64,000 bases of DNA from Chryseobacterium cheonjiense. GTDB taxonomy: Bacteria > Bacteroidota > Bacteroidia > Flavobacteriales > Weeksellaceae. The first letter of the stretch is position 1, and each line of letters opens with the position of its first letter. The stretch spans positions 556,502-620,501 of the forward strand of contig NZ_JABBGF010000001.1 of NCBI RefSeq assembly GCF_012927265.1, written 5' to 3'. The position numbers and the translations under genes were made by a program. Below are positions 1-64,000 of the stretch, piece after piece. A model generated the notes under the pieces. It ran no database searches. It saw only the letters and a program-made list of their open reading frames with translations, and was not told the DNA's origin.

Positions 1-829
1 ACTTCCCGTTTTGATCGGCAAATTGCAGGGTATATTCAACCTGCGGCTGCTCATTGATGTACGTTCCGGTCTGCCTTACCTGTACAATTTCGGCAGTTGC
101 CTTTTTTCCTTTGAATTTCAGTTCCAGAAGATCCCTTCCGGTTTTGTTTCCCATAATGAATATCCTGAAAATAAGATAAAACACACCCGTAAACAGAATA
201 AAACATGCAGGAATAACAAGCAGGGGATGGAAAAGCTCAAGAAAACGCCATCCTAAGCCATCGCTTTCCGTAGAATAGGCATACTGGTAATATGCAATGA
301 CTCCGGCTGTGAAAACAAGCCATATCAGAGGCAGAATATAATTTATTTTAGATTTTGACCCTTCCATCAGCAAATATGGATTCTTCTTAAAATCGGGATC
401 GACCTTTAGAAAAATAGTCTTTCCGGCTTCAAATCTCTTTTCGTTGGGGCGTGTGTCATTCATGATCATGGTGTGATGAACGGTTTCCCCGGAAAAATTG
501 CTCATCTCAAGACCGATTTGCCGGGATACCCAGGATTGATGTTCTTTAAGCACCTGCGATTTGATGATCACCGCCTGGATTCTTCTTCCGTGGCGGTCAA
601 TACAGATAAGATTTCTTTGGGCTAAAATGCCGTTTTTCAGGATAAGCCATAACGTGCTTCCCAGTACAATGGTCCACAAAGCAAAGCTTAAACCCAGATA
701 GAACAGGGCAAGCATGCCATTTTCAGTGTTATTGCTGGTATGGTAAGTATTGTAATAAATGATGCTCGGATGCACAAATATAAAATAGGCTATGAAAAGA
801 CCCCAAAATCCGATGAATCCTTTTTTCAT
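1..829 (-). CDS. Membrane protein of unknown function, 3' end beyond the window
   Basis: An open frame on the minus strand starts with ATG at 829 (MKKGFIGFWGLFIAYFIF) and stays open to base 1, giving about 276 residues with the C-terminus missing. I see four hydrophobic segments: about residues 3-20 and 40-65, and two more in the middle of the visible part (around a VIAYYQYAY stretch and a LLVIPACFILF stretch). They are separated by soluble segments rich in charged beta-strand-like sequence. The layout resembles DUF3592-type membrane proteins, but I do not recognise the family firmly. The plus-strand open frame across 11-256 is a shadow of this gene. Confidence 0.75.
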   Translation of the reverse strand, partial: MKKGFIGFWGLFIAYFIFVHPSIIYYNTYHTSNNTENGMLALFYLGLSFALWTIVLGSTLWLILKNGILAQRNLICIDRHGRRIQAVIIKSQVLKEHQSWVSRQIGLEMSNFSGETVHHTMIMNDTRPNEKRFEAGKTIFLKVDPDFKKNPYLLMEGSKSKINYILPLIWLVFTAGVIAYYQYAYSTESDGLGWRFLELFHPLLVIPACFILFTGVFYLIFRIFIMGNKTGRDLLELKFKGKKATAEIVQVRQTGTYINEQPQVEYTLQFADQNGK

Positions 830-1034
830 ATCAAATTAAATTCTTCTTGTTGAATGACCCGGACTGAGAATGGTGCAGACCGGCAAATAGAATCTATAGA
901 TTTAAATGAAAGTATAATTCTACAAATACAGTTGCTGATCATAATAATATCCTCAGGAACGGACTGTTTAAAAAGCAAATCATGTAACAAATATTATGCC
1001 CTAAGCAGAAGGAAATACTGTTGTTTTGCGAAAA

Positions 1035-1352
1035 TTATTTTGCCTGCCCCGGATAAACAGTCGTGATGACACCGCTTCCGATGGTTCCCGACTGATCGGC
1101 CACCTCAAAATCCATTCCTTCATAAAGTTTATCGTTTAACATATCGTCGCCGATCAGGGTAATTTCAGCATTGATGACATCTCCCGGAAATACCAGTTCC
1201 GTCTCCGGAAAAGTTTGGCTGGCGATGTACATCCTGTTTTCAAAAGGAAATATAAAAGAAGCTCTGAACCCGGACGAAACTGGCGTAACAATACCGCCGT
1301 CTTCGGTTTTGTTATAGGTGATCAGTGCTTTAAAGTGGGGTCGTTTTTTCAT
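1035..1352 (-). CDS. Stand-alone EF-Tu domain III-like protein
   Basis: The 105-residue product begins MKKRPHFKALITYNKTEDGG. I chose the ATG at 1352 because the upstream extension to 1406 is not conserved-looking. Along its whole length it follows the C-terminal domain (domain III) of elongation factor Tu: an opening strand then T-x-EDGG, TPV-x-SGFR-x-SF like EF-Tu's TPF-x-NGYRPQFYFR, a VFPGD step like EF-Tu's MPGDN, and a closing EGMDFEV-x-x-QSGTIGSGVIT like EF-Tu's [20 protein letters not shown]. No GTPase domain or domain II precedes it, so it cannot bind GTP. In EF-Tu this barrel contacts tRNA and EF-Ts; what a free copy does is unknown to me. It stands alone, facing away from the DUF2652 gene. 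Confidence 0.75.
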   Translation of the reverse strand: MKKRPHFKALITYNKTEDGGIVTPVSSGFRASFIFPFENRMYIASQTFPETELVFPGDVINAEITLIGDDMLNDKLYEGMDFEVADQSGTIGSGVITTVYPGQAK

Positions 1353-1551
1353 TTTAAAAAATTTAGACAAAGCAACCGTAGTGTTATATTTTTTAATGAT
1401 AAGCAAACTGTATATTAATACATTTTTTTACGGTTCTTCTGTTCCTCTTCCTAAGGTAATAAAATATCATTAAACTATCGCTATTATAAATCTTAGCTGA
1501 AGCAGGAACTTCTGTTATCTAAAGGTAGCGGTTAACTGAAATGTCTTGATT

Positions 1552-1569
1552 TTCGTTTTCTTACAATTT
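1552..1569 (+). repeat. 18-base element TTCGTTTTCTTACAATTT, copy 1
   Basis: This exact 18-mer occurs again at 3425-3442. Both copies lie in the same orientation upstream of a plus-strand gene, ending 56 and 48 bases before the ATG. It could be a shared operator or upstream promoter element. Confidence 0.5.
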
Positions 1570-1587
1570 ATCGTTCATGAGGGTATC

Positions 1588-1595
1588 TACATTTG
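1588..1595 (+). promoter_or_regulatory. Bacteroidota -7 box (TACATTTG) for the DUF2652 gene
   Basis: TACATTTG fits the TAnnTTTG consensus of the Bacteroidota housekeeping sigma factor and lies 30 bases before the ATG at 1626. A canonical -33 TTG at the usual 17-23 base spacing is not visible. A nearly identical stretch (TACATTTGCAnCATAAAA) precedes the subunit gene at 14402. Confidence 0.5.
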
Positions 1596-1625
1596 CATCA
1601 TAAAAGAACGTAAAAATATTTCATT

Positions 1626-2261
1626 ATGAACTGTTTATACAAAAAATATTTATCCGAAAATAAAAACATCCGGGTCGAAAAGGGGCTCATAATTATTCCT
1701 GACATCAGTGGCTATACGGAGTTTGTAAACGGTATATGTATTGAGGCCGGACGTTACATTACCAGAGAACTGCTTTCCACGATTTTACAGGCCGATACAA
1801 TCGGGATGAGCGTGTCAGAAATCGAAGGCGATGCCATCTTGTTCTATAAATTTGGCAAAAAACCTCCCGTACATAAAATTTTAAAGATGTATGAAACAAT
1901 GCTTAATGCTTTTAATATAAAACGTAAAGAGATTGAGTCTGTGGTGGGATATACACTCAATTTATCATTAAAATTAGTAGCGCATTACGGATCTTTCTCA
2001 GAATATACGATCGGACCTTTTAAAAAGCTTTATGGAGAGCCGGTTGTGAAGGCGCACTCGCTTTTAAAAAACAATATAGAAAGTAAGACGTATATATTGC
2101 TGACCAGTGCTCTCGTCGGCAATCAAATGTCTGAAAAAGAATATTCTTTTATCAATTACCAGTCTGAAAATATTTTTACAACAACCATAAAAAACGAGAA
2201 AAATGGAACAAACAACAAAGGTAAAATTCGACCAGTCAGCTTACAATCCGGTATTGTTTAA
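1626..2261 (+). CDS. DUF2652 family protein (class III nucleotidyl cyclase-like fold)
   Basis: The 211-residue product carries LIIIPDISGYTEFV near residue 21 and VSEIEGDAILFYKFG near residue 60. These are the signature strands of DUF2652 proteins, which are distant relatives of the class III adenylate/guanylate cyclase catalytic domain. The D-I-S-G-Y/F-T-x-F and E-G-D pieces correspond to the metal-binding aspartates of cyclases, so nucleotide or metal binding is plausible, but cyclase activity is not shown. No receptor or membrane segment is fused to it. The last 59 bases overlap a small membrane-peptide gene in another frame, suggesting translational coupling. Confidence 0.8.
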   Translation: MNCLYKKYLSENKNIRVEKGLIIIPDISGYTEFVNGICIEAGRYITRELLSTILQADTIGMSVSEIEGDAILFYKFGKKPPVHKILKMYETMLNAFNIKRKEIESVVGYTLNLSLKLVAHYGSFSEYTIGPFKKLYGEPVVKAHSLLKNNIESKTYILLTSALVGNQMSEKEYSFINYQSENIFTTTIKNEKNGTNNKGKIRPVSLQSGIV

Positions 2262-2352
2262 AAGCTATAAGACCGTTAAAAAACTAATTAAGTATAGTTT
2301 TTATCTCGCTCTGGTTTATTTCCTCTATGAAGGTTTTATGTCTTGGGATTAA
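2203..2352 (+). CDS. Small single-span membrane protein overlapping the DUF2652 gene
   Basis: A 49-codon frame starts with ATG at 2203, inside the last 59 bases of the preceding gene but in a different frame, and ends TAA at 2350-2352. Its product begins MEQTTKVKFDQSAYNPVLF. A basic stretch (KSYKTVKKLIKY) is followed by one hydrophobic segment (SFYLALVYFLYEGF), as in a small inner-membrane peptide. An AAAACGAGAAAA stretch upstream is a plausible purine-rich ribosome site, and a strong terminator follows 23 bases after the stop. The overlap and the terminator position argue that it is a real gene of the same transcript. Function unknown. Confidence 0.6.
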   Translation: MEQTTKVKFDQSAYNPVLFKSYKTVKKLIKYSFYLALVYFLYEGFMSWD

Positions 2353-2374
2353 TTGCTCACACTATTACCTGATC

Positions 2375-2407
2375 GCCGTTGATGAGAAATTCATCAGCGG
2401 CTTTTTT
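2375..2407 (+). terminator. Rho-independent terminator after the DUF2652 / small membrane gene pair
   Basis: GCCGTTGATGA (2375-2385) pairs with TCATCAGCGGC (2391-2401), an 11-bp stem with one G-T pair and a 5-base loop, followed by six T (2402-2407). Confidence 0.85.
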
Positions 2408-2519
2408 GATGGTGCGGTATATTATAAAAATTTAAATACTTTTGTATAGGTTAATCATCTATAACCAATTGTATCATTTATTTTAAAATGATAACGGTTT
2501 GATTCCAAAACTTATACAT

Positions 2520-3329
2520 ATGAATGGCTATAATAGTTACCGAATACCCGTGCCAACAGAATTTGAAGAAGTTTTTTCGCATTTTTATTATGCTGAAAAC
2601 AAATCGGAAGCACTGGTGGAAAAAACGCTATTGCCTTCATACCAGACAATCCTGATTTTTAGTTTCGGTACTTCCGCATCTTTTATTTCTAAAAATAATA
2701 CCGAAATTATTGTTGAAAAATGTATAGTGTTAGGTCCTATAAAACAGGCTTTTGATTATATTCTGCCGGACGGCGCAGAGATCCTGGTCTGTAATCTCAA
2801 AGATGATGCTTTTTTCAGATTTTTCGGAAATACAGCTTTTGAAGATGATTTAGGAGCGAATCCGGATGAGCTGCTTGGTCAAAATTGCTTTACAACACTT
2901 TGGTCAGAACTGAATAAGATCAATACTGCCGAAAGCCGGGTTCAGACATTGCTGGATTTCTGCAAGCCTTACTTACGGAGCCGTGACGAGATCGCAAAAC
3001 AAATTGCTGACTTCGACAGAGCAGTCTTCAGCCCTATCAAAGAGATTTCAAGGAAAAATAAATTATCAGAAAGGGCACTTCAGATGAATCACAAAAAGCA
3101 TTTTGGCTATACCTCGAAGGAATTGTACCGCTACCAGCGTTTTTTAAAAGCACTTCAGATTATTCAGACCCATTCTTCCCGAAATATGAAATTAGATTGG
3201 TTTGAGGTAATCAATGAATGTGGCTATTACGATCAAAGTCAGCTTATTAAAGATTTCAAACATTATATTAATCTCAGTCCTTCCAAATACCTGAAATTTC
3301 AGGAATCAATATGTGACCCTAAAAATTAA
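2520..3329 (+). CDS. AraC family transcriptional regulator
   Basis: I place the start at the ATG at 2520 (MNGYNSYRIPVPTEF), not the upstream TTG at 2499, giving 269 residues. The N-terminal part looks like the small cupin-like sensory domain of AraC proteins of the DUF6597 type (SFGTSASFI, a GPIKQAFDYILP stretch). The C-terminal hundred residues are the double helix-turn-helix: FGYTSKELYRYQRFLKAL, then VINECGYYDQSQLIKDFKHY with the usual AraC second-helix pattern and the closing SPSKYLKF. It lies 160 bases upstream of the NmrA/SRPBCC pair in the same direction and is the natural candidate to control it; that link is inference. Confidence 0.88.
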   Translation: MNGYNSYRIPVPTEFEEVFSHFYYAENKSEALVEKTLLPSYQTILIFSFGTSASFISKNNTEIIVEKCIVLGPIKQAFDYILPDGAEILVCNLKDDAFFRFFGNTAFEDDLGANPDELLGQNCFTTLWSELNKINTAESRVQTLLDFCKPYLRSRDEIAKQIADFDRAVFSPIKEISRKNKLSERALQMNHKKHFGYTSKELYRYQRFLKALQIIQTHSSRNMKLDWFEVINECGYYDQSQLIKDFKHYINLSPSKYLKFQESICDPKN

Positions 3330-3424
3330 GGTCATATCCATTGATTTTTAAATATTCCATACCGTCCGATTCTCGAGTTGGCGGCTTTTATTATTGCTTT
3401 ACATGTGTTAATCTGTAAAGAGGC

Positions 3425-3442
3425 TTCGTTTTCTTACAATTT
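3425..3442 (+). repeat. 18-base element TTCGTTTTCTTACAATTT, copy 2
   Basis: Exact repeat of 1552-1569, here upstream of the NmrA-like gene. Same orientation and a similar distance to the start codon. Confidence 0.5.
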
Positions 3443-3490
3443 TAGCTCCTCTATTAGACCGAATTTTGGGTTATTAAAAAAAACAGTTTT

Positions 3491-4360
3491 ATGAAACAGA
3501 CAAACCTTTTAATTACAGGAGCAACGGGAAGTGTAGGTACACAGCTTGTTAAAGAATTAGTGAATATGAATGTGTCTTTTAGAGCATTAGTCCGAAACAA
3601 TGATCAGAAAGATTTGATGGCCAATTGGCCGCAGGCTGAAACAGCAATTGGTGATTTATCGGATCCCGACAGCCTTGCTCATGCGTTGCGGGGAATTGAA
3701 AAAGCATTTTTGCTGACAAACTCATCAGAGCATAGCGAAGAACTTCAGCTTAACTTTGTTAATGCAGCATATAAAGCAGGAGTAAAGCACATTGTAAAAT
3801 TATCCCAGCTGGCTGCTGAAGAAACTTCACCGGTCCGTTTCCTAAGATATCACGCCGCTGTTGAAAAAAGAATTAAAGAACTGGGCATGGATTACACGTT
3901 TTTACGTCCCAATTTATTTATGCAGGGTCTTATTGCATTCGGACATTCGATTAAATACGAAGGAAAATTTTACGGATCATTGGGAAATGCAGCTGTTAGT
4001 GCAGTTGATATTCGGGATATTGCAGGAGTAGCTGCAAAAGTACTGACGGAGCCGGGTCATGAAAATAAGATCTATAATATAACAGGACAGGAATCCATTA
4101 CACATTTTCAAATGGCAGAAATATTTTCCCGTGTATTGAATACTAAAGTTACTTACATTGATTTAAATTCCGACCAGATGCAGGAAGCATTAACCGCTGC
4201 CCGGTTTCCGGAATGGCAGATAGGCGGCCTTATTGAAGATTATGCACATTATGCAAGAGGAGAGGCTTCTGAGATTTTTAGCAGCGTTCAGGATGTAACC
4301 GGAAGTCTGCCGGTAAGCTTTGAACAATTTGTTCACGATTATCAAAAGTTTTTTAAATAA
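3491..4360 (+). CDS. NmrA-like atypical SDR, NAD(P)-binding
   Basis: The 289-residue product begins MKQTNLLITGATGSVGTQLV with the GxxGxxG dinucleotide-binding motif at residues 10-16, followed by a Rossmann fold. The layout (LVRNNDQ after strand 2, GDLSDPDSL, AFLLTNSSE, VKHIVKLSQLAAE, FLRPNLFMQ) is that of NmrA/HSCARG-type atypical short-chain dehydrogenases. These lack the Y-x-x-x-K catalytic pair and often sense the NADP/NADPH balance or reduce quinones. The SRPBCC gene starts 25 bases later, so the two form an operon. Substrate unknown. Confidence 0.9.
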   Translation: MKQTNLLITGATGSVGTQLVKELVNMNVSFRALVRNNDQKDLMANWPQAETAIGDLSDPDSLAHALRGIEKAFLLTNSSEHSEELQLNFVNAAYKAGVKHIVKLSQLAAEETSPVRFLRYHAAVEKRIKELGMDYTFLRPNLFMQGLIAFGHSIKYEGKFYGSLGNAAVSAVDIRDIAGVAAKVLTEPGHENKIYNITGQESITHFQMAEIFSRVLNTKVTYIDLNSDQMQEALTAARFPEWQIGGLIEDYAHYARGEASEIFSSVQDVTGSLPVSFEQFVHDYQKFFK

Positions 4361-4385
4361 TTATTAATCTCTAAAAATTAACGAA

Positions 4386-4913
4386 ATGAAAATATTGGTT
4401 TATAGTCTGCTTTTAATAGCAGGAGTCATTGCAATAGCCGTTACCTGCCTGGAAATGTTCACTTCATATACTGTGTCAGAATCTATTAATAAGGAAGCTC
4501 CGGTAAAGACCTATCAGCAAATTACGATAAATGCCCCTGCGCAAAAAGTTTACCAGCTGATGAGTGATATCAATCGTTGGAACGAGTGGCATACTGACGT
4601 TAAAGATCCTAAACTGAACGGACCATTTAAAAAGGGAAGTTCTTTCGACTGGAAAAGCGGGGGATTAACGATTCATTCAACCTTACATACCGTATTGCCC
4701 GGACATAAAATTGGCTGGTCTGGTAAAGCTTTCGGAGCATTTGCCATACACAACTGGTCCTTTGTAGAACAGAATGGAAAAACAACTGTGAAAGTCGAAG
4801 AAAGCATGGAAGGATGGCTGGTATCTCTTATGGGTAAAACATTTCAGGAAGGTCTGGAAAATTCATTGCAAGTCTGGCTGCGGAATCTTAAAAGCAAAGC
4901 AGAAGAAAAATAG
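4386..4913 (+). CDS. SRPBCC family (START/polyketide cyclase-like) membrane-anchored protein
   Basis: The 175-residue product has one N-terminal transmembrane segment (about residues 4-22) and then a START/Bet-v-1-type domain: ITINAPAQKVYQLMSDINRWNEWH is the classical opening of SRPBCC proteins, and the C-terminal long helix (GLENSLQVWLRNLKSKAE) closes the cavity. Such domains bind small hydrophobic ligands; no catalytic residues can be assigned. It follows the NmrA-like gene by 25 bases, and the two probably act together. Confidence 0.85.
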   Translation: MKILVYSLLLIAGVIAIAVTCLEMFTSYTVSESINKEAPVKTYQQITINAPAQKVYQLMSDINRWNEWHTDVKDPKLNGPFKKGSSFDWKSGGLTIHSTLHTVLPGHKIGWSGKAFGAFAIHNWSFVEQNGKTTVKVEESMEGWLVSLMGKTFQEGLENSLQVWLRNLKSKAEEK

Positions 4914-4987
4914 ATTCTGATGATCTGAAGCTGAATCGGTTTTTCCCGAATTACCATTATACAATAATCATTTTATTAAAAACTTTC

Positions 4988-4995
4988 TATATTTG
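4988..4995 (+). promoter_or_regulatory. -7 box TATATTTG for the AraC gene at 5041
   Basis: TATATTTG matches TAnnTTTG and ends 45 bases before the ATG. The -33 element is not obvious. Confidence 0.45.
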
Positions 4996-5040
4996 ATGAA
5001 GCTGAATAAAACTATTCACCATTAAATCATCAAACGGATT

Positions 5041-5901
5041 ATGGTAAATGATTACAAAAAATATGAGCTATTCGGGAAAACCCTGATGCAGAGAATTGAG
5101 TTGACGGGGCCTTTCAGGTATGATTTTCCAGTTGCTGAGCAAGCCTGTTTTATTTACGTTTTAAACGGAGAGCTTCAATACAGGACGGATGAAACAGCTT
5201 TTGATATTCCTGCGGATTATTCTTTATTTCTGAATTGTATAAGTTCAGGAAAACATGTTCATAGTTCAGGGCAGGAGGAAAATTGTCACATTGTTATTGT
5301 TACCTTTTATCCGGATATTTTAAAAAAGATTTATGACCGGGAATTGCCTTCGCTTTTTCAAAAACCGGAAAATGTAGTCTCAAATAAATCTAATCAGAAG
5401 ATCAATAACGACTTTCTGATAAAAAAATATGTTGAGGGACTGCTTTTCTATTTCGAAAATCCGTCACTCGTTAATGAAGATATTCTGGTCCTTAAGCTGA
5501 AGGAGATTATTTTATTATTGGCGCAGTCTCAGAATGCAGATTCCATTCAGCTGATTTTGTCACAGCTTTTTTCTCCGGCAACGTATACTTTTAAGCAGAT
5601 TATTGAAGCTAATGTATTTTCACAGCTCACTATTGAGCAGCTGGCCGAACAAAATAATCTCAGCGTTTCTTCTTTCAAAAGAGAATTTGCAAGACTTTAT
5701 AATGATACGCCTGCAAATTATATCAGGAATAAAAAACTTGAGAAAGCAGCCGAACTGCTCCAGATATCCGATAATAGAATTACCAATATCGCCTATGACT
5801 GCGGCTTTAATGATCTGGCTACTTTTACGAAGAACTTTACGGATAAATTCCACAGCAGTCCTTCAAATTACAGGCTCAATCATAAAGAAAAGTCGAATTG
5901 A
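5041..5901 (+). CDS. AraC family transcriptional regulator
   Basis: The 286-residue product has an N-terminal cupin-like part (QACFIYVLNGELQYRTDE, then IPADYSLFLNC) and a C-terminal AraC DNA-binding domain. Helix pair one is LTIEQLAEQNNLSVSSFKREFARLYNDTPANYIRNKKLEKAAELL; helix pair two is ITNIAYDCGFNDLATFTKNFTDKFHSSPSNYR, matching the I-x-x-I-A-x-x-x-G-F-x-x-x-x-x-F consensus. No gene follows closely in the same direction (411 bases are AT-rich), so its target is not apparent from position; the preceding NmrA/SRPBCC pair is one possibility. Confidence 0.9.
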   Translation: MVNDYKKYELFGKTLMQRIELTGPFRYDFPVAEQACFIYVLNGELQYRTDETAFDIPADYSLFLNCISSGKHVHSSGQEENCHIVIVTFYPDILKKIYDRELPSLFQKPENVVSNKSNQKINNDFLIKKYVEGLLFYFENPSLVNEDILVLKLKEIILLLAQSQNADSIQLILSQLFSPATYTFKQIIEANVFSQLTIEQLAEQNNLSVSSFKREFARLYNDTPANYIRNKKLEKAAELLQISDNRITNIAYDCGFNDLATFTKNFTDKFHSSPSNYRLNHKEKSN

Positions 5902-6312
5902 TAATATATTACAGAGCCTTTTTGAATTATAATTTATTTTTAATATTAGAAGTTGTCTTAAAAAAACTTAATAAAAACAATTTATTGATTTCTTACTTTA
6001 TTTCAAATTAATTTGCTGAAATTCTTAAAGTTAACTTTAAAAATAAACAAGTTTATTTAATTTAGAAATTAAGAAGAACCTATAAAAAAATTATTTAGTA
6101 AAATTTAAACAGCTTTTTCAATTAAAAATAAATTCCACAACTCTGAATAAGTATTTCTGAATACATCGGCGATGCTTTCTTGAACTAAAATCTCAAATAT
6201 CTGAACCAAATCACAAAACCATTCTTGTCTATCTGTTGCAACTTTGTCCTGTTATTTCAGGGAAAAAATTCCCTGTATGACAGAATTTTTAGTTAAACAA
6301 ATATTAAACAAA
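5902..6312. other. AT-rich intergenic region with a 16-bp palindrome
   Basis: I see no coding frame I would trust. The region is strongly AT-rich and contains a perfect 16-bp palindrome, TTAAAGTTAACTTTAA, at 6025-6040. The distal part must hold the promoter for the membrane protein at 6313; CAACTTTG at 6239-6246 is a one-mismatch -7 box. Confidence 0.5.
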
Positions 6313-6837
6313 ATGAATTTATCAGGTTTAGGACTTTTTCATACCATCATCGGTGTTTCAGCAATTGCAGCGGCAGTAATCGGGTTCATAAGATATGGCA
6401 AAATCAATCTTGCCATGCTTTCAGGTAAAGTGTACTTTTATGCAACGCTCATCACTTCAGTTACGGCATTAGGGATTTCAAAACATGGCGGTTTCAATGC
6501 GGGACATGTTTTTTCTTTATTTATTATTGTTTTGATTGTTGTTGCGTATTTTCTGTTTTCAAGTAAAAAAGAAAACCGGAAAGCTGCATATTTTGAGAAC
6601 TTTTTATTATCATTCAGCTTTTTTCTATCGCTCGTCCCTACGGTTAATGAAACATTCACCAGAGTTCCCATCGGGCATCCGCTTGCGAAAGACATTAAAG
6701 ATCCCGTGATCGGACAGACACTTCTTGTTCTTTTTATTCTTTTCATTGCAGTTTCTGTTTTACAGTTTCTGAAACAAAGAAAACTCAACAAAAAAGCAGT
6801 TCTATTAAAAGCAGAAGAGAATCCAGATGGTTTTTAG
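6313..6837 (+). CDS. Multi-span membrane protein of unknown function
   Basis: I chose the ATG at 6313 (MNLSGLGLFHTIIGVSAIAAAVIGFIRYG) because the upstream part starting with TTG at 6244 is not needed and reads through a promoter-like region. The product of 174 residues has about five hydrophobic helices, with LFHTIIGVSAIAAAVIGFI first and GHVFSLFIIVLIVVAYFLF in the middle. A polar loop with RVPIGHPLA sits before the last helix. It resembles the DUF2306-like hypothetical membrane proteins of Flavobacteriia, but I cannot name a function. Confidence 0.7.
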   Translation: MNLSGLGLFHTIIGVSAIAAAVIGFIRYGKINLAMLSGKVYFYATLITSVTALGISKHGGFNAGHVFSLFIIVLIVVAYFLFSSKKENRKAAYFENFLLSFSFFLSLVPTVNETFTRVPIGHPLAKDIKDPVIGQTLLVLFILFIAVSVLQFLKQRKLNKKAVLLKAEENPDGF

Positions 6838-7304
6838 TGACTTAAATATCCAAGATATTGAAAATGAAGGGGACGTATTAAATTGATGTTTCTTCAGTAA
6901 GTAAAGGCTCTATCATCAGCTCGAAGCAAAAAACGGGAAAACAATCCGTAAAATTTTATTAAAAATAAAACATTTAATGCAGCAAGCACTCACAAAAATG
7001 TGGGTGCTTTCTCCATATAATTACAGATTTCCGAAATTGATTTTGTTCCATATTATTAATATGAATAATAAAAAAATGTGTATTTCTATATTATCTGTTT
7101 GATTGTCAGTTAATAATAAATTGTTAACTTTAAATGTTCATAATGTTGATCCTTTGTTAATGAACCTTAACAAATAAAAATGGAAATGCTTTGTTTTTTT
7201 AGATAATTTTGAGCCGTTAAAAGTGAAATATTCCTGAATTTAATTACGTAAGGAATTGACAAGGTGATTATTATATATAGTGTGTAATTTTTGAAAAAAG
7301 AGTA
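6838..7304. other. Intergenic region, 467 bases, with a terminator and no gene seen
   Basis: Contains the hairpin terminator at 6984-7012. The rest is AT-rich, with frequent TTAACTTTAA-like and TTAATAA stretches and no credible coding frame on either strand. Confidence 0.5.
6984..7012 (+). terminator. Rho-independent terminator
   Basis: AAGCACTCACA (6984-6994) pairs with TGTGGGTGCTT (6999-7009) with one G-T pair and a 4-base loop; a short T-rich tail follows. It lies 147 bases past the membrane protein gene and would end that transcript. Confidence 0.7.
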
Positions 7305-7892
7305 ATGATTAAGGCAACAAAGGATGATATTCCCAAAATGATAGCAATACTGACAGAGTCTTTTGAAGACAACCAATCTGTAAATTTTGCTGTAAAAAAC
7401 AAAAAGTCACTTCCCTGGCTTTTTGAGTATTCAATCGCCAAAGGATTTCTTTTTGGTGATGTCTGGATGAATAAAGATAAAACCGCCTGTGCGATTTTAC
7501 TGGATCCGAAGAAAAAACAATCGGGTTTACGATCAAAACTGCTTGATCTTAAATTGGTTTTTCAGGTTGTTGGGCTGTCCAGAATGAAGAAAGTCCGTAA
7601 GAAAGAAATGATTACCGAGCAAACGCTTCCTCAGGATATAAATTATATTCATTTATGGTTTTTGGGGGTAGCACCTGAAATGCAGGGCAATGGAATAGGC
7701 ACTTTATTTTTAAAAAAGCTCATCGAACATTACAGACCTTCAAAAGAAGCCATGTGTCTGGAGACTTCCACACTGGTAAACATTCCTTTTTACGAGAAAC
7801 AGGGTTTTTTAAGATATGCAACAAAATATTTCGGATTCGAGTTCTTTTTTTACATTAAACAGCTGCAAAATACAAAGGAGTTTATGTACTAA
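7305..7892 (+). CDS. GNAT family N-acetyltransferase
   Basis: The 195-residue product has the GNAT acetyl-CoA binding core near residues 115-140: IHLWFLGVAPEMQGNGIGTLFLKKLIEHY contains the Q-x-x-G-x-G/A pyrophosphate loop (QGNGIG). It is followed by LETSTLVNIPFYEKQGF, the strand-helix with the conserved N-x-x-F-Y-x-x-x-G-F. The N-terminal half (MIKATKDDIPKMIAILTESF) is the substrate side. The acceptor is unknown. It is convergent with the secreted protein gene at 7915. Confidence 0.9.
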   Translation: MIKATKDDIPKMIAILTESFEDNQSVNFAVKNKKSLPWLFEYSIAKGFLFGDVWMNKDKTACAILLDPKKKQSGLRSKLLDLKLVFQVVGLSRMKKVRKKEMITEQTLPQDINYIHLWFLGVAPEMQGNGIGTLFLKKLIEHYRPSKEAMCLETSTLVNIPFYEKQGFLRYATKYFGFEFFFYIKQLQNTKEFMY

Positions 7893-7903
7893 ACTCCTTT
7901 GTA
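7871..7903. terminator. Bidirectional terminator hairpin between convergent genes
   Basis: TACAAAGGAGTTTA (7871-7884) and TAAACTCCTTTGTA (7890-7903) form a perfect 14-bp inverted repeat with a 5-base loop. It overlaps the stop codon of the GNAT gene and lies 11 bases from the stop of the convergent gene. Confidence 0.6.
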
Positions 7904-7914
7904 TTGATTTGTGA

Positions 7915-9627
7915 TTATTCAACGTCCGGAACAGCTCCGAGAGTAAATTCTATATTTCTTTCCTTGTAAACATTAGGATTTTCTGCAGTAGGTACAATTA
8001 AGGTTAAATAGGTTCTTTCATACGGTTCGTAATTTTTTAAAGCGTCTGAAAAAGACTGTATGTCATATACCGGATGAGATCCCACCGATTTAATGAGTGT
8101 TCCCGGTAAAATATTGTTGCGGTGTAAGGCGCCGCCCACGGTGATGGGTCCAGCCAGCAGGCATTTTACATTTTGTAAAGGGGTGCTATATCCGTTAAAC
8201 ATATAAAGCTGGCCTTCCCACGGCATGGCATCAATCATACCGATTGATGGTTTGTATTTTGCTTCTTCTTTAGCGATAACCGGCTGGGTAACCGCATGCT
8301 GTACAGATATTGTTTTGACGCTACTGTAGTCTTTTGCCATTTTGGTCATTTCAGTGCTGTTCAGTACTCTTTTTATGGATGTTTTGCCACTTCCGCTGTT
8401 ATTTCCCCATCGTACACCATTGGCAATAAAGCCCACATAATCTTTTTTACCCAATGCTGCTACTGCCGCTTCAATATTAGGAGTAAGGTTAGGGTCATTC
8501 TTGGATAAAGCCTCCGCATACTGGAGATGGAAATTCTGTAGTTTTTCGTTACCTTCAGCTTTAGCTTTTTCAGCCGCAGCAAGATGATTTTGGATGGCCT
8601 CCGTTGCAGATATTTCAGGAAAAAATATTTTTTCAAATGCATCAATCATCTCTTCATCCGCATCATACATCTCTATTCTTGTAGCATTGATAGTTTCATC
8701 CTTGTACTGAGAGTTCACTTGTTCGTTAAAAGAAGATTTCATTGATTTTTTACTGCTTCCGAATCCGAGAAATGCCCATCCGCTGGACTTTTGGCTGGTA
8801 CTGCTCTGGTAGGCTTCATTCAATACCTGATTTATAACTGCAGTGGCATCAATATGAGCGCTGATTGAGCTTACTTTAGAATTCTTAAACTTATAGCTCA
8901 CCGATATATCTGCATTTCCGTCTGCTAAGACATTCTTGGTATATTCTGTAGGATTTTCTATCCTGATATTTTTGAAAGTGCCATTCACAATGTAGGTGCC
9001 GGGAATACTTTTGTTATATACCGTTTGCCCACCGGCTTCCACCGTAAACTCCACCTCATTGGGAGAAATAATCTGGCTCTGGAAGTTGGTATTAAAATCA
9101 GTAATGAGCTGTTGCTGCGGTGCAATTACCGTTGCTTCATATTGACTGGCCAATGAAAATAAGTAATTGACAAGGGATGGATTTGAATTTACCAAGGGGC
9201 TCAGCAACGGCTGTCCGTTCATGTTTTTAACAATAGGAGCATAATATGCCGATAGGGTGGTGCTTCTTATTGCTGCGTCAATGGATGCCTTCTGGCTTTC
9301 ATTGGGTAGCGCCAGTTCCTGTGTGACAGGGATCACCAATGTTCGGATGTCATCAGAGTTTTTATAAGTCTCTTTTCCTTTACTGTCTATATATTTAATA
9401 TTATTCACATCAAACTTCAGGATCGGCAAGATATACACTCTCCCGATACTGCCTTTTGGGACGCTCTCATAAAAGCCGTGAGTTGTGTAGGGTATGTATT
9501 TTCCATTTCCGTCTAAGGCAATGTAATTGACTACGGAAAACCTGTTCGTATTGGGAGGGATCGGTTGTGAATAAGCATTTTCGGTACTGGCAATAAGTAT
9601 CAAAAAGATAATTAGAAAATTTTTCAT
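7915..9627 (-). CDS. Secreted protein with a C-terminal PDZ-like domain
   Basis: The 570-residue product begins with a signal peptide (MKNFLIIFLILIASTENAYSQ, cleavage near residue 21). The central part has beta-rich sequence, an alternating SSKKSMKSSFNEQVNSQY stretch and an Ala-rich helical segment (AIQNHLAAAEKAKAEGNEK). Near the C-terminus, a segment running from GGALHRNNILPGTLIKSVGS through VYDIQSFSDALKNYEPYER to LTLIVPT reads like a PDZ domain (carboxylate loop, G-x-x-I-x-x-V-x-G, helix then a closing strand). PDZ domains bind peptide C-termini; this copy has no protease domain attached. It lies 7 bases after the DUF5675 gene, so the two are one operon. The rest of the protein I do not recognise. 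Confidence 0.8.
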   Translation of the reverse strand: MKNFLIIFLILIASTENAYSQPIPPNTNRFSVVNYIALDGNGKYIPYTTHGFYESVPKGSIGRVYILPILKFDVNNIKYIDSKGKETYKNSDDIRTLVIPVTQELALPNESQKASIDAAIRSTTLSAYYAPIVKNMNGQPLLSPLVNSNPSLVNYLFSLASQYEATVIAPQQQLITDFNTNFQSQIISPNEVEFTVEAGGQTVYNKSIPGTYIVNGTFKNIRIENPTEYTKNVLADGNADISVSYKFKNSKVSSISAHIDATAVINQVLNEAYQSSTSQKSSGWAFLGFGSSKKSMKSSFNEQVNSQYKDETINATRIEMYDADEEMIDAFEKIFFPEISATEAIQNHLAAAEKAKAEGNEKLQNFHLQYAEALSKNDPNLTPNIEAAVAALGKKDYVGFIANGVRWGNNSGSGKTSIKRVLNSTEMTKMAKDYSSVKTISVQHAVTQPVIAKEEAKYKPSIGMIDAMPWEGQLYMFNGYSTPLQNVKCLLAGPITVGGALHRNNILPGTLIKSVGSHPVYDIQSFSDALKNYEPYERTYLTLIVPTAENPNVYKERNIEFTLGAVPDVE

Positions 9628-9634
9628 GATGATT

Positions 9635-10111
9635 TTATTTAAAGGTTACGGTAATGTTTTTATTGGGCGTGCTGTTGGGATCAGAAGTTCCGTAAAATGC
9701 TTCCTTCAGTTGGGCATAAGCGCCAGCACTTTGCTGAACACTGCATTCCGAAAGATTAGCTCTCATTCCTACCAATACACATCCTTTAATTTGCTTGGTA
9801 TAGTTTCCCATATGAATCTGTACCCCATCCCGGTCGGGTACATTTTCGAGCTGTATTCTCCATCCGTCACTTTTATCATATCGTAAAATTCCTTTATAAG
9901 ATCCCGAAGGAATACAGCTGATGTTTTTTGCATTGTTTTCCCAGGGTAATTCTAAAGTATAGCAAACCGCTTTATTATTAATGCTCAAGTATCCCATGAT
10001 ACAGGCATCAGATGATATTTTTCTTTCAATCGTTATCTCGTAATTTTTTTGCGCAGAAAAATATGTGAAAGAAAGTGTAGCTAAAAAGACGAGCAGGAAT
10101 GGTGCTTTCAT
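9635..10111 (-). CDS. DUF5675 family secreted protein
   Basis: I start this gene at the ATG at 10111, where MKAPFLLVFLATLSFTYFSAQ forms a clean signal peptide; the longer upstream frame has no such feature. The mature part, about 137 residues, fits DUF5675: ITIERKISSDACIMGYLSIN, then CYTLELPW, IPSGSYKG, and GVQIHMGNYTKQIKGCVLVG. The family is common in Bacteroidota and phages; the G-x-Q-I-H-x-G-N motif and conserved C recall L,D-transpeptidase-like or lysozyme-inhibitor-like folds, but activity is unproven. It is the first gene of a two-gene operon with the PDZ-like protein. Confidence 0.75.
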   Translation of the reverse strand: MKAPFLLVFLATLSFTYFSAQKNYEITIERKISSDACIMGYLSINNKAVCYTLELPWENNAKNISCIPSGSYKGILRYDKSDGWRIQLENVPDRDGVQIHMGNYTKQIKGCVLVGMRANLSECSVQQSAGAYAQLKEAFYGTSDPNSTPNKNITVTFK

Positions 10112-10486
10112 GACTTTATTTTTTAAACCGGAAATTATTATGCTTACAGCCGATGCCTGAATCTTATAAACATGGTTCATTCGCATAATATGACCCGAAT
10201 TATTTATGGTAAAATTATTCGTTACCTGAATAACAGTCCATAGCACTTTTGTGTGATTTTAGCTCCTGTTATTTGCACTTAAAATTAAACAGAGTGATAA
10301 AGAACTTTTTGAGGTAAAGATTAGATAAAATATTACAGAAATAATAGCATGACATTAGCCCTACTGTAAAAATTATCGTTAAATAATGCTAAAAGATAGG
10401 TGTCCTCGCAGAATAAACGAGATGAAGTGATATTAAATTTTAAGAAATATGATAATCAGAAAAAGCAGTTTTAAAATGTTCCCTGA
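10112..10486. other. Intergenic region, 375 bases, no gene seen
   Basis: The frame extending the DUF5675 gene upstream to 10246 is open but lacks a convincing start. The rest is AT-rich and should carry the promoter of the DUF5675 operon (minus) and the 3' end of the kinase gene. No clear hairpin was found. Confidence 0.4.
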
Positions 10487-12676
10487 TTATCCTATAGGAA
10501 GGGTGAACCAGAATGTACTTCCTTCTCCTTCAGTACTTTTTACACCTATTTCTCCGCCATGTTTTTTAATGATGTCAGCGCTGATATAAAGTCCCAATCC
10601 AAGACCTGTAAATCTTTGTCCCTCATAATTGGTTCTGTAATAGCGTTCAAATAAATGCACCTTTTTTTCAGGGGGTATCCCGGGCCCCTCATCCTGAACG
10701 CTTATTTTTATTTCGTTATTGCTGATTTTCTCTGCTCCAATAATGATTTTTTCAGATTGTGGCGCATACTTTACGGCATTGGTAATGAAATTCGTCATCA
10801 CTTGTCCTATTTGTTGGCTGTCCGCCGTGATAATTTCATGAATATCCCCTTCCAAAATAATTTCCTGATCGGTAATCTGCGCAAAGTTGCTACAGCAGTC
10901 ATCAAAAAGTTCGGATACCGTAAAGGACTTCTTTTCCAATTTGATATGTCCATGCTCCAAACGGCCTGCGTCAAGTAATGTTGTTATTAAAACTGATAAT
11001 TTTTCGACGCTTTTAATAGCCTGAGTCAGCAAGCGGCTTCGGGAGTCAGCCGGAAGTTTATCATAAGACCTTTCCAATAATTGTAATGAAGCCTTGAGCG
11101 CTGTAACCGGTGTCTTCAGCTCATGACTGGCAATGCTGATAAAGTCTTCTTTTCCCTGCATCACCAGACGTCTTGCCGTTACATCCATGAATGTGCCGAT
11201 TCCGCCCGTTAATACACCGTCTTCATTAAATAAAGGCGCTGCATTAATCGAAATGTACATACGTTCTCTTCCCGGAGCCTGCACAGCGATTTCATGATCG
11301 AAAACAGGTTTTCCGGTTGCCAGCATAATAGACATCGGATGTTCCTCGGAAGGAAGCAGGGTGCCGTCAATTCTAAGATTTTGCCACTCCGGGGCATCAT
11401 AAGCTCTTTCCTTAATAGCGCTTTCGTTGAGGCCCAGGATCTGCTGAGCCATTGGGTTGGCATACACCAGCTGTCCGGTAGCATCGATCACTCCTACGCC
11501 TTCTGCCATGGTATCAAGAATACCCTGAAGGCGCTGCTCGCTTTTTTTCAGAGTTTCTGCCAAAACACTCTTTTCATGGATAGTCGCATCACGTTCCTGA
11601 ACTGCAAGCACTTGTGGTGTGACTTCTACCGCCATATCAATAACTCCGGTAATTACACCATCTTCAATAAATGGGGTATAGTTAAAATTAAAATAACGCT
11701 GCTCCAATTGGTCGTTGCGCTTGAGCTTTACCGGATTTGAATGCTCAGAATGAGCTTTGCCAATATGAAAAGTTTCCATCAGCATATCGGCGGCAGGCTG
11801 CCCTTTAAGTTCGGGGAATTCTTCAAATAAATTCTTGCCTATGATCGAATGATCTTTTCCGATAAGCTCGAGCATGGCATCATTAATCATGGTTACCGTC
11901 AAATGATTTCCCTTTAACAGCATCATGGCAACGGGAGCCTGAGCAATAAGGTTGCTGAAACTTATATCGCTTTCAGAAAGTTTTCTGTTTAATATTGAAA
12001 TTGTATTGTTTAATGCAATTAGTTCTTTATTTTTAACTTCCAGGTTTCTGTTGGAGTGGTCCAGGTGTGCAATATCATCTTTAAAGACATGATTGTCAGA
12101 AATCAGGTCTTTATTTTGCTGTTCAAGAGCTTCATTCAGCTGATGGATATTTTTGCTGGAATCATCTAGCTCGGTGTTGGCTGTCGTGTACTTTTCATTT
12201 AAAGCATTGAGTTTCTCGGTAGAGTTTTGCAGCTGTTGATTTACCTGTTTAAGTTCATTAATCTGCCTTACCAGATCCCTGTTCCGAACACGCTCGGTGA
12301 CATCATTTCCTGTATGTATAATGCAGATTACAGCGCCGTCTGCACTCATAATGGGTTTGTACGTGAAATCAAAGAAAGAACTGACTGTTTTCCCATCCTT
12401 TTCCAGCGTTACGGGAATTTCTTTTGCTTCAAAAGGTTCGCGTGTATTCCAAACCTTCAGCAATATATTATAAAAGGAAGGTTCTTTCGCTTCAGATAAA
12501 GTGTCTTGGAGTGTCTTGCCGATAACCGATTCATTCTTTCCCCAGATTGTAAGCATCTCGTTATTTGCCAGCTCAATGCAGAATTCTATTCCTGTATAAA
12601 CTGCTATAGCCTGAGTGGATTGCTGTAATATTTCGACAATCGAATTGCTGTCCAGAGGAAATGAAGGTTGGGGCAT
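10487..12676 (-). CDS. PAS domain sensor histidine kinase
   Basis: The 729-residue product is soluble, with no membrane segment. Order: PAS 1 (about 15-130, containing ELANNEMLTIWGKNESVIGK), a coiled coil (about 135-235, rich in N/Q/E/L), PAS 2 (about 240-355), PAS 3 (about 375-495), HisKA with FISIASHELKTPVTALK (phospho-acceptor His518) and HATPase_c with the N box NFITNAVKYAP, G1 DEGPGIP and G2 GLGLGLYI. No receiver domain is attached and no response regulator is adjacent. The N-terminal PAS is closely related to that of the kinases at 15210 and 24929, marking a paralogous set. A Crp/Fnr gene lies 267 bases upstream, same strand. Confidence 0.93.
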   Translation of the reverse strand: MPQPSFPLDSNSIVEILQQSTQAIAVYTGIEFCIELANNEMLTIWGKNESVIGKTLQDTLSEAKEPSFYNILLKVWNTREPFEAKEIPVTLEKDGKTVSSFFDFTYKPIMSADGAVICIIHTGNDVTERVRNRDLVRQINELKQVNQQLQNSTEKLNALNEKYTTANTELDDSSKNIHQLNEALEQQNKDLISDNHVFKDDIAHLDHSNRNLEVKNKELIALNNTISILNRKLSESDISFSNLIAQAPVAMMLLKGNHLTVTMINDAMLELIGKDHSIIGKNLFEEFPELKGQPAADMLMETFHIGKAHSEHSNPVKLKRNDQLEQRYFNFNYTPFIEDGVITGVIDMAVEVTPQVLAVQERDATIHEKSVLAETLKKSEQRLQGILDTMAEGVGVIDATGQLVYANPMAQQILGLNESAIKERAYDAPEWQNLRIDGTLLPSEEHPMSIMLATGKPVFDHEIAVQAPGRERMYISINAAPLFNEDGVLTGGIGTFMDVTARRLVMQGKEDFISIASHELKTPVTALKASLQLLERSYDKLPADSRSRLLTQAIKSVEKLSVLITTLLDAGRLEHGHIKLEKKSFTVSELFDDCCSNFAQITDQEIILEGDIHEIITADSQQIGQVMTNFITNAVKYAPQSEKIIIGAEKISNNEIKISVQDEGPGIPPEKKVHLFERYYRTNYEGQRFTGLGLGLYISADIIKKHGGEIGVKSTEGEGSTFWFTLPIG

Positions 12677-12943
12677 TAGTGATTAGGCATTATGAAATGA
12701 TACAAGATTGAACTTACAAAGTTACAATATTTATCATAATAATGAATGAAAAACAGTTTTCAGCGTGACCTACCGAGTTATTTGATTGACAGCATTAATG
12801 TGCAGGACACGCGTGGCCATGTGTTACGGATGCTTTTATCCCTTTTTTTTAAATATTAGCTAGTGTTGGAATAAATGTTAAGTTCATTGGCGAACCCTTT
12901 GTTGCTGCTAATGATTTACATTAAAAATATGATATCAGATTCA

Positions 12944-13555
12944 TTACTTGTGATAATAAATTTTTCCGCCCTCAATTTTCAGAATGTGCTGCTTTTCCAT
13001 TTTTTTTATAGTTCTGATAACAGTTTCAATGCGCAGCCCGGTTAATCCTGCCAATTGCTTCCTTGAAAGGGGAATAGGCCTCGGTTGCCTGCTGTAAGTG
13101 CTGTTGTATTCTTTAAAATACTCCATTACGGTTTGTAGCTGATGGGAGGGATCATTAGAAGAAATGGTAAAGAGCATTATCGATTTGTAATATAATCGTT
13201 CCGCTAAACATCTGAATATATTAAGGGAAACTTCGGGATTGAGTAACAGGAGCTTAAAAAATGCAGGTTTCGATAATCTCAGGATAACACAGTAAGACTT
13301 TGCCACTGCCGACATGGGATACGGCTTTTCCGTAAAGAGCACAGACTCTCCAAAACATTGCCCCGTTGAAAGGATGTTTTGGGTAAATTCCTTACCGGAC
13401 TCGTTGTAATTGGTAAGTTCTACGGTGCCTTCCACAATCTGATAATAGAATCTGGGAGCATATCCTTCCTGAAATATTTCCTGATTGATTTCATAGGATA
13501 CGTATTCTGCACCGTTTTCTAACAAAAGATTCTCATTAATAATCATATATTGCAT
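12944..13555 (-). CDS. Crp/Fnr family transcriptional regulator
   Basis: The 203-residue product has an N-terminal cyclic-nucleotide-binding-type beta-roll (YYQIVEGTVELTNYNESGKEF, then GQCFGESVLF) and a C-terminal winged helix-turn-helix (PIPLSRKQLAGLTGLRIETVIRTIKKMEKQHILKIEGGKIYYH). The RxxS/T residues that bind cAMP in E. coli Crp are not seen in the phosphate-binding loop, so the ligand is unlikely to be cAMP in the classical way. No Fe-S cysteine set is present. It is divergent from the small gene at 13739. Confidence 0.92.
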   Translation of the reverse strand: MQYMIINENLLLENGAEYVSYEINQEIFQEGYAPRFYYQIVEGTVELTNYNESGKEFTQNILSTGQCFGESVLFTEKPYPMSAVAKSYCVILRLSKPAFFKLLLLNPEVSLNIFRCLAERLYYKSIMLFTISSNDPSHQLQTVMEYFKEYNSTYSRQPRPIPLSRKQLAGLTGLRIETVIRTIKKMEKQHILKIEGGKIYYHK

Positions 13556-13704
13556 TTAATGGTTGTGACGAAAATCTTAGTATCAATTGGTAATTTATAT
13601 GTGCAAAGATTATTCCATCATATTCATATACATGTATTTACAATATATAAGTTTAATAATGGTTAAATATATACTATAAAATAAAAATTAGTTGATATAT
13701 AAAC

Positions 13705-13712
13705 TAATTTTG
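13705..13712 (+). promoter_or_regulatory. -7 box TAATTTTG before the 101-residue gene
   Basis: TAATTTTG fits TAnnTTTG and ends 26 bases before the ATG at 13739, in the 183-base divergent region shared with the Crp/Fnr gene. No canonical -33 is seen. Confidence 0.4.
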
Positions 13713-13738
13713 TATTTTAGTACGGTAATTTAACTAAA

Positions 13739-14044
13739 ATGGAACTTCCGGAAACAGGCAGCTGTTGCAAAGATTATAAAGCTTTAGTAGACCAATATTT
13801 GTTGATGAACGTTAGGAATACATTCGGCATAGAACTTCCAATTGCAGACGAATATTTTGTTACGCTTAATATGATTTCTAAAAAGATAATTGTAGCGAAA
13901 ACATTCTCCGATACCGTCATAGAAAATCAGCCGCTCCATTATTTATTGAATTCATTGATTCATGCCATTAATAGCGGACTTGTAAAATCGGACGACATGA
14001 TTGCCGAACTCGCAGCAGAAAACACGACAGTTACTAATTTTTAA
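13739..14044 (+). CDS. Small hypothetical protein (101 aa)
   Basis: I do not recognise the family. The product is acidic and soluble, with MELPETGSCCKDYKAL at the start (two adjacent cysteines at 9-10), a central strand-helix pattern and no signal peptide or membrane segment. It is divergent from the Crp/Fnr gene with a 183-base shared control region, so regulation by that protein is a reasonable guess only. Confidence 0.6.
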   Translation: MELPETGSCCKDYKALVDQYLLMNVRNTFGIELPIADEYFVTLNMISKKIIVAKTFSDTVIENQPLHYLLNSLIHAINSGLVKSDDMIAELAAENTTVTNF

Positions 14045-14401
14045 AAATAAAAAAGCGGCTTATTTGCCTAATTAACTTTTTATTTTTTGTCCGGAGATGG
14101 ATTAAAATTTCACACCCTCATTCTTTGGTGATTTAAATTTAATTTTTTTATGCCCAATAATACGAGTAAATAAAGCAATTTTTAAGTGTTAAAAAATATA
14201 TCGCTATTAGTAGAGTTATTTTTTTTATTTCAGGAAATTAAATTTTGAAATTTCCACAAAAGATAGACTTATATATAGCTTATTATCAGCAATAAAAAAG
14301 TACAAAAGATTCGTTGTTTTTCACAAGAAATGTTTCGTGGCAAGTCTATACATTTGCACCATAAAAATTAGAATTAATTTAAAAAAAGATACCAATCGTT
14401 T
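14045..14401. other. Intergenic region upstream of the orphan subunit gene
   Basis: 357 bases of AT-rich DNA without a coding frame of note. The last 55 bases hold the promoter of the gene at 14402. Confidence 0.45.
14349..14356 (+). promoter_or_regulatory. -7 box TACATTTG for the orphan pilin-like gene
   Basis: TACATTTG lies 45 bases before the ATG. The same octamer serves the clustered subunit genes at 52-58 kb, but the TGTAGTG repeats found there are absent here. Confidence 0.5.
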
Positions 14402-14926
14402 ATGAAAAAGTGTATTCTTGCTTCTGTTGCTTTATTAGGGTTCATCACAATCGGAGCACAACAAAACGTTACGTTAAACGTAAGACTAAAACCAATCCAG
14501 ACTTTGGTGGTTAACAATTCTCAGAAAATCGTAAACTTAGACTATGTAACGAAAGATGATTACGCAAACGGAGTTTCTTCACTTAATGCGGATCATTTAA
14601 CCATCTTTAGTACCGGAGGTTTCCAGGTAAAAGTAAAAAGCGCTAACGCTGTTTTACAAAATGGTGGTAAAAACATCCAGGCGAATACCATTCAGCTTAA
14701 AGCCAGTGCAGGTACAGATGCTGTAAACGGAGCACAATATGCACAGGGTGCCACCCTTTCTACAAACGAAACAACCTTGGTAACTTCTACCGTAGGAGGT
14801 GTTGATAAAAAAATCAGTATCGAATACAAAGGTGCAGGAGCAAATGCTTACCTTGACAATTATATCGCAGGACAGGATCCTACCGTATATACAACTGAAC
14901 TTACCTACACGATTATTGCACAATAA
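14402..14926 (+). CDS. Secreted pilin-like subunit, orphan copy
   Basis: The 174-residue product has a signal peptide (MKKCILASVALLGFITIGAQ). The mature part aligns by eye with the clustered subunits at 52-59 kb: NVTLNVRLKP matches their TVNITLNDV, VNLDYVTKDDYANG matches VDFNYATAADYNSD, FQVKVKSANAVLQNGGK matches FNVKVKAGGANFMNG, and the end ELTYTIIAQ matches TVTYTATAL. Divergence is high, so it is an old paralogue. It stands alone 32 kb from the chaperone/usher genes, has its own promoter and terminator, and could be a specialised subunit or belong to another assembly machine. See the findings. Confidence 0.75.
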   Translation: MKKCILASVALLGFITIGAQQNVTLNVRLKPIQTLVVNNSQKIVNLDYVTKDDYANGVSSLNADHLTIFSTGGFQVKVKSANAVLQNGGKNIQANTIQLKASAGTDAVNGAQYAQGATLSTNETTLVTSTVGGVDKKISIEYKGAGANAYLDNYIAGQDPTVYTTELTYTIIAQ

Positions 14927-14950
14927 TAAGTATTGTAGATTTATTTGTCA

Positions 14951-14992
14951 AAATTAAAGAGGCTGTTTCAAGTGAAACAGCCTCTTTAATTT
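14951..14992 (+). terminator. Strong terminator after the orphan subunit gene
   Basis: AAATTAAAGAGGCTGTTTCA (14951-14970) and its exact reverse complement (14973-14992) form a perfect 20-bp inverted repeat with a 2-base centre. It lies 24 bases after the stop codon. It is A-rich on one side and T-rich on the other, so it can act in both directions. Confidence 0.85.
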
Positions 14993-15171
14993 AATAGTTA
15001 TTTCGCTTGGAATCTTAAACTAAGAAGTTCCATTAAAGCTTTTTTCAAGACTTAGGTGGTACTAATTAATAATGTCGTATCATAACCCAATATCCATATC
15101 TAAAAGCGTCTTCATTTATTAATTTTCTGTTGTGGTACGCTTTTCAACAAAGCAAAGAGAGAAATCGTTGC

Positions 15172-15179
15172 TATTTTTG
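15172..15179 (+). promoter_or_regulatory. -7 box TATTTTTG for the kinase gene at 15210
   Basis: Matches TAnnTTTG and ends 30 bases before the ATG. Confidence 0.45.
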
Positions 15180-15209
15180 TATTTTCGTGAACCGAAACTT
15201 TAAGCAACG

Positions 15210-17723
15210 ATGAAAGATCCTGTACCACCCTTAGATTTTGAACAACTTATCAATGTGCTTTCTTTTACAAACACCGCCACTGCTGTGCATGTTGGTGAAG
15301 ATGCAAGGATAGAATTTGCAAATCAGGCAATGTTAGCCATTTGGGGTCGCGGCTCGGAGGTAATCGGAAAAGGTCTTGGTGAGGCCATGCCTGAACTGTC
15401 AGATCAGCCGTTTATTGAAATGTTTGCAAAAGTATGGCGTGAAGGTATTATTATTTCGGGAAATGACACCCCCGCAGAAATATTGGTGGATGGTGTATTG
15501 GATACGTATTACTTTGATTTTGAATATCGCGCCATAAAAGACTCAGATGGTCGGGTAATAGCCGTATTGCATACCGCTACTGATGTAACCGAGCGTTACC
15601 TGAACAGGCGTGAACTGGAAGAAGCCAGCCAGAATAAAAAGCTTCTTATCCGGGAGCAATCGCTCAACGAACAGCTTGCAGCAGCCAATGAAGAATTGAG
15701 TGCAATTAATGAAGAGCTTCAGGCAAGCCGAGAAGAACTTTCACGAATGAATGTTGAGCTGGAAAACATCGTTCAGGATCGCGTAAAAGCACTGGTAGAA
15801 AGTGAAGAACGCTTCAGATCTATGGCAGACAATACCGATGTGCTTATAGGTGTCCGTAATGAGACGGGGCAACTGATTTATTTTAATAAAGCATGGTCAC
15901 AGCTTAGCGGGCGAACTGCAGATCAGCTGATCAGCAGAGGATGGCATGATTTGATTCATCCAAATGACAGACAAAAATTTTTAGATATGCATCGGCAGGC
16001 ATTTGCGAGAAGAATTTCTTACAGTGCCGAGATGCGTTTGCTGGGATCTGACGGATCTTATCATTGGCTCTTAAAGAAAGGAACGCCAAGATTTCTTTCT
16101 GACGGAAGCTTTGCCGGCTATATCAGTTCCTGTGTAGACATTACCCAGCTAAAACTGAGTGAACAGCAGCTACAGGATTTAAACGAAGAATTAGCAGCTT
16201 CCAATGAAGAGTTTGCTGCGCTTAATGAAGAGCTTGCAACAACCAATGAAGAGCTTGCAGAATCCAATGAAGAACTGCTGCGCAGTGAAGCGCGTTTCCG
16301 GAATCTCATCAGGCAGGCACCGGTTGCCATCTGCGTGATCCGGGCCGAAGATCTTATTGTTATTGAAGTTAATGACGGTTATCTTGAATTGGTGGGCAGA
16401 TCCAGGGAACAATTGGAAAAACGCTTTATCTGGAGTGGGGTAGCCGAAGCAGCGGAAGTATATTCTCCGATAATGCAGCAGGTAATTAAAACGGGAATTG
16501 CTTTTCATGGAAGAGAACATGAACTTGTTCTGAACCGAAATGGAGTAGACGAAACCGTGTTTGTCGATTTTGTTTACGAACCCGTAACAGACCTGAAAGG
16601 AAAAGTTACCTCGATTATGGTAGTAGGAAATGATGTGACCGACAAAGTAATGGCCAGAAGGCAGATTGAAGACGTTGAAGAACGTAACCGTCTTGCTATT
16701 GAAGCAGCAGAAATCGGAACCTATGAACTTAGCTATGAGGAACAATTAGTTATTGGCTCAAAACGGTTTGATGAAATCTTTGGTGTTACCAGTCCCGCTT
16801 CAAGAGAGCAGGTGCTTGCTACGTATCATCCTCTTGATGCACATCTTAGCGACCAGGCTCATGACATTGCCAGAAAAACCGGAAAACTTTTCTATGAAAC
16901 CCGTATTGTGCTTGCCAACAATGCTGTAAAATGGATTCGCCTGCAGGGGAATGTTCATTATGATAGTGAGGGTAATGTAAAAAAATTACTTGGTACTGTG
17001 ATGGATATTACTGCCTTAAAACAAATCCAGCAGCAGAAAGACGATTTTATTTCTATCGCCAGTCACGAGCTTAAAACACCGCTTACCAGCCTGAAAGCTT
17101 CTTTGCAGCTGCTGGAAAGGATGAAGAGCAGCCCGACAGCATTGCTTCCGCGGTTAATTGACCAGTCTAACAGAAGTATGGAAAAAATTTCTGAGCTGGT
17201 GGAAGAATTGTTAAATGTAACCAGAATAAATGAAGGCAAAGTTATGTTAAACAAAAAGAAGTTTAATCTGACAAATATGGTAGACGAATGCTGCTCACAT
17301 GTCCTTCAGCTGGGAACGCATGAACTGGTAGTGGAAGGTGAAAGAAACCTTGAAATCATCGCAGATGAAAACCGCATACAGCAGGTAATCATTAATTTTA
17401 TCAATAACGCCATTAAATATGCTCCCCAGAGCCGCGAAATATTCCTGAAGATTGAACAAGGGGCAGGTTCGGTAAAAGTTTCGGTGAGAGATACCGGTCC
17501 CGGAATTCCGGCGGATAAATTGCCCTATCTGTTTGAGCGCTACTACAGGGTTGATCCGAAAGGGATACAGGCTTCCGGGCTTGGATTGGGACTGTATATC
17601 AGTGCCGATATTATCCAGCGCCACGGCGGCAAGATTGGTGTTGAAAGCACCGAAGGCACGGGAAGCACCTTCTGGTTTACCCTTCCTGATCAGGCTGAAT
17701 CATCTTCCGAACCTGTTTTTTAA
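15210..17723 (+). CDS. Multi-PAS sensor histidine kinase
   Basis: The 837-residue product is soluble. Order: PAS 1 (about 10-130, with FANQAMLAIWGRGSEVIGK), a coiled coil with repeated E-E-L/N-E-E-L units (about 140-195), PAS 2 with PAC (about 200-315), a second coiled coil made of tandem ASNEEFAALNEELATTNEEL-type heptads (about 320-360), PAS 3 (about 365-485), a fourth PAS-like region (about 490-605), HisKA with SIASHELKTPLTSLKASLQ (His619), and HATPase_c with NFINNAIKYAP, DTGPGIP and GLGLGLYI. There is no receiver domain. Kinase core and PAS 1 are close to the kinase at 10487. A response regulator partner is not adjacent. Confidence 0.94.
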   Translation: MKDPVPPLDFEQLINVLSFTNTATAVHVGEDARIEFANQAMLAIWGRGSEVIGKGLGEAMPELSDQPFIEMFAKVWREGIIISGNDTPAEILVDGVLDTYYFDFEYRAIKDSDGRVIAVLHTATDVTERYLNRRELEEASQNKKLLIREQSLNEQLAAANEELSAINEELQASREELSRMNVELENIVQDRVKALVESEERFRSMADNTDVLIGVRNETGQLIYFNKAWSQLSGRTADQLISRGWHDLIHPNDRQKFLDMHRQAFARRISYSAEMRLLGSDGSYHWLLKKGTPRFLSDGSFAGYISSCVDITQLKLSEQQLQDLNEELAASNEEFAALNEELATTNEELAESNEELLRSEARFRNLIRQAPVAICVIRAEDLIVIEVNDGYLELVGRSREQLEKRFIWSGVAEAAEVYSPIMQQVIKTGIAFHGREHELVLNRNGVDETVFVDFVYEPVTDLKGKVTSIMVVGNDVTDKVMARRQIEDVEERNRLAIEAAEIGTYELSYEEQLVIGSKRFDEIFGVTSPASREQVLATYHPLDAHLSDQAHDIARKTGKLFYETRIVLANNAVKWIRLQGNVHYDSEGNVKKLLGTVMDITALKQIQQQKDDFISIASHELKTPLTSLKASLQLLERMKSSPTALLPRLIDQSNRSMEKISELVEELLNVTRINEGKVMLNKKKFNLTNMVDECCSHVLQLGTHELVVEGERNLEIIADENRIQQVIINFINNAIKYAPQSREIFLKIEQGAGSVKVSVRDTGPGIPADKLPYLFERYYRVDPKGIQASGLGLGLYISADIIQRHGGKIGVESTEGTGSTFWFTLPDQAESSSEPVF

Positions 17724-18167
17724 CACAAAATAAATTAGTCTAAAGTCATCAGCGTACCGAATTGTAATTTTAATTAAGCGTATTCTTATCGGGAAGAGTT
17801 CTTATTTTTAATATAAATTACCCGTTGTGCATTTTGAATTATTGTTTTTCGAAAATAAGTGAAACGGCTTTGTTTAGCTTTATAATAAGTATTTTTTTTA
17901 TAATTCTTTGTATAACCTTGCGTTTTTATTGGTAGGAAATGCATTTTTTTTAATAAATATTTATTTTTTAAGAAAAATAATGGTATTTCAGTTAATAAAA
18001 AAGGCAAATGTTTAATTATCAGTCATTTGGATGTATTTGCGAAATGCACAACGGGAATAAATTCTATTATAAATTAATATGAAAGTTATCTTTCATAATG
18101 ATTATATGGTGTTGATAATCTATTATTTGCTGGCATTTTATTTGTTTATTATAGCTAAAATAAAATT
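17724..18167. other. AT-rich intergenic region before the DUF3606 remnant
   Basis: 444 bases, strongly AT-rich, with long T and A runs. The short minus-strand frame across 17786-18007 has the composition of noise. No hairpin or repeat stood out. Confidence 0.45.
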
Positions 18168-18358
18168 ATGGCAGATAATAAATCAAAAAAGACCAGAGGG
18201 ACCGCAGTAAAGTAAGTGGTTCGGAAAACTACGAAATTCAATATTTCAAAGACAAGCTTGGCGTAACATCGCAGGCAGTAACCGGTGCAATTCGTGCGAC
18301 GGGTTCAAACGACAGAAAAACACTTGAAGCCTACTTAAAAGATAAGCACAAGAAATAG
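18168..18358 (+). pseudogene. DUF3606 gene broken by a one-base frameshift
   Basis: The ATG at 18168 reads MADNKSKKTRG and then meets a stop after 15 codons. Shifting the frame by one at the GGG near 18198-18200 gives DRSKVSGSENYEIQYFKDKL, GVTSQAVTGAIRATGSNDRK and TLEAYLKDKHKK, ending TAG at 18356-18358, a full match to the 60-residue DUF3606 family (K-x-x-G-x-D-R-x-x-V, then E-Y-E-x-x-Y-x-x-x-K-x-G-V-x-x-x-x-x-x-x-A-I). Adding one G in the run (AGAGGGGACC) restores the gene, so a single G has been lost, by mutation or by sequencing error. It is followed by two terminators and then ligD, a usual stress neighbourhood for this family. Confidence 0.75.
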
Positions 18359-18364
18359 TAAAAT

Positions 18365-18387
18365 ACGCTCAACACCAGAGCGTTTTT
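18365..18387 (+). terminator. Terminator after the DUF3606 remnant
   Basis: ACGCTC (18365-18370) pairs with GAGCGT (18378-18383) over a 7-base loop, then TTTT. It lies 7 bases after the DUF3606 stop. Confidence 0.7.
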
Positions 18388-18391
18388 GTTC

Positions 18392-18423
18392 ATGATCTTT
18401 CTGAAGCGGAAAGATCATTTTTC
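18392..18423 (+). terminator. Second hairpin/terminator before ligD
   Basis: ATGATCTTTC (18392-18401) and GAAAGATCAT (18409-18418) form a perfect 10-bp stem with a 7-base loop, followed by TTTTTC. It lies just 18-50 bases before the ligD ATG, so it may instead be a leader structure of ligD. Confidence 0.55.
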
Positions 18424-18440
18424 ATCTAAAAATATTTCTA

Positions 18441-21134
18441 ATGGATTTATCAGACTACAAAAAAAAGAGATCCGCAGAAAAGACACCGGAACCTTTTGGA
18501 GGAGTTTCGTCAGGAAAAGAACTGCGATTTGTCATCCAGAAGCACGATGCCTCTCACCTGCATTATGACTTCCGTCTTGAGATGGATGGTGTATTGAAAA
18601 GCTGGGCTGTTCCCAAAGGGCCTTCACTCGACCCTGCCATCAAGCGCCTGGCCATGATGGTGGAAGATCATCCCTACGATTATAAAGATTTTGAAGGAAT
18701 CATCCCCAAAGGGCAATATGGCGGCGGAACGGTGATTGTATGGGATGAAGGAACCTATACCGCAGCAGAACCTGTGGAAGGCGATTTTAAAAAGCAGGAG
18801 AAAAACCTTCTGCATCAGCTTTATTCCGGTAAGCTTAAAATAAAACTCAACGGTAAAAAGCTTAAAGGAGAGTTTGCATTAGTAAAAGCCTATGGAAGAG
18901 GAGAAAACGGATGGCTGCTGATGAAGCTGGATGACAAATATGCCACTGCTGATGATGTCACCTTAAAGGATAAATCTGTAATTTCTAAAAAAACCATAGA
19001 ACAAATGGAAAAAGCACCTGATCATGTATATGGTAAGGATAGCGCTAAAACAGATCATGCCGCAAAAGATGAGCAGGCCGGTAGAGAAGAAGCCAAAGAT
19101 AATCACTCTAAATCAAGCGAAAAGACGAAAAAGAAAAAGGTATCCGGAAATACAGTTGAACCCCTATTAAAAAATACTCCTGACCAGGCATTTTATCACA
19201 ATGTTGAGCCGATGCTGGCTACATTGGTAGACCAGCCTTTTGACAGTGATGACTGGCTGTATGAAATTAAATGGGACGGTTATCGCGCAGTAGCTTTTAT
19301 GAACGGTAAAACCGTGGAACTGAAATCTCGTAACGATAAAAGCTTCTCAGAAAAATTTTATACGATACAAAAGGAGCTGGAAAAACTGAATCTGAACGCA
19401 ATTCTCGACGGAGAAATTGTTGTATTGAAAGAAAAAGGATCGGCAGATTTCGGGGCACTGCAAAACTGGCGCAGTGAAGCAGACGGAGATTTGGTTTATT
19501 ATGTATTCGATATTCTCTGGTATGACGGGAAAGATTTAAAAGATCTGCCCTTAACGGAACGCAAAATGATTCTGGAAAATATATTACCACAAAATGAGTC
19601 TATTTTGATCAGTCAGGATTTTCATACTTCCGGTCTGGAATTTATGGAAGCGGCAAAAAAAATGGGCCTTGAAGGTATCATGGCTAAAAAGAAAGACAGT
19701 TTATACCATATTAAAGACAGAACCAGGGATTGGCTGAAGATCAAAGCGAATAAGAGACAGGAAGTCGTCATCGGAGGATTTACCCTTAATGATGATTCAA
19801 AAAAACTGTTCAGCAGCCTTCTGGTCGGTGTTTACAAAGATGGAAAATTAGTATATACCGGAAAAGTCGGTACCGGATTCAACGCAAAAATGCAAAAAGA
19901 AATGATGATGCAGTTCAAACTGCTGATTACCGATAAAGTGCCATTTTCTGAGGAGCCGGATGTTAACAAACCTTCACGATTTCGTCCCAATCCGCCGCAC
20001 GCAACAGTAACATGGCTTAAGCCCGAACTCATCGGTGAAGTAAGCTATACGGAACTTACCAGTGACGGAGTGATGCGCCATCCTTCATTTGAAGGGATGA
20101 GGTCTGACAAAAACCCCGAAACCGTAATTCTCGAAAAAGAAGCCGGAACTGAGGATATCGTTGGCGGAAAAACGCTTATCCAACCCCGAACAGGCAGGAA
20201 AAGAAAAACACTGCTTAATCCTACAGAATCTACACAGGTTAAAAAAATCAACAGGCACGAGCTGAAGTTTACCAATCTTAACAAAATATTCTGGCCGGAT
20301 GAAAAAATAACAAAACGCGACCTGATCAATTATTATTATCAGGTGGCGCCGTATATATTACCATATCTAAAAAACCGCCCCCAAAGCATGAACCGGTTCC
20401 CGAACGGTATCGCTGAAGAAGGTTTTTATTTTAAAGATATTACAGGCAAAGCTCCGGATTGGATTGAAAGATATGCGTATCACAGCGATACCGATCATAA
20501 AGAAAAACAATATCTAGTAGGAAGTGACGAAGCAACGCTCCTGTACATGGCGAACCTTGCCTGTATTGAGATGAATCCGTGGAACAGCACAATAAAAAAA
20601 CCTGACCATCCGACCTATTGTATTATTGACCTTGATCCTGATAAAAATACTTTCGACCAGGTAATTGAGACGGCGCAGGTAACAAAACAGATTCTCGATG
20701 ATTTGGGCGTTCCCTGCTACTGTAAGACAAGCGGCTCTACAGGACTGCATATCTATATTCCTTTAGGGAACAAATACACTTATGAGCAAAGTAAAGAGTT
20801 TGCAAGAGTGATTGTGAAACTTGTTCATGAAGAATTACCGAAAATAACTACCATTGAGAGACATATTTCTGACCGTAAAGGAAAAATGTATCTTGATTTT
20901 CTCCAGAACAGACCACACGCCACCATTGCATCGGTATATTCAGTGCGTCCTAAGCCGGGTGCTACCGTATCCATGCCGCTGGAATGGGATGAGGTTAAAA
21001 AAGGGCTTAAAATGAATGACTTTAACATTTTTAATGCATTGGAACGCTTGGAAAGTGTTGGAGATATCTTTAAACCGGTTTTAGGAAAAGGTATTGATAT
21101 GATCAAAATTATTTCTAAATTTTCAGAAGAATAA
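18441..21134 (+). CDS. ligD: Non-homologous end-joining DNA ligase LigD (phosphoesterase-ligase-polymerase)
   Basis: The 897-residue protein has three catalytic parts. The N-terminal 3'-phosphoesterase domain (about 25-155) shows FVIQKHDASHLHYDFRLE and IIPKGQYGGGTV, with the His/Asp/Arg set of that fold. A charged linker (about 195-240) follows. The ATP-dependent ligase (about 255-560) has the nucleotidyl-transfer motif EIKWDGYR with Lys277 as the AMP acceptor. The C-terminal primase-polymerase domain (about 610-890) opens FTNLNKIFWPDEKITKRDLINYY and contains IIDLDPD, the metal-binding aspartates. LigD repairs double-strand breaks with Ku, but no ku gene lies in this window. A terminator follows 15 bases after the stop. 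Confidence 0.97.
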   Translation: MDLSDYKKKRSAEKTPEPFGGVSSGKELRFVIQKHDASHLHYDFRLEMDGVLKSWAVPKGPSLDPAIKRLAMMVEDHPYDYKDFEGIIPKGQYGGGTVIVWDEGTYTAAEPVEGDFKKQEKNLLHQLYSGKLKIKLNGKKLKGEFALVKAYGRGENGWLLMKLDDKYATADDVTLKDKSVISKKTIEQMEKAPDHVYGKDSAKTDHAAKDEQAGREEAKDNHSKSSEKTKKKKVSGNTVEPLLKNTPDQAFYHNVEPMLATLVDQPFDSDDWLYEIKWDGYRAVAFMNGKTVELKSRNDKSFSEKFYTIQKELEKLNLNAILDGEIVVLKEKGSADFGALQNWRSEADGDLVYYVFDILWYDGKDLKDLPLTERKMILENILPQNESILISQDFHTSGLEFMEAAKKMGLEGIMAKKKDSLYHIKDRTRDWLKIKANKRQEVVIGGFTLNDDSKKLFSSLLVGVYKDGKLVYTGKVGTGFNAKMQKEMMMQFKLLITDKVPFSEEPDVNKPSRFRPNPPHATVTWLKPELIGEVSYTELTSDGVMRHPSFEGMRSDKNPETVILEKEAGTEDIVGGKTLIQPRTGRKRKTLLNPTESTQVKKINRHELKFTNLNKIFWPDEKITKRDLINYYYQVAPYILPYLKNRPQSMNRFPNGIAEEGFYFKDITGKAPDWIERYAYHSDTDHKEKQYLVGSDEATLLYMANLACIEMNPWNSTIKKPDHPTYCIIDLDPDKNTFDQVIETAQVTKQILDDLGVPCYCKTSGSTGLHIYIPLGNKYTYEQSKEFARVIVKLVHEELPKITTIERHISDRKGKMYLDFLQNRPHATIASVYSVRPKPGATVSMPLEWDEVKKGLKMNDFNIFNALERLESVGDIFKPVLGKGIDMIKIISKFSEE

Positions 21135-21149
21135 TATTTCTGGGAAATA

Positions 21150-21186
21150 AAAAAGAACCCATTCCGGTTTAGAATGGGTTCTTTTT
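21150..21186 (+). terminator. Terminator after ligD
   Basis: AAAAGAACCCATTC and GAATGGGTTCTTTT form a long perfect stem (arms at about 21151-21164 and 21172-21185) with a 7-base loop and an A/T-flanked end. Confidence 0.88.
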
Positions 21187-21350
21187 GTTTAATATCATCC
21201 TGTATCCGGCTTTTATTTATTTTAAATATTACTGTACTAACTCTGTAATTACATTCTTAGAGGTTAAAACTTAAATGTGGTACCGGATATTCCCTTAAAG
21301 GTCTGGTATTTGTATTTTACCGTTACAGCAAAACACTAACACTTAATATT

Positions 21351-21902
21351 ATGAAAACAACAGAAAACCAAAACGGCCGTGGTGCCGGAAAAGTAGCTGC
21401 CAAATCTTCTGCAGCTGACGGACTCAGAGAACTTTTTATCGATGAGCTTAAAGATATTGTTTATGCGGAAAGAGCCTTAGTGAAAGCATTACCGAAAATG
21501 GCAAGAAATGCAACAGAGCCGAAACTTATTGCTGCTATAGAAGAACATGTGGCTGTTACCGAAGGACAGGTAGAACGTCTGGAAAAAATATTCGATTTGC
21601 TTGGAGAATCCAACCGTGGTAAAAAATGCGATGCTATGGAAGGCCTTATCAAAGAAGGAGAAAGCATTATGGAAGAGACCGAAGCCGGCCCGGTGAGAGA
21701 TGCAGGAATCATTTCAGCATCACAGAAAATCGAACATTACGAAATTGCTTCCTACGGAACTTTGGCTGCTTTTGCCAAAACGTTGGGCGAAACCGAAGTC
21801 GCATCACTACTCGAAGAGACACTGGCGGAAGAAAAGCAGGCTGATGCCCTGCTCACAGAATCGGCATACAATTCTATTAATTTTGAAGCTTCGGAAGAAT
21901 AG
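21351..21902 (+). CDS. DUF892 ferritin-like protein (YciE/YciF family)
   Basis: The 183-residue product starts with a low-complexity polar tail (about residues 1-24). It then has a four-helix ferritin-like bundle: LRELFIDELKDIVYAERALVKALPKMA, VAVTEGQVERLEKIFDLLG, SQKIEHYEIASYGTLAAFAKTLG and LLEETLAEEKQADALLTE. These carry the E-x-x-Y and E-x-x-H residues that can hold a di-metal site. YciE/YciF proteins are induced by general and osmotic stress. Together with ligD and the DUF3606 remnant this forms a stress-survival neighbourhood. Confidence 0.92.
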   Translation: MKTTENQNGRGAGKVAAKSSAADGLRELFIDELKDIVYAERALVKALPKMARNATEPKLIAAIEEHVAVTEGQVERLEKIFDLLGESNRGKKCDAMEGLIKEGESIMEETEAGPVRDAGIISASQKIEHYEIASYGTLAAFAKTLGETEVASLLEETLAEEKQADALLTESAYNSINFEASEE

Positions 21903-21920
21903 GAATAAAAACAATTTATA

Positions 21921-21946
21921 AGACTGCCAATGGCAGTCTGTTTTAT
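21921..21946 (+). terminator. Terminator after the DUF892 gene
   Basis: AGACTGCCA (21921-21929) pairs with TGGCAGTCT (21931-21939), followed by GTTTTATTT. It lies 19 bases after the stop codon. Confidence 0.8.
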
Positions 21947-22098
21947 TTAAATCAAAAGATAAATACTGGGTAATGAATGCCAGGTTTTCTGAAATCACAG
22001 ACAGTACTTCTGTTCCTTCACAAAAAATTGCCATACAGCACGCCAGGCTGATGCCTCTGCCTGGAAGTAAATAAAAGAAGGCGTATTGATTATAAGAT

Positions 22099-22128
22099 AA
22101 AATGCTACAAGGAATTGTGGCATTTTTT
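22099..22128 (+). terminator. Terminator of an unassigned short transcript
   Basis: AAAATGCTACAA (22099-22110) pairs with TTGTGGCATTTT (22115-22126), 12 bp with one G-T pair, a 4-base loop and a T tail. No annotated gene ends immediately before it. Confidence 0.65.
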
Positions 22129-22263
22129 GCGTTTAAATCAATCCTGCAATGGAAGTTTTGAATGGTTTTTAATAACACTTACGGATATTGGGTTCATACC
22201 TATTCAATTTTTTGTATTTTTATTTAAACAGGGCAGTGGCCTAAAAAACAATAGAAATAACGA

Positions 22264-23109
22264 ATGCAAAAAAAAGATAATGTTATACTCTTCAATGCAA
22301 TGGACGAAGCAGATTCTAACGGTATATCCATTGAAAGAATCAGTTTTAAAGAGAACGGATTTCCACATTCTCACCGTGATGAAGGATATACTTTTCATAT
22401 CCTGGAAAAAGGAACCGTAGATATCGAAATCGATTTTAATAAATATTCAATTTCTTCGCCGTCTGTTGTTTATATTCATCCCACTCAGGTTCACCGCATC
22501 TTACATTTTGAAAATATTACAATCTGCTCTCTGTCTGTAAAAGATGAAAGCCTGAATCCTGATTATCTTAAGCTGCTAGAGCAAATCACACCCGTAAAAC
22601 CTCTGAAACTTGAAGATACTGCCAATGCTGTTCTTACCAACATCTGTGATCTGTGCCTTAGTTTTTCCGTTAAAAAAAATGATGCGCTTCAGCATTCATT
22701 ATTAAAAGACAGCTGCAATATGCTGGTTGCATTTATGATCCGGCAGTTTTTAGGTAAAGAAAAACCTGAAGCCCATCTTTCAAGACCTGAAATCATTACA
22801 AAATCATTCAGGCTGCTGCTAGAAAAGAATTACCGTATAAATAAGCGACCCGGCGAATATGCTGATCAGCTGCATATTTCTACCGCTTATCTCAATGAGT
22901 GTATAAAGAATATAACGGGTTTGCCGGTATCCCGGCACATTCAGGAGCGGATTATCCTTGAAGCAAAACGATATCTCTATCACACCCGCAAATCCGTAAA
23001 AGAAATATCCTTTGAATTAGGATATGATGATCATACCTATTTTTCAAAGCTTTTTAAAAAAATAACGGGAATGTCTGCGCTCTCTTTCCGCAGAAAGAAC
23101 CACGATTAA
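22264..23109 (+). CDS. AraC family transcriptional regulator
   Basis: The 281-residue product has a cupin-type N-terminal domain (FPHSHRDEGYTFHILEKGTVDIEID, VVYIHPTQVHRI; the histidines fit a cupin metal or ligand site). Its C-terminal AraC DNA-binding domain reads YADQLHISTAYLNECIKNITGLPVSRHIQERIILEAKRYL, then VKEISFELGYDDHTYFSKLFKKITGMSALSFR. It is followed after 78 bases by a flavin monooxygenase gene in the same direction, which it probably controls. This arrangement is common for drug or aromatic-compound oxidases. Confidence 0.92.
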   Translation: MQKKDNVILFNAMDEADSNGISIERISFKENGFPHSHRDEGYTFHILEKGTVDIEIDFNKYSISSPSVVYIHPTQVHRILHFENITICSLSVKDESLNPDYLKLLEQITPVKPLKLEDTANAVLTNICDLCLSFSVKKNDALQHSLLKDSCNMLVAFMIRQFLGKEKPEAHLSRPEIITKSFRLLLEKNYRINKRPGEYADQLHISTAYLNECIKNITGLPVSRHIQERIILEAKRYLYHTRKSVKEISFELGYDDHTYFSKLFKKITGMSALSFRRKNHD

Positions 23110-23187
23110 TCCAATCTTTACCGCATTTCTTTATTTTGAGGATGTATTTTGTTTAAGAATTTTGTATTACAATTTAAAACAATAAAA

Positions 23188-24288
23188 ATGAAACAAAATA
23201 AAAGTGTGCTGGTTTCCGGGGCGAGCTTCGCGGGGCTGGCAACAGCTTACTGGATGAATAAAATGGGCTGCAATGTTACGGTTGTGGAAATTGGTGATCA
23301 TCTTAAAATGGGCGGTACTCCCGTAGATATTAAAGACAGAACGGTAGATGTTGTTAAAAAAATGGGACTTTTTGAGAAGATTAAAGCCCATAGAATAGGA
23401 CCCGAAAAATGGGAATTTAAAAATGCTGATGACATAAGTGAGCTAACAGTTTCACTGGAAAAATCCGATAACGAATTCGAGATTGAAAGAGATATTTTGC
23501 TGACCATGCTGTTTGATCTTATTGAAAAAGATGTATGCTTTATGTTTAACAACAGTATAACAGCTTTGGAGGAAAAAGAAGATGGCATAAATGTGAAATT
23601 TAAAGACGGTACTGAAAATCAGTTTGAACTCGTTTTTGGCTGCGATGGAATTCATTCGGCCGTTCGGAGAATCTGGTTTGGCGAAGAATCCAGATACGCT
23701 CATTTTCTCGGGCAGTATTTTTGTGTTGCTATTGCAGACAGGTTGTTGGTGGAAGAGGGTACCTATCAGCTGTATGCTGAACCGAACAAAGGTCTTGCAC
23801 TGTATGCTTACAACAATAAAACCGATATTATCTTCTCTTTTCGTTCCGGGAATGAGATTTCTTATGATTTTCGGAACCGCGAGCAAATGAAACAGATCGT
23901 TGTTACATACATGCAGGGTATGGGTTGGAGAGCATCTGAATTGAAAGAAGAGCTGATACATTCCGGATCCTTTTACTTTGATAAATTCTGCCAGATAAAA
24001 ATGCCATCATGGACAAAAGGCAGGGTCGCACTGGTGGGTGATGCCGGATATTGTGCTTCCCCGGCGGCGGGAATGGGCGGTTCGCTTGCGATCATAGGAG
24101 CTGCTGCAGTGGCCGATGCTTTTGAAAAAAACGATTACAATTTCAGAAAGGCTTTTGATCAGTACAACAAAGATCTGCGACCTTACATAGACGAAGTACA
24201 AAGCGCTGCAGTACACACTCTTGATAAGCTGCTTCCTAAAACGCAGGAGAAGATTGACTGGAGAAACAAGAATGGATTTGAGCTTTAA
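23188..24288 (+). CDS. FAD-dependent monooxygenase (PHBH/TetX-like superfamily)
   Basis: I start at the ATG at 23188 (MKQNKSVLVSGASFAGLATAYWM), where the FAD-binding GxGxxG-like motif begins at once; the upstream TTG at 23149 adds an unneeded tail. The 366-residue product has the Rossmann motif near residue 10, the E-x-G-x-x-x-x end of strand 2, the DG motif FGCDGIHSAVRR near 160 and the second FAD motif GRVALVGDAGYCASPAAGMGGSLAIIGA near 275. That is the class A flavoprotein hydroxylase fold. It is only distantly like TetX, so tetracycline modification should not be assumed. It follows an AraC gene. Confidence 0.92.
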   Translation: MKQNKSVLVSGASFAGLATAYWMNKMGCNVTVVEIGDHLKMGGTPVDIKDRTVDVVKKMGLFEKIKAHRIGPEKWEFKNADDISELTVSLEKSDNEFEIERDILLTMLFDLIEKDVCFMFNNSITALEEKEDGINVKFKDGTENQFELVFGCDGIHSAVRRIWFGEESRYAHFLGQYFCVAIADRLLVEEGTYQLYAEPNKGLALYAYNNKTDIIFSFRSGNEISYDFRNREQMKQIVVTYMQGMGWRASELKEELIHSGSFYFDKFCQIKMPSWTKGRVALVGDAGYCASPAAGMGGSLAIIGAAAVADAFEKNDYNFRKAFDQYNKDLRPYIDEVQSAAVHTLDKLLPKTQEKIDWRNKNGFEL

Positions 24289-24441
24289 GTAGAGAGAACT
24301 TATTTTGTAGTAAATTTTTTAGGCGTCCCCGGAATATAGAATTACCTTTTAAATTTACCAATTTTTTTAAAAGTAATTTTTCATACGTAAATTTTCAATG
24401 CGGCATATTTTTGGATAGCCCTGATTTATTATATTTATTAC

Positions 24442-24777
24442 ATGGATCATAAATCAATACTGCTTGAAGCTAATAAAGCAATAACAGAAGGGGATCATGA
24501 AAAATTCCTGTCTTATTGTACTGCCGATACCCGATGGATTTTTGTTGGTGACCAAACATTAAAAGGGATAGATGAAGTCAGAAAATACATATCTGAAGCC
24601 TATCAAACTCCGCCAAAATTTAAAGTTGATCTCATGATTGAAGAGGGCGATTATCTTACTGCCATGGGAACCATCAGCTTATTGAATGAAAATTCAGAAT
24701 GGCAGGATTTTGAGTATTGTGATGTATGGAAATTTGAAAATGGAAAAATGGCAGAATTAAAAGCCTTTGTTGTATAA
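24442..24777 (+). CDS. NTF2-like / SnoaL-like protein
   Basis: The 111-residue product fits the NTF2-like cone fold: an opening helix (LEANKAITEGDHEKFLSYC), then DTRWIFVGDQTLKGIDEVRKYI, a beta sheet (VDLMIEEGDYLTAMGTISL) and the closing EYCDVWKFENGKMAELKAFV strand. Such proteins range from isomerases to binding proteins; no catalytic residue can be named. It lies 153 bases after the monooxygenase, possibly with its own promoter. Confidence 0.87.
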   Translation: MDHKSILLEANKAITEGDHEKFLSYCTADTRWIFVGDQTLKGIDEVRKYISEAYQTPPKFKVDLMIEEGDYLTAMGTISLLNENSEWQDFEYCDVWKFENGKMAELKAFVV

Positions 24778-24913
24778 AGCTCTTAGAAGGTTGAACTCTT
24801 TTAATAAGGCCAAAGGAATACTATACCAAAAACGCCACGTTCACTCTTATTAAAAAGTATTCATTATCGCCGCTTCAAAGCCGATGGCATCACGGAATAC
24901 ACCTGCTTTTCCA

Positions 24914-24921
24914 TATATTTG
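24914..24921 (+). promoter_or_regulatory. -7 box TATATTTG right before the kinase start at 24929
   Basis: TATATTTG ends 7 bases before the ATG at 24929. If used, transcription would start at or next to the start codon, giving a leaderless or very short-leader mRNA. It argues against the ATG at 24884, which lies upstream of it. Confidence 0.35.
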
Positions 24922-24928
24922 TAAAATT

Positions 24929-26899
24929 ATGATTATCCAAGAAAATTTGTCTGATACCAGCTTCAGTACGGATTTAATTATCCAGGCCTTAACCTCATCT
25001 CCCTCACCGACATCCATTTATTCAGGCGAAGATATGATCATCCGTTTTGCAAATGAAGGCATGCTGGCGCTTTGGGGTAAAGATTCATCAGTAATAGGCA
25101 AGCCATTAATGGAGGCGATTCCGGAGCTGGAAGGGCAGCCTTTTCTGGATATTTTGAGAGAAGTCTGGTATTCCGGTAAAACATATTCGGTATCCGAAGC
25201 TCCTGCAAAACTGATAAAAAACGGGAAAGAAACGCTTGATTATTTTGACTATGAATATAAAGCACTGACGGATCATAATAACAAAACATGGTGTATATTG
25301 AATACGGCACTCAATGTCACTTCAGACCGTGAATTTTTACAGCAAATACAAAAGAAAGAAGAAAGGGAACAAATCCATAATGAGGAGATGGCTGCAACAC
25401 TTGAAGCATTGAGTTTTACAAATGAAGAACTCAATAATTCTGTAAGGCAGCTTGCCCAAAGCCGGGAAAATATCCGGACAATCATTGAGCAGGCTCCTGT
25501 GGGCATTGCCATGTTAAAAGGCCCGGAACATATTATTGAAATTGCCAACCCGGCCATTCTTTCAATATGGGGGCGAACAGAAGCGGAAGTCATCGGGTAT
25601 CCTCATGAGAATGCCCGCCCGGAATTGAAAGATCAGCCTGTAAACGGATGGCTTAGAGAAGTTTATCATACAGGAAAGCCAAAAATAAATACGGAGTTCC
25701 TTGTCAAATTACGACGCAACGACGGATTGAGGGATGCTATCGTAAATTCTATTTATCAACCTATATTTTCTGATAATGGTGACATCTCCGGTGTTCTTAT
25801 TATTCTTGAAGAAATAACTCAACAGGTCCTGGAACGGCGTAAAAATGAAAATGACCAGCAAATGTTGGCCTTGGCAATTGATGCGGGAAAACTTGCTACT
25901 TTTTATTATCAGCCCTCAACAAACCTGTTTTCGGGAAATGCTTTGCTAAAAACCTGGTTCAGACTTTCTTCTAACGAAGATTTGGACCTGTCGCTGGCAT
26001 TAGCGATGATTTTGCCTGAGGATAGGGAACGGGTTATTGCCGCTATTAAGAAATCGCTTAGTATAAATTCAGACGGAAATTACTTTATAGAATACCGGAT
26101 CAAAAATAATACAGATCATAAGATAAGGCTCCTGCAGGCCAATGGCAGGGTTTTTTATGATACTAAAGGCAATCCGCTTAGTCTTAACGGAACGCTCCGT
26201 GATATTACCGAACAAAAGAGAGAGGAAGAACGAAAAGATGATTTTATGGCAATGGTAAGTCATGAGCTTAAAACGCCGCTTACGTCACTTAAAGCATACC
26301 TTCAGGTTTTACAGCGTATGGCAACAAAGGATCAAAATCTTTTACAGCAAAATACATTGGAAAAATCTCTAAAACAGGTTGATAATATGACGGGGATGAT
26401 CAACGGTTTCCTGAATGTTTCCAGGCTAGATTCGGGCCAAATGTATATTGATAAAACACGCTTTGATTTTCAGCTGTTATTTTCTGAAATTGAAGATGAG
26501 GTACTTTCAATTACACATACCCATCATTTTCTGTTTAAAGATTCGGGACCTGTAGAAGTATCGGCAGACCGTGATAAGATTTCTCAGGTACTCCATAATC
26601 TTATTGGCAATGCCGTAAAGTATTCTCCTACAGGATCATTAATAACAATAGAATACCTTACAATAGGCAACAGCTTAAAAATTAAGGTCCACAATCCGGG
26701 GAGAGAAATTTCAGCGGAGGACCAGCACCGCATCTTTGAACGCTATTACCGGGTGAAGGATATTAACACGACATCAATAGCAGGCTTTGGTATCGGGCTG
26801 TATCTTTGTAAAGAGATTATTGAGCTTCATAACGGTACTATTGAGGTGCAAAGTTCCCAAAACGAAGGCACTGTGTTTTCATTTGTTTTGCCCCATTGA
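24929..26899 (+). CDS. PAS domain sensor histidine kinase
   Basis: I prefer the ATG at 24929 (MIIQENLSDTSFSTDLIIQA) to that at 24884, which adds 15 residues of unlikely sequence, giving 656 residues. Order: PAS 1 (about 15-130, with FANEGMLALWGKDSSVIGK), a short coiled coil (about 140-180), PAS 2 (about 185-305), a third PAS-like part (about 320-425), HisKA with AMVSHELKTPLTSLKAYLQ (His445), and HATPase_c with NLIGNAVKYSP and GIGLYLCKEII. The G1 box is degenerate (NPGREISAEDQ where D-x-G-x-G is usual), which could affect ATP binding. No receiver. Third member of the local paralogous kinase set. Confidence 0.92.
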   Translation: MIIQENLSDTSFSTDLIIQALTSSPSPTSIYSGEDMIIRFANEGMLALWGKDSSVIGKPLMEAIPELEGQPFLDILREVWYSGKTYSVSEAPAKLIKNGKETLDYFDYEYKALTDHNNKTWCILNTALNVTSDREFLQQIQKKEEREQIHNEEMAATLEALSFTNEELNNSVRQLAQSRENIRTIIEQAPVGIAMLKGPEHIIEIANPAILSIWGRTEAEVIGYPHENARPELKDQPVNGWLREVYHTGKPKINTEFLVKLRRNDGLRDAIVNSIYQPIFSDNGDISGVLIILEEITQQVLERRKNENDQQMLALAIDAGKLATFYYQPSTNLFSGNALLKTWFRLSSNEDLDLSLALAMILPEDRERVIAAIKKSLSINSDGNYFIEYRIKNNTDHKIRLLQANGRVFYDTKGNPLSLNGTLRDITEQKREEERKDDFMAMVSHELKTPLTSLKAYLQVLQRMATKDQNLLQQNTLEKSLKQVDNMTGMINGFLNVSRLDSGQMYIDKTRFDFQLLFSEIEDEVLSITHTHHFLFKDSGPVEVSADRDKISQVLHNLIGNAVKYSPTGSLITIEYLTIGNSLKIKVHNPGREISAEDQHRIFERYYRVKDINTTSIAGFGIGLYLCKEIIELHNGTIEVQSSQNEGTVFSFVLPH

Positions 26900-27081
26900 T
26901 ACGCAAAAAATTAAATGATCGCCTTTAATTTAATCCATTAATACCAGCTCATATTATAATTCTGCGCTATAATGTAGCGGCAATATCAGAAAATATTGAC
27001 GCGGTATTATATTTCTCCAGAAAATTTTCCCGGCAACTTCGGCAAAACACCAGCTTTTGAGATCCGCTGAAAGAATTTTGC

Positions 27082-28317
27082 TTAATTACTAAGTTTTTTA
27101 ATCACTTTTTCAACAGTTATACCCTGGATAATAATCGAGAAAATCACGATCACGAAAGTAATAGAAACAATTATATTTTTAAAAGGACTTGGTGGCAGAG
27201 ACAATGACAACGCGACTGATATTCCTCCACGGAGACCTCCCCATGTCATGATAAGCAAAGACTTGGTGCCCAACGATTTTTTAAAGCTGAAAAGCAGAGA
27301 TGGAAAATAAAGTGAAAAGAAACGTGCTAAAATAATCACGAATGCCATAATCACTCCGATGATCAGATAATTGATATCAAAGGCTACAACCACAATTTCC
27401 AGACCTATTAACATAAATAAAACAGCATTGAGCACTTCATCGGTTACTTCCCAGAACTTCCCCAGATAATCACGTGTGATATCGCTCATCGCGAACTCTT
27501 TTCCGCGGTTTCCGGTCATGATACCTGCTACAACCATGGCAAGCGGACCAGAGACGTGTAGAGAATGACAGAGGCTGTAGCCTCCCATAACCATCGCCAG
27601 GGAGATCAGGATCTCAGTCTGAAAATGATCTATAGATTTCATAAGGCGGTAACCGATATATCCAATAACAAGACCCGCTAAAATTCCCCCAGCTGCTTCC
27701 TGTAGAAAGAGCTTTGTAATATCGGCCGGTCCGAAACTCTCGGTTCCTGCAACGGCTATTTTCATTAATGTGGCAAAAATAACCACTCCGATACCATCAT
27801 TGAAAAGGGATTCTCCCACAATATTGGTTTCGATTTTCTTAGAAAGTCCGGCCTTTTTGAGAATGCCCATCACGGCGATCGGATCGGTAGGAGAGATCAG
27901 TGCCCCAAACAGCAGACAGTAAATAAGAGGTATATTCTGGTTGAATATTGGTAAAATATAAAATAAGGCAAAGCCTACGGCAGCTGTTGAGATGAGAGTT
28001 CCCAACGTCGCAAAGCTGATGATGCTTTTTGCAGATTCGCGAAGGTCGGGAATCGATACATGCAATGATCCCGCAAATAGCAGGAAACTCAGCAGAATGC
28101 CCAACAGGAACTCAGAAAAGTCGATCAGCAATAATTTTTCTCTGATAATTTCAGTAAACCCTGTGGAAAAATAGCCGGCAACAATAACGCCCAATGCAAC
28201 AATGACACCCATCAGCATAAGACTGATCCCGGAAGGAATTCTGAAGAATTTTACATTCAGATAAGAAAAAAAAGCAGCCAGCGTTATTAAGCTGGAGAAT
28301 AGTATAAATAGCTCCAT
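27082..28317 (-). CDS. CPA1 family Na+/H+ antiporter (NhaP-type)
   Basis: The 411-residue product has about twelve hydrophobic helices. The conserved CPA1 ion-binding motifs are present: LLFGALISPTDPIAVMGILKK (helix 5, Asp), then NIVGESLFNDGIGVVIFATL with the N-D pair of helix 6, and MTWGGLRGGISVALSLSL near the end. These transporters exchange cytoplasmic Na+ or K+ for H+. It stands alone, with no cytoplasmic regulatory tail. Confidence 0.94.
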   Translation of the reverse strand: MELFILFSSLITLAAFFSYLNVKFFRIPSGISLMLMGVIVALGVIVAGYFSTGFTEIIREKLLLIDFSEFLLGILLSFLLFAGSLHVSIPDLRESAKSIISFATLGTLISTAAVGFALFYILPIFNQNIPLIYCLLFGALISPTDPIAVMGILKKAGLSKKIETNIVGESLFNDGIGVVIFATLMKIAVAGTESFGPADITKLFLQEAAGGILAGLVIGYIGYRLMKSIDHFQTEILISLAMVMGGYSLCHSLHVSGPLAMVVAGIMTGNRGKEFAMSDITRDYLGKFWEVTDEVLNAVLFMLIGLEIVVVAFDINYLIIGVIMAFVIILARFFSLYFPSLLFSFKKSLGTKSLLIMTWGGLRGGISVALSLSLPPSPFKNIIVSITFVIVIFSIIIQGITVEKVIKKLSN

Positions 28318-28426
28318 GTATTGGTATAGTTATGTACAAAAATAATTAAATTAAAATGATAATAAATTGCAATAGCAAGCTCATAAAGAAAACTAATTGC
28401 ACATCTGTGCAGTTAATCTATAATAT

Positions 28427-31400
28427 TTACTCGTTATTTTTCAAAACATCTTTTATTCCTTCAAGACCTTCGCTGAACTTGGCCAGCAGAGCAATCACCT
28501 GGGTCATCCGGTCACTTTCGCCCAAACCTTTGATGGTTTTGTTTTTAATGAATGTCTTTTTGATCTCTTTCCAACGGAAATTCTCATCTTCTGAAATGAG
28601 ATTCATTAATTCTTTTAGCTTCAGCATGTTTGCTTCAGCTCCCGTGGTTAAAGTCTGAGATTCATTCTGATAGTGATTTAAAACTATCTGAGTAACTTCT
28701 TCATCCTTCAGAATGGGCTGAATTTCGGAAATAAGCTTATTCATATTCCGGTAAGAACCCTGAAGCTTAAAAGCAGGCTCATTTCTGTATTCCTCTGACA
28801 TGGCAGCAGAAGCAATATACTGTTTGTTAACTTTTAAAACAATATCTCTCACTTTCAGCGTGTTTTCAAGCACTTTTCTGAAATCTGAAATTTCATTTGA
28901 ACTGAAGTTTCCTGCCAGATCCACATTTGCGGAACCGGACAGGATGCTTTCGTACAGATGGTAAAGATTTTCCATTCCGGCTTGGGTCAGCCGGGTAAGA
29001 TAATCGTTTGACATCAAAGCATTTTCAATTAAGCTTAGATCAAACAACTCCGTTTTACTGCCCGAAATTTCACCTAAATTGTAAGTGTCGGAACGGTTGG
29101 CCAGCATGTCGGGGATCCTGAATTTTTCACCACTTTCCGTGTATGGATTTCCGGCCATGACAAGACAAAAACGTTTAGACCTTAAATCATAGGTTTTGCT
29201 TTCACCATTATAAATTCCTTCAATTTTTCTCTGTCCGTCTGCCAGTGAAATGAATTTTTGTAAAAACTCCGGGTTGCAATGCTGGATGTCATCAAGATAT
29301 AACATCACATTGTCACCCATTTCAAAAGCGAGATTAAGTTTCTCGAGTTCCTGTTTTGCACCTGCATTTTTCGCTTCGTGCGGATCGGTAGATACAATAT
29401 CGTGGCCGATTGACGGACCGTTGATTTTCATGAAAACCAGTCCCATTCGGTCTGCCATGTATTCCATCAATGTCGTTTTACCATAACCCGGTGGCGAAAC
29501 CAACAGCAGCATCCCCATTCTGTCGGTACGTTTGTCATTTCCTACGGTTCCCAGCTGCTTGGCAAGATTGGCTCCAATCAATGGAAAATACACATCATTA
29601 ATCAATCTGTTTCTCACAAAAGAACTTAACACCTGAGACTTGAAAGTGTCGATTTTCAAAGCTTTCTTCTTGTCGTTTACCCATTTTGCTTTCATCTCCT
29701 GAAGCTTTTTGTACTTAGGAACCACGGTTTCATTAAAATGAGATAAACGGGAGGTAAATTCATAATAATTTAATACATAATCAGCATCTTTTTCCAGTGA
29801 CTTCAATCCTTTCAGGATCGTTTCATAAGAAATATGCAGGATATTTTTAGCATCAAAACCCTGCGTTACAAAAAATACTGCTGCTTCTTTTTTAATATCA
29901 TCTTCAAAATTTGATTCTGAATTAAACAGGAATGCATTCAAAGCACTTTCTGCAATTGAAAAACAGGCTGCAGGATATTTTTTCAGCGCATTCAGCTGGT
30001 CTATAAATTCTAAATCTTTTCCTTTTTCTTTTAAATCTTTAAAAAATGATTCATAAAGCACTCCTGCTTTCTCCGAAACCAGAAATGCCGTTTTATTTTC
30101 TTTTTTAAGATAAATTGCTGCATTCAAATGATTTACATCAGCAAAAAAATGATCGTTCTGAGCGAATAATTGTATTTCATTCGACAGTTCCTGATTGAGA
30201 TGTTGGAAACCTTTGTCTGTTGCAAACGATTTTGAAATTAGATGAACTGCTTCAAACTGCTTTTGATAATTGTCTTTTTTTTGCTCATCCAGGAAATACC
30301 AGAACAGCTGCGCCAAAGCTCTTTCTTGCGGTGTAAACTGCATCAGTCCCAATTCATTATGCATCTGCTGAAGTTTTGAAACAACCGTTAACGCATCTTC
30401 ATCGTGGATTCCTTTTACCAGACCTTCGCCAAAATGTTCTGTCATAAATTGCTGAATGGTAGTTCTGTTTTGTTCGTCAGTATTGATATTTTTATTGTCT
30501 GAAAAAACATTCCATGCCAGATATTCAAAACGTTTTACCGTAGAATTCTCTGAAATGTATTCCTGATTCCAGACTTCTTTATAATCTGAAATGGCTTCAA
30601 AATGTAACGGTTCATAAAATGAAGTTCCTGTAAGATGATAATAATACTGTGCATTTCTCATCACCAGAGTCAGGTCTAATTTCTGACGGTTCACTGCAAA
30701 TTTATAATCGCCCAAAGCAATTATATTGTCTCCGTCCGCATAGATTTCCTTTTTATCTTTTAGTTTTCTAACCGATTCCTGCTGAGAAGTTTTCAACAAA
30801 GTCTGGATTTCTTCTGCTTTTGCAGAATCTTCCATTTCCATAAGCTGCCTCGCAATATCCCGAACTTTCTCTACCATCAAATCGGTCGCAAAATAGCCGT
30901 TGATTTCATTTTCAGAGTCGAATGACTCGGATTTTGTCTGAACTGATTTTAAAATCCGTTGTGCAGAATCATACAAACTCTGCGTACGCTTGTTCCTGGA
31001 TTCGGTTAACTGAACTCTTTTATTTTGAAAATGACCGTAAACTTCTTCTCTTTTTTCTTCAATTTTCCGGATAAATTCTTCAAAGTCAACAAACTTTGTT
31101 GCCATTTCCTCCAGTTGGATGGAAAGCTTCGTAAGATAATCGTCACATTTTTCCGGCGTCTGAGACAATTCAAGGAAATTAATCACCGATTGGTCAAACA
31201 AGGTCATCTGCGCCTGAAAATCTGCAGAAAGCTCTTTCCCCGAAATTTCTCTTTTTCTTTTCGAAAGCTCTAATCGTTCCTGGTTTAATCTCGCAAAAAT
31301 CACCGAAATATTTTCAATGATCTGTGTGGACTGTGAAGTGTCTTCAATCTTTAAATTATTAACAATATCCACCAGAAGCTCAAGCTGTCCCGAGAGATTA

Positions 31401-33241
31401 TTGATTTCTTCCTCAATAGATTTCGCATCAATAGCTTTCTGTAAATTGATGATATTTTCGGAAATCTGCTGTGCTCTGTTTTGATAGGGGAGCAGCGCAT
31501 CATCCTGAAGAAGGAAATTGACACACGCACCGGAGAGTTCTTCCGATCTTTCCGTTAAAGATTTTTCTAAAGAATCAAGAGTTGCAACATCCACATATTT
31601 CAAATCCCTTGCCCCTGTAATTTCTCCCCGCAAAGCTCTGATTCGCGAAAGCATATCAATATAATCTGTCAGCTGCGAATAGTTGATTCTTTTGGTATCA
31701 TCCAAAATTTTCTCACAGGCAGCTTTCAGTTTTTCGACCGCTTCACCGGTGCTTTTTTTCTGCTCAATTACTTTTTCATATTCATTGATGGCAGAATGTG
31801 CGATATTCCTGATTTCCTTTAAAGGCTGATCGAGATTTTCGACTTCATTATCACCCAAAAAGTAATACGCATCCAGAATGGTTGTGGAAAGCTTAACGAT
31901 ATCGTCATACAGTCCACTGTAAGAGTCTTTTTTGTTTAAAAGTGTAATCAGCTCCTGACTTTCCGCCATTACTCTTACAATATCTTTATTCCCGATTTTG
32001 TAAAGAAGTGTGCCTGACTTTTCGGTATTCGGCTGTAATTCTTTAGAATACGGTGTCTGCCAGATTTGAGCTAAATGATGTTTTGTCGTTTCTACACTTT
32101 CTCTTAGATAAATAAGTTTTCCTTCGTTTAACAGAGAATATCCGCTGCAGCGAATCGGGGTTTCAATCGTCTGGGTAATAATGTTGTATGAAATGAGCTG
32201 ATAATTATTGGTTTTATCATCATAGAAAACATACATGAAATTTTCGCCATTCGGCTCCTGAATGGTTTTCAGATAGTGAAGCCGGTTGGCATCCTGAGAA
32301 ATTACCTTCAGACCTCCGGTCTGCAAAGCATAACCGTTCGAGAACAAAACACCCTGATTTTCCGGAAGTAAAACCGCCGAATATTTCAAAGTATCAACTC
32401 TTGAAACTGTTTTCTCCTTATGATTGTATATGAAATATCTTTCTGTTTCCTGGTAAGGTTTAATTTTAAATAAAACCAAATTATCAAGATCACAGAAGTG
32501 AATTTCCGCATCATCCAGGTTCTGATCTTTATGAACAACATCTTCGGAGTAAATCCCTTTTCCGGTATCGGTATTGTCTTCAATTTTTATGGTAAGATCT
32601 CCGTGAATAGATTCCACAAAAACTTTATCAGCTAAAGAAACGTGCGGGAATTTTCCGGTTCGCTGCATGTCTCTTGTTGCTTTTGTCCATGCAAAGCCAT
32701 GTTGGGGCGGATAAGAAACTTCGGAAGCGCTCCTTGAATCGACATAAGTCAGCTGGCTGTCTTTAATAAGCCATTTGAATGCTTTGATGTCCGACGTGCT
32801 TTCAGAAAGCTGGAAAACCATATACATATAGTTTTCGGTAAAGTAAAAACGTACGAAAAAAGTATTTCTGTAGTACTTATACAGGTTTTTGAATTCTTCA
32901 ATAAAAGTTGCATCCGAAATGAGAGAAGAATCCTGTGGTTCAAAACGGTTGTTATTGATCGTATATATTGAAAAAACATCTGTAATGTTGATTTCTGTCT
33001 GTAAACCCAGATGTGCATTGGAACCGAAGATCAAAGCGTTTTTCAGCGAAAAAATATCTTTGGCCACGCAGTTGTGGTCCGTAGAAATTCTTTCGTTGGC
33101 GATAAGCGAAAAATCTACTCCGCCGAAAATCTCTTTACGATTTTCGTTCAGCTGCTGAAGCTTTTGAATGAGATTGTTTTTCTGCTCATTCAGACGGCTT
33201 TGTATGATTTCGTATGTCCCTGAATTTAATTGTTCTGACAT
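28427..33241 (-). CDS. Giant AAA ATPase, 'DNA repair ATPase' family (DUF3686-like)
   Basis: The 1604-residue product begins MSEQLNSGTYEIIQSRLNEQ with a short coiled coil. About residues 40-430 look beta-rich, with repeated strands. Residues 430-830 are long coiled coils (many L/E/K/Q heptads). About 840-1180 are mixed helical. The AAA domain follows: SPPGYGKTTLMEYM is Walker A (Lys near 1255) and VMLYLDDIQH is Walker B, with VMAGNPYTESGEKFRIPDML near the sensor and arginine-finger region. It lies downstream of the flotillin gene on the same strand, after 253 bases. The name 'DNA repair ATPase' is inherited annotation; the neighbours suggest a membrane-stress role instead. Confidence 0.85.
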   Translation of the reverse strand: MSEQLNSGTYEIIQSRLNEQKNNLIQKLQQLNENRKEIFGGVDFSLIANERISTDHNCVAKDIFSLKNALIFGSNAHLGLQTEINITDVFSIYTINNNRFEPQDSSLISDATFIEEFKNLYKYYRNTFFVRFYFTENYMYMVFQLSESTSDIKAFKWLIKDSQLTYVDSRSASEVSYPPQHGFAWTKATRDMQRTGKFPHVSLADKVFVESIHGDLTIKIEDNTDTGKGIYSEDVVHKDQNLDDAEIHFCDLDNLVLFKIKPYQETERYFIYNHKEKTVSRVDTLKYSAVLLPENQGVLFSNGYALQTGGLKVISQDANRLHYLKTIQEPNGENFMYVFYDDKTNNYQLISYNIITQTIETPIRCSGYSLLNEGKLIYLRESVETTKHHLAQIWQTPYSKELQPNTEKSGTLLYKIGNKDIVRVMAESQELITLLNKKDSYSGLYDDIVKLSTTILDAYYFLGDNEVENLDQPLKEIRNIAHSAINEYEKVIEQKKSTGEAVEKLKAACEKILDDTKRINYSQLTDYIDMLSRIRALRGEITGARDLKYVDVATLDSLEKSLTERSEELSGACVNFLLQDDALLPYQNRAQQISENIINLQKAIDAKSIEEEINNLSGQLELLVDIVNNLKIEDTSQSTQIIENISVIFARLNQERLELSKRKREISGKELSADFQAQMTLFDQSVINFLELSQTPEKCDDYLTKLSIQLEEMATKFVDFEEFIRKIEEKREEVYGHFQNKRVQLTESRNKRTQSLYDSAQRILKSVQTKSESFDSENEINGYFATDLMVEKVRDIARQLMEMEDSAKAEEIQTLLKTSQQESVRKLKDKKEIYADGDNIIALGDYKFAVNRQKLDLTLVMRNAQYYYHLTGTSFYEPLHFEAISDYKEVWNQEYISENSTVKRFEYLAWNVFSDNKNINTDEQNRTTIQQFMTEHFGEGLVKGIHDEDALTVVSKLQQMHNELGLMQFTPQERALAQLFWYFLDEQKKDNYQKQFEAVHLISKSFATDKGFQHLNQELSNEIQLFAQNDHFFADVNHLNAAIYLKKENKTAFLVSEKAGVLYESFFKDLKEKGKDLEFIDQLNALKKYPAACFSIAESALNAFLFNSESNFEDDIKKEAAVFFVTQGFDAKNILHISYETILKGLKSLEKDADYVLNYYEFTSRLSHFNETVVPKYKKLQEMKAKWVNDKKKALKIDTFKSQVLSSFVRNRLINDVYFPLIGANLAKQLGTVGNDKRTDRMGMLLLVSPPGYGKTTLMEYMADRMGLVFMKINGPSIGHDIVSTDPHEAKNAGAKQELEKLNLAFEMGDNVMLYLDDIQHCNPEFLQKFISLADGQRKIEGIYNGESKTYDLRSKRFCLVMAGNPYTESGEKFRIPDMLANRSDTYNLGEISGSKTELFDLSLIENALMSNDYLTRLTQAGMENLYHLYESILSGSANVDLAGNFSSNEISDFRKVLENTLKVRDIVLKVNKQYIASAAMSEEYRNEPAFKLQGSYRNMNKLISEIQPILKDEEVTQIVLNHYQNESQTLTTGAEANMLKLKELMNLISEDENFRWKEIKKTFIKNKTIKGLGESDRMTQVIALLAKFSEGLEGIKDVLKNNE

Positions 33242-33494
33242 AGGTTTTTATATGTTTGATAAATGATGATAGATCATTGATCTTATTCATCATTCTGTTA
33301 TGAATATATTCTTTCGTTTGCAAAGGTTTTAATACTCAGCAAATTTTTAATAATGCTTTTTTATTTTGAACGGATTAAAACCACCTGTTTCTATTGAATT
33401 ACTTATTCAATAAAAATACTATTAGAAAAAACTCTCAAAGGATTAATAGAATCAGACAATGAGAGTTTATCATATATAAGGATGGTTATTATTT

Positions 33495-35504
33495 TTATTG
33501 TACCGGTTTGTGATCTATTCCCAGGCTTTTTGCCATGTCCAATGCTCTGTCGAGCAGTCCTCTTTCCTGCTGGTTGGCAACGCTGTTCAGTTTAAAAATA
33601 AGACCTGCAATGCTCATATTTTTGATATCTTCGGAAGAAATGTTGTATTTATCAACCATTCCCATTACTTTCCCGATGATATTTTCGCCGTCGCCCAAAA
33701 GGTTTTCCTTAACCAATGTTGCATTTTCGCTGTGGCTGATAAATTTATCCAAACCTTTACCTGCAGAAACCTGCCGAACAACATTGTCAAAGAATGTGCT
33801 GTCTCCGCCTACAATGTCAATTTTTGCAGATTTGAAAGCTTCGGCCAGAACGCCGGCCTGTGCCTGTGCAATATCTTTCTGAATAGCAATCTGAGCCAGT
33901 TCCACTTCTTTTTCTTTAGCCAGTGTCAGTCTGAATTCTTCATGGTCTTTTCCTGCGTCGTTTAGTTTCTTCATCGCTTCAGCTTTTTCGGTGATTCCTG
34001 CGGCTTCGGCCAGTGCTTTTTCTTTGATGACTTCAGCCTGGGCAATTCCTTCTTTTTTAATGGCATCAGCTTTTTTCTCAATCACAACAGCTTCTACAAT
34101 ACCCTGTCTTTCTGCTGCATCTGCTTTTGCGTGAAGAACCTGAGCTTCAGATAAACCTACCGTTGCTTCTTCTTTTGCTTTCGCATCGGCGATGATTTTA
34201 CGGGCTTCAGCTTCTTTTTCTGCGGCATCTCTTTTAGCCTGAGCTTCAATTACATATTTCTGAGCGTCTTTTTCTGCCGCCAATTTTCTGGCTTCTGCAG
34301 CTCTTGTTTCTTCGATCAGTTTCTTTTCAGCTTCCTGTGTTGCCAGGGTGATTTCCACCTGCTTATTTCTGTCGGCTGTTTTGAACGCTTCAAGATCTTT
34401 AATTCCCTGCTGTTCTTCCACAACGGTTTTTTCCATGGTTAGGCGCTCGCGGATCGCATCCTGAATATTTTTCTTTTCCAGCTCGATGGCTTTTTCTTTT
34501 TCAATCTGAGCCAGAGAAACAATTCTTTCTCTTTCGGTTGCTTCCAGCATTTTGTCCTTTTGTACTCTTTCAGTCTCTACCAAATCGGCACGTTCTTTAT
34601 TTTTAGCGGCAATAACCACCTGTCTCAGCTTATTTTCTTCAGCGATCTGAAGTTTTTCTTCCGTTGCAATACGAACAGTTTCATATTTCAGCCTTTCTTC
34701 TTCATTTACTTTTAATATTTCTGCATTTTCTCGGGCTTTAATATTGGCAACTTCTCTTTTTTGAGATTCTTCTTTTTCAGCCAGCTGTTTTTCCAGTTCT
34801 AAAATCGCTTCACGGGCCTCAACGTTTTGTTTTGTAATCGTTTTTTCCTCGTCTCTGCGAACCTGATTGGCTTTAATATTTTGTGTTGCCGTTAATTCAG
34901 TTATTTTTTTGATTCCCTCAGAATCCAGAATATTGTCTTTATCTAAACTGTCGATGGAAGTCTGTTCCAGATAATCAATCGCACAGTCATCCAGAACGTA
35001 GCCATTAAGATCTGTTCCGATAATATCAAGGATTTCCTGACGGAATTCGCTTCTCGCTTCGTACAGTTCGATGAATTCAAATTTTTTACCAACTGTTTTT
35101 AGCGCTTCCGAAAATTTAGCTTCAAAAAGTTCTCTCAGGGTATGAATATCCGAAGCTCTCTGGCAGCCGATCGTCTGGCCAACATTGACAATATCATCAA
35201 CCGATTTATTAACCCTGATAAAGAAAGCCACCTGAATGTCTGCCCGCATATTGTCTTTACAGATCAGGCCTGCTTTTCCTTCTCTGGCTATTTCCAGTTT
35301 TTTTACGGAAATGTCCATAGATTCCATTCTGTGGATGATAGGAATTACGATTCCTGCATTAAAAAATACCTTTGTTCCTCCGTATCCGGTTCTGAGAATA
35401 ACGATTCCCTGTACTGTTTTTTTGTACATAGACAGAATCCAGAATATTAATCCAACTGAAGCTACTACAGCAACAATTATCCCTGCAATTAGTGGTAAAT
35501 TCAT
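33495..35504 (-). CDS. Flotillin family (SPFH/Band 7) membrane-organising protein
   Basis: The 669-residue product has one N-terminal membrane segment (about 4-25). An SPFH/Band 7 domain follows (about 30-200; VILRTGYGGTKVFFNAGIVIPIIHRMESMDI is a typical start). Next is a very long Ala/Glu/Lys-rich coiled coil (about 215-560) with repeated A-E-A and E-K-A-E units, then a C-terminal oligomerisation part. The arrangement is that of YqiK/FloT-type flotillins, which scaffold membrane microdomains. The neighbouring YqiJ-like and PspA genes match known yqiJ-yqiK partnerships. Confidence 0.93.
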   Translation of the reverse strand: MNLPLIAGIIVAVVASVGLIFWILSMYKKTVQGIVILRTGYGGTKVFFNAGIVIPIIHRMESMDISVKKLEIAREGKAGLICKDNMRADIQVAFFIRVNKSVDDIVNVGQTIGCQRASDIHTLRELFEAKFSEALKTVGKKFEFIELYEARSEFRQEILDIIGTDLNGYVLDDCAIDYLEQTSIDSLDKDNILDSEGIKKITELTATQNIKANQVRRDEEKTITKQNVEAREAILELEKQLAEKEESQKREVANIKARENAEILKVNEEERLKYETVRIATEEKLQIAEENKLRQVVIAAKNKERADLVETERVQKDKMLEATERERIVSLAQIEKEKAIELEKKNIQDAIRERLTMEKTVVEEQQGIKDLEAFKTADRNKQVEITLATQEAEKKLIEETRAAEARKLAAEKDAQKYVIEAQAKRDAAEKEAEARKIIADAKAKEEATVGLSEAQVLHAKADAAERQGIVEAVVIEKKADAIKKEGIAQAEVIKEKALAEAAGITEKAEAMKKLNDAGKDHEEFRLTLAKEKEVELAQIAIQKDIAQAQAGVLAEAFKSAKIDIVGGDSTFFDNVVRQVSAGKGLDKFISHSENATLVKENLLGDGENIIGKVMGMVDKYNISSEDIKNMSIAGLIFKLNSVANQQERGLLDRALDMAKSLGIDHKPVQ

Positions 35505-35618
35505 AGTTTTAAAGTTTAATTATTTGAAATGTGTTTTTTTTATTAATTATATAAGCATAAAGCATAATGGATGTTCATAATGTCTGATCACCATCGGAAA
35601 AAGTAGTCCAAAATATGA

Positions 35619-36266
35619 TTAAAAGCGTATTTCTGTGGCTACATAGAAATATTTTCTGTTGGGGTCTTCGTCTACGATAAATACCGTTTCTCCGTATTCT
35701 ATTTTCTCGCCGTCTTTACTTTTTACCATCAGGGTCATCGGATCGCTGCCGATAAAAACTTCGAGAATTCCGATTTTGTTTCCGTGAATCGTAGATTTCA
35801 ATCTTCCCGTTCGGCCCAGAAAATCATGCGGTCTTTCTCCTTTATGATTGATTTCCCTGAAAAAAGGATTCAATGGTTTTAAAAGCAGTTTTGTTAATAA
35901 GATACTTCCCAGAAATATCGGAAAAACAAACATCGCAGATACCCAAACCTGAAAGGAAGCAAATACTTCGAGGTAAAACGAACCCAGCCATGTAAAGAAT
36001 AGCGATATCGTCAGAAAATACGTAATCGGAACAATATCAAGATCCAGGAATGTTAGAAACTGAATCCAGGGAGAAGGATTTTCCGGAACATGAACCTGAC
36101 CATCCGGAGCATCTATGTCTACATCCATATCAGCATCTAAACCGACATCGATATCCAAGCCCGTAACAATAGTGAAAAGCCAATATATAACAGCCAGAAT
36201 CAGCAGTATGCTCAAAACGGTGTTCACCGGTGAAAAAGCTGTCTGCAAAAATTCCTGAAAGGTCAT
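35619..36266 (-). CDS. YqiJ-like inner-membrane protein with OB-fold/NfeD-like end (DUF1449)
   Basis: The 215-residue product has an N-terminal membrane segment (about 15-35), an acidic linker (DIDVGLDADMDVDIDAPDG), two or three more hydrophobic helices (about 75-130) and a C-terminal beta-barrel-like part (LGRTGRLKSTIHGNKIGILEVFIGSDPMTLMVKSKDGEKIEYGETVFIVDED). This matches E. coli YqiJ and the NfeD partners of flotillins, in which the OB-fold part binds the SPFH protein. It starts 1 base after the PspA-like gene ends and precedes the flotillin gene by 115 bases: one operon. Confidence 0.85.
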   Translation of the reverse strand: MTFQEFLQTAFSPVNTVLSILLILAVIYWLFTIVTGLDIDVGLDADMDVDIDAPDGQVHVPENPSPWIQFLTFLDLDIVPITYFLTISLFFTWLGSFYLEVFASFQVWVSAMFVFPIFLGSILLTKLLLKPLNPFFREINHKGERPHDFLGRTGRLKSTIHGNKIGILEVFIGSDPMTLMVKSKDGEKIEYGETVFIVDEDPNRKYFYVATEIRF

Positions 36267-36267
36267 A

Positions 36268-36969
36268 TTAGTCTTTTTTAAGTGTTTCTTTTAATTTTTG
36301 TAAAGCTTCTTCAGCCTGCCTGTCATTATTTTTTATGATCGCATCAATCTCATCATCAATTGTTTTTCCGACACCTGAAACATCAGAATATGCTTCTGCC
36401 AGTGCTTCCTGCTGTTCTGCTCTTTCTTTTAGTTTTTCGAGCATGGTTACTGTGCTTCCTGTATCCATGAGGGTCATTTTTTTATTAATATCCCTGGTTG
36501 CTTCACTGATCTGGACTCTTGCTTTCAACGTCTGCAGTTCATTTTCCCATTTCGAAATGCCGGATCTCAGATTATTGATGTTAGCCTGCATTTTTTCACA
36601 TTCTCCATGTAGTTTTTCATACTCTTTTTCGAGGTGTAAAGCATTTTCCTGAGCAATTCCCTGCTTTTTCAGGGATTCTTTTGCCAGTCGGTCTGCTTCA
36701 GCCGCTTCAAGTTCTCTGTTTTCAGCTTTCTGGACTAAAATCACCGCTTTGTTGTAATAGTCATTCGCGGTTTGCTTTTCTGTTTCCGATTCGTTTTTCT
36801 TTCGTATAGACAGCGCTTTCAGCTGGGCGAGTGCCTCAACGCTTTTGGCGAGTTGTTCTTTCATTTCCCTTATTCCCTGTTCGGTCATATTAATGGGATC
36901 TTCGAAGCCTTCGATCACTGAATGGATCTCGGCTTTTCCTATTTTGAATAATCTTGCGAAAATGTTCAT
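36268..36969 (-). CDS. pspA: PspA/IM30 family membrane-stress protein
   Basis: The 233-residue product is almost entirely helical: MNIFARLFKIGKAEIHSVIEGFEDPINMTEQGIREMKEQL is the amphipathic first helix and long coiled coil of PspA/Vipp1. Charged heptads follow, and the C-terminal part (IDDEIDAIIKNNDRQAEEALQKLKETLKKD) closes it. PspA proteins are ESCRT-III relatives that polymerise on stressed membranes. This copy has the F-x-D-P motif in the helix-1 region and lacks only a partner kinase. It lies 18 bases after the CesT/YbjN-like gene and 1 base before the YqiJ-like gene. Confidence 0.93.
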   Translation of the reverse strand: MNIFARLFKIGKAEIHSVIEGFEDPINMTEQGIREMKEQLAKSVEALAQLKALSIRKKNESETEKQTANDYYNKAVILVQKAENRELEAAEADRLAKESLKKQGIAQENALHLEKEYEKLHGECEKMQANINNLRSGISKWENELQTLKARVQISEATRDINKKMTLMDTGSTVTMLEKLKERAEQQEALAEAYSDVSGVGKTIDDEIDAIIKNNDRQAEEALQKLKETLKKD

Positions 36970-36987
36970 GATAATTTTTTTTGTGAT

Positions 36988-37383
36988 TTATTTACTCATT
37001 TCGATCATTTCATTGCTAAATTCGCCCACCAGAATTCCTAATGAGTTGATGGAGGCAATGACTTCATTCTGCGCCATATTATCAGTAGGAAGAGTATCGC
37101 GGAAAATAACCCTCTTGCCGGTATTGTCCAGCGCGAATGCTCCGTGCACAATATCCCTGTTTTTTCGTAACAGTGAACGATAAATGGCTTCCGAAGGGGT
37201 TTTTATTTCAAAAAGAAACTGTTCCATAATAAGTATAGAGTCTGAAATAATCAGAATCATATTCTTTATTCCGCTGGATTCTTTTTCAATGATTAGAATT
37301 CTCTGAGTTTCATCTTCCAACGTGATGTTGAACTCATAATCTAACAACCATTCTTTAACCGTTCTGAATATTTGATTTCTCAT
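36988..37383 (-). CDS. CesT/Tir- or YbjN-like small protein, first gene of the PspA operon
   Basis: The 131-residue product has an alpha-beta layout: an opening helix (FRTVKEWLLDYEF), two strands (NITLEDETQRILIIEKE, NMILIISDSILIMEQFLF), a helix pair (SEAIYRSLLRKNRDIVHGAFAL) and a closing helix (NEVIASINSLGILVGEFSNEMIEMS). That is the fold of type III secretion chaperones (CesT/Tir) and YbjN, found elsewhere beside PspA genes. No catalytic residues. It is the promoter-proximal gene of the cluster and faces the XRE-type regulator. Confidence 0.7.
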   Translation of the reverse strand: MRNQIFRTVKEWLLDYEFNITLEDETQRILIIEKESSGIKNMILIISDSILIMEQFLFEIKTPSEAIYRSLLRKNRDIVHGAFALDNTGKRVIFRDTLPTDNMAQNEVIASINSLGILVGEFSNEMIEMSK

Positions 37384-37413
37384 GATCGTAAGTTTGCTTC
37401 AAATTTTGTTAGA

Positions 37414-37444
37414 CAAATATAGAGCAAATTTTTAAAATTGCAAA
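37414..37444 (-). promoter_or_regulatory. Complete Bacteroidota promoter for the PspA/flotillin operon
   Basis: Reading the minus strand: TTTG (37444-37441), 19 bases, then TATATTTG (37421-37414). That is TTTG-N19-TAnnTTTG, the full consensus. The -7 box ends 30 bases before the start codon at 37383. The spacer carries ATTTTAAAAATTTGC, a near-palindrome that could be the binding site of the divergent HTH regulator. Confidence 0.75.
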
Positions 37445-37473
37445 TATTTTTAGCATTATTTTGTTTTAATTCT

Positions 37474-37481
37474 TATATTTG
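37474..37481 (+). promoter_or_regulatory. -7 box TATATTTG for the HTH regulator gene
   Basis: TATATTTG ends 16 bases before the ATG at 37498. It is identical to the -7 box of the divergent operon on the other strand, so both sides of the 114-base region look alike. Confidence 0.5.
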
Positions 37482-37497
37482 CTAAAAAAATAGGCTT

Positions 37498-38136
37498 ATG
37501 AGTTTTTTCGGAACCAACATTAAGAAAATAAGGCAGGTTAAGGGTTTAAGTCAAAAGGCTTTTGCTGATTTGTTTGATCTGAACAGGGGAGTTATAAGTT
37601 CTTATGAAGAAGGAAGGGCCGAGCCTAAGATTGAAACCATTCTGAAGGTTGCCAATTATTTTAACCTTAATCTGGATAAGCTATTAACGGAAATATTACA
37701 GGTTAATCAGTTAGTAAGTGTTTCTGATATTGACCATCTGATGTTTGAATCGGATAAAATTAATGAAAAGTCACTTGTTGTCAGTCGTTATAAGAATGGA
37801 AACATTGTTCAGGAGGATATTTTGCAAAAATTATTAGCAAACGTTGATCTGATTTACGAGTATAAAAGTAGACAGAATGTGCAAAATTTTTATCAGGATG
37901 GCGATTTGTTGTTTTTAAGTGTGGAGAAATCCGGTTTTTCAGCAGATTGTGTCTTTTTGGATAATGAAGGCTATCTGCAATTCGCAGGTGATAGTAAAAA
38001 AAATGAAAATCTGTCTTTTTACAGAATTATCGGGCATGTTTCAACAGGAAGTAAAAATGTTTTTGCGGATATTTTATCACGACTTGAGCGTTTGGAAGAA
38101 AAGGTTTTTGACGGTTTTAAAAATAGCAAGAATTAA
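37498..38136 (+). CDS. XRE-type HTH transcriptional regulator with LexA/S24-like C-terminus
   Basis: The 212-residue product has an N-terminal Cro/C1-type helix-turn-helix (about 8-62): IRQVKGLSQKAFADLFDLNRGVISSYEEGRAEPKIETILKVANYFN. The C-terminal half (about 75-200) is beta-rich (FYQDGDLLFLSVEKSGFSADCVFLDN, FYRIIGHVST) and resembles the S24/LexA dimerisation domain. I see no clear Ser-Lys cleavage pair, so it is probably a plain repressor, not self-cleaving. It is divergent from the PspA operon across 114 bases and is the likely regulator of it. Confidence 0.85.
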   Translation: MSFFGTNIKKIRQVKGLSQKAFADLFDLNRGVISSYEEGRAEPKIETILKVANYFNLNLDKLLTEILQVNQLVSVSDIDHLMFESDKINEKSLVVSRYKNGNIVQEDILQKLLANVDLIYEYKSRQNVQNFYQDGDLLFLSVEKSGFSADCVFLDNEGYLQFAGDSKKNENLSFYRIIGHVSTGSKNVFADILSRLERLEEKVFDGFKNSKN

Positions 38137-38352
38137 CATTGTTTAATCTGCAATACTGACCGTTATACCCTTTTAAATTGTAATTGTATTGATTTGCAGT
38201 ATAATACGATTTTTTAAAGGACTATTTTTTTACCTCCTTATTTATTTAAACAACTATTACATTTCCGAATAAGATCACTCGGCTGATGAATTTTAATATT
38301 CATTGAATTCGATAATTTAGCTTTTTAAAATTTTTCATTGTATTTTTAAGGA

Positions 38353-40374
38353 ATGAACTTTACCGCAATGAATAAAATAAGAAATACCCTGAAACCGGGG
38401 ATTACCATTCCGAGTTTGATCTTTATCATTGGAGTTTGTTTAATCTCAGCAGTATATCCGACTGCAACTGAGAATCTTCTGAATATTGTTAAAAATTTCA
38501 TCTTTATCAACCTCAATTGGGTATACGTCTGGTCGGTGACCCTGTTTGTCATATTCCTGATCTATATTATGGCCAGCAAATACGGAAATATACGGCTTGG
38601 GAGAAATGACAGTAAGCCGAACTACAGCTTCTTTTCATGGCTGTCGATGCTTTTCGCTGCAGGAATGGGAATCGGGTTGATGTATTTCAGTGTTGCCGAG
38701 CCGATGCAGCATTATTCCAATGAAATTTTTGCTTCCAAGACACCTGTTCAGAGAGCTCAGAATGCGCAGCTATACACCTTTTTTCACTGGGGAATTCATG
38801 CATGGGCCATCTACGGAGTGGTGGGGCTTGCACTGGCATATTTTTCATACCGTTACCGTTTGCCTTTATCCTTAAGAAGCTGCTTTTATCCTTTGCTTAA
38901 AGACAAAATTAAAGGAAAATGGGGAAATCTTATTGATATTTTTGCGCTGTGCAGCACTTTTTTTGGGATTACCACAACCTTGGGGTTCGGTGTTGTACAG
39001 ATCAACTCCGGCCTGGTAACATTGCATATTTTACCGGAAACAAGTTTTCCTTATCAGGTTCTTATCGTAACTGTTTTGGTCTCGTTAGCAATCTTTTCTG
39101 CAGTATCAGGATTGGATAAAGGCGTTAGAATATTAAGCAATATTAATATCACAGCAGTAGTAGTACTGTTACTTTTTGTACTGATATTCGGGCCGACGGT
39201 GTATCTGATTGGGAGTTTTACAGAAGGAATAGGAACCTACATCAATAGCTTTTTCAGCCTTACTTTCAATACCCATATATACGAGGAAAACACCCAAAGC
39301 TGGTTTCACGACTGGACGATATTGTACTGGGCGTGGTGGATCTCATGGTCTCCGTATGTGGGACTCTTCATCGCAAGAATCTCTAAGGGAAGAACAATAA
39401 GAGAGTTTGTAGCTGCCGTATTGATATTGCCTACGCTTTTCAACTTTATATGGATGTCGGTTTTTGGAAATAGTGCGATTTGGTTTGATATGAATATTGC
39501 TAATGGCTATTTAAGTAAAATGGCCAACGATCCGGATGGTCTGATGTTTCAGTTTCTGGAATATCTTCCTTTCACAAAGGCAATCAGTTTCCTTGTTATT
39601 GGTATCATTATTATTTTCTTTGTCACTTCTGCAGACAGTGGTATTTTCGTGATGAACAGCATCGCAACCAAAAATGCCAGAGTATCCCCGAAATGGCAGA
39701 CTGCAGGGTGGGGAGCACTTCTCGCGGTTTTGGCTTTAATGCTTCTTAATGCCGGAGGTTTGGCGGCTCTGCAAAGTATGACTCTCATTACTGCTTTGCC
39801 TTTTTCAATCATTATGCTTTTATTTATTGTAAGCCTTTCCAAAGCACTGGTTATTGACAAGGGTTACTATGAAAAAGATTTTTCTTCAACTACCGTTCCC
39901 TGGTCTGGAGAGCACTGGAAAGAACGGCTGCATCAAATCGTATCATTCAATGATGCGAAATCGACAGAATTTTACATAAAAACTACAGTTCAGCAGGCGT
40001 TTGAAGAATTGGCAGAAGAATTTTCCAAAAATGGTATCGAAGCTAAGATCAATTCTCAGAATAGTCCGCAAAGTATAGAAATTGAGATCAAGTACGGTGT
40101 AATCAATAACTTTAAATATGGAGTAAAAAAGGAATCAAAAATGGTATCGGAATATCTTTTAAATGAAGATAACTTACCCGGTTTGGAAGAAGAGCTTATA
40201 TATTATCCTAAATCCTATTTCGGTGACAATAGGGAAGGATATGACGTCAAGCTGTTTACGAAGAATGAATTGATCTCGGATGTATTAAAACATTATGAAC
40301 GTTTTGTAGATATCGTTTCCGAGGAAAAGAATACGATGTTTATCAGCAGTGATGCCAATCACCGTTTTAAGTGA
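38353..40374 (+). CDS. BCCT family betaine/choline/carnitine transporter
   Basis: The 673-residue product has about twelve transmembrane helices and the BCCT signature WAWWISWSPYVGLFIARISKGRTIREF (around 320-345), plus the GMGIGLMYFSVAEPMQHY glycine-rich helix (about 97-117). BCCT carriers move quaternary ammonium compounds with Na+ or H+. The C-terminal tail of about 150 residues is hydrophilic and may sense osmolality, as in BetP. An alternative start at the second ATG (MNKIRNTLKPG) would shorten it by 5 residues. It stands alone. Confidence 0.95.
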   Translation: MNFTAMNKIRNTLKPGITIPSLIFIIGVCLISAVYPTATENLLNIVKNFIFINLNWVYVWSVTLFVIFLIYIMASKYGNIRLGRNDSKPNYSFFSWLSMLFAAGMGIGLMYFSVAEPMQHYSNEIFASKTPVQRAQNAQLYTFFHWGIHAWAIYGVVGLALAYFSYRYRLPLSLRSCFYPLLKDKIKGKWGNLIDIFALCSTFFGITTTLGFGVVQINSGLVTLHILPETSFPYQVLIVTVLVSLAIFSAVSGLDKGVRILSNINITAVVVLLLFVLIFGPTVYLIGSFTEGIGTYINSFFSLTFNTHIYEENTQSWFHDWTILYWAWWISWSPYVGLFIARISKGRTIREFVAAVLILPTLFNFIWMSVFGNSAIWFDMNIANGYLSKMANDPDGLMFQFLEYLPFTKAISFLVIGIIIIFFVTSADSGIFVMNSIATKNARVSPKWQTAGWGALLAVLALMLLNAGGLAALQSMTLITALPFSIIMLLFIVSLSKALVIDKGYYEKDFSSTTVPWSGEHWKERLHQIVSFNDAKSTEFYIKTTVQQAFEELAEEFSKNGIEAKINSQNSPQSIEIEIKYGVINNFKYGVKKESKMVSEYLLNEDNLPGLEEELIYYPKSYFGDNREGYDVKLFTKNELISDVLKHYERFVDIVSEEKNTMFISSDANHRFK

Positions 40375-40579
40375 AAGAACAGTGATTATAAAATTTCAAA
40401 TGTCTCAATAGAGTAGTGAAAAAACAAAATAGGTAATAGTATATTAAAAATTCTTTCTTAGGAAGATTCACGGCATTCCGGTAATTTTAAGATAATTAAA
40501 ATATTTTGTTTTTAAACATGGTGAGATGTTTGCAGGTATATTCAGAATATAATAGAATCAACCTGCACTAAACCACACT

Positions 40580-41119
40580 ATGACCAATATATTTTTTGAA
40601 AGCTGGGCCGGCATCTGGCATGTAACATTGCTTACCATCATTTCTTTCATAACACTTTTTGTATTCATTAGAATATCAGGAAAGCGTACACTCGCCAAAT
40701 TCAACGCTTTTGATTTTGTGGTAACCGTAACGCTTGGATCTGTTTTGGCCTATATGATGCTTGCTCAGATTAACCTTGCCGAAGGCGTTGTCGTATTGTC
40801 GATAATCATTGCATTGCAACTGTTATTTGCTAAGCTTTCACGCACATCAGAATTTATGGAAAAAGTGTTCAATGCTTCACCCACATTATTATTTTATAAA
40901 GGGGCTTACCTAAAAGCTAATATGAAAAAGGAGTTGGTCACCAAAGAAGAGATTCTCGTGGCCATTCGCGGGCAGGGAATAGGCAATACCGCAGAAGTGC
41001 TTGCAGTGGTAATTGAAGCAAATGGAGACATGAGTGTTGTAAAAAAATCTGAAAGTGACAGCAACGCCAGTTCATTGGACAATATTAAAATATATGAAAA
41101 TCAGAAATCACAGAAATAA
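40580..41119 (+). CDS. DUF421 (YetF/YcaP-type) membrane protein
   Basis: The 179-residue product has three N-terminal hydrophobic helices (about 10-85) and a cytoplasmic DUF421 domain: FVFIRISGKRTLAKFNAFDFVVTVTLGSVLAY, then PTLLFYKGAYLKANMKKELVTKEEILVAIRGQGI and AEVLAVVIEANGDMSVVKK. YetF-like proteins are common beside stress and spore-type functions; their role is not settled. It is convergent with the DUF389 gene. Confidence 0.9.
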   Translation: MTNIFFESWAGIWHVTLLTIISFITLFVFIRISGKRTLAKFNAFDFVVTVTLGSVLAYMMLAQINLAEGVVVLSIIIALQLLFAKLSRTSEFMEKVFNASPTLLFYKGAYLKANMKKELVTKEEILVAIRGQGIGNTAEVLAVVIEANGDMSVVKKSESDSNASSLDNIKIYENQKSQK

Positions 41120-41184
41120 ATTAAAGGACATGTAAAGAAGTGATAGATTTTCTGTTCCAATTTTTAGATCAGTAAGCAGATGTT

Positions 41185-42474
41185 CTAATTTATTTCATCT
41201 TTGATTATTCTGACGTTTTTTTCATGAAGTCTTTTTTGCAGCCACTGCGAAAGTTGTTTCTGATCAATTTCCCGACCTGAATAAAGTAAAGTAAACTGCA
41301 GTTTTGCACTGTCTGTGCGGGGATATTGCTCAATTTTTCCGTAAGAAACATTACTAATGTCAGGATAAAGGATTTTTATCTCTTGCAAAAGGGTAGAATC
41401 AGCAACCCTGTATGTATCAAGTTCCTGTCTTAGTTTGGAAATGGCAATATCTTTTTCGGAAATATTGTTGTCAAATTTATTGATTTCGCTGAGGATCTCA
41501 GATTTGATATCGGTATCGTTCTGCCTTATGGTAAGCTTGGTATCCAGAAGACCATTGTCTGCAAGCATCTTATTAAAAGAAATAATTTCCTTTTCTGTAA
41601 ATTTCTTGTTAAGAAAAGCCAGGTCGATTGTCTTTGGACTTACGTTGTAGTTTATTTTTTTGTAGATCACCGTATAGCCGTTGTTTTCAAATTCCTTTTG
41701 GACAAAATGCTCCGCTGTTTTTGTAAACTTCTTTTCGTTATACAGGTTGTAAGCCAGATAAAAACTTGGTACAATCATAACAACAATTAAGATCGAAATT
41801 CCATATCTGATTCTTTTCTCATATTTGCTTTCAATAAGCGAAGACGGGTATTGAAGAAACTTTACCACGAAAAAGGTAGCAATACAGATAAAAAAGCAAT
41901 TAATGGTATATAGATAAAATGCTCCGAAAAAATATGAAAAATTAAAGGTCGCCAATCCAAAGCCTGCTGTACAGAGCGGGGGCATCAATGCGGTTGCAAT
42001 GGCTACTCCGGGAATAGGATTTCCTTTTTCAACTCTGGTAATGGCTATTACACCGACCAATCCACCGAAAAATGCAATCAAAACATCATATATATTGGGG
42101 GCTGTCCTTGCCAACAGTTCCGACTGGACATCTTTGAAGGGACTTACATAAAAATAAATCGCAGAAACCGTAAGACTTACAAAGGTTGCAATCAGAAGAT
42201 TCTTAAATGACTTTTTAAGCAATGAGAAGTTGTAAGTTCCGAGAGCAAACCCGGCACCGACGATTGGTCCCATCAATGGTGAAATCAGCATCGCACCAAT
42301 GATAACCGCCGTTGAGTTAACGTTAAGTCCAATGGAGGCAATAATAATGGCACAGGCAAGAATCCACAGATTTGAACCCCGAAAAGAGATATTGGAAATT
42401 ACATTCTCAAGAACCTTATCTTTTTTTTCCTCACCATTATGAAGAGTAATAAAATTGAATATATTTCTGATCAT
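41185..42474 (-). CDS. DUF389 membrane protein
   Basis: The 429-residue product has about six transmembrane helices (30-230) with the DUF389 motifs ACAIIIASIGLNVNSTAVIIGAMLISPLMGPIVGAGFA and GVAIATALMPPLCTAGFGLA. A C-terminal cytoplasmic domain of about 190 residues with coiled-coil content follows. The transported substrate is unknown. It starts 6 bases after NhaA ends, forming an operon with it. Confidence 0.93.
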   Translation of the reverse strand: MIRNIFNFITLHNGEEKKDKVLENVISNISFRGSNLWILACAIIIASIGLNVNSTAVIIGAMLISPLMGPIVGAGFALGTYNFSLLKKSFKNLLIATFVSLTVSAIYFYVSPFKDVQSELLARTAPNIYDVLIAFFGGLVGVIAITRVEKGNPIPGVAIATALMPPLCTAGFGLATFNFSYFFGAFYLYTINCFFICIATFFVVKFLQYPSSLIESKYEKRIRYGISILIVVMIVPSFYLAYNLYNEKKFTKTAEHFVQKEFENNGYTVIYKKINYNVSPKTIDLAFLNKKFTEKEIISFNKMLADNGLLDTKLTIRQNDTDIKSEILSEINKFDNNISEKDIAISKLRQELDTYRVADSTLLQEIKILYPDISNVSYGKIEQYPRTDSAKLQFTLLYSGREIDQKQLSQWLQKRLHEKNVRIIKDEIN

Positions 42475-42480
42475 CTTTAG

Positions 42481-43806
42481 TTATTTTGAAGATCGGTTGA
42501 GAATCACATATCCTAAAAGTCCACCAATGAGTGATGCGGCAAATATACCTATTTTTGCCTGAGTCTGGTATTCCTCATGACTGAAGGCCAGTGACGTTAC
42601 AAAAAGTGACATCGTAAATCCTATAGAGGCTAAAAATCCAAGTCCGAAAAGGTTTTTGATCGTCATTCCTGAAGGAACTCTGGCAATTTTCAGTTTAATA
42701 AACAGAACGCTGAACCCTACAACGCCGATTACTTTACCCAGTAAGAGACCTAAAGCAGTACCCACTGCAATATTATTGTTAAAAAGACTCTCTATATCAA
42801 TACTTAGCGAAACGCCGGCATTCGCTATAGCGAAAATAGGAATAATCAGGAATGAAACGGCGGGATGCATGGCATGTTCAAGCCTCTGCAATGGAGGAGT
42901 GGCGGCCAAGGTTGCCTCGTTCATTTTTTCCAGGACGTGTAGCTGTTCATTGGTGAGGGTAGGTGTATTTTGATCAGGGTCAATATTTTTAAATCTTTCA
43001 AGGTAGGAATTAATCTTAGTAATAAAAACACTTTCCCGGATCTTCACGTCGGCCGGGATTGTAAATGCGGCTAATACGGCGGCTATCGTAGCATGAACTC
43101 CCGATACAAGAAAGCAGGTCCAGACCCCACCAATTCCCAGCACTGCATAAAAAATAATGGATCGTATGCCAAGCTTGTTTCCCAAATACATTAAAGCAAG
43201 AATGAAAAGCCCGGTCAGTAAAAACGTCATATTGATTTCAGCGGTGTAGAAAAATGCGATTACCAGTACTGCCCCAAGATCGTCAACAATAGCAAGGGCT
43301 GTTAAAAAGACCTTGAGAGCCAACGGTATTTTATTTCCCAGCAGGTAAAGAACTCCCAATGCAAAAGCAATATCTGTAGCCATCGGGATTCCCCAGCCTT
43401 GGTGAGGTTCACCTGAAGGATTGAAAAGAAGATAAATAAGGGCCGGCATAACCATACCTCCGACTGCGGCAACAATAGGTAAAAGAGCCTTTCTGACATT
43501 GGAAAGCTCTCCCCCGATGATCTCCCGTTTCAGTTCCAAACCGACTACAAAGAAAAATATGGACATCAGACCGTCATTAATCCAGTGGTGAATGGTATAG
43601 TTAAAATAGGTTTCATTGTTCCACCGGAAGCCAAAAGATTGTTCCAGAACTTCATGGTAGCTATGAGACAGAGGTGTATTTGCCAAGATAAGGGCCAGTA
43701 TAACGCTGATTCCCAATAACAGTCCTCCAGACTTTTCCTGCTGAATAAATCTTTGCATAGGCTGCACGATCTTGTCTATCGGTTTCTGATTGTAGTTATT
43801 GCTCAT
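42481..43806 (-). CDS. nhaA: Na+/H+ antiporter NhaA
   Basis: The 441-residue protein has the NhaA pattern: WINDGLMSIFFFVVGLELKREIIGGELS, then GGMVMPALIYLLFN, GIPMATDIAFALGVL and ALAIVDDLGAVLVIAFFY. The last carries the two adjacent aspartates of the ion site. It exchanges two H+ for one Na+ (or Li+). It is longer than E. coli NhaA (388) because of an insertion (about residues 250-310, RESVFITKINSYLERFKN). It is the first gene of the nhaA-DUF389 operon. Confidence 0.96.
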   Translation of the reverse strand: MSNNYNQKPIDKIVQPMQRFIQQEKSGGLLLGISVILALILANTPLSHSYHEVLEQSFGFRWNNETYFNYTIHHWINDGLMSIFFFVVGLELKREIIGGELSNVRKALLPIVAAVGGMVMPALIYLLFNPSGEPHQGWGIPMATDIAFALGVLYLLGNKIPLALKVFLTALAIVDDLGAVLVIAFFYTAEINMTFLLTGLFILALMYLGNKLGIRSIIFYAVLGIGGVWTCFLVSGVHATIAAVLAAFTIPADVKIRESVFITKINSYLERFKNIDPDQNTPTLTNEQLHVLEKMNEATLAATPPLQRLEHAMHPAVSFLIIPIFAIANAGVSLSIDIESLFNNNIAVGTALGLLLGKVIGVVGFSVLFIKLKIARVPSGMTIKNLFGLGFLASIGFTMSLFVTSLAFSHEEYQTQAKIGIFAASLIGGLLGYVILNRSSK

Positions 43807-44020
43807 CGTTTCTTGTTTATATAATTGTAAATTTACGATTTTTGGATGTGATTTCCGCTGTAGCCAATTTTATCAGGTCTGTTTGATATACAAGGTTTCA
43901 GTGAATAATTTGATTTTTAAAACGTTGCGTATTAAAATTTAAACAATAATTTCGAAATAAAAAATAGCATTGGCAATAAATTAATTTATAATATTACAGA
44001 TCAAATATAAATTAAAGATA

Positions 44021-45757
44021 ATGTCTACAAAAAAACTTGGCGAATGGTATGCCACCGCAATCTGCGGGAATGATATCACTTCATCCTGTTTATATGTTTC
44101 TGCTTTGGCAATTGTTTCAGCTGGCCAATATGCCTGGATTGCCCTTTTACTGGTAGCCGCGGTATTGTACTTATTCAGAAAGATCTATGGGGAAGTCGTA
44201 GGTGCGCTGCCTCTGAATGGCGGGGCCTACAATGTATTGCTGAATACGACATCGAAGAGCAATGCATCGGTGGCAGCATGTCTTACCATCCTGTCATATA
44301 TGGCCACGGCTGTTATCTCCTCCAGTGAAGCGATGCATTATCTTCATCACATTCTGCCTTATTTCAATGTGAACATTGCTACATTTGTGCTGTTATTGAT
44401 ATTTCTGGGACTTACCATTCTTGGAATCTCCGAGAGCGCAGTTGTTGCATTGGTCATTTTTATTTTCCATCTCACGACGATGGCCCTGCTTATCGGCTCA
44501 TGTGCATATTTTGTTTTTGAAAACGGGTTCTCCATATTGAGGGAAAATTTCCACCTGCCGGTACGGAACGGAAGCATCATGACAGCTATCTTTTTCGGAT
44601 TTTCAGCTGCAATGCTGGGAATCTCTGGTTTTGAAAGTTCATCGAATTTTGTTGAAGAGCAGAAGAGAGGAGTATTTACCAAAACATTACGTAATATGTG
44701 GATTGCTGTTTCCATATTAAATCCGCTGATTGCATTTCTTGCCATCTGCATTATTCCTATATCACAAGTCGAATCACATCAGAATTCTTTTTTAAGCTAT
44801 GTTGGTACACTTACGGGTGGTAATTGGTTGGCCACTGTTATTTCAATCAACGCAGTATCTGTTTTAAGTGGAGCTGTTCTTACCTCTTTTGTAGGAGTAA
44901 ACGGGTTGATTAAAAGAATGACTCTGGACCGAATTCTTCCCAATTATTTCCTGAAAGAAAACGGAAGAGGAAGCACATATAGGATTCTCATTTTATTTTT
45001 TCTTCTCTGCTGTTCGGTATTGTTGGTTACCCGTGGTCAGCTTGGGCCTTTAGCAGCGGTATATGCATTATCTTTTTTAACGGTGATGGCTTCGTTTGCT
45101 TTAGGGAATATCTTGTTGAAGCTGAGACGCTCACGCCTTCCGCGACCTGAGAGTGCAAGACCCGGAGCTGTAATCATTGCTTTGTTTGCCATTATTATTG
45201 CTCTCTATGGGAATATTAAGACCAAACCCCAATATTTGGTTACCTTTCTGCAATATTTTATTCCTTCTGTGTTGATTATTCTTGCGATGCTGATGCGAAA
45301 AGATATTATGCACTTTGTGGTCGATATGCTGGAATCTGTATCCCGAGGATATAAAAAATATACGGTTACAAGACAACGATTTCTGAACAGGAAACTTAAA
45401 AAACTCTATGAGCAGAATTTTGTGTTCTTCTCAAAAGGAGATGATATTGCTACCTTAAATAAAGTGATGATGTATCTTCATGAGAATGAAGTGACTAATA
45501 AAATGAAAATTGTTACTGTTCTTGAAAAAGAGCAAAATCCCGATCCTAAGTTTCTGGCCGATTTCGAAGTTCTGGATAGGGCATATCCGGATGTCGATAT
45601 GGAATATATAACTCTTGTAGGTCGGTTTACCCCCGAACTTGTGGAGGAACTTAGCCAAAAATGGAATATCCCAAAAAACTTTATGTTTATAAGCAGTCCC
45701 GGAGAAAGATTCAGCTACAGAGTTGACGAGCTGGGTGGAGTGCGGCTTGTTCTATGA
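44021..45757 (+). CDS. APC family amino acid/polyamine permease
   Basis: The 578-residue product has about twelve transmembrane helices (20-430). The opening GEWYATAICGNDITSSCLYVSALAIV and the YGEVVGALPLNGGAYNVLLNTTSK loop are of the APC type. The C-terminal 140 residues are soluble (ARFTPEL-like beta/alpha content), perhaps a universal-stress-like or regulatory domain. Substrate cannot be told. It stands alone. Confidence 0.9.
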   Translation: MSTKKLGEWYATAICGNDITSSCLYVSALAIVSAGQYAWIALLLVAAVLYLFRKIYGEVVGALPLNGGAYNVLLNTTSKSNASVAACLTILSYMATAVISSSEAMHYLHHILPYFNVNIATFVLLLIFLGLTILGISESAVVALVIFIFHLTTMALLIGSCAYFVFENGFSILRENFHLPVRNGSIMTAIFFGFSAAMLGISGFESSSNFVEEQKRGVFTKTLRNMWIAVSILNPLIAFLAICIIPISQVESHQNSFLSYVGTLTGGNWLATVISINAVSVLSGAVLTSFVGVNGLIKRMTLDRILPNYFLKENGRGSTYRILILFFLLCCSVLLVTRGQLGPLAAVYALSFLTVMASFALGNILLKLRRSRLPRPESARPGAVIIALFAIIIALYGNIKTKPQYLVTFLQYFIPSVLIILAMLMRKDIMHFVVDMLESVSRGYKKYTVTRQRFLNRKLKKLYEQNFVFFSKGDDIATLNKVMMYLHENEVTNKMKIVTVLEKEQNPDPKFLADFEVLDRAYPDVDMEYITLVGRFTPELVEELSQKWNIPKNFMFISSPGERFSYRVDELGGVRLVL

Positions 45758-46156
45758 CAGATGTTATTTTTGATGAATACGTTTATATTACTCAACAATA
45801 ACCATCTTTTTAATAATTAGTTTTGAAAATTGTTTGATTTATTCAAAATTACTGTATAATTTTCATTGGTAAGATGTTTAAAATTTTCTTGTGAAGCGGT
45901 GATTTAATTATCGTGAACAACAATTATGTCTCTGTTGACTATGTCGTGAACAGAATTTAACGGCATGTATACCTGGCTTTTGGGTAAAGAAATATCGATA
46001 AGGTACAATGTAATATCTTACCTGAACCTAATTTTAGATTCTAAATATAAAGTGTATCTAAAACTGACATGAACTGCAAAGTAACATGATAAGTCAGTTT
46101 TTCGTATTAAAGATTTTTCGGTTGCTCAAGATGATAAGCGGGAAATAATAGAAGGT
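45758..46156. other. Intergenic region, 399 bases, between the permease and the response regulator
   Basis: No gene seen. It contains a direct repeat TCGTGAACA (45911-45919 and 45944-45952) and a possible long-loop hairpin at 46061-46102. The region separates two convergent genes. Confidence 0.4.
46061..46102. terminator. Possible terminator hairpin
   Basis: AAACTGAC (46061-46068) pairs with GTCAGTTT (46093-46100) with a 24-base loop, then TT. The long loop makes it a weak candidate. Confidence 0.35.
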
Positions 46157-46804
46157 TTACTTATTGTACAGTCTGAGAATTTCTACCAATTCGGGGACGG
46201 ATCGTATTTTCAGCTTCTCAAACAGCCTGTTTTTGTAAGTGCTGACCGTTGAAGAATGGATGTTCAGTTGATTAGAAATTTCTTTGAGGGGAAGACCTTC
46301 TGCAAGCTTATTGGCAATTTGCAGTTCGCGGTCTGATAACGCTTCAAAGGGCGAATCTTTTGCAGCACCGTTTAATGATTCTAAAAACATCGCTTCCTTT
46401 ACCTGGTCACTGAAATATCGGCCCTTGTCGAGCATTGCCGTTACAGCAGTCTTAACCACTTCAGAAGAGCTTTGTTTGCTTAAATAGCCACCGGCACCCA
46501 TCTTTAGGTAACGCATTGCATACAACTCTTCATCCTGTGAAGAAAATATTAAAATTTTTAATTCAGGTTTATGAATTTTTATGTAATGTATTGCTTCCTG
46601 AACAGTACCATTAGGCATATTGACGTCCATAATGACCAGATCAAACTCTTCTTTCAGAATTACTTTGTAGAGTGATTTATAATCTTCTACTTCTGAAATT
46701 ACTGCTTCGGGACTAAGTCGTTTGATCGTTTGTACCAGACCCATCCGGACAATACCATGATCATCTGCCACCACAATCCGGGTATTTAATTTTAAATCCT
46801 TCAT
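46157..46804 (-). CDS. NarL/LuxR-type response regulator
   Basis: The 215-residue product has a receiver domain (about 8-125: IVVADDHGIVRMGL, LVIMDVNMPNG with phospho-acceptor Asp60, SSQDEELYAMRYLKMGAGGYLSKQ) and a LuxR-type helix-turn-helix (about 150-213: LSDRELQIANKLAEGLPLKEISNQLNIHSSTVSTYKNRLFEKLKI). No kinase gene is adjacent, so the input is unknown; one of the PAS kinases in this window could serve, but that is speculation. It lies 238 bases downstream, on the same strand, of the operon ending in the tip-like gene, and may control the fibre genes. Confidence 0.93.
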   Translation of the reverse strand: MKDLKLNTRIVVADDHGIVRMGLVQTIKRLSPEAVISEVEDYKSLYKVILKEEFDLVIMDVNMPNGTVQEAIHYIKIHKPELKILIFSSQDEELYAMRYLKMGAGGYLSKQSSSEVVKTAVTAMLDKGRYFSDQVKEAMFLESLNGAAKDSPFEALSDRELQIANKLAEGLPLKEISNQLNIHSSTVSTYKNRLFEKLKIRSVPELVEILRLYNK

Positions 46805-47009
46805 GCGGTAAATTTAGGCAAAAAAAGAGATATGATTCTATTACTTTCAGACGAAAGAATACCACATTTCTGCGCACTAAGGATATAAAATTTTCACAAT
46901 TTTTTCAAACTTAGTCCAGCTCCTTTCCCGCAATAGTTACCGGAATTTAAAATAATCAAAAATGTAAATCGCTCATAAATGCTTTTCGTCTATTCCTATT
47001 ATTGCTGTT

Positions 47010-47032
47010 AAAAAAGCAAAAAAGAGCTTTTT
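47010..47032 (-). terminator. Terminator of the chaperone/usher-like operon
   Basis: AAAAAGC (47011-47017) and GCTTTTT (47026-47032) form a 7-bp stem with an 8-base loop on a T-rich background (minus-strand transcript). It lies 11 bases after the stop of the 478-residue gene. Confidence 0.5.
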
Positions 47033-47042
47033 AGAAGTATTG

Positions 47043-48479
47043 TTAAATTGCCGTAAAGCTATAATAAACATTGATAGAGTACGTGGTATTTTCCTTTCCT
47101 ACCAAACTTTGGGCACCTGCAGGCGGTATGGTGTACATTACGTCCAGTTGCCTGTCCAGGACCGGGGTTCCGTTAAAAAGTATTTTTTGAGGCGTTTTGG
47201 ATAAGGGAGCATTTACAGAACTTCCATCCACGCCTATTTGTAATATGTTGGAGTTAATGTCAGTCTGCAGACCGCCTTTCTTGAAATAATTTTCGTCTGA
47301 TTTTACGTACAATTCAAAACTTTCATTATTAGACAATATAATTTGGCTTGGTATGACCTGTGACTGGCCATTGGCGTAATGTGAAGCGGTATTAAAATTG
47401 AAGTTTACATTTCGTCCGGAACTGGGAATGGTGATCTCCGACCGGGGAAGCACCTTTAGCTGAACCGCCGTATTTTGTAAACTGTTAATTGAGTTATCAG
47501 TACTTCTTACACTGAAGTTCAATTCAAACGTATACGTTCCTGCTTCAAAAAAATAGTTTTTAAAATCTTCTGCAGACACATAAAGCTCCGGCATGAAGCT
47601 GTTTCTGTTTCCTGCTCCCACACTGAAGCCGGCTGGGGAGAAATTCTGAAAATCAGCAGATAAGGCTTTGGTTGTGAGTGCAGATCCACTACTGCCCAAT
47701 TTAATGCTTGCTATATTTCTGGTTCCAGGAACGCCTTTGGAAGAAGTAAACTGAATATTAGCAGCAGCAGCTTTCGCCCATAAATTAAAATCGACGGTAT
47801 GTGCGATCTCCGCATTATCCAAATTCAGAACCCGAGTGCCTGTAATTCGGTAGTCACTCAAAGAAGATATTTCTATGTATTTTGTTAACGATGTTGTAAG
47901 CCATCTGATGGATTGGGGAATGACTAAAATTGTTTTAAAATTACGGGGCGTGAAATCATTATAATTCTGAGTAATATCCATAGAGTAATTCCCGGCCCGG
48001 AAGGTATTGGCAGCAAACTGTGCGGCAGGGATTTTAAACGTGAAATTGATATTTCCCTTGTTGAATCCTCCTCCAAAAATAATGGACCCGGGCGGTTCAA
48101 ACCATCTTACAGCGCTTGTACTGAATGATTGAAAACCTGGTAAAGAACCCGAATATCCGGTAGATGGCAGCTGCCCGCCCATACTTTCCAACTGCCACAG
48201 AAGAGCGGAACTGGGTAAAGTAGATGAAGACGAAGAGTGCGTAAAAGCTGGTCCCGACACAGAAGTAAATGTAGGAGCTATCGGCGCCAATCCGAAAAAG
48301 GCATAATCCCAGTTTGTTCTGTAGGCGTTCACCATTACCCTTGTCGGTACTGAGGTAAATTCACTCCTGTTAAAAATATTATTTTCAGGAATCGTCAGGT
48401 ACACATCCTGAGCGTTCGTGAATGCTGACCCGCAGAACACTGTAAAAATTCCTATTAAAAATGCCCTCATCGTTTTCAT
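47043..48479 (-). CDS. Multi-domain secreted protein with a C-terminal pilin-like domain (putative tip adhesin)
   Basis: The 478-residue product has a signal peptide (MKTMRAFLIGIFTVFCGSAF, cleavage near 23). I see three beta-rich domains, each ending in an A-G-x-Y-rich strand: FRAGNYSMDITQNY (about 150-165), FEAGTYTFELNFSV (about 325-340) and NTTYSINVYYSFTAI at the C-terminus. The last domain (about 345-478) follows the subunits: FNFNTASHYANG, SFELYVKSDENYFKKGG, TPQKILFNGTPVLDRQLDVMYTIPP, then the closing strand. A large N-terminal part plus one C-terminal pilin domain is how tip adhesins such as FimH are built. It is the last gene of the operon. Confidence 0.75.
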   Translation of the reverse strand: MKTMRAFLIGIFTVFCGSAFTNAQDVYLTIPENNIFNRSEFTSVPTRVMVNAYRTNWDYAFFGLAPIAPTFTSVSGPAFTHSSSSSTLPSSALLWQLESMGGQLPSTGYSGSLPGFQSFSTSAVRWFEPPGSIIFGGGFNKGNINFTFKIPAAQFAANTFRAGNYSMDITQNYNDFTPRNFKTILVIPQSIRWLTTSLTKYIEISSLSDYRITGTRVLNLDNAEIAHTVDFNLWAKAAAANIQFTSSKGVPGTRNIASIKLGSSGSALTTKALSADFQNFSPAGFSVGAGNRNSFMPELYVSAEDFKNYFFEAGTYTFELNFSVRSTDNSINSLQNTAVQLKVLPRSEITIPSSGRNVNFNFNTASHYANGQSQVIPSQIILSNNESFELYVKSDENYFKKGGLQTDINSNILQIGVDGSSVNAPLSKTPQKILFNGTPVLDRQLDVMYTIPPAGAQSLVGKENTTYSINVYYSFTAI

Positions 48480-48489
48480 ACCTTTAAAT

Positions 48490-51294
48490 TTAAAACTTTT
48501 TCACCTTAATGGTGGTGTCTTTCTTTTTATATTCAAAAATCACGGTTTCTGAATAACCTTCTTTCGTCACGTGAATAGTTTGGGTAGGTTGTGTATAGCT
48601 GTATTTGTCGTTTTCAATATAGAGATCGTACTTTCCATCTTTAAGGAAAAACTCAAACTCATTTTTTTGGTTAACCACGGCAGTATAGATCATCCCATCT
48701 TCACTTTTTGCATACACCACGATTCCGGTTACATCCGTTTCCACGACATCATAGTCCTGTTTGATCTCTTTTAATTTTCCGCTTACCCTGATGTTTTTTA
48801 CCAAGCCCACTTTGCGGTTGATATTGTTATTTACCATAATTACAGGATCCATCATCAATCGGGAACCCGCACTTTCGTTCACCTTTAATTTGTAAATGCC
48901 TTCAGGTACATTTTGAAAGACTACTTTTCCGTTCTTATCCGTCATCGCTACATAATTGTCCAGCTTCACTATTTCATTCGCAAGAACCAATTCACCCGCA
49001 TCCAGAAGTCCATTGAAATTTTTATCTTCAAATAACTGGAACGTCACTTTATGATTTCCCAGAGCCGTTGCTGCGGCAAAATATTTTTTTATCCCCACTC
49101 TGAACTGGTAATAATTGCCACTGCTGGCATAAGCAGCCGTAGATTTATAACCGGATAAATTAAAATAACCTGTGGTGGACCATGAAGGTGAAATCTTATA
49201 TTCCAGGTTACCGCTCACATTGCTGTTTAAGTTTTTATAAAGTTGCGAATAGGACGTTCCGGCTGAAAAAGATCCCGTCAGGTTATTATTAAGCATATGG
49301 AAATTATACGAAGCGTATAAATTGTAGTTGGCGAAATTACGGTCTGCATCGTAATAAGAATTTAAATCAAATACACTGGTTGCATTCCATTGGGCTGTTC
49401 CGTTGAGGGAAAAAGATTTATACCTGTAAGATAATGTTGCTTTCAGACTGTTGAACCAATCGGCCTTATTATTCTCTTTGGAATAAGAATATTCCGCAGT
49501 TAAATTCAATCCGTGAGCACCCAATGTAGTGCTTATGTTGGCCTCAATACGGTAAGAAAAAAGTTCCTGTGAGTTGTAAAAATTAGCTGTTTTTTGTCTT
49601 TCAACCTTTGGAGCAAGTAGAAAATTCCAATTATTTAAAGAAAACTGGTACCCTGATCCCAAAGCCTCTGTACTGTTGAAATAATAACGTAGATTATCGG
49701 TATTCCCCGTTTCGATAGGCGCACTCTGAATACTCAGGAACTCCGGATCTATCTGCGAATTCTGATATTGTATAAACGCGCGCTGCGTAGGAGAAAATTG
49801 GCGGCTGATCCGCTGATTTAAGAAAAAAGATCCCCGTTTGATTCCTGCATAACTTTTGGTGGCAAAAGAATTAACAGATTGTATATCCCATTTTCCTACT
49901 TTTCCTTCGTAATTGGCTCCCATTGAAGCGCCTGCATTTTCATCTTTGTTCAGAAGGCCTTTTTCGTGGCTCAGGCCCGCCTCCGTGCGGATGGTATGCT
50001 TATCGTTAATTAAAAATGATGTTACCGCATTTGCCACCTGTGTATCTACGTTAAGGCGCGGATCATGTTCAAATAGATAAGACACTTTTCCACTGAAAGA
50101 TTTAGCATTCCCAAAATTATATTTTGCACCCGCTATGGTGGATCCTTTTGTTTGTTGGAAATATGTACCATACAGGTTATAATTATTTTCCAGCGCAAGA
50201 ATTTCAATCTGATTATTTAGACCGAATTTGGTAGAAACTTTTCCGCCTCTCCCGAAAACCGGATAATCGTAATCGTTGCTGTTAACATTTCCCAACCGTA
50301 ATACCGTATTCTTTCTCTCCAGCTCCAGCCAGGTATCATACAGGTTATAGCGGCCGTCTTCAAGATAGTAATCCGCACCAATATTGAAGCGCGATTTTAG
50401 ATTTTCCGTCATCCGGAACACTGTGTTTCCCCTCAATTGAAGAAAATTGAAACCTGAACTGTTTTCGTTATAGCTAAATTCTGCAAAATTACTTCCGTTT
50501 GACGCTTCATTTTCGCGAGCAATTTGTCTGTTGTTCGATAAAATGACTAAGTGGAGCGTATTGCCTCCCACAATTTCATTATTAAGCACGTCTGTGGCGT
50601 TTGCATTAATATTAAATTCTGGAAAAAGCATATTCTGTTTTCTGACCACAATTTTGATCTCAACCGTTTGCTTTTCTAAACCTTCCAGCGATACGGTCTG
50701 TTGTTTTGGCATCATTTCCAAACCGTCAGGAATGGATTGCAAATCAATCTTTACGGTTCGTTTACTATAGCCTTGGTTTTCTACTATCAGCAGAATTGAG
50801 GAGTCCGGCGCAGCAGGATTAATAAAATTCTCGTAGGCTGCCGTATAAATTGCGATATTATTGTTCTCTTCTTTTTTAATGAAGAACGAGGCACTTTCAG
50901 TTCTGGTGACCGATGGAGTGGTGTACGAAACCTGGAATCTGATCTCATTGGATCTCAGTTTCATAAAATCTACGTTGGCGATCAGTTTTACGGGAAGATT
51001 TTTAGACTGGCCCGCACCTAAGGTAAAGTCATTTTTAGAATAGAAAAGCAAACCCGGGTAATTTTCCTGAGGCATGATATTCTGAATTGTAATTTCTTCA
51101 GAGCTTTTATTCTCAACAACCAGGAAATTAGTAAAAGTCGAACCCTTTTCAACAGCTACACTGTCATTTTCAAAATGGATTTCGACATCCTTCTTTTCCT
51201 GCGCAAAAGCTAACGAAAAGTTCAGAAGAACAAATGCAAAAAGTAAGATTGTTCTTTTTATGATTGACATCGACATTCCATTTTGGGGTTTCAA
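48490..51294 (-). CDS. Outer-membrane beta-barrel protein, putative usher analogue
   Basis: The 934-residue product has a signal peptide (about 10-32, ending LNFSLAFAQ). Two Ig-like domains follow (about 33-265): FTNFLVVENKSSEEITIQNI is the kind of N-terminal strand seen in chaperone and archaeal/NEW3-type domains. The middle (about 270-745) has alternating aromatic/polar strands of an outer-membrane barrel (NLKSRFNIGADYYLEDGRYN, KATLSYRYKSFSLNGTAQWN). The C-terminus has an SdrD B-like domain (FEDKNFNGLLDAGELVLANE, about 755-840) and a final beta sandwich. It is not a recognisable FimD/PapC usher, but its position between chaperone and tip genes fits that job. The start could also be the ATG at 51276 or 51270. 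Confidence 0.7.
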   Translation of the reverse strand: MKPQNGMSMSIIKRTILLFAFVLLNFSLAFAQEKKDVEIHFENDSVAVEKGSTFTNFLVVENKSSEEITIQNIMPQENYPGLLFYSKNDFTLGAGQSKNLPVKLIANVDFMKLRSNEIRFQVSYTTPSVTRTESASFFIKKEENNNIAIYTAAYENFINPAAPDSSILLIVENQGYSKRTVKIDLQSIPDGLEMMPKQQTVSLEGLEKQTVEIKIVVRKQNMLFPEFNINANATDVLNNEIVGGNTLHLVILSNNRQIARENEASNGSNFAEFSYNENSSGFNFLQLRGNTVFRMTENLKSRFNIGADYYLEDGRYNLYDTWLELERKNTVLRLGNVNSNDYDYPVFGRGGKVSTKFGLNNQIEILALENNYNLYGTYFQQTKGSTIAGAKYNFGNAKSFSGKVSYLFEHDPRLNVDTQVANAVTSFLINDKHTIRTEAGLSHEKGLLNKDENAGASMGANYEGKVGKWDIQSVNSFATKSYAGIKRGSFFLNQRISRQFSPTQRAFIQYQNSQIDPEFLSIQSAPIETGNTDNLRYYFNSTEALGSGYQFSLNNWNFLLAPKVERQKTANFYNSQELFSYRIEANISTTLGAHGLNLTAEYSYSKENNKADWFNSLKATLSYRYKSFSLNGTAQWNATSVFDLNSYYDADRNFANYNLYASYNFHMLNNNLTGSFSAGTSYSQLYKNLNSNVSGNLEYKISPSWSTTGYFNLSGYKSTAAYASSGNYYQFRVGIKKYFAAATALGNHKVTFQLFEDKNFNGLLDAGELVLANEIVKLDNYVAMTDKNGKVVFQNVPEGIYKLKVNESAGSRLMMDPVIMVNNNINRKVGLVKNIRVSGKLKEIKQDYDVVETDVTGIVVYAKSEDGMIYTAVVNQKNEFEFFLKDGKYDLYIENDKYSYTQPTQTIHVTKEGYSETVIFEYKKKDTTIKVKKF

Positions 51295-51304
51295 GACTTA
51301 ATTT

Positions 51305-52105
51305 TTAAAATTTAAAGTTTTTTTCGCCTACGCGTAAATCGTTGGATCCTGCCATTTTGATAATAGCCACGCCAAGGAAGTTCCCGGAAATGTTATCCGG
51401 TAAAGAAAAATGAACCACCTGATCGGTATTGGGAAGCATGGAGATGGAAATTGCGGGTAATTTTATTTCCTTACCATGATCTGTGTCGGTTAGTTCAAGC
51501 TCAACGGTGGCATCATTGACGGTGTTTCCATCGTTATGAATGCTTACGGCGACTTTTCTGTTCGCTGCACCTGCATTACTCACCTCTGAAATATTGGTAA
51601 TATCCAAACTTTTAACATTGTTCCCTGGTGGAGTATAAAAGATGTGAAGTCCCACTTCGAATAAGGTGATAATACCAATCCCGTTTTGAGCCCGTACCTG
51701 ATCTGCCTGTTGAGGAAGCTGCGTAAAAAACAACATGCTGTTCGTCACGGCAGACTTTGATGCGTTTGTCGGAATCTGCATGGTTACTACGATCTCCTTT
51801 GTGCTTTTCGCAGGAACTGTGATAGCGTTTTCTAAGGTAGATACCCAAGAAGCATTGGAGGTTTTTGAACTGCCTGCATCAAGATATACCTTATTTCCAT
51901 CCTCATCTCTAACCCAGTCTTTATAGTTGAGATTAAAAACATAATCCTTATCCGAGCTGTTTTGAAGTGTGACTGTCTGTGTTACTTTTTCTCCTGGATT
52001 ACCGGTAAAAAATAAGCGTGTAGGCGACATAGAAATACTTTGTGCCAGAAGTGAAGAAGACCCTGTAAGGATGAAGAAAATGAAAAGGTGAATAAACTTG
52101 TGCAT
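51305..52105 (-). CDS. PapD-like periplasmic chaperone
   Basis: The 266-residue product has a signal peptide (about 1-21, SSLLAQ end) and two Ig-like domains. Domain 1 (about 22-140) opens ISMSPTRLFFTGNPGEKVTQTVTLQNSSDKDYVF, the usual start of PapD-type chaperones, and includes VPAKSTKEIVVTMQIPTNAS. Domain 2 (about 155-266) ends ISGNFLGVAIIKMAG. Pilus chaperones carry the subunits across the periplasm by lending a beta strand. It lies 79 bases after the subunit gene at 52185 and 10 bases before the barrel gene, in one operon. Confidence 0.82.
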   Translation of the reverse strand: MHKFIHLFIFFILTGSSSLLAQSISMSPTRLFFTGNPGEKVTQTVTLQNSSDKDYVFNLNYKDWVRDEDGNKVYLDAGSSKTSNASWVSTLENAITVPAKSTKEIVVTMQIPTNASKSAVTNSMLFFTQLPQQADQVRAQNGIGIITLFEVGLHIFYTPPGNNVKSLDITNISEVSNAGAANRKVAVSIHNDGNTVNDATVELELTDTDHGKEIKLPAISISMLPNTDQVVHFSLPDNISGNFLGVAIIKMAGSNDLRVGEKNFKF

Positions 52106-52184
52106 GGTGTAAATTGTTTAAAAATAAAGATTCCCAAAACTACTGAAACTTAACTAAAGGAACCTTCACAAACTAAAGAAATTA

Positions 52185-52730
52185 TTATAAAGCAGTCGCA
52201 GTATACGTTACGGTTTGTGTATATGTTCCTGCTGGTTTTCCTAAAATATCAGAAGAAGAAGATTTTGCTGCTGGAATCGTGTAGTCCAGATTCAATGTCA
52301 GTGCGCTTCCCAGCGGGGCATTTGCCACTAAAGTCTGATCAGCTGCGGATAACACAACCGCATTTTTTGTACCGCCCATGGTTCCGGCCGCTGCTGAAGT
52401 TTTAATGGTCAAAACATTTACAGGAATTAAGTTGGTTCCATTGATAAAATTCGCACCCCCTGCTTTTACTTTTACATCGAAGCTCTTGGTTGAAGTCACT
52501 TTCAAAGCGTTGGCTTGGGCCACTGTTTTTTCTGAATTATAGTCCGCTGCAGTAACATAGTTAAAAGCAACTGCACCACCACCTGCAGTACTTCCGTTAT
52601 CGATAGAGATTACATCATTCAGGGTAATGTTTACAGTGGTTGTTGCCGTAGTATTCTGAGCCTGGATAGTGTTTGTTCCTAATACGAATGCTCCGATAGT
52701 TAATGCTGCGATAGCGATTTGCTTTTTCAT
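52185..52730 (-). CDS. Pilin-like secreted subunit S1a
   Basis: The 181-residue product has a signal peptide (MKKQIAIAALTIGAFVLGTN, cleavage near 25 after QAQ), an N-terminal stretch rich in T and V (NTTATTTVNITLNDVISI) that could be the donor strand, and a beta-sandwich-like body ending GTYTQTVTYTATAL. The product is identical in all 181 residues to that at 57132. It is the nearest subunit gene to the chaperone, without a clear terminator between them, so it probably leads the chaperone-usher-tip operon. Confidence 0.8.
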   Translation of the reverse strand: MKKQIAIAALTIGAFVLGTNTIQAQNTTATTTVNITLNDVISIDNGSTAGGGAVAFNYVTAADYNSEKTVAQANALKVTSTKSFDVKVKAGGANFINGTNLIPVNVLTIKTSAAAGTMGGTKNAVVLSAADQTLVANAPLGSALTLNLDYTIPAAKSSSSDILGKPAGTYTQTVTYTATAL

Positions 52731-52783
52731 AATGATATTATTTTATTTTTTATTCTTGTTTAGTTGTTCCCTTTTGAACATTA

Positions 52784-52841
52784 CAAATGTACATCGGCAA
52801 TACATTTTTCTCTGTAGTGGAACATGGAAGTTGATGTAGTG
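52784..52841 (-). promoter_or_regulatory. Subunit promoter with two TGTAGTG repeats (S1a)
   Basis: On the minus strand TACATTTG (52791-52784) is the -7 box, 54 bases before the ATG. Upstream, in plus-strand form, TGTAGTG occurs at 52813-52819 and 52835-52841, 22 bp apart, about positions -36 and -58. No -33 TTG exists, which fits an activator-dependent promoter. Confidence 0.55.
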
Positions 52842-52941
52842 AAATCGCCACAGATATTTCGATTATTCGTTTAAAATATAAATCGTCATTAAATGATAAT
52901 TCTTTTTAAGGTACATTTCTCTATATCGAATTAAGACATAC

Positions 52942-52973
52942 AAAAATCAAAGGCCTCCCGTAGGAAGCCTTTG
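52942..52973 (-). terminator. Terminator of S2a
   Basis: CAAAGGCTTCC and GGAGGCCTTTG (minus strand) form an 11-bp stem with one G-T pair and a TACG loop, followed by ATTTTTG. It ends the gene at 53033. Confidence 0.7.
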
Positions 52974-53032
52974 AACACCAAATCACAAAATATTAATATG
53001 AAATTAATTTACTTTTAGTCAGGAAATAAATT

Positions 53033-53578
53033 TTATAAAGCAGTCGCAGTATACGTTACTGTTTGTGTATATGTTCCTGCTGGTTTTCCTAAAATATCAG
53101 AAGAAGATGATTTTGCCGCTGGAATCGTGTAGTCCAGATTCAGTGTCAATGCGCTTCCCAGCGGGGCATTTGCCACTAAAGTCTGATCAGCTGCCGATAA
53201 CACAACCGCGTTTTTCGTACCGCCCATGGTTCCGGCCGCCGCCGCCGCTTTAATTGTCAGAACATTTACAGGGATTGTGCTGGTTCCGTTCATGAAATTC
53301 GCACCTCCTGCTTTTACTTTTACATTAAAATTCTTTGTTGAAGTCACTTTTAAAGAGTTGGCTTTAGTAACCGTCTGATCAGAGTTGTAATCTGCTGCAG
53401 TAGCATAGTTAAAGTCAACTGTATTGCCGATTGCAGTACTTCCCGCGTCGATAGAGATGACATCATTCAGGGTAATGTTTACAGTGGTTGTTGCTGTAGT
53501 ATTTTGAGCCTGGATAGTGTTTGTTCCTAATACGAATGCTCCGATAGTTAATGCTGCGATAGCGATTTGCTTTTTCAT
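53033..53578 (-). CDS. Pilin-like secreted subunit S2a
   Basis: The 181-residue product has the same signal peptide and ends as S1, with a different middle: VISIDAGSTAIGNTVDFNYA and VTKANSLKVTSTKNFNVKVK. It differs from the gene at 58023 by one alanine in the A-A-A-A-G region, caused by a change in a GCC repeat (see findings). It has its own promoter and terminator. Confidence 0.8.
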   Translation of the reverse strand: MKKQIAIAALTIGAFVLGTNTIQAQNTTATTTVNITLNDVISIDAGSTAIGNTVDFNYATAADYNSDQTVTKANSLKVTSTKNFNVKVKAGGANFMNGTSTIPVNVLTIKAAAAAGTMGGTKNAVVLSAADQTLVANAPLGSALTLNLDYTIPAAKSSSSDILGKPAGTYTQTVTYTATAL

Positions 53579-53631
53579 AATGATATTATTTTATTTTTTA
53601 TTCTTGTTTAATTGTTCTCTTTTGAACATTA

Positions 53632-53689
53632 CAAATGTACATCGGCAATAAACTTTTCTCTGTAGTGGAACATGGAAGTTGATGTAGTG
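53632..53689 (-). promoter_or_regulatory. Subunit promoter with two TGTAGTG repeats (S2a)
   Basis: TACATTTG at 53639-53632; TGTAGTG (plus form) at 53661-53667 and 53683-53689, again 22 bp apart. The arrangement matches S1a. Confidence 0.55.
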
Positions 53690-53727
53690 AAATCGCCACA
53701 AGTATTTTCGTTTATTCGTTTAAATAA

Positions 53728-53763
53728 GAAAGCCCTCAACACTTTTAAGTGTTGAGGGCTTTC
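53728..53763 (-). terminator. Terminator of the lost S3 copy
   Basis: GAAAGCCCTCAACACTT and its reverse complement form a perfect stem of 17 bp. It is the exact counterpart of 58715-58750 and now serves only the S3 remnant. Confidence 0.8.
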
Positions 53764-53785
53764 CTCAAATAGTTGTTTGATATAA

Positions 53786-53835
53786 TTATAAAGCGGTCGC
53801 TGTATAAATAACTGTTTGCGTATACGTTCCGGCAA
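53786..53835 (-). pseudogene. 3' remnant of an S3-type subunit gene
   Basis: The stop codon (53786-53788) and about 15 codons encoding AGTYTQTVIYTATAL match the end of the gene at 58773 almost base for base. Similarity stops near 53835. The rest of the gene is missing and the sequence turns into the region before the C45 hydrolase gene. This is the edge of the duplicated block. Confidence 0.8.
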
Positions 53836-53912
53836 GGGTTTTAAGAGTCATCAGCTACAATTACTGCAATAAGAGGATAAATGATGCTGTATCAGCAAAT
53901 TTTTAACTGGCT

Positions 53913-55016
53913 TTACGATTTCGGCAAAATGGTTTCAAAAAATTGAGCAATATTTTTTTTCAGTTTCTCAAAAATACTTGAATTTTCAAACTCTTTATTG
54001 TCATATCCTATCGGAAATCCTTTCTCAACATATTGATTATTTTTCTCAACCGTAAGATTTTGAAATTCATTGTTGACCATTCCGGTTTCATCAGTGTGAA
54101 TATCTAAATATTTTACAGCAGCATTTTTAGAAAAATCCAGCTTTCTGATATTGATGGTCTTTATCTCTTTTTTGAGATCTGATCTAAAATACAGATTCAT
54201 TGTCTTGGTATCGATAACGGTCTGCCATTCGCCCGGATATATCGAATTTAAAATATTCCAGGCATAGTCTACAGGCTTTTCATCATACGTATAATTTTTC
54301 AGCATGTAATAAGCACGGTTGTAGCGATCTTCCCAGTTTTGGTTTTGTTTAACATCAAACTTTTCAGGTCCGCCGAGAAAATCAAATTTTTTGGCCGCAG
54401 TTAAATCCTTTTGGTATTGATTATTGCACAGAAGCGGCATCGGCATTTCCTTATTGGTCAGAACCGTATACTTACCATTCAGCAAAGCGATCGTTGCTGA
54501 GTTTCCTTCTGCATCGGTGAGGAAAAAGTGACTGCCGGCCGCGTTAGGCCACCAGTCGATATTGGGCCCGTCATTAAGATGGTTGATTACTTCTTTCACC
54601 GTTTTGTAATTATCCAACTGGTATTGGATCCATTGCGCCCAGAACATATTGGCTTGTTTTGGATTATATACCTTACTGGTTTCTTCCAGGTATAATTCAA
54701 CTAAGAAAAGACCTTTTTCATTGATTCCATAGCAGGGAAAATCGTATCCTAAAAGATTAAAGGTAACAGACCCGAATTTTGAGGTCCACTGTTGATGAGG
54801 CTGAAGCTGATCTGTTGTTAAATTCTGCCAGCTTATATTCCTTTTATAAACATCACGTTTATTGACCACGATCATTCCCGGCATTGTTTTCCAGTTTTCA
54901 TTGAAGCCAACGATGTTGTAATTTTTACCAGTAAGCAAAAAAGCGGAGCATGCCTTACTTTGAACTGAGTATAGCATAACACAAAGCATGATATGGCGGA
55001 GAAAGAAAATTTTCAT
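53913..55016 (-). CDS. Secreted C45-type (penicillin V acylase-like) Ntn hydrolase
   Basis: I start at the ATG at 55016 (MKIFFLRHIMLCVMLYSVQS), which gives a signal peptide; the longer frame upstream is unneeded. The product is 367 residues. Cleavage after Ala22 would expose Cys23 (SKACSAFLL), the N-terminal nucleophile of choloylglycine hydrolase/penicillin acylase-type enzymes. Further motifs: VGFNENWKTMPGMIVVNKRD, FPCYGINEKGLFLVELYLE and FLTDAEGNSATIALLNGKYTVLTN, all of the family. It cleaves an amide bond of an unknown substrate. It sits between the two subunit blocks. Confidence 0.85.
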   Translation of the reverse strand: MKIFFLRHIMLCVMLYSVQSKACSAFLLTGKNYNIVGFNENWKTMPGMIVVNKRDVYKRNISWQNLTTDQLQPHQQWTSKFGSVTFNLLGYDFPCYGINEKGLFLVELYLEETSKVYNPKQANMFWAQWIQYQLDNYKTVKEVINHLNDGPNIDWWPNAAGSHFFLTDAEGNSATIALLNGKYTVLTNKEMPMPLLCNNQYQKDLTAAKKFDFLGGPEKFDVKQNQNWEDRYNRAYYMLKNYTYDEKPVDYAWNILNSIYPGEWQTVIDTKTMNLYFRSDLKKEIKTINIRKLDFSKNAAVKYLDIHTDETGMVNNEFQNLTVEKNNQYVEKGFPIGYDNKEFENSSIFEKLKKNIAQFFETILPKS

Positions 55017-55278
55017 AAACAAATAATTATATTGATTAATGGCCCTAGCAATAGGAAGATTCACAGACTTTATTTCTAAGAACAAATATATCATAATCAA
55101 CCACAATAGGTCAATGGTTATTTCTAACCAAAATGGATAATTAACCAGACTTAAAGCCCATAAACCTCGAGAATCAAATGATTAACTGACCATAATTACT
55201 AAAAATCCCGGCTTTGTTTGCCGGGATTCTAAATTTTTGATCTTATTTTTCTAATTTTCAGAGAAACTTTCCCTGATA

Positions 55279-56172
55279 TTAGAAGAAATATTGATCCAGT
55301 TCTTCAATAAAACTATTTTCAGAAGGTTCCCATCCTAATTTTTCCCGAGTCTTCACACTTGTTGCCGGACAATTTGCCCCAACAAAAAACGTCATCCAGG
55401 TGAAATATTCTGATGCCTCTTCCTGAGACAAAGATTTAACAGGAATATCAAGTTTTTGACCGATTAATTCTGCAAAATCTTTCATTGACAAGGGCTGATC
55501 ATTATTAACAGCATTATATCGCGCTCCAACTTCTCCTTTTTCAAGGGCCAGACGAAATAGTTTTGCGGCATCTGTACGATGAACAGAAGGCCAGACGTTA
55601 TTTCCCTCTCCAATGTAAGCTGCTAGTCCTTTAGTCTTCGCCTGTTCCGCAAGCATCACTCCAAAACCTCCTTTGAAACCTGATTCAGAATTTCCGTAAA
55701 CACTTGGGGATAGACGAACGATAGATGCCCTGACACCAGATTCCGACAGACTTACAAATGCTTTTTCAGAAAATCTGATTGATTCTGCCGGTGCTTTACT
55801 TTCCTCCGTGACTTGTCCGTTGATAAGGGGAAGCCCTAAAGTCCCGCCTGTTACCACAATGGGTTTGTCGGTTCCTTTTAACACTTCACCCATTGCTTCA
55901 ATAGCTTTCTGATCTTTGAGCGCATTGCTTTGATAATCTGAAAAATCGTGTATAAAAGCGGTATGAATGACACCATCCGTTTCTCTTGCTCCTTTTTGCA
56001 AAATATCGAGAGTCTCCAAATCTCCTCTTAAAACTTCTGCTCCGGCTTCTCTGATGGATTTTGCAGATTCTTCCGAACGCGCCAGTCCAACTACCTGATG
56101 TCCGTTTGATAACAACTCTTTTACAACTGCTGAGCCTACAAATCCTGAAGCTCCTGTTACAAATACTTTCAT
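55279..56172 (-). CDS. NAD-dependent epimerase/dehydratase-like SDR
   Basis: The 297-residue product begins MKVFVTGASGFVGSAVVKEL with the GxxGxxG motif (residues 7-13). Next come GLARSEESAKSIREAGAEVLRGDLETLD and VIHTAFIHDF, an extended SDR pattern. VRLSPSVYGNSESGF and SVHRTDAAKLFRLALEKGEVG complete it. The active-site Y-x-x-x-K is not clear (FSEKAFVSLSE region), so it may be an atypical member. A Crp gene is divergent from it. Confidence 0.87.
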   Translation of the reverse strand: MKVFVTGASGFVGSAVVKELLSNGHQVVGLARSEESAKSIREAGAEVLRGDLETLDILQKGARETDGVIHTAFIHDFSDYQSNALKDQKAIEAMGEVLKGTDKPIVVTGGTLGLPLINGQVTEESKAPAESIRFSEKAFVSLSESGVRASIVRLSPSVYGNSESGFKGGFGVMLAEQAKTKGLAAYIGEGNNVWPSVHRTDAAKLFRLALEKGEVGARYNAVNNDQPLSMKDFAELIGQKLDIPVKSLSQEEASEYFTWMTFFVGANCPATSVKTREKLGWEPSENSFIEELDQYFF

Positions 56173-56207
56173 ATTCTTAAATTTTGTTTTTGTAATAATT
56201 TCTACTG

Positions 56208-56215
56208 CAAATTTA
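56208..56215 (-). promoter_or_regulatory. -7 box TAAATTTG for the SDR gene
   Basis: TAAATTTG on the minus strand ends 35 bases before the ATG at 56172, in the divergent region shared with the Crp-type gene. Confidence 0.45.
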
Positions 56216-56311
56216 GTTGTGAATAAATCCCGAAAACGAGGTCATTTGACACAATTTTCATATTAATCCAATAAAAAGGATTAATTTTAAATATAATTTC
56301 AGTTTTTGAAA

Positions 56312-56899
56312 ATGTCAGAGATTCTTAAAAATTACTTTCAGAGAGTTCTTCCCGATTTCACGGATGAAAAGTTCAATTTCATCCTGTATAAAAGTCAATT
56401 GATAAAACTTCAACGGAAAGAGATTGTATGCCGGCAAGGTGATATTTGTAATCTGAAAATCTTTGTTGCCAAAGGACTTCTTCGAAATTATTCAACCTCT
56501 GAAGATGGCAATGAACATATTCTCCAGTTTGTTAACGAAATGTCATGGACAACCGACCCCGAAAGTTTCTACAACAATACACCTTCTAAGCTGACGATTG
56601 AAGCAATGGAATCTTCGGAAATCTTCGCTTTTAATCTTGAAGATTTTGCTGTACTGCGAAAACAAATCCCTGAACTCAATATTTTTGTAGAGAACATCCT
56701 GACAAGAAAGTCCATGGAAATCCATAGACGGCTTTTGATGAATATCAGCAGCAGTCCGGAAGAGAAATACCTGGATTTCATCAATACGTATCCTGATATT
56801 TTCAACCGGGTTCCCCTGCATATGGTAGCTTCTTATCTTGGGCTTTCGAGGGAAACATTATCGCGTGTCCGCAGAAATATTCTGAAGACAGTGATTTGA
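56312..56899 (+). CDS. Crp/Fnr family transcriptional regulator
   Basis: I use the ATG at 56312 (MSEILKNYF), not the TTG 6 bases upstream; this gives 195 residues. The N-terminal beta-roll (KLQRKEIVCRQGDICNLKIFVAKGLLRNYSTSEDGNEHILQF) and the C-terminal winged helix (RVPLHMVASYLGLSRETLSRVRRNIL) are clear. No cAMP-contact residues or Fe-S cysteines are evident. It is divergent from the SDR gene and may regulate it. Confidence 0.9.
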   Translation: MSEILKNYFQRVLPDFTDEKFNFILYKSQLIKLQRKEIVCRQGDICNLKIFVAKGLLRNYSTSEDGNEHILQFVNEMSWTTDPESFYNNTPSKLTIEAMESSEIFAFNLEDFAVLRKQIPELNIFVENILTRKSMEIHRRLLMNISSSPEEKYLDFINTYPDIFNRVPLHMVASYLGLSRETLSRVRRNILKTVI

Positions 56900-57076
56900 A
56901 ACTTTTATAATCCAGTCGCCAGGACTCGTTTATAAGAATTACGAAATGGAAATTTCTTTATTTTTATATCTAAATATTACCATCTTTAATGTAGATCTTA
57001 ATACCATTTCTTATAGTGATAATACATTTGCATTCTTTCTTATAGGTATTTTATAAGGAAGTTCGTTTAAAAAAGA

Positions 57077-57109
57077 AAGCCCCCAACACCTTGAAAGCAT
57101 TGGGGGCTT
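57077..57109 (-). terminator. Terminator of S1b
   Basis: AAGCCCCCAA and TTGGGGGCTT (arms at 57077-57086 and 57100-57109) form a 10-bp perfect stem; the minus-strand transcript continues into TTCTTTTTT. Confidence 0.85.
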
Positions 57110-57131
57110 ATATAAAATTCCCTTTTTTTTA

Positions 57132-57677
57132 TTATAAAGCAGTCGCAGTATACGTTACGGTTTGTGTATACGTTCCTGCTGGTTTTCCTAAAATATCAGA
57201 AGAAGATGATTTTGCCGCTGGAATCGTGTAGTCCAGATTCAATGTCAATGCGCTTCCCAGCGGGGCATTTGCTACTAAAGTCTGATCAGCTGCGGATAAC
57301 ACAACCGCGTTTTTTGTACCACCCATGGTTCCGGCCGCTGCTGAAGTTTTAATGGTCAAAACATTTACAGGAATTAAGTTGGTTCCATTGATAAAATTCG
57401 CACCCCCTGCTTTTACTTTTACATCGAAGCTCTTGGTTGAAGTCACTTTCAAAGCGTTGGCTTGAGCCACTGTTTTTTCCGAATTATAGTCCGCTGCAGT
57501 AACATAGTTAAAAGCAACTGCACCACCACCTGCAGTACTTCCGTTATCGATAGAGATTACATCATTCAGGGTAATGTTTACAGTGGTTGTTGCCGTAGTA
57601 TTCTGTGCCTGGATGGTGTTTGTTCCTAATACGAATGCTCCGATAGTTAATGCTGCGATTGCGATTTGCTTTTTCAT
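57132..57677 (-). CDS. Pilin-like secreted subunit S1b
   Basis: The 181-residue product is identical to S1a in every residue; only silent or non-coding changes are seen in the DNA. Same signal peptide and beta-sandwich body. Its own terminator follows, and it is not next to chaperone genes. Confidence 0.8.
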   Translation of the reverse strand: MKKQIAIAALTIGAFVLGTNTIQAQNTTATTTVNITLNDVISIDNGSTAGGGAVAFNYVTAADYNSEKTVAQANALKVTSTKSFDVKVKAGGANFINGTNLIPVNVLTIKTSAAAGTMGGTKNAVVLSAADQTLVANAPLGSALTLNLDYTIPAAKSSSSDILGKPAGTYTQTVTYTATAL

Positions 57678-57730
57678 AATGATATTATTTTATTTTTTAT
57701 TCTTGTTTAATTGTCCTCTTTTGAACATTA

Positions 57731-57788
57731 CAAATGTACATCGGCAATACATTTTTCTCTGTAGTGGAACATGGAAGTTGATGTAGTG
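57731..57788 (-). promoter_or_regulatory. Subunit promoter with two TGTAGTG repeats (S1b)
   Basis: TACATTTG at 57738-57731; TGTAGTG at 57760-57766 and 57782-57788, again 22 bp apart. Confidence 0.55.
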
Positions 57789-57887
57789 AAATCGCCACAG
57801 ATATTTCGTTTATTCGTTTAAAAATATAAATCGTCATTAAATGATAATTCTTTTTAAGGCACATTTCTCTATATCAATTAAGACATA

Positions 57888-57920
57888 CAAAAATCAAAGA
57901 CCTCCCGTAGGAAGCCTTTG
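57888..57920 (-). terminator. Terminator of S2b, one pair weakened
   Basis: Same hairpin as at 52942-52973, but copy B has A in place of G (CAAAGACCTCC), so one base pair of the stem is lost (A opposite C). Confidence 0.6.
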
Positions 57921-58022
57921 AACACCAAATCACAAAATATTAATATGATAAAATTAACTTTTCAGTCAGGAAATAATTTTGCTAGCATCCTGAATCTGGA
58001 TTTGCAGAAAAAATTCAGCAAT

Positions 58023-58565
58023 TTATAAAGCAGTCGCAGTATACGTTACTGTTTGTGTATACGTTCCTGCTGGTTTTCCTAAAATATCAGAAGAAGATGA
58101 TTTTGCCGCTGGAATCGTGTAGTCCAGATTCAGTGTCAATGCGCTTCCCAGCGGAGCATTTGCTACTAAAGTCTGATCAGCTGCCGATAACACAACCGCG
58201 TTTTTCGTACCGCCCATGGTTCCGGCCGCCGCCGCTTTAATTGTCAGAACATTTACAGGGATTGTGCTGGTTCCATTCATGAAATTCGCACCTCCTGCTT
58301 TTACTTTTACATTAAAATTCTTTGTTGAAGTCACTTTTAAAGAGTTGGCTTTAGTAACCGTCTGATCAGAGTTGTAATCTGCTGCAGTAGCATAGTTAAA
58401 GTCAACTGTATTGCCGATTGCCGTACTTCCTGCGTCGATAGAGATCACATCATTCAGGGTAATATTTACGGTTGTAGTTGCCGTAGTATTCTGAGCCTGG
58501 ATAGTGTTTGTTCCTAGTACGAATGCTCCGATAGTTAATGCTGCGATAGCGATTTGCTTTTTCAT
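58023..58565 (-). CDS. Pilin-like secreted subunit S2b
   Basis: The 180-residue product matches S2a except for one missing alanine (A-A-A-G where S2a has A-A-A-A-G) at the GCC-repeat site (58225-58233). Own promoter and terminator. Confidence 0.8.
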   Translation of the reverse strand: MKKQIAIAALTIGAFVLGTNTIQAQNTTATTTVNITLNDVISIDAGSTAIGNTVDFNYATAADYNSDQTVTKANSLKVTSTKNFNVKVKAGGANFMNGTSTIPVNVLTIKAAAAGTMGGTKNAVVLSAADQTLVANAPLGSALTLNLDYTIPAAKSSSSDILGKPAGTYTQTVTYTATAL

Positions 58566-58618
58566 AATGATATTATTTTATTTTTTATTCTTGTTTAATT
58601 GTTCTCTTTTGAACATTA

Positions 58619-58676
58619 CAAATGTACATCGGCAATAAACTTTTCTTTGTAGTGGAACATGGAAGTTGATGTAGTG
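58619..58676 (-). promoter_or_regulatory. Subunit promoter with two TGTAGTG repeats (S2b)
   Basis: TACATTTG at 58626-58619; TGTAGTG at 58648-58654 and 58670-58676, spacing 22 bp. Confidence 0.55.
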
Positions 58677-58714
58677 AAATCGCCACAAGTATTTTCGTTT
58701 ATTCGTTTAAATAA

Positions 58715-58750
58715 GAAAGCCCTCAACACTTTTAAGTGTTGAGGGCTTTC
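58715..58750 (-). terminator. Terminator of S3
   Basis: GAAAGCCCTCAACACTT and its reverse complement, a perfect 17-bp stem, 22 bases after the S3 stop codon. Confidence 0.85.
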
Positions 58751-58772
58751 CTCAAATCGTTGTTTGATATAA

Positions 58773-59315
58773 TTATAAAGCGGTCGCGGTATAAATAACT
58801 GTTTGCGTATATGTTCCGGCAGGTTTCCCCAGAAGCACCTTCGATGCTTTTTCCGCCGGAATAGAGTAAGCAATATTTAAAGATTGTTTAGCGCCTGAAG
58901 CTGCATTACTTACCAGTACCTGATCATTTGTAGATAAGGTAACCTCATTCAGGGTTCCCACTAAACTTCCGCCCGGTACTGCTTTTACCTGTAATATATC
59001 TACCGGAATTACGTTCGCGCCACTTACAAAGTTTGCGCCTTCAGATTTTACTTTGACATCAAAATTTTTGGAGGAAATGATGACCAAACTGTTGGGAACC
59101 GTCACATTTTTTGATGAATTATAATCTTTCGTACTCCCATAATTAAAATCTATAGTGCCTCCTGACGCAACAGTGCCTGCATCCAATGCAATAACATCTG
59201 CTAAAATAATATTTACTGATGTAGTTGCCTGTTCAGAATTTTGTGCCAGAACCTGGTTGGTTCCTAAAGCGATTGCTCCCAAAGACAGTGCAGCGATAAA
59301 GATTTGTTTTTTCAT
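58773..59315 (-). CDS. Pilin-like secreted subunit S3
   Basis: The 180-residue product has a related but distinct signal peptide (MKKQIFIAALSLGAIALGTN), followed by QATTSVNIILADVIALDAG, IDFNYGSTKDYNSS, FDVKVKSEGANFVSGA and the end GTYTQTVIYTATAL. It is clearly homologous to S1 and S2 but more divergent. It lacks the TGTAGTG promoter type; its upstream DNA is unrelated. A remnant of a second copy is at 53786. Confidence 0.8.
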   Translation of the reverse strand: MKKQIFIAALSLGAIALGTNQVLAQNSEQATTSVNIILADVIALDAGTVASGGTIDFNYGSTKDYNSSKNVTVPNSLVIISSKNFDVKVKSEGANFVSGANVIPVDILQVKAVPGGSLVGTLNEVTLSTNDQVLVSNAASGAKQSLNIAYSIPAEKASKVLLGKPAGTYTQTVIYTATAL

Positions 59316-59733
59316 GATAGAATAAATTTAAAGGAACTGTAATTAAAATGATGCCATTCAAATAAATTATACTGACAAATATCATTAAAATCAAATCTAG
59401 TAACATTATTTGATATTACCAAGAGTTATTTTATATAAATTAAAATGCTGTAAATCTGGTTTTTATAAGTATTTTTCTCTTCATTCAGGTAATTCTTGCC
59501 GTGATATTTCACCCTAAAATGATAAACAAATGTCGATTTTCTGAATTAAGAACAATTATTTTCTCATTCAGCAGCAACGATGTATCCTACACCTGACCGG
59601 TGTAGTTTATGAACAGGAATCGTTAAGCTACCAATATATTAATTCCTATATGATTCTTGATTTTGCAACAACCGTAGAGGGTTTTACGGTAAAATGCTGA
59701 CGGGTAACTAAGTATAAGTGATTACAAAAATAA
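59316..59733. other. Intergenic region, 418 bases, with two small hairpins
   Basis: No gene seen. CTACACC/GGTGTAG (59587-59605, 5-base loop) and ACCGTA/TACGGT (59671-59690) are short hairpins; neither has a proper T tail. The S3 promoter should be near 59330-59400, where GATATTTG is a one-mismatch -7 box on the minus strand. Confidence 0.4.
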
Positions 59734-60102
59734 TTACTGGGTCATGGTGAGATTAAGATCATGTTGCAGATCGATCCAGGCTCCTCCGTTGTACACATGC
59801 TTAAAGCCTCTTTCTTTTAAAATCTGCTCTGCCTTTACACTTCTTAATCCATGTGAACAGACCGTAATATAAGTTTTAGCAGGATCCAGCTCAATATATC
59901 GATCCCGGATCGTACCCAGAGAAATGTTTTTTGAACCTTTTATGTGTCCTGTTCTATATTCTCGTTCAGTTCTTACATCGAGGATTACAGCTCCTTTTTC
60001 CACCAGCCGGTCAAGTCCGTTGTCCAGCGTTTGGAATTTATAAATTCTGTAGGCAATATATAAGGCAATAATGATTACGCAGCCTAATAAAACGCTCTTC
60101 AT
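59734..60102 (-). CDS. Membrane-anchored rhodanese-like protein
   Basis: The 122-residue product has an N-terminal membrane segment (about 4-20) and a rhodanese domain: AVILDVRTEREYRTGHIKGSKNIS is the typical opening, and the active loop C-S-H-G-L-R with Cys82 (TVCSHGLRSVKAEQIL) is intact. It would transfer sulfur to an unknown acceptor. Its start overlaps the end of the DUF3817 gene by 4 bases; last gene of the TetR-controlled operon. Confidence 0.92.
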   Translation of the reverse strand: MKSVLLGCVIIIALYIAYRIYKFQTLDNGLDRLVEKGAVILDVRTEREYRTGHIKGSKNISLGTIRDRYIELDPAKTYITVCSHGLRSVKAEQILKERGFKHVYNGGAWIDLQHDLNLTMTQ

Positions 60103-60401
60103 AGCCTGCTTAATATTTTCCGGTCAATATAAAATGTGCCAAACGGTATCATGCAGGCGAGCAGTACGATCCAGGTTGTTTGTTTAAATTTCCAGTTTTG
60201 TTCGACACCTACACTCAGCGTACTGAACAGAAACAGCAAAAATAAAGAACCGTGAATAGGCCCCATTGTTTTTACCATGGCCGGATTACCCAATCCATAT
60301 TTTAAAGGTACTGCTATAAACACAAGCACCAATAAAGAGATACCTTCAAGAATGGCGATCAATCTTAATCTTCCGATTTTAGTTTTTAATAAATGTATCA
60401 T
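60099..60401 (-). CDS. DUF3817 membrane protein
   Basis: The 100-residue product has three hydrophobic helices with the DUF3817 pattern LRLIAILEGISLLVLVFIAVPLKYGLGNP, then GPIHGSLFLLFLF and a closing helix followed by K-rich residues. Family function unknown. It lies 1 base after the 152-residue gene and overlaps the rhodanese gene by 4 bases. Confidence 0.9.
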   Translation of the reverse strand: MIHLLKTKIGRLRLIAILEGISLLVLVFIAVPLKYGLGNPAMVKTMGPIHGSLFLLFLFSTLSVGVEQNWKFKQTTWIVLLACMIPFGTFYIDRKILSRL

Positions 60402-60402
60402 A

Positions 60403-60861
60403 TTATCTTAAATAAGGTCTATTAGCTAAAGGCGAAAATGGCCAGGGAATGGCAATAAATATAATTACCAGAGCGATACCATAATAGAGGAGTATGGTTC
60501 TAAACTTTTCTTTATCAGAAACTTTTCTTTTTGCAAGCGCAGATCCAACGGTGATTAAGGTAATGGAAAAGAGCATTAAAATCATATGAATCAATCCAAA
60601 AAAAAGAAGATCGAGTGATTCTTTAGCTACTCTGAAATTTTTCCAGAAATAGGTTACCAATGGACTTTGGGAATACAGGATAATACCAAGAATCAACTGG
60701 AAATGGGCAATCGTGGCAGTCCAATGTCGTAACGTATTGTCATTTCCTGAAAACTTCTGATTATTAAAATAGCCCTTGCATGATCTGAAGATAGAGAAGG
60801 TTATGCTTACAAGAACTAACCAACGCGTAATAGAATGTAAAAAAATCAGTGTCTGATACAT
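60403..60861 (-). CDS. Small multi-span membrane protein
   Basis: The 152-residue product has four hydrophobic helices: TLIFLHSITRWLVLVSITFSIF first, HWTATIAHFQLILGIILYSQSP second, then LLFFGLIHMILMLFSITLI and ILLYYGIALVIIFIAIPWPF. Several histidines (H9, H46, H53, H92 region) could suggest a haem-b or metal site, but this is a guess. It is the first gene of the operon, right after the TetR-type operator. Confidence 0.75.
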   Translation of the reverse strand: MYQTLIFLHSITRWLVLVSITFSIFRSCKGYFNNQKFSGNDNTLRHWTATIAHFQLILGIILYSQSPLVTYFWKNFRVAKESLDLLFFGLIHMILMLFSITLITVGSALAKRKVSDKEKFRTILLYYGIALVIIFIAIPWPFSPLANRPYLR

Positions 60862-60882
60862 TATTATATTTTAATAATGAGA

Positions 60883-60920
60883 CAAAGGTAAATAAAAAAC
60901 ATACTAACTGGTATGTTTTT
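60883..60920 (-). promoter_or_regulatory. TetR-type operator over the promoter of the rhodanese operon
   Basis: AAAAACATAC (60895-60904) and GTATGTTTTT (60911-60920) form a perfect 10-bp inverted repeat with a 6-base spacer. On the minus strand the -7 box TACCTTTG lies at 60890-60883, just downstream, so a bound repressor would block the promoter. The palindrome can also act as the terminator of the TetR gene, which ends 11 bases upstream of it. Confidence 0.75.
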
Positions 60921-60931
60921 GAGTAAAAAAA

Positions 60932-61522
60932 TTATCTCTGACTGTTAAGATATGATTTAAGTCCCTTAAGGAAAACCAGATACAACGACTTGGACGTTTC
61001 CAGCTTTCCCAGGTTTCTAATGCCCCAATAGCCTGACAATACAAAAACAGTAATCTCTTTCGGATCAGCATTGGTATTAATGAGTCCTTTCTCCTGGCTG
61101 TTTTTGATGGCTTGGATCATGGCCTGTTCCCAGTTTTGCGAGAGTTCGTTCAAAGTCATTGTAAAATCCCTGTTCCAGGGTGCCATTTCCTGAGTCAGGT
61201 TGGATGCAGGACATCCGCTTTCTAATGTCATCAAAGGATCATTAATCAAAAGATGATAGATTAGGTTATAAATAGTTTCCAATGCGTCATCTGCACGTTT
61301 TAAGGGTTCGATAAAGTTGGTTGAAAAAATAGGTTTTAACAGTTCGTTCAGAATGGCAAGGCCCATCTCATCCTTAGTCTTGAAATGATAATAGAATGCT
61401 CCTTTTGTAACGTTAGTTTTTGCAATGATCTCATCCACACTGGTAGTCTGGTAACCATTATTGTAGATGAGGCCAAAAGCTGTTTGAAGAATATGAAGCC
61501 GTGTTTCCTGTGATTTTTTCAT
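60932..61522 (-). CDS. TetR/AcrR family transcriptional regulator
   Basis: The 196-residue product has the TetR helix-turn-helix at its N-terminus (about 8-55): RLHILQTAFGLIYNNGYQTTSVDEIIAKTNVTKGAFYYHFKTKDEMG. The C-terminal part (about 60-190) is a helical ligand-binding domain with SGCPASNLTQEM, like the C-terminal domain of AcrR/YxaF-type regulators. It faces the same way as the three-gene operon downstream and has the operator 11 bases after its stop. Confidence 0.93.
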   Translation of the reverse strand: MKKSQETRLHILQTAFGLIYNNGYQTTSVDEIIAKTNVTKGAFYYHFKTKDEMGLAILNELLKPIFSTNFIEPLKRADDALETIYNLIYHLLINDPLMTLESGCPASNLTQEMAPWNRDFTMTLNELSQNWEQAMIQAIKNSQEKGLINTNADPKEITVFVLSGYWGIRNLGKLETSKSLYLVFLKGLKSYLNSQR

Positions 61523-61734
61523 TTAAAAGTATCCTGGCACGTTTGCAAAGTAACAAATTATATTTCGTAGAATACAGCGATTCCCCAACTTGTTTTTAAT
61601 AATTTTCTAAATATTTAACGTGTTAAAATTATTAAGATTACAATTCATAATAATAACATTTTTATTTTTTAAATCTTTTAAATTTTTAAATTTTTCCGGT
61701 CGAAAATTCTCAGCAGTTCATTTATAATATGCAG

Positions 61735-62628
61735 TTATTCAGGTTGGATGATGACAAAACGAACGAGTGGAAACTCACGTTTTACCGTCTCGCGGATGCG
61801 CTGTATGGCTTGTGTAATCTCTTCCGTATCAAGATGGTCCTTAAAGTCGATGATGAGCATCAGAACCACTTCTTCGGGAGACTGGTAGGTGGATAAAATG
61901 TTCCGTGTTTTCACCACAGCGGCATCCTGTTCGCTAAGCTTTATAATCTTTTCCCTTGTTTCGGGTGCGATGCCTTCTCCCATCAGCAGGCTTCTGCTTT
62001 CCCTTGCAAGAATCAGCGAGACAAACACCAGAATCAATCCCACAATAACGGAGGCGACACCATCCAGTTCAGGGATATGGAAATAATAGCCGATTCCCAT
62101 TAAGATCATAACCACCACCAGACCCGCTACGGCTGCGCCGTCTTCAAAGACGACCAGAAAGCTTGCAGGATCTTTGCTTTTGACGATGGAGTCCCACCAT
62201 CTCTTACCATTACGGGTCTTGTTGAACTCCTTTGAGGAAATCAGCAGCGACGTACCCTCAAACACAAGAGAAAGGATAAGAACGACATAGTTCCAGAAAA
62301 TATTTGTCACGAGTTCAGGTTCCCTGATATGTAATATTCCTTGGTAGACAGACAGTCCTCCGCCCAGCCCGAATATCAGGATTGAGACCACAAAACACCA
62401 GAAGTAGAGCTCTTTTCCGTATCCTAAAGGATGAGACTCATCCGGCGCTTTTTGGCTTCTCTTTAATCCATAGAGCAGCAACAGCTGATTGGTGGTATCA
62501 ACGGTGGAGTGTATTCCTTCTGAAATCATCGAGGAGCTGTTGGTAAATGCTCCTGCTATAAACTTTGTCAAGGCGATCAGCAGGTTGGCAGCGAGTGCAC
62601 TGTAGATAGACTTGCGGTTATTGGCCAT
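61735..62628 (-). CDS. Cation diffusion facilitator (CDF) family transporter
   Basis: The 297-residue product has about six transmembrane helices and the CDF metal sites: FTNSSSMISEGIHSTVDTTNQLLLLYGL carries the H-x-x-x-D-type site in helix 2, and DGVASVIVGLILVFVSLILARE the second. The C-terminal cytoplasmic domain (about 215-297) ends with EFPLVRFVIIQPE. These carriers export Zn2+, Fe2+ or Mn2+ against H+. Alone on its strand. Confidence 0.93.
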   Translation of the reverse strand: MANNRKSIYSALAANLLIALTKFIAGAFTNSSSMISEGIHSTVDTTNQLLLLYGLKRSQKAPDESHPLGYGKELYFWCFVVSILIFGLGGGLSVYQGILHIREPELVTNIFWNYVVLILSLVFEGTSLLISSKEFNKTRNGKRWWDSIVKSKDPASFLVVFEDGAAVAGLVVVMILMGIGYYFHIPELDGVASVIVGLILVFVSLILARESRSLLMGEGIAPETREKIIKLSEQDAAVVKTRNILSTYQSPEEVVLMLIIDFKDHLDTEEITQAIQRIRETVKREFPLVRFVIIQPE

Positions 62629-62687
62629 TTTGTATAAAATTTAGCATAAAGTGAAAAATTATATAATGAATACACTTAAACATTGAT

Positions 62688-63065
62688 CTATAGACTGGTG
62701 AAAAGATAGCCGATCAGAAAAATGCTGACAGACATGATCAGGACTGTCACGGTCAATATCAGCGTATTATTTCCGATAAAAATGTTCTCTTTGATCTTCC
62801 TGTGAGTGCTCCGGTAGTTGAGGTAGGAGAGGAACAGTGTTGCCATACCCGCGGCAACCAGAACCATGCCGGTCAGTCCGGAATAGTCCTTTTGAGTATG
62901 GATAATCACGCGATTCGAGTCCAGTAGGGTGATTTGTTTAAGGAATACGGAAAACTTCACGAGAATCAGCCCGAAACCCATTAGTGCTACCGAGGTCCTG
63001 AGCCAGGCCAGGAAGGTCCTTTCATTGGCGAGGTAGTCGCCGGTCTTGTTTTTATCGTCATTCAT
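62688..63065 (-). CDS. DUF202 (YidH-type) membrane protein
   Basis: I start at the ATG at 63065 (MNDDKNKTGDYLANERTFLAWLRTSVALMGFGLILVKF), which is the conserved N-terminus of the family; the longer frame upstream is not. The product is 125 residues with three membrane helices and the ANERTFLAWLRT motif of DUF202. Role unknown. It is separated from the CDF gene by 59 bases on the same strand and may share its transcript. Confidence 0.9.
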   Translation of the reverse strand: MNDDKNKTGDYLANERTFLAWLRTSVALMGFGLILVKFSVFLKQITLLDSNRVIIHTQKDYSGLTGMVLVAAGMATLFLSYLNYRSTHRKIKENIFIGNNTLILTVTVLIMSVSIFLIGYLFTSL

Positions 63066-63113
63066 AACGCTGTTGTATGATATTCTTAAAAACCAATGCA
63101 AACGGTAATCCAT

Positions 63114-63418
63114 TAAAAGCTAATACGGATAATTTCTTTTCTTAATATCCTAAGCCCTGCTCATATAGTCATTTAGCACTAATATTTCTGGCATTTCAGC
63201 GACTCTCTCCGTTGGGAGAAGCGTCTTGCTCGCTTTGGCAGATAAAACGATCTACTGCAAATTGACCTCATCCGAAGTTTACAAGTAGTAATGATCGTAA
63301 CATAAGTCGTGCTTCACGCGACAAAACCCTCAATCTGGCTTCATATTTCATCAATTGGGATACATCAATTGTTTTTTATGGATGCATCTTTGTAATGTAA
63401 ATTTAAAATAATTTGAAA
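63114..63418. other. Intergenic region with GC-rich tandem hairpins
   Basis: 305 bases without a trusted gene. In an otherwise AT-rich stretch, 63205-63240 holds TCTCC-GTTG-GGAGA followed at once by AAGCG-TCTTGCT-CGCTT, two small hairpins in tandem. See findings. Confidence 0.4.
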
Positions 63419-64000
63419 ATGGTAAATAGAAATGAAACTAAAATAGCGCTGGTATCGGGTGCCAATACGGGCGTTGGTTTTCAGATTGCAAAAGCCCTTA
63501 CAGAAAACGCTTATATTGTGTATTTAGGGTCTCGTGATGTAAAAAAAGGAGAAGTTGCAGCAGCTGAATTAGGCGAAAAAGCAAAAGCTATCCAGCTGGA
63601 TATTACGGACACAGAGTCGATCAGAAGGGCAGTGGAAACCATTGAAAATGAATATAATTACCTGACGCTGTTAGTCAATAATGCAGGGATCTCCCATGTT
63701 GGTAAAGAAGGCCGAACTATGGAAGAAGTTCTGGGTTCACAGCGTGCAAGCATTGCATCCATCAGCGAACTGAAATCAGTCTGGGAAACGAATGTTTTCG
63801 GAACACTTGCATTAACACAGGCCTTTTTACCGCTGCTTCATAAAGCGCGGGGCGCACGCATTGTAACGGTTTCCAGTGCATTGGGCTCTCTTGGAATCAA
63901 TGCCAATCCGGAAAATCCATACCGGGAAAATTTTGATGCGGTGTATGGTGCTTCTAAAACAGCACTCAACGGAATTTTTCTTTCATTGGCCATAGATCTG
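63419..64000 (+). CDS. Short-chain dehydrogenase/reductase, cut at the window edge
   Basis: An open frame from ATG 63419 runs to the last base (194 codons visible). It begins MVNRNETKIALVSGANTGVG with the T/S-G-x-x-x-G-x-G motif at residues 13-20. YLGSRDVKKGEVAAAEL, LVNNAGIS (NNAG) and TVSSALGSLGI follow, and the catalytic pair Y-x-x-x-K appears as VYGASKTAL. This is a classical SDR close to NADPH carbonyl reductases. The C-terminus lies beyond the window. Confidence 0.94.
   Translation, partial: MVNRNETKIALVSGANTGVGFQIAKALTENAYIVYLGSRDVKKGEVAAAELGEKAKAIQLDITDTESIRRAVETIENEYNYLTLLVNNAGISHVGKEGRTMEEVLGSQRASIASISELKSVWETNVFGTLALTQAFLPLLHKARGARIVTVSSALGSLGINANPENPYRENFDAVYGASKTALNGIFLSLAIDL

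Follow-up and report, generated by a model that had tools for sequence, protein, structure and literature searches.

A probable chaperone-usher-type gene cluster of Bacteroidota with a divergent, apparently plug-less and Ig-headed usher

In chaperone-usher systems the usher is a gated pore, in which a plug shuts a 24-strand barrel and an N-domain receives the chaperone-subunit pairs. The family table of PMC4827864 places ushers, of ~830 residues and 24 strands, in Proteobacteria, Spirochaetae, Cyanobacteria and Deinococcus/Thermus, and the survey of PMC4793230 leaves the pathway out. No description of a chaperone-usher system in Bacteroidota was found in the titles and abstract beginnings of the open-licence PMC literature searched. 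The DNA analysed in this work, hereafter the window, is a stretch of 64,000 nucleotides from Chryseobacterium cheonjiense. The best reading of a gene cluster residing in it is that of a Bacteroidota chaperone-usher-type system whose usher is plug-less and Ig-headed, and represents a divergent branch of the pathway.

Gene content and layout of the cluster

The subunit, chaperone, barrel, 478-aa protein and LuxR regulator genes on which the sequence-only reading was built were all recovered on the minus strand (Table 1), and the four subunit genes it had listed in addition to copy A, along with one remnant, are present as well, for a total of five complete subunit genes. The notion of one minus-strand run holds for the genes, but not for their continuity, as the subunit array is split by three unrelated genes (53913-55106, minus strand; 55279-56172, minus strand; 56306-56899, plus strand), judged to lie outside the system by inspecting their translations by eye. 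Copies A and A', as copies B and B', are nearly identical at the DNA level (98% and 96%, respectively, each over 300 nt), which suggests that the subunit pair has been duplicated recently. The 53789-56899 region, where these three genes lie beside the remnant and between the near-identical pairs, resembles the outcome of an insertion plus a duplication. The start of the barrel protein is uncertain: a TTG codon gives 934 residues, and the closest relatives measure 926-928 residues.

Table 1. Features of the cluster and of an orphan subunit gene in the window
Feature	Position	Strand	Evidence
LuxR-type response regulator	46157..46804	-	Pfam Response_reg 71.3 bits, GerE 54.3 bits
Two-part protein, likely tip adhesin, 478 aa	47043..48479	-	pilin-like C-terminal domain (334-477) behind an N-terminal part
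Usher-like outer-membrane protein, 934 aa	48490..51294	-	AF2 model, Foldseek, hhalign to FimD
PapD-like periplasmic chaperone, 266 aa	51305..52105	-	hhalign to E. coli K-12 chaperones
Subunit copy A, 181 aa	52185..52730	-	pilin-like fold (AF2, VIA-align)
Subunit copy B, 181 aa	53033..53578	-	89.9% identity to copy A
Subunit remnant, last 15 residues (C-terminal)	53789..53833	-	tblastn, 93-100% over 15 residues
Subunit copy A'	57132..57677	-	protein identical to copy A (100%, 181 aa)
Subunit copy B', 180 aa	58023..58565	-	DNA 96% identical to copy B over 300 nt
Distinct subunit, 180 aa	58773..59315	-	54-57% identity to the other four subunits
Orphan type B subunit, 174 aa	14402..14926	+	95% identity to the subunit encoded in the type B module of the same genome (L092)

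The usher-like barrel protein

The AF2 model of the 934-aa protein (pLDDT 78.7, pTM 0.48) features a large barrel of 26 predicted strands (residues 269-739), followed by two C-terminal beta domains (~747-843 and ~859-924) and preceded by two Ig-like domains, Ig1 (~37-141) and Ig2 (~147-257), located in the region examined for a usher-type N-terminal domain; domain borders are visual estimates based on the predicted strands. Foldseek searches carried out with the model ranked FimD/PapC chains at all of the first ten positions, the first non-usher being ~900-fold weaker than the tenth usher chain. Among the best 50 rows, only ushers align across the barrel plus the C-terminal domains, reaching residues 922-925, and the alignment to PapC/FimD spans residues 260-925 of a prediction having a pTM of 0.48. 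At the sequence level, one profile alignment (hhalign) matched the initial barrel strands to their FimD counterparts, with strands 1-6 and the LG(D/N)..RG motif in register, a signal which depends on the profile used. PF00577, the Pfam usher family, found no match at E <= 1 in any of the 13 members of the barrel-protein family, nor any in the genome of the window. NCBIfam searches retrieved no family naming the protein; one sequence search of the PDB gave no match, and another gave NOMO2 as best match (E 6e-4), limited to the C-terminal domain. Pfam detected no PapC_N in the N-terminal region, and hhalign values of 0.1-0.5% were obtained in a trimmed comparison which lacks power, since the N-terminal part of other ushers of the phylum, referred to as class I, when similarly isolated also reached only 1.7%. 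Single-sequence hhalign comparisons were discarded as proof of usher homology because too weak; the 88 "others" used therein include, by the threshold chosen, a few distant members (e.g. L107, L110) of class II, the class of the window usher. The models and profiles point to the 934-aa protein as a predicted distant relative of FimD/PapC.

The plug of FimD follows barrel strand 6, a location which fits the FimD sequence fetched. The protein described here has a 3-residue turn (358-360) between strands 6 and 7, the longest gap between barrel strands in the AF2 strand list is 23 residues, and no plug domain was found in the barrel of the model. Neither Ig domain matches the plug profile (0.2-0.6%). 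A plug relocated to Ig1, Ig2 or the C-terminal domains was also considered, and ruled out (all values 3.6% or less). The two Ig domains are similar to one another (95.7% in profile comparison), and Ig2 has a weak similarity to E. coli chaperones (51.7%). Both the usher fold devoid of a plug and the fold of the subunits are predictions, drawn from structure models and profile alignments. Score below the PF00577 cut-off, missing plug and two Ig-like domains ahead of the barrel all agree with the non-canonical usher of the sequence-only reading.

PF00577 scored above cut-off in none of 296 genomes of the phylum, and three sub-threshold matches (24.3, 22.1 and 18.7 bits) lie within open frames of 1010-1455 residues. 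A plug-like insert (69.8% to the E. coli plug) is present in such class I proteins, for which hhalign gives 97.5% over 645 columns against the ushers of E. coli K-12. Long matches to class I (over 300 bits), as counted from the listing, occur in 43 of the 296 genomes, a figure including the 11 genomes from which the profile was built, and three rows (G399, G471, G497) with internal stops. Of 20 loci, chosen independently of the chaperone, 19 have a chaperone-profile match (E of 1e-3 or lower) no more than two genes away from the usher, the weakest being that of L111; the one locus without it is L100. In L100 a class II-like usher (5708-8698) has no chaperone detected in the fetched stretch, and small neighbours match the subunit profile at E 0.2-0.8. 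The ushers of L093-L110 vary from 850 to 1460 aa, carry C-terminal tails (with a weak TPR match in L093), and are missed by PF00577 despite the plug-like insert of class I.

Drift alone can therefore hide ushers in this phylum, and the window protein might be an ordinary usher which drifted below the Pfam cut-off, its plug being supplied by an N-terminal Ig domain or by another protein, with nothing new in mechanism. We deem this unlikely, given the short turn at the plug site, the absence of long gaps in the barrel and the failure of both Ig domains to match the plug profile. Also unlikely is a lack of homology between the barrel and ushers, the former being an independent secretion pore recruited to pilin-like subunits and their PapD-like chaperone. 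The earlier proposal that an unrelated barrel holds the usher slot is probably wrong in the light of the Foldseek ranking, of the alignment through barrel and C-terminal domains attained, among the best 50 rows, by ushers only, of the register with FimD, profile-dependent as it is, and of the C-terminal domain pair which class I and class II have in common (99.2%, hhalign). The lack of alignment between class I and class II barrels (0.3-2.0%) and the dependence of the FimD link on the profile count against the kinship.

Chaperone, subunits and tip protein

The A2 chaperone profile aligns with nine E. coli K-12 chaperones over both domains (hhalign 95.5%, E 1.5e-8, 203 columns), though the Pfam PapD_N score of the 266-aa protein is below the cut-off (14.7 vs 23 bits). 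Arg30 and position 154 are conserved, and fall on Arg8 and Lys112 of PapD. WxLIP_HBD is absent from the 266-aa protein in Pfam searches. The score of the first chaperone domain, slightly above the threshold of the Gram-positive WxLIP family, hints at a distant link between WxLIP proteins and pilus chaperones.

The subunits exhibit a pilin-like fold according to AF2 and VIA-align, have signal-like N-termini as judged by eye, and match no Pfam family at E <= 1. In 28 of 28 sequences alternating hydrophobic residues are found at positions 33, 35 and 37 of the N-terminal strand, which the model does not place with confidence. The 478-aa protein likewise has no Pfam match at E <= 1, yet its residues 334-477 match the subunit profile A3 (iE 1.4e-22), in keeping with the subunit fold assigned earlier to its C-terminus; the protein is a likely tip adhesin.

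A WxL/WxLIP-like surface complex forming no fibre, in which the 266-aa protein would be an Ig protein attached to the surface and single subunits would be exported by the barrel, is very improbable, as the WxLIP_PGBD match of the 266-aa protein, just over the cut-off (27.8 vs 27.3 bits) and seen at E <= 1 in 5 of the 13 proteins of its family, that of the window among them, concerns the first Ig domain only, whereas the two-domain alignment is to PapD-type chaperones, the subunits resemble pilins of polymerising systems, and neither subunits nor 478-aa protein match any WxL family.

Related loci, assembly and comparison with known pili

The named organisms among the listed relatives of the barrel protein at 82-88% identity are all Chryseobacterium. 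A protein of Paenimyroides baculatum (P0125), 81% identical, is named fimbria/pilus outer membrane usher protein in its NCBI record, which indicates that automatic annotation has already touched the family. Other full-length relatives have identities of 46% and of 15-20%. Of 20 stretches fetched around such matches, 18 encode a chaperone homologue no more than two genes away from the usher, L056 being the one case in which the two are not on the same strand; the remaining two stretches, L057 and L058, were not counted as systems because they matched only the C-terminal domain, and lack a chaperone. The A1 search of the phylum lists 90 of 296 genomes, most rows marking the widespread C-terminal domain; full-length matches occur at 10 places in 6 genomes.

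Two gene orders have been distinguished. In type A, to which the window belongs, subunits, chaperone, usher and 478-aa protein are followed by the regulator; in type B, subunit and chaperone precede a two-part protein of ~341 aa and the usher. The named loci of type B number 42, some coinciding with the 20 stretches mentioned above, and come from Chryseobacterium, Flavobacterium, Elizabethkingia, Niabella, Sphingobacterium and a Vicingaceae bacterium. The order is complete in 40 of the 42, L148 being cut by the contig end and L153 having no separate subunit, and such recurrence sets the grouping beyond chance. A second full-length system, of type B (subunit, chaperone, 343-aa protein, usher; L092, 8847-14085), resides in the genome of the window. 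The orphan subunit gene of Table 1 lies ~0.77 Mb from it on the same contig, as a spare or stranded subunit.

A LuxR regulator homologue is found downstream of the tip gene in all seven type A loci fetched at 18-20 kb (L039-L045). In five of these (L040-L042, L044, L045) a 244-aa protein is encoded between tip gene and response regulator, and in L040 (region 999-5187) the same interval hosts a hybrid histidine kinase confirmed by Pfam, the place of which is taken in L044 and L045 by large proteins with weak regulator similarity. Neither the 244-aa protein nor a histidine kinase was found beside the regulator in the window and L039. The LuxR regulator likely exerts a local control on the expression of the system.

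The combination of pilin-like subunits with a PapD-like chaperone, a likely tip protein and an usher relative makes it likely that the cluster builds surface fibres by the chaperone-usher route. Gene content, gene order and chaperone kinship, as read from the sequences, speak for the division of labour of chaperone-usher systems, which had been correctly recognised; a donor-strand design is likely too. Altogether, it is probable that the cluster is a chaperone-usher system, predicted to produce donor-strand-linked fibres. Its usher is predicted to be distantly related to FimD/PapC, devoid of a plug and headed by Ig-like domains; the fibre, its assembly by donor-strand exchange and the gating are predicted features. 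Subunits would reach the periplasm by the Sec route, their signal-like N-termini being plausibly cleaved. The motif of the PapD-like chaperone suggests that its G1 strand would cap each incomplete Ig-type subunit. The tip protein, which apparently lacks a usable N-terminal donor strand, would go first. At the usher, the chaperone strand would be displaced by the conserved N-terminal strand of each subunit (V33-N-I35-T-L37), and the barrel would serve as the exit of the fibre. The recruiting, and perhaps the sealing, performed in FimD by N-domain and plug may fall to the two Ig-like domains at the N-terminus. Of the distinct assembly pathway envisaged before, the divergence of the usher stands; the system appears to be a divergent offshoot of the known pathway and not an independent one, because the differences are the missing plug and the two Ig-like domains in front.

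A bolder view has an even chance of being correct. Bacteroidota may possess a hidden second pilus route beside type V pili, with ushers which lost plug and N-domain, gate and recruit through a duplicated Ig tandem, one domain of which is chaperone-like, and thereby control a pore of 24 or more strands as no known usher does. A working plug-less usher would show that a pore of this kind can be gated by other means, and would make usher gating testable. Bacteroidota would be added to the chaperone-usher map, usher-like systems being common among the genomes of the phylum, none of which has a PF00577 score above the cut-off.

Among known systems, the type V pili of Bacteroidota (FimA/Mfa1, Porphyromonas) occur in the same phylum, and donor-strand assembly is discussed for them too, but they are made of lipoprotein precursors cut by Rgp, and neither usher nor fimbrial chaperone is reported for P. 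gingivalis (PMC4789730, PMC5789003). The archaic (sigma) Csu pili of Acinetobacter differ from the window system, whose subunits fall in no Pfam family at E <= 1 and whose usher lacks plug and PF00577. Class I ushers (e.g. L093, L099) share with the window usher, besides the C-terminal domain pair, the chaperone/subunit neighbourhood, but retain a plug-like insert and align with E. coli ushers. Compared to the ushers of type 1 and P pili, that of the window scores below PF00577, has no plug after strand 6, carries two Ig-like domains ahead of the barrel, and comprises 926-934 residues and, provisionally on the model, 26 predicted strands in place of the 24 of FimD/PapC. With type 1 and P pili (FimC-FimD-FimA/H, PapD-PapC) the cluster has in common the gene complement, a two-domain chaperone with an Arg/Lys-type anchor, a barrel followed by two C-terminal domains, a protein combining adhesin and pilin domain, and pilin-like subunits.
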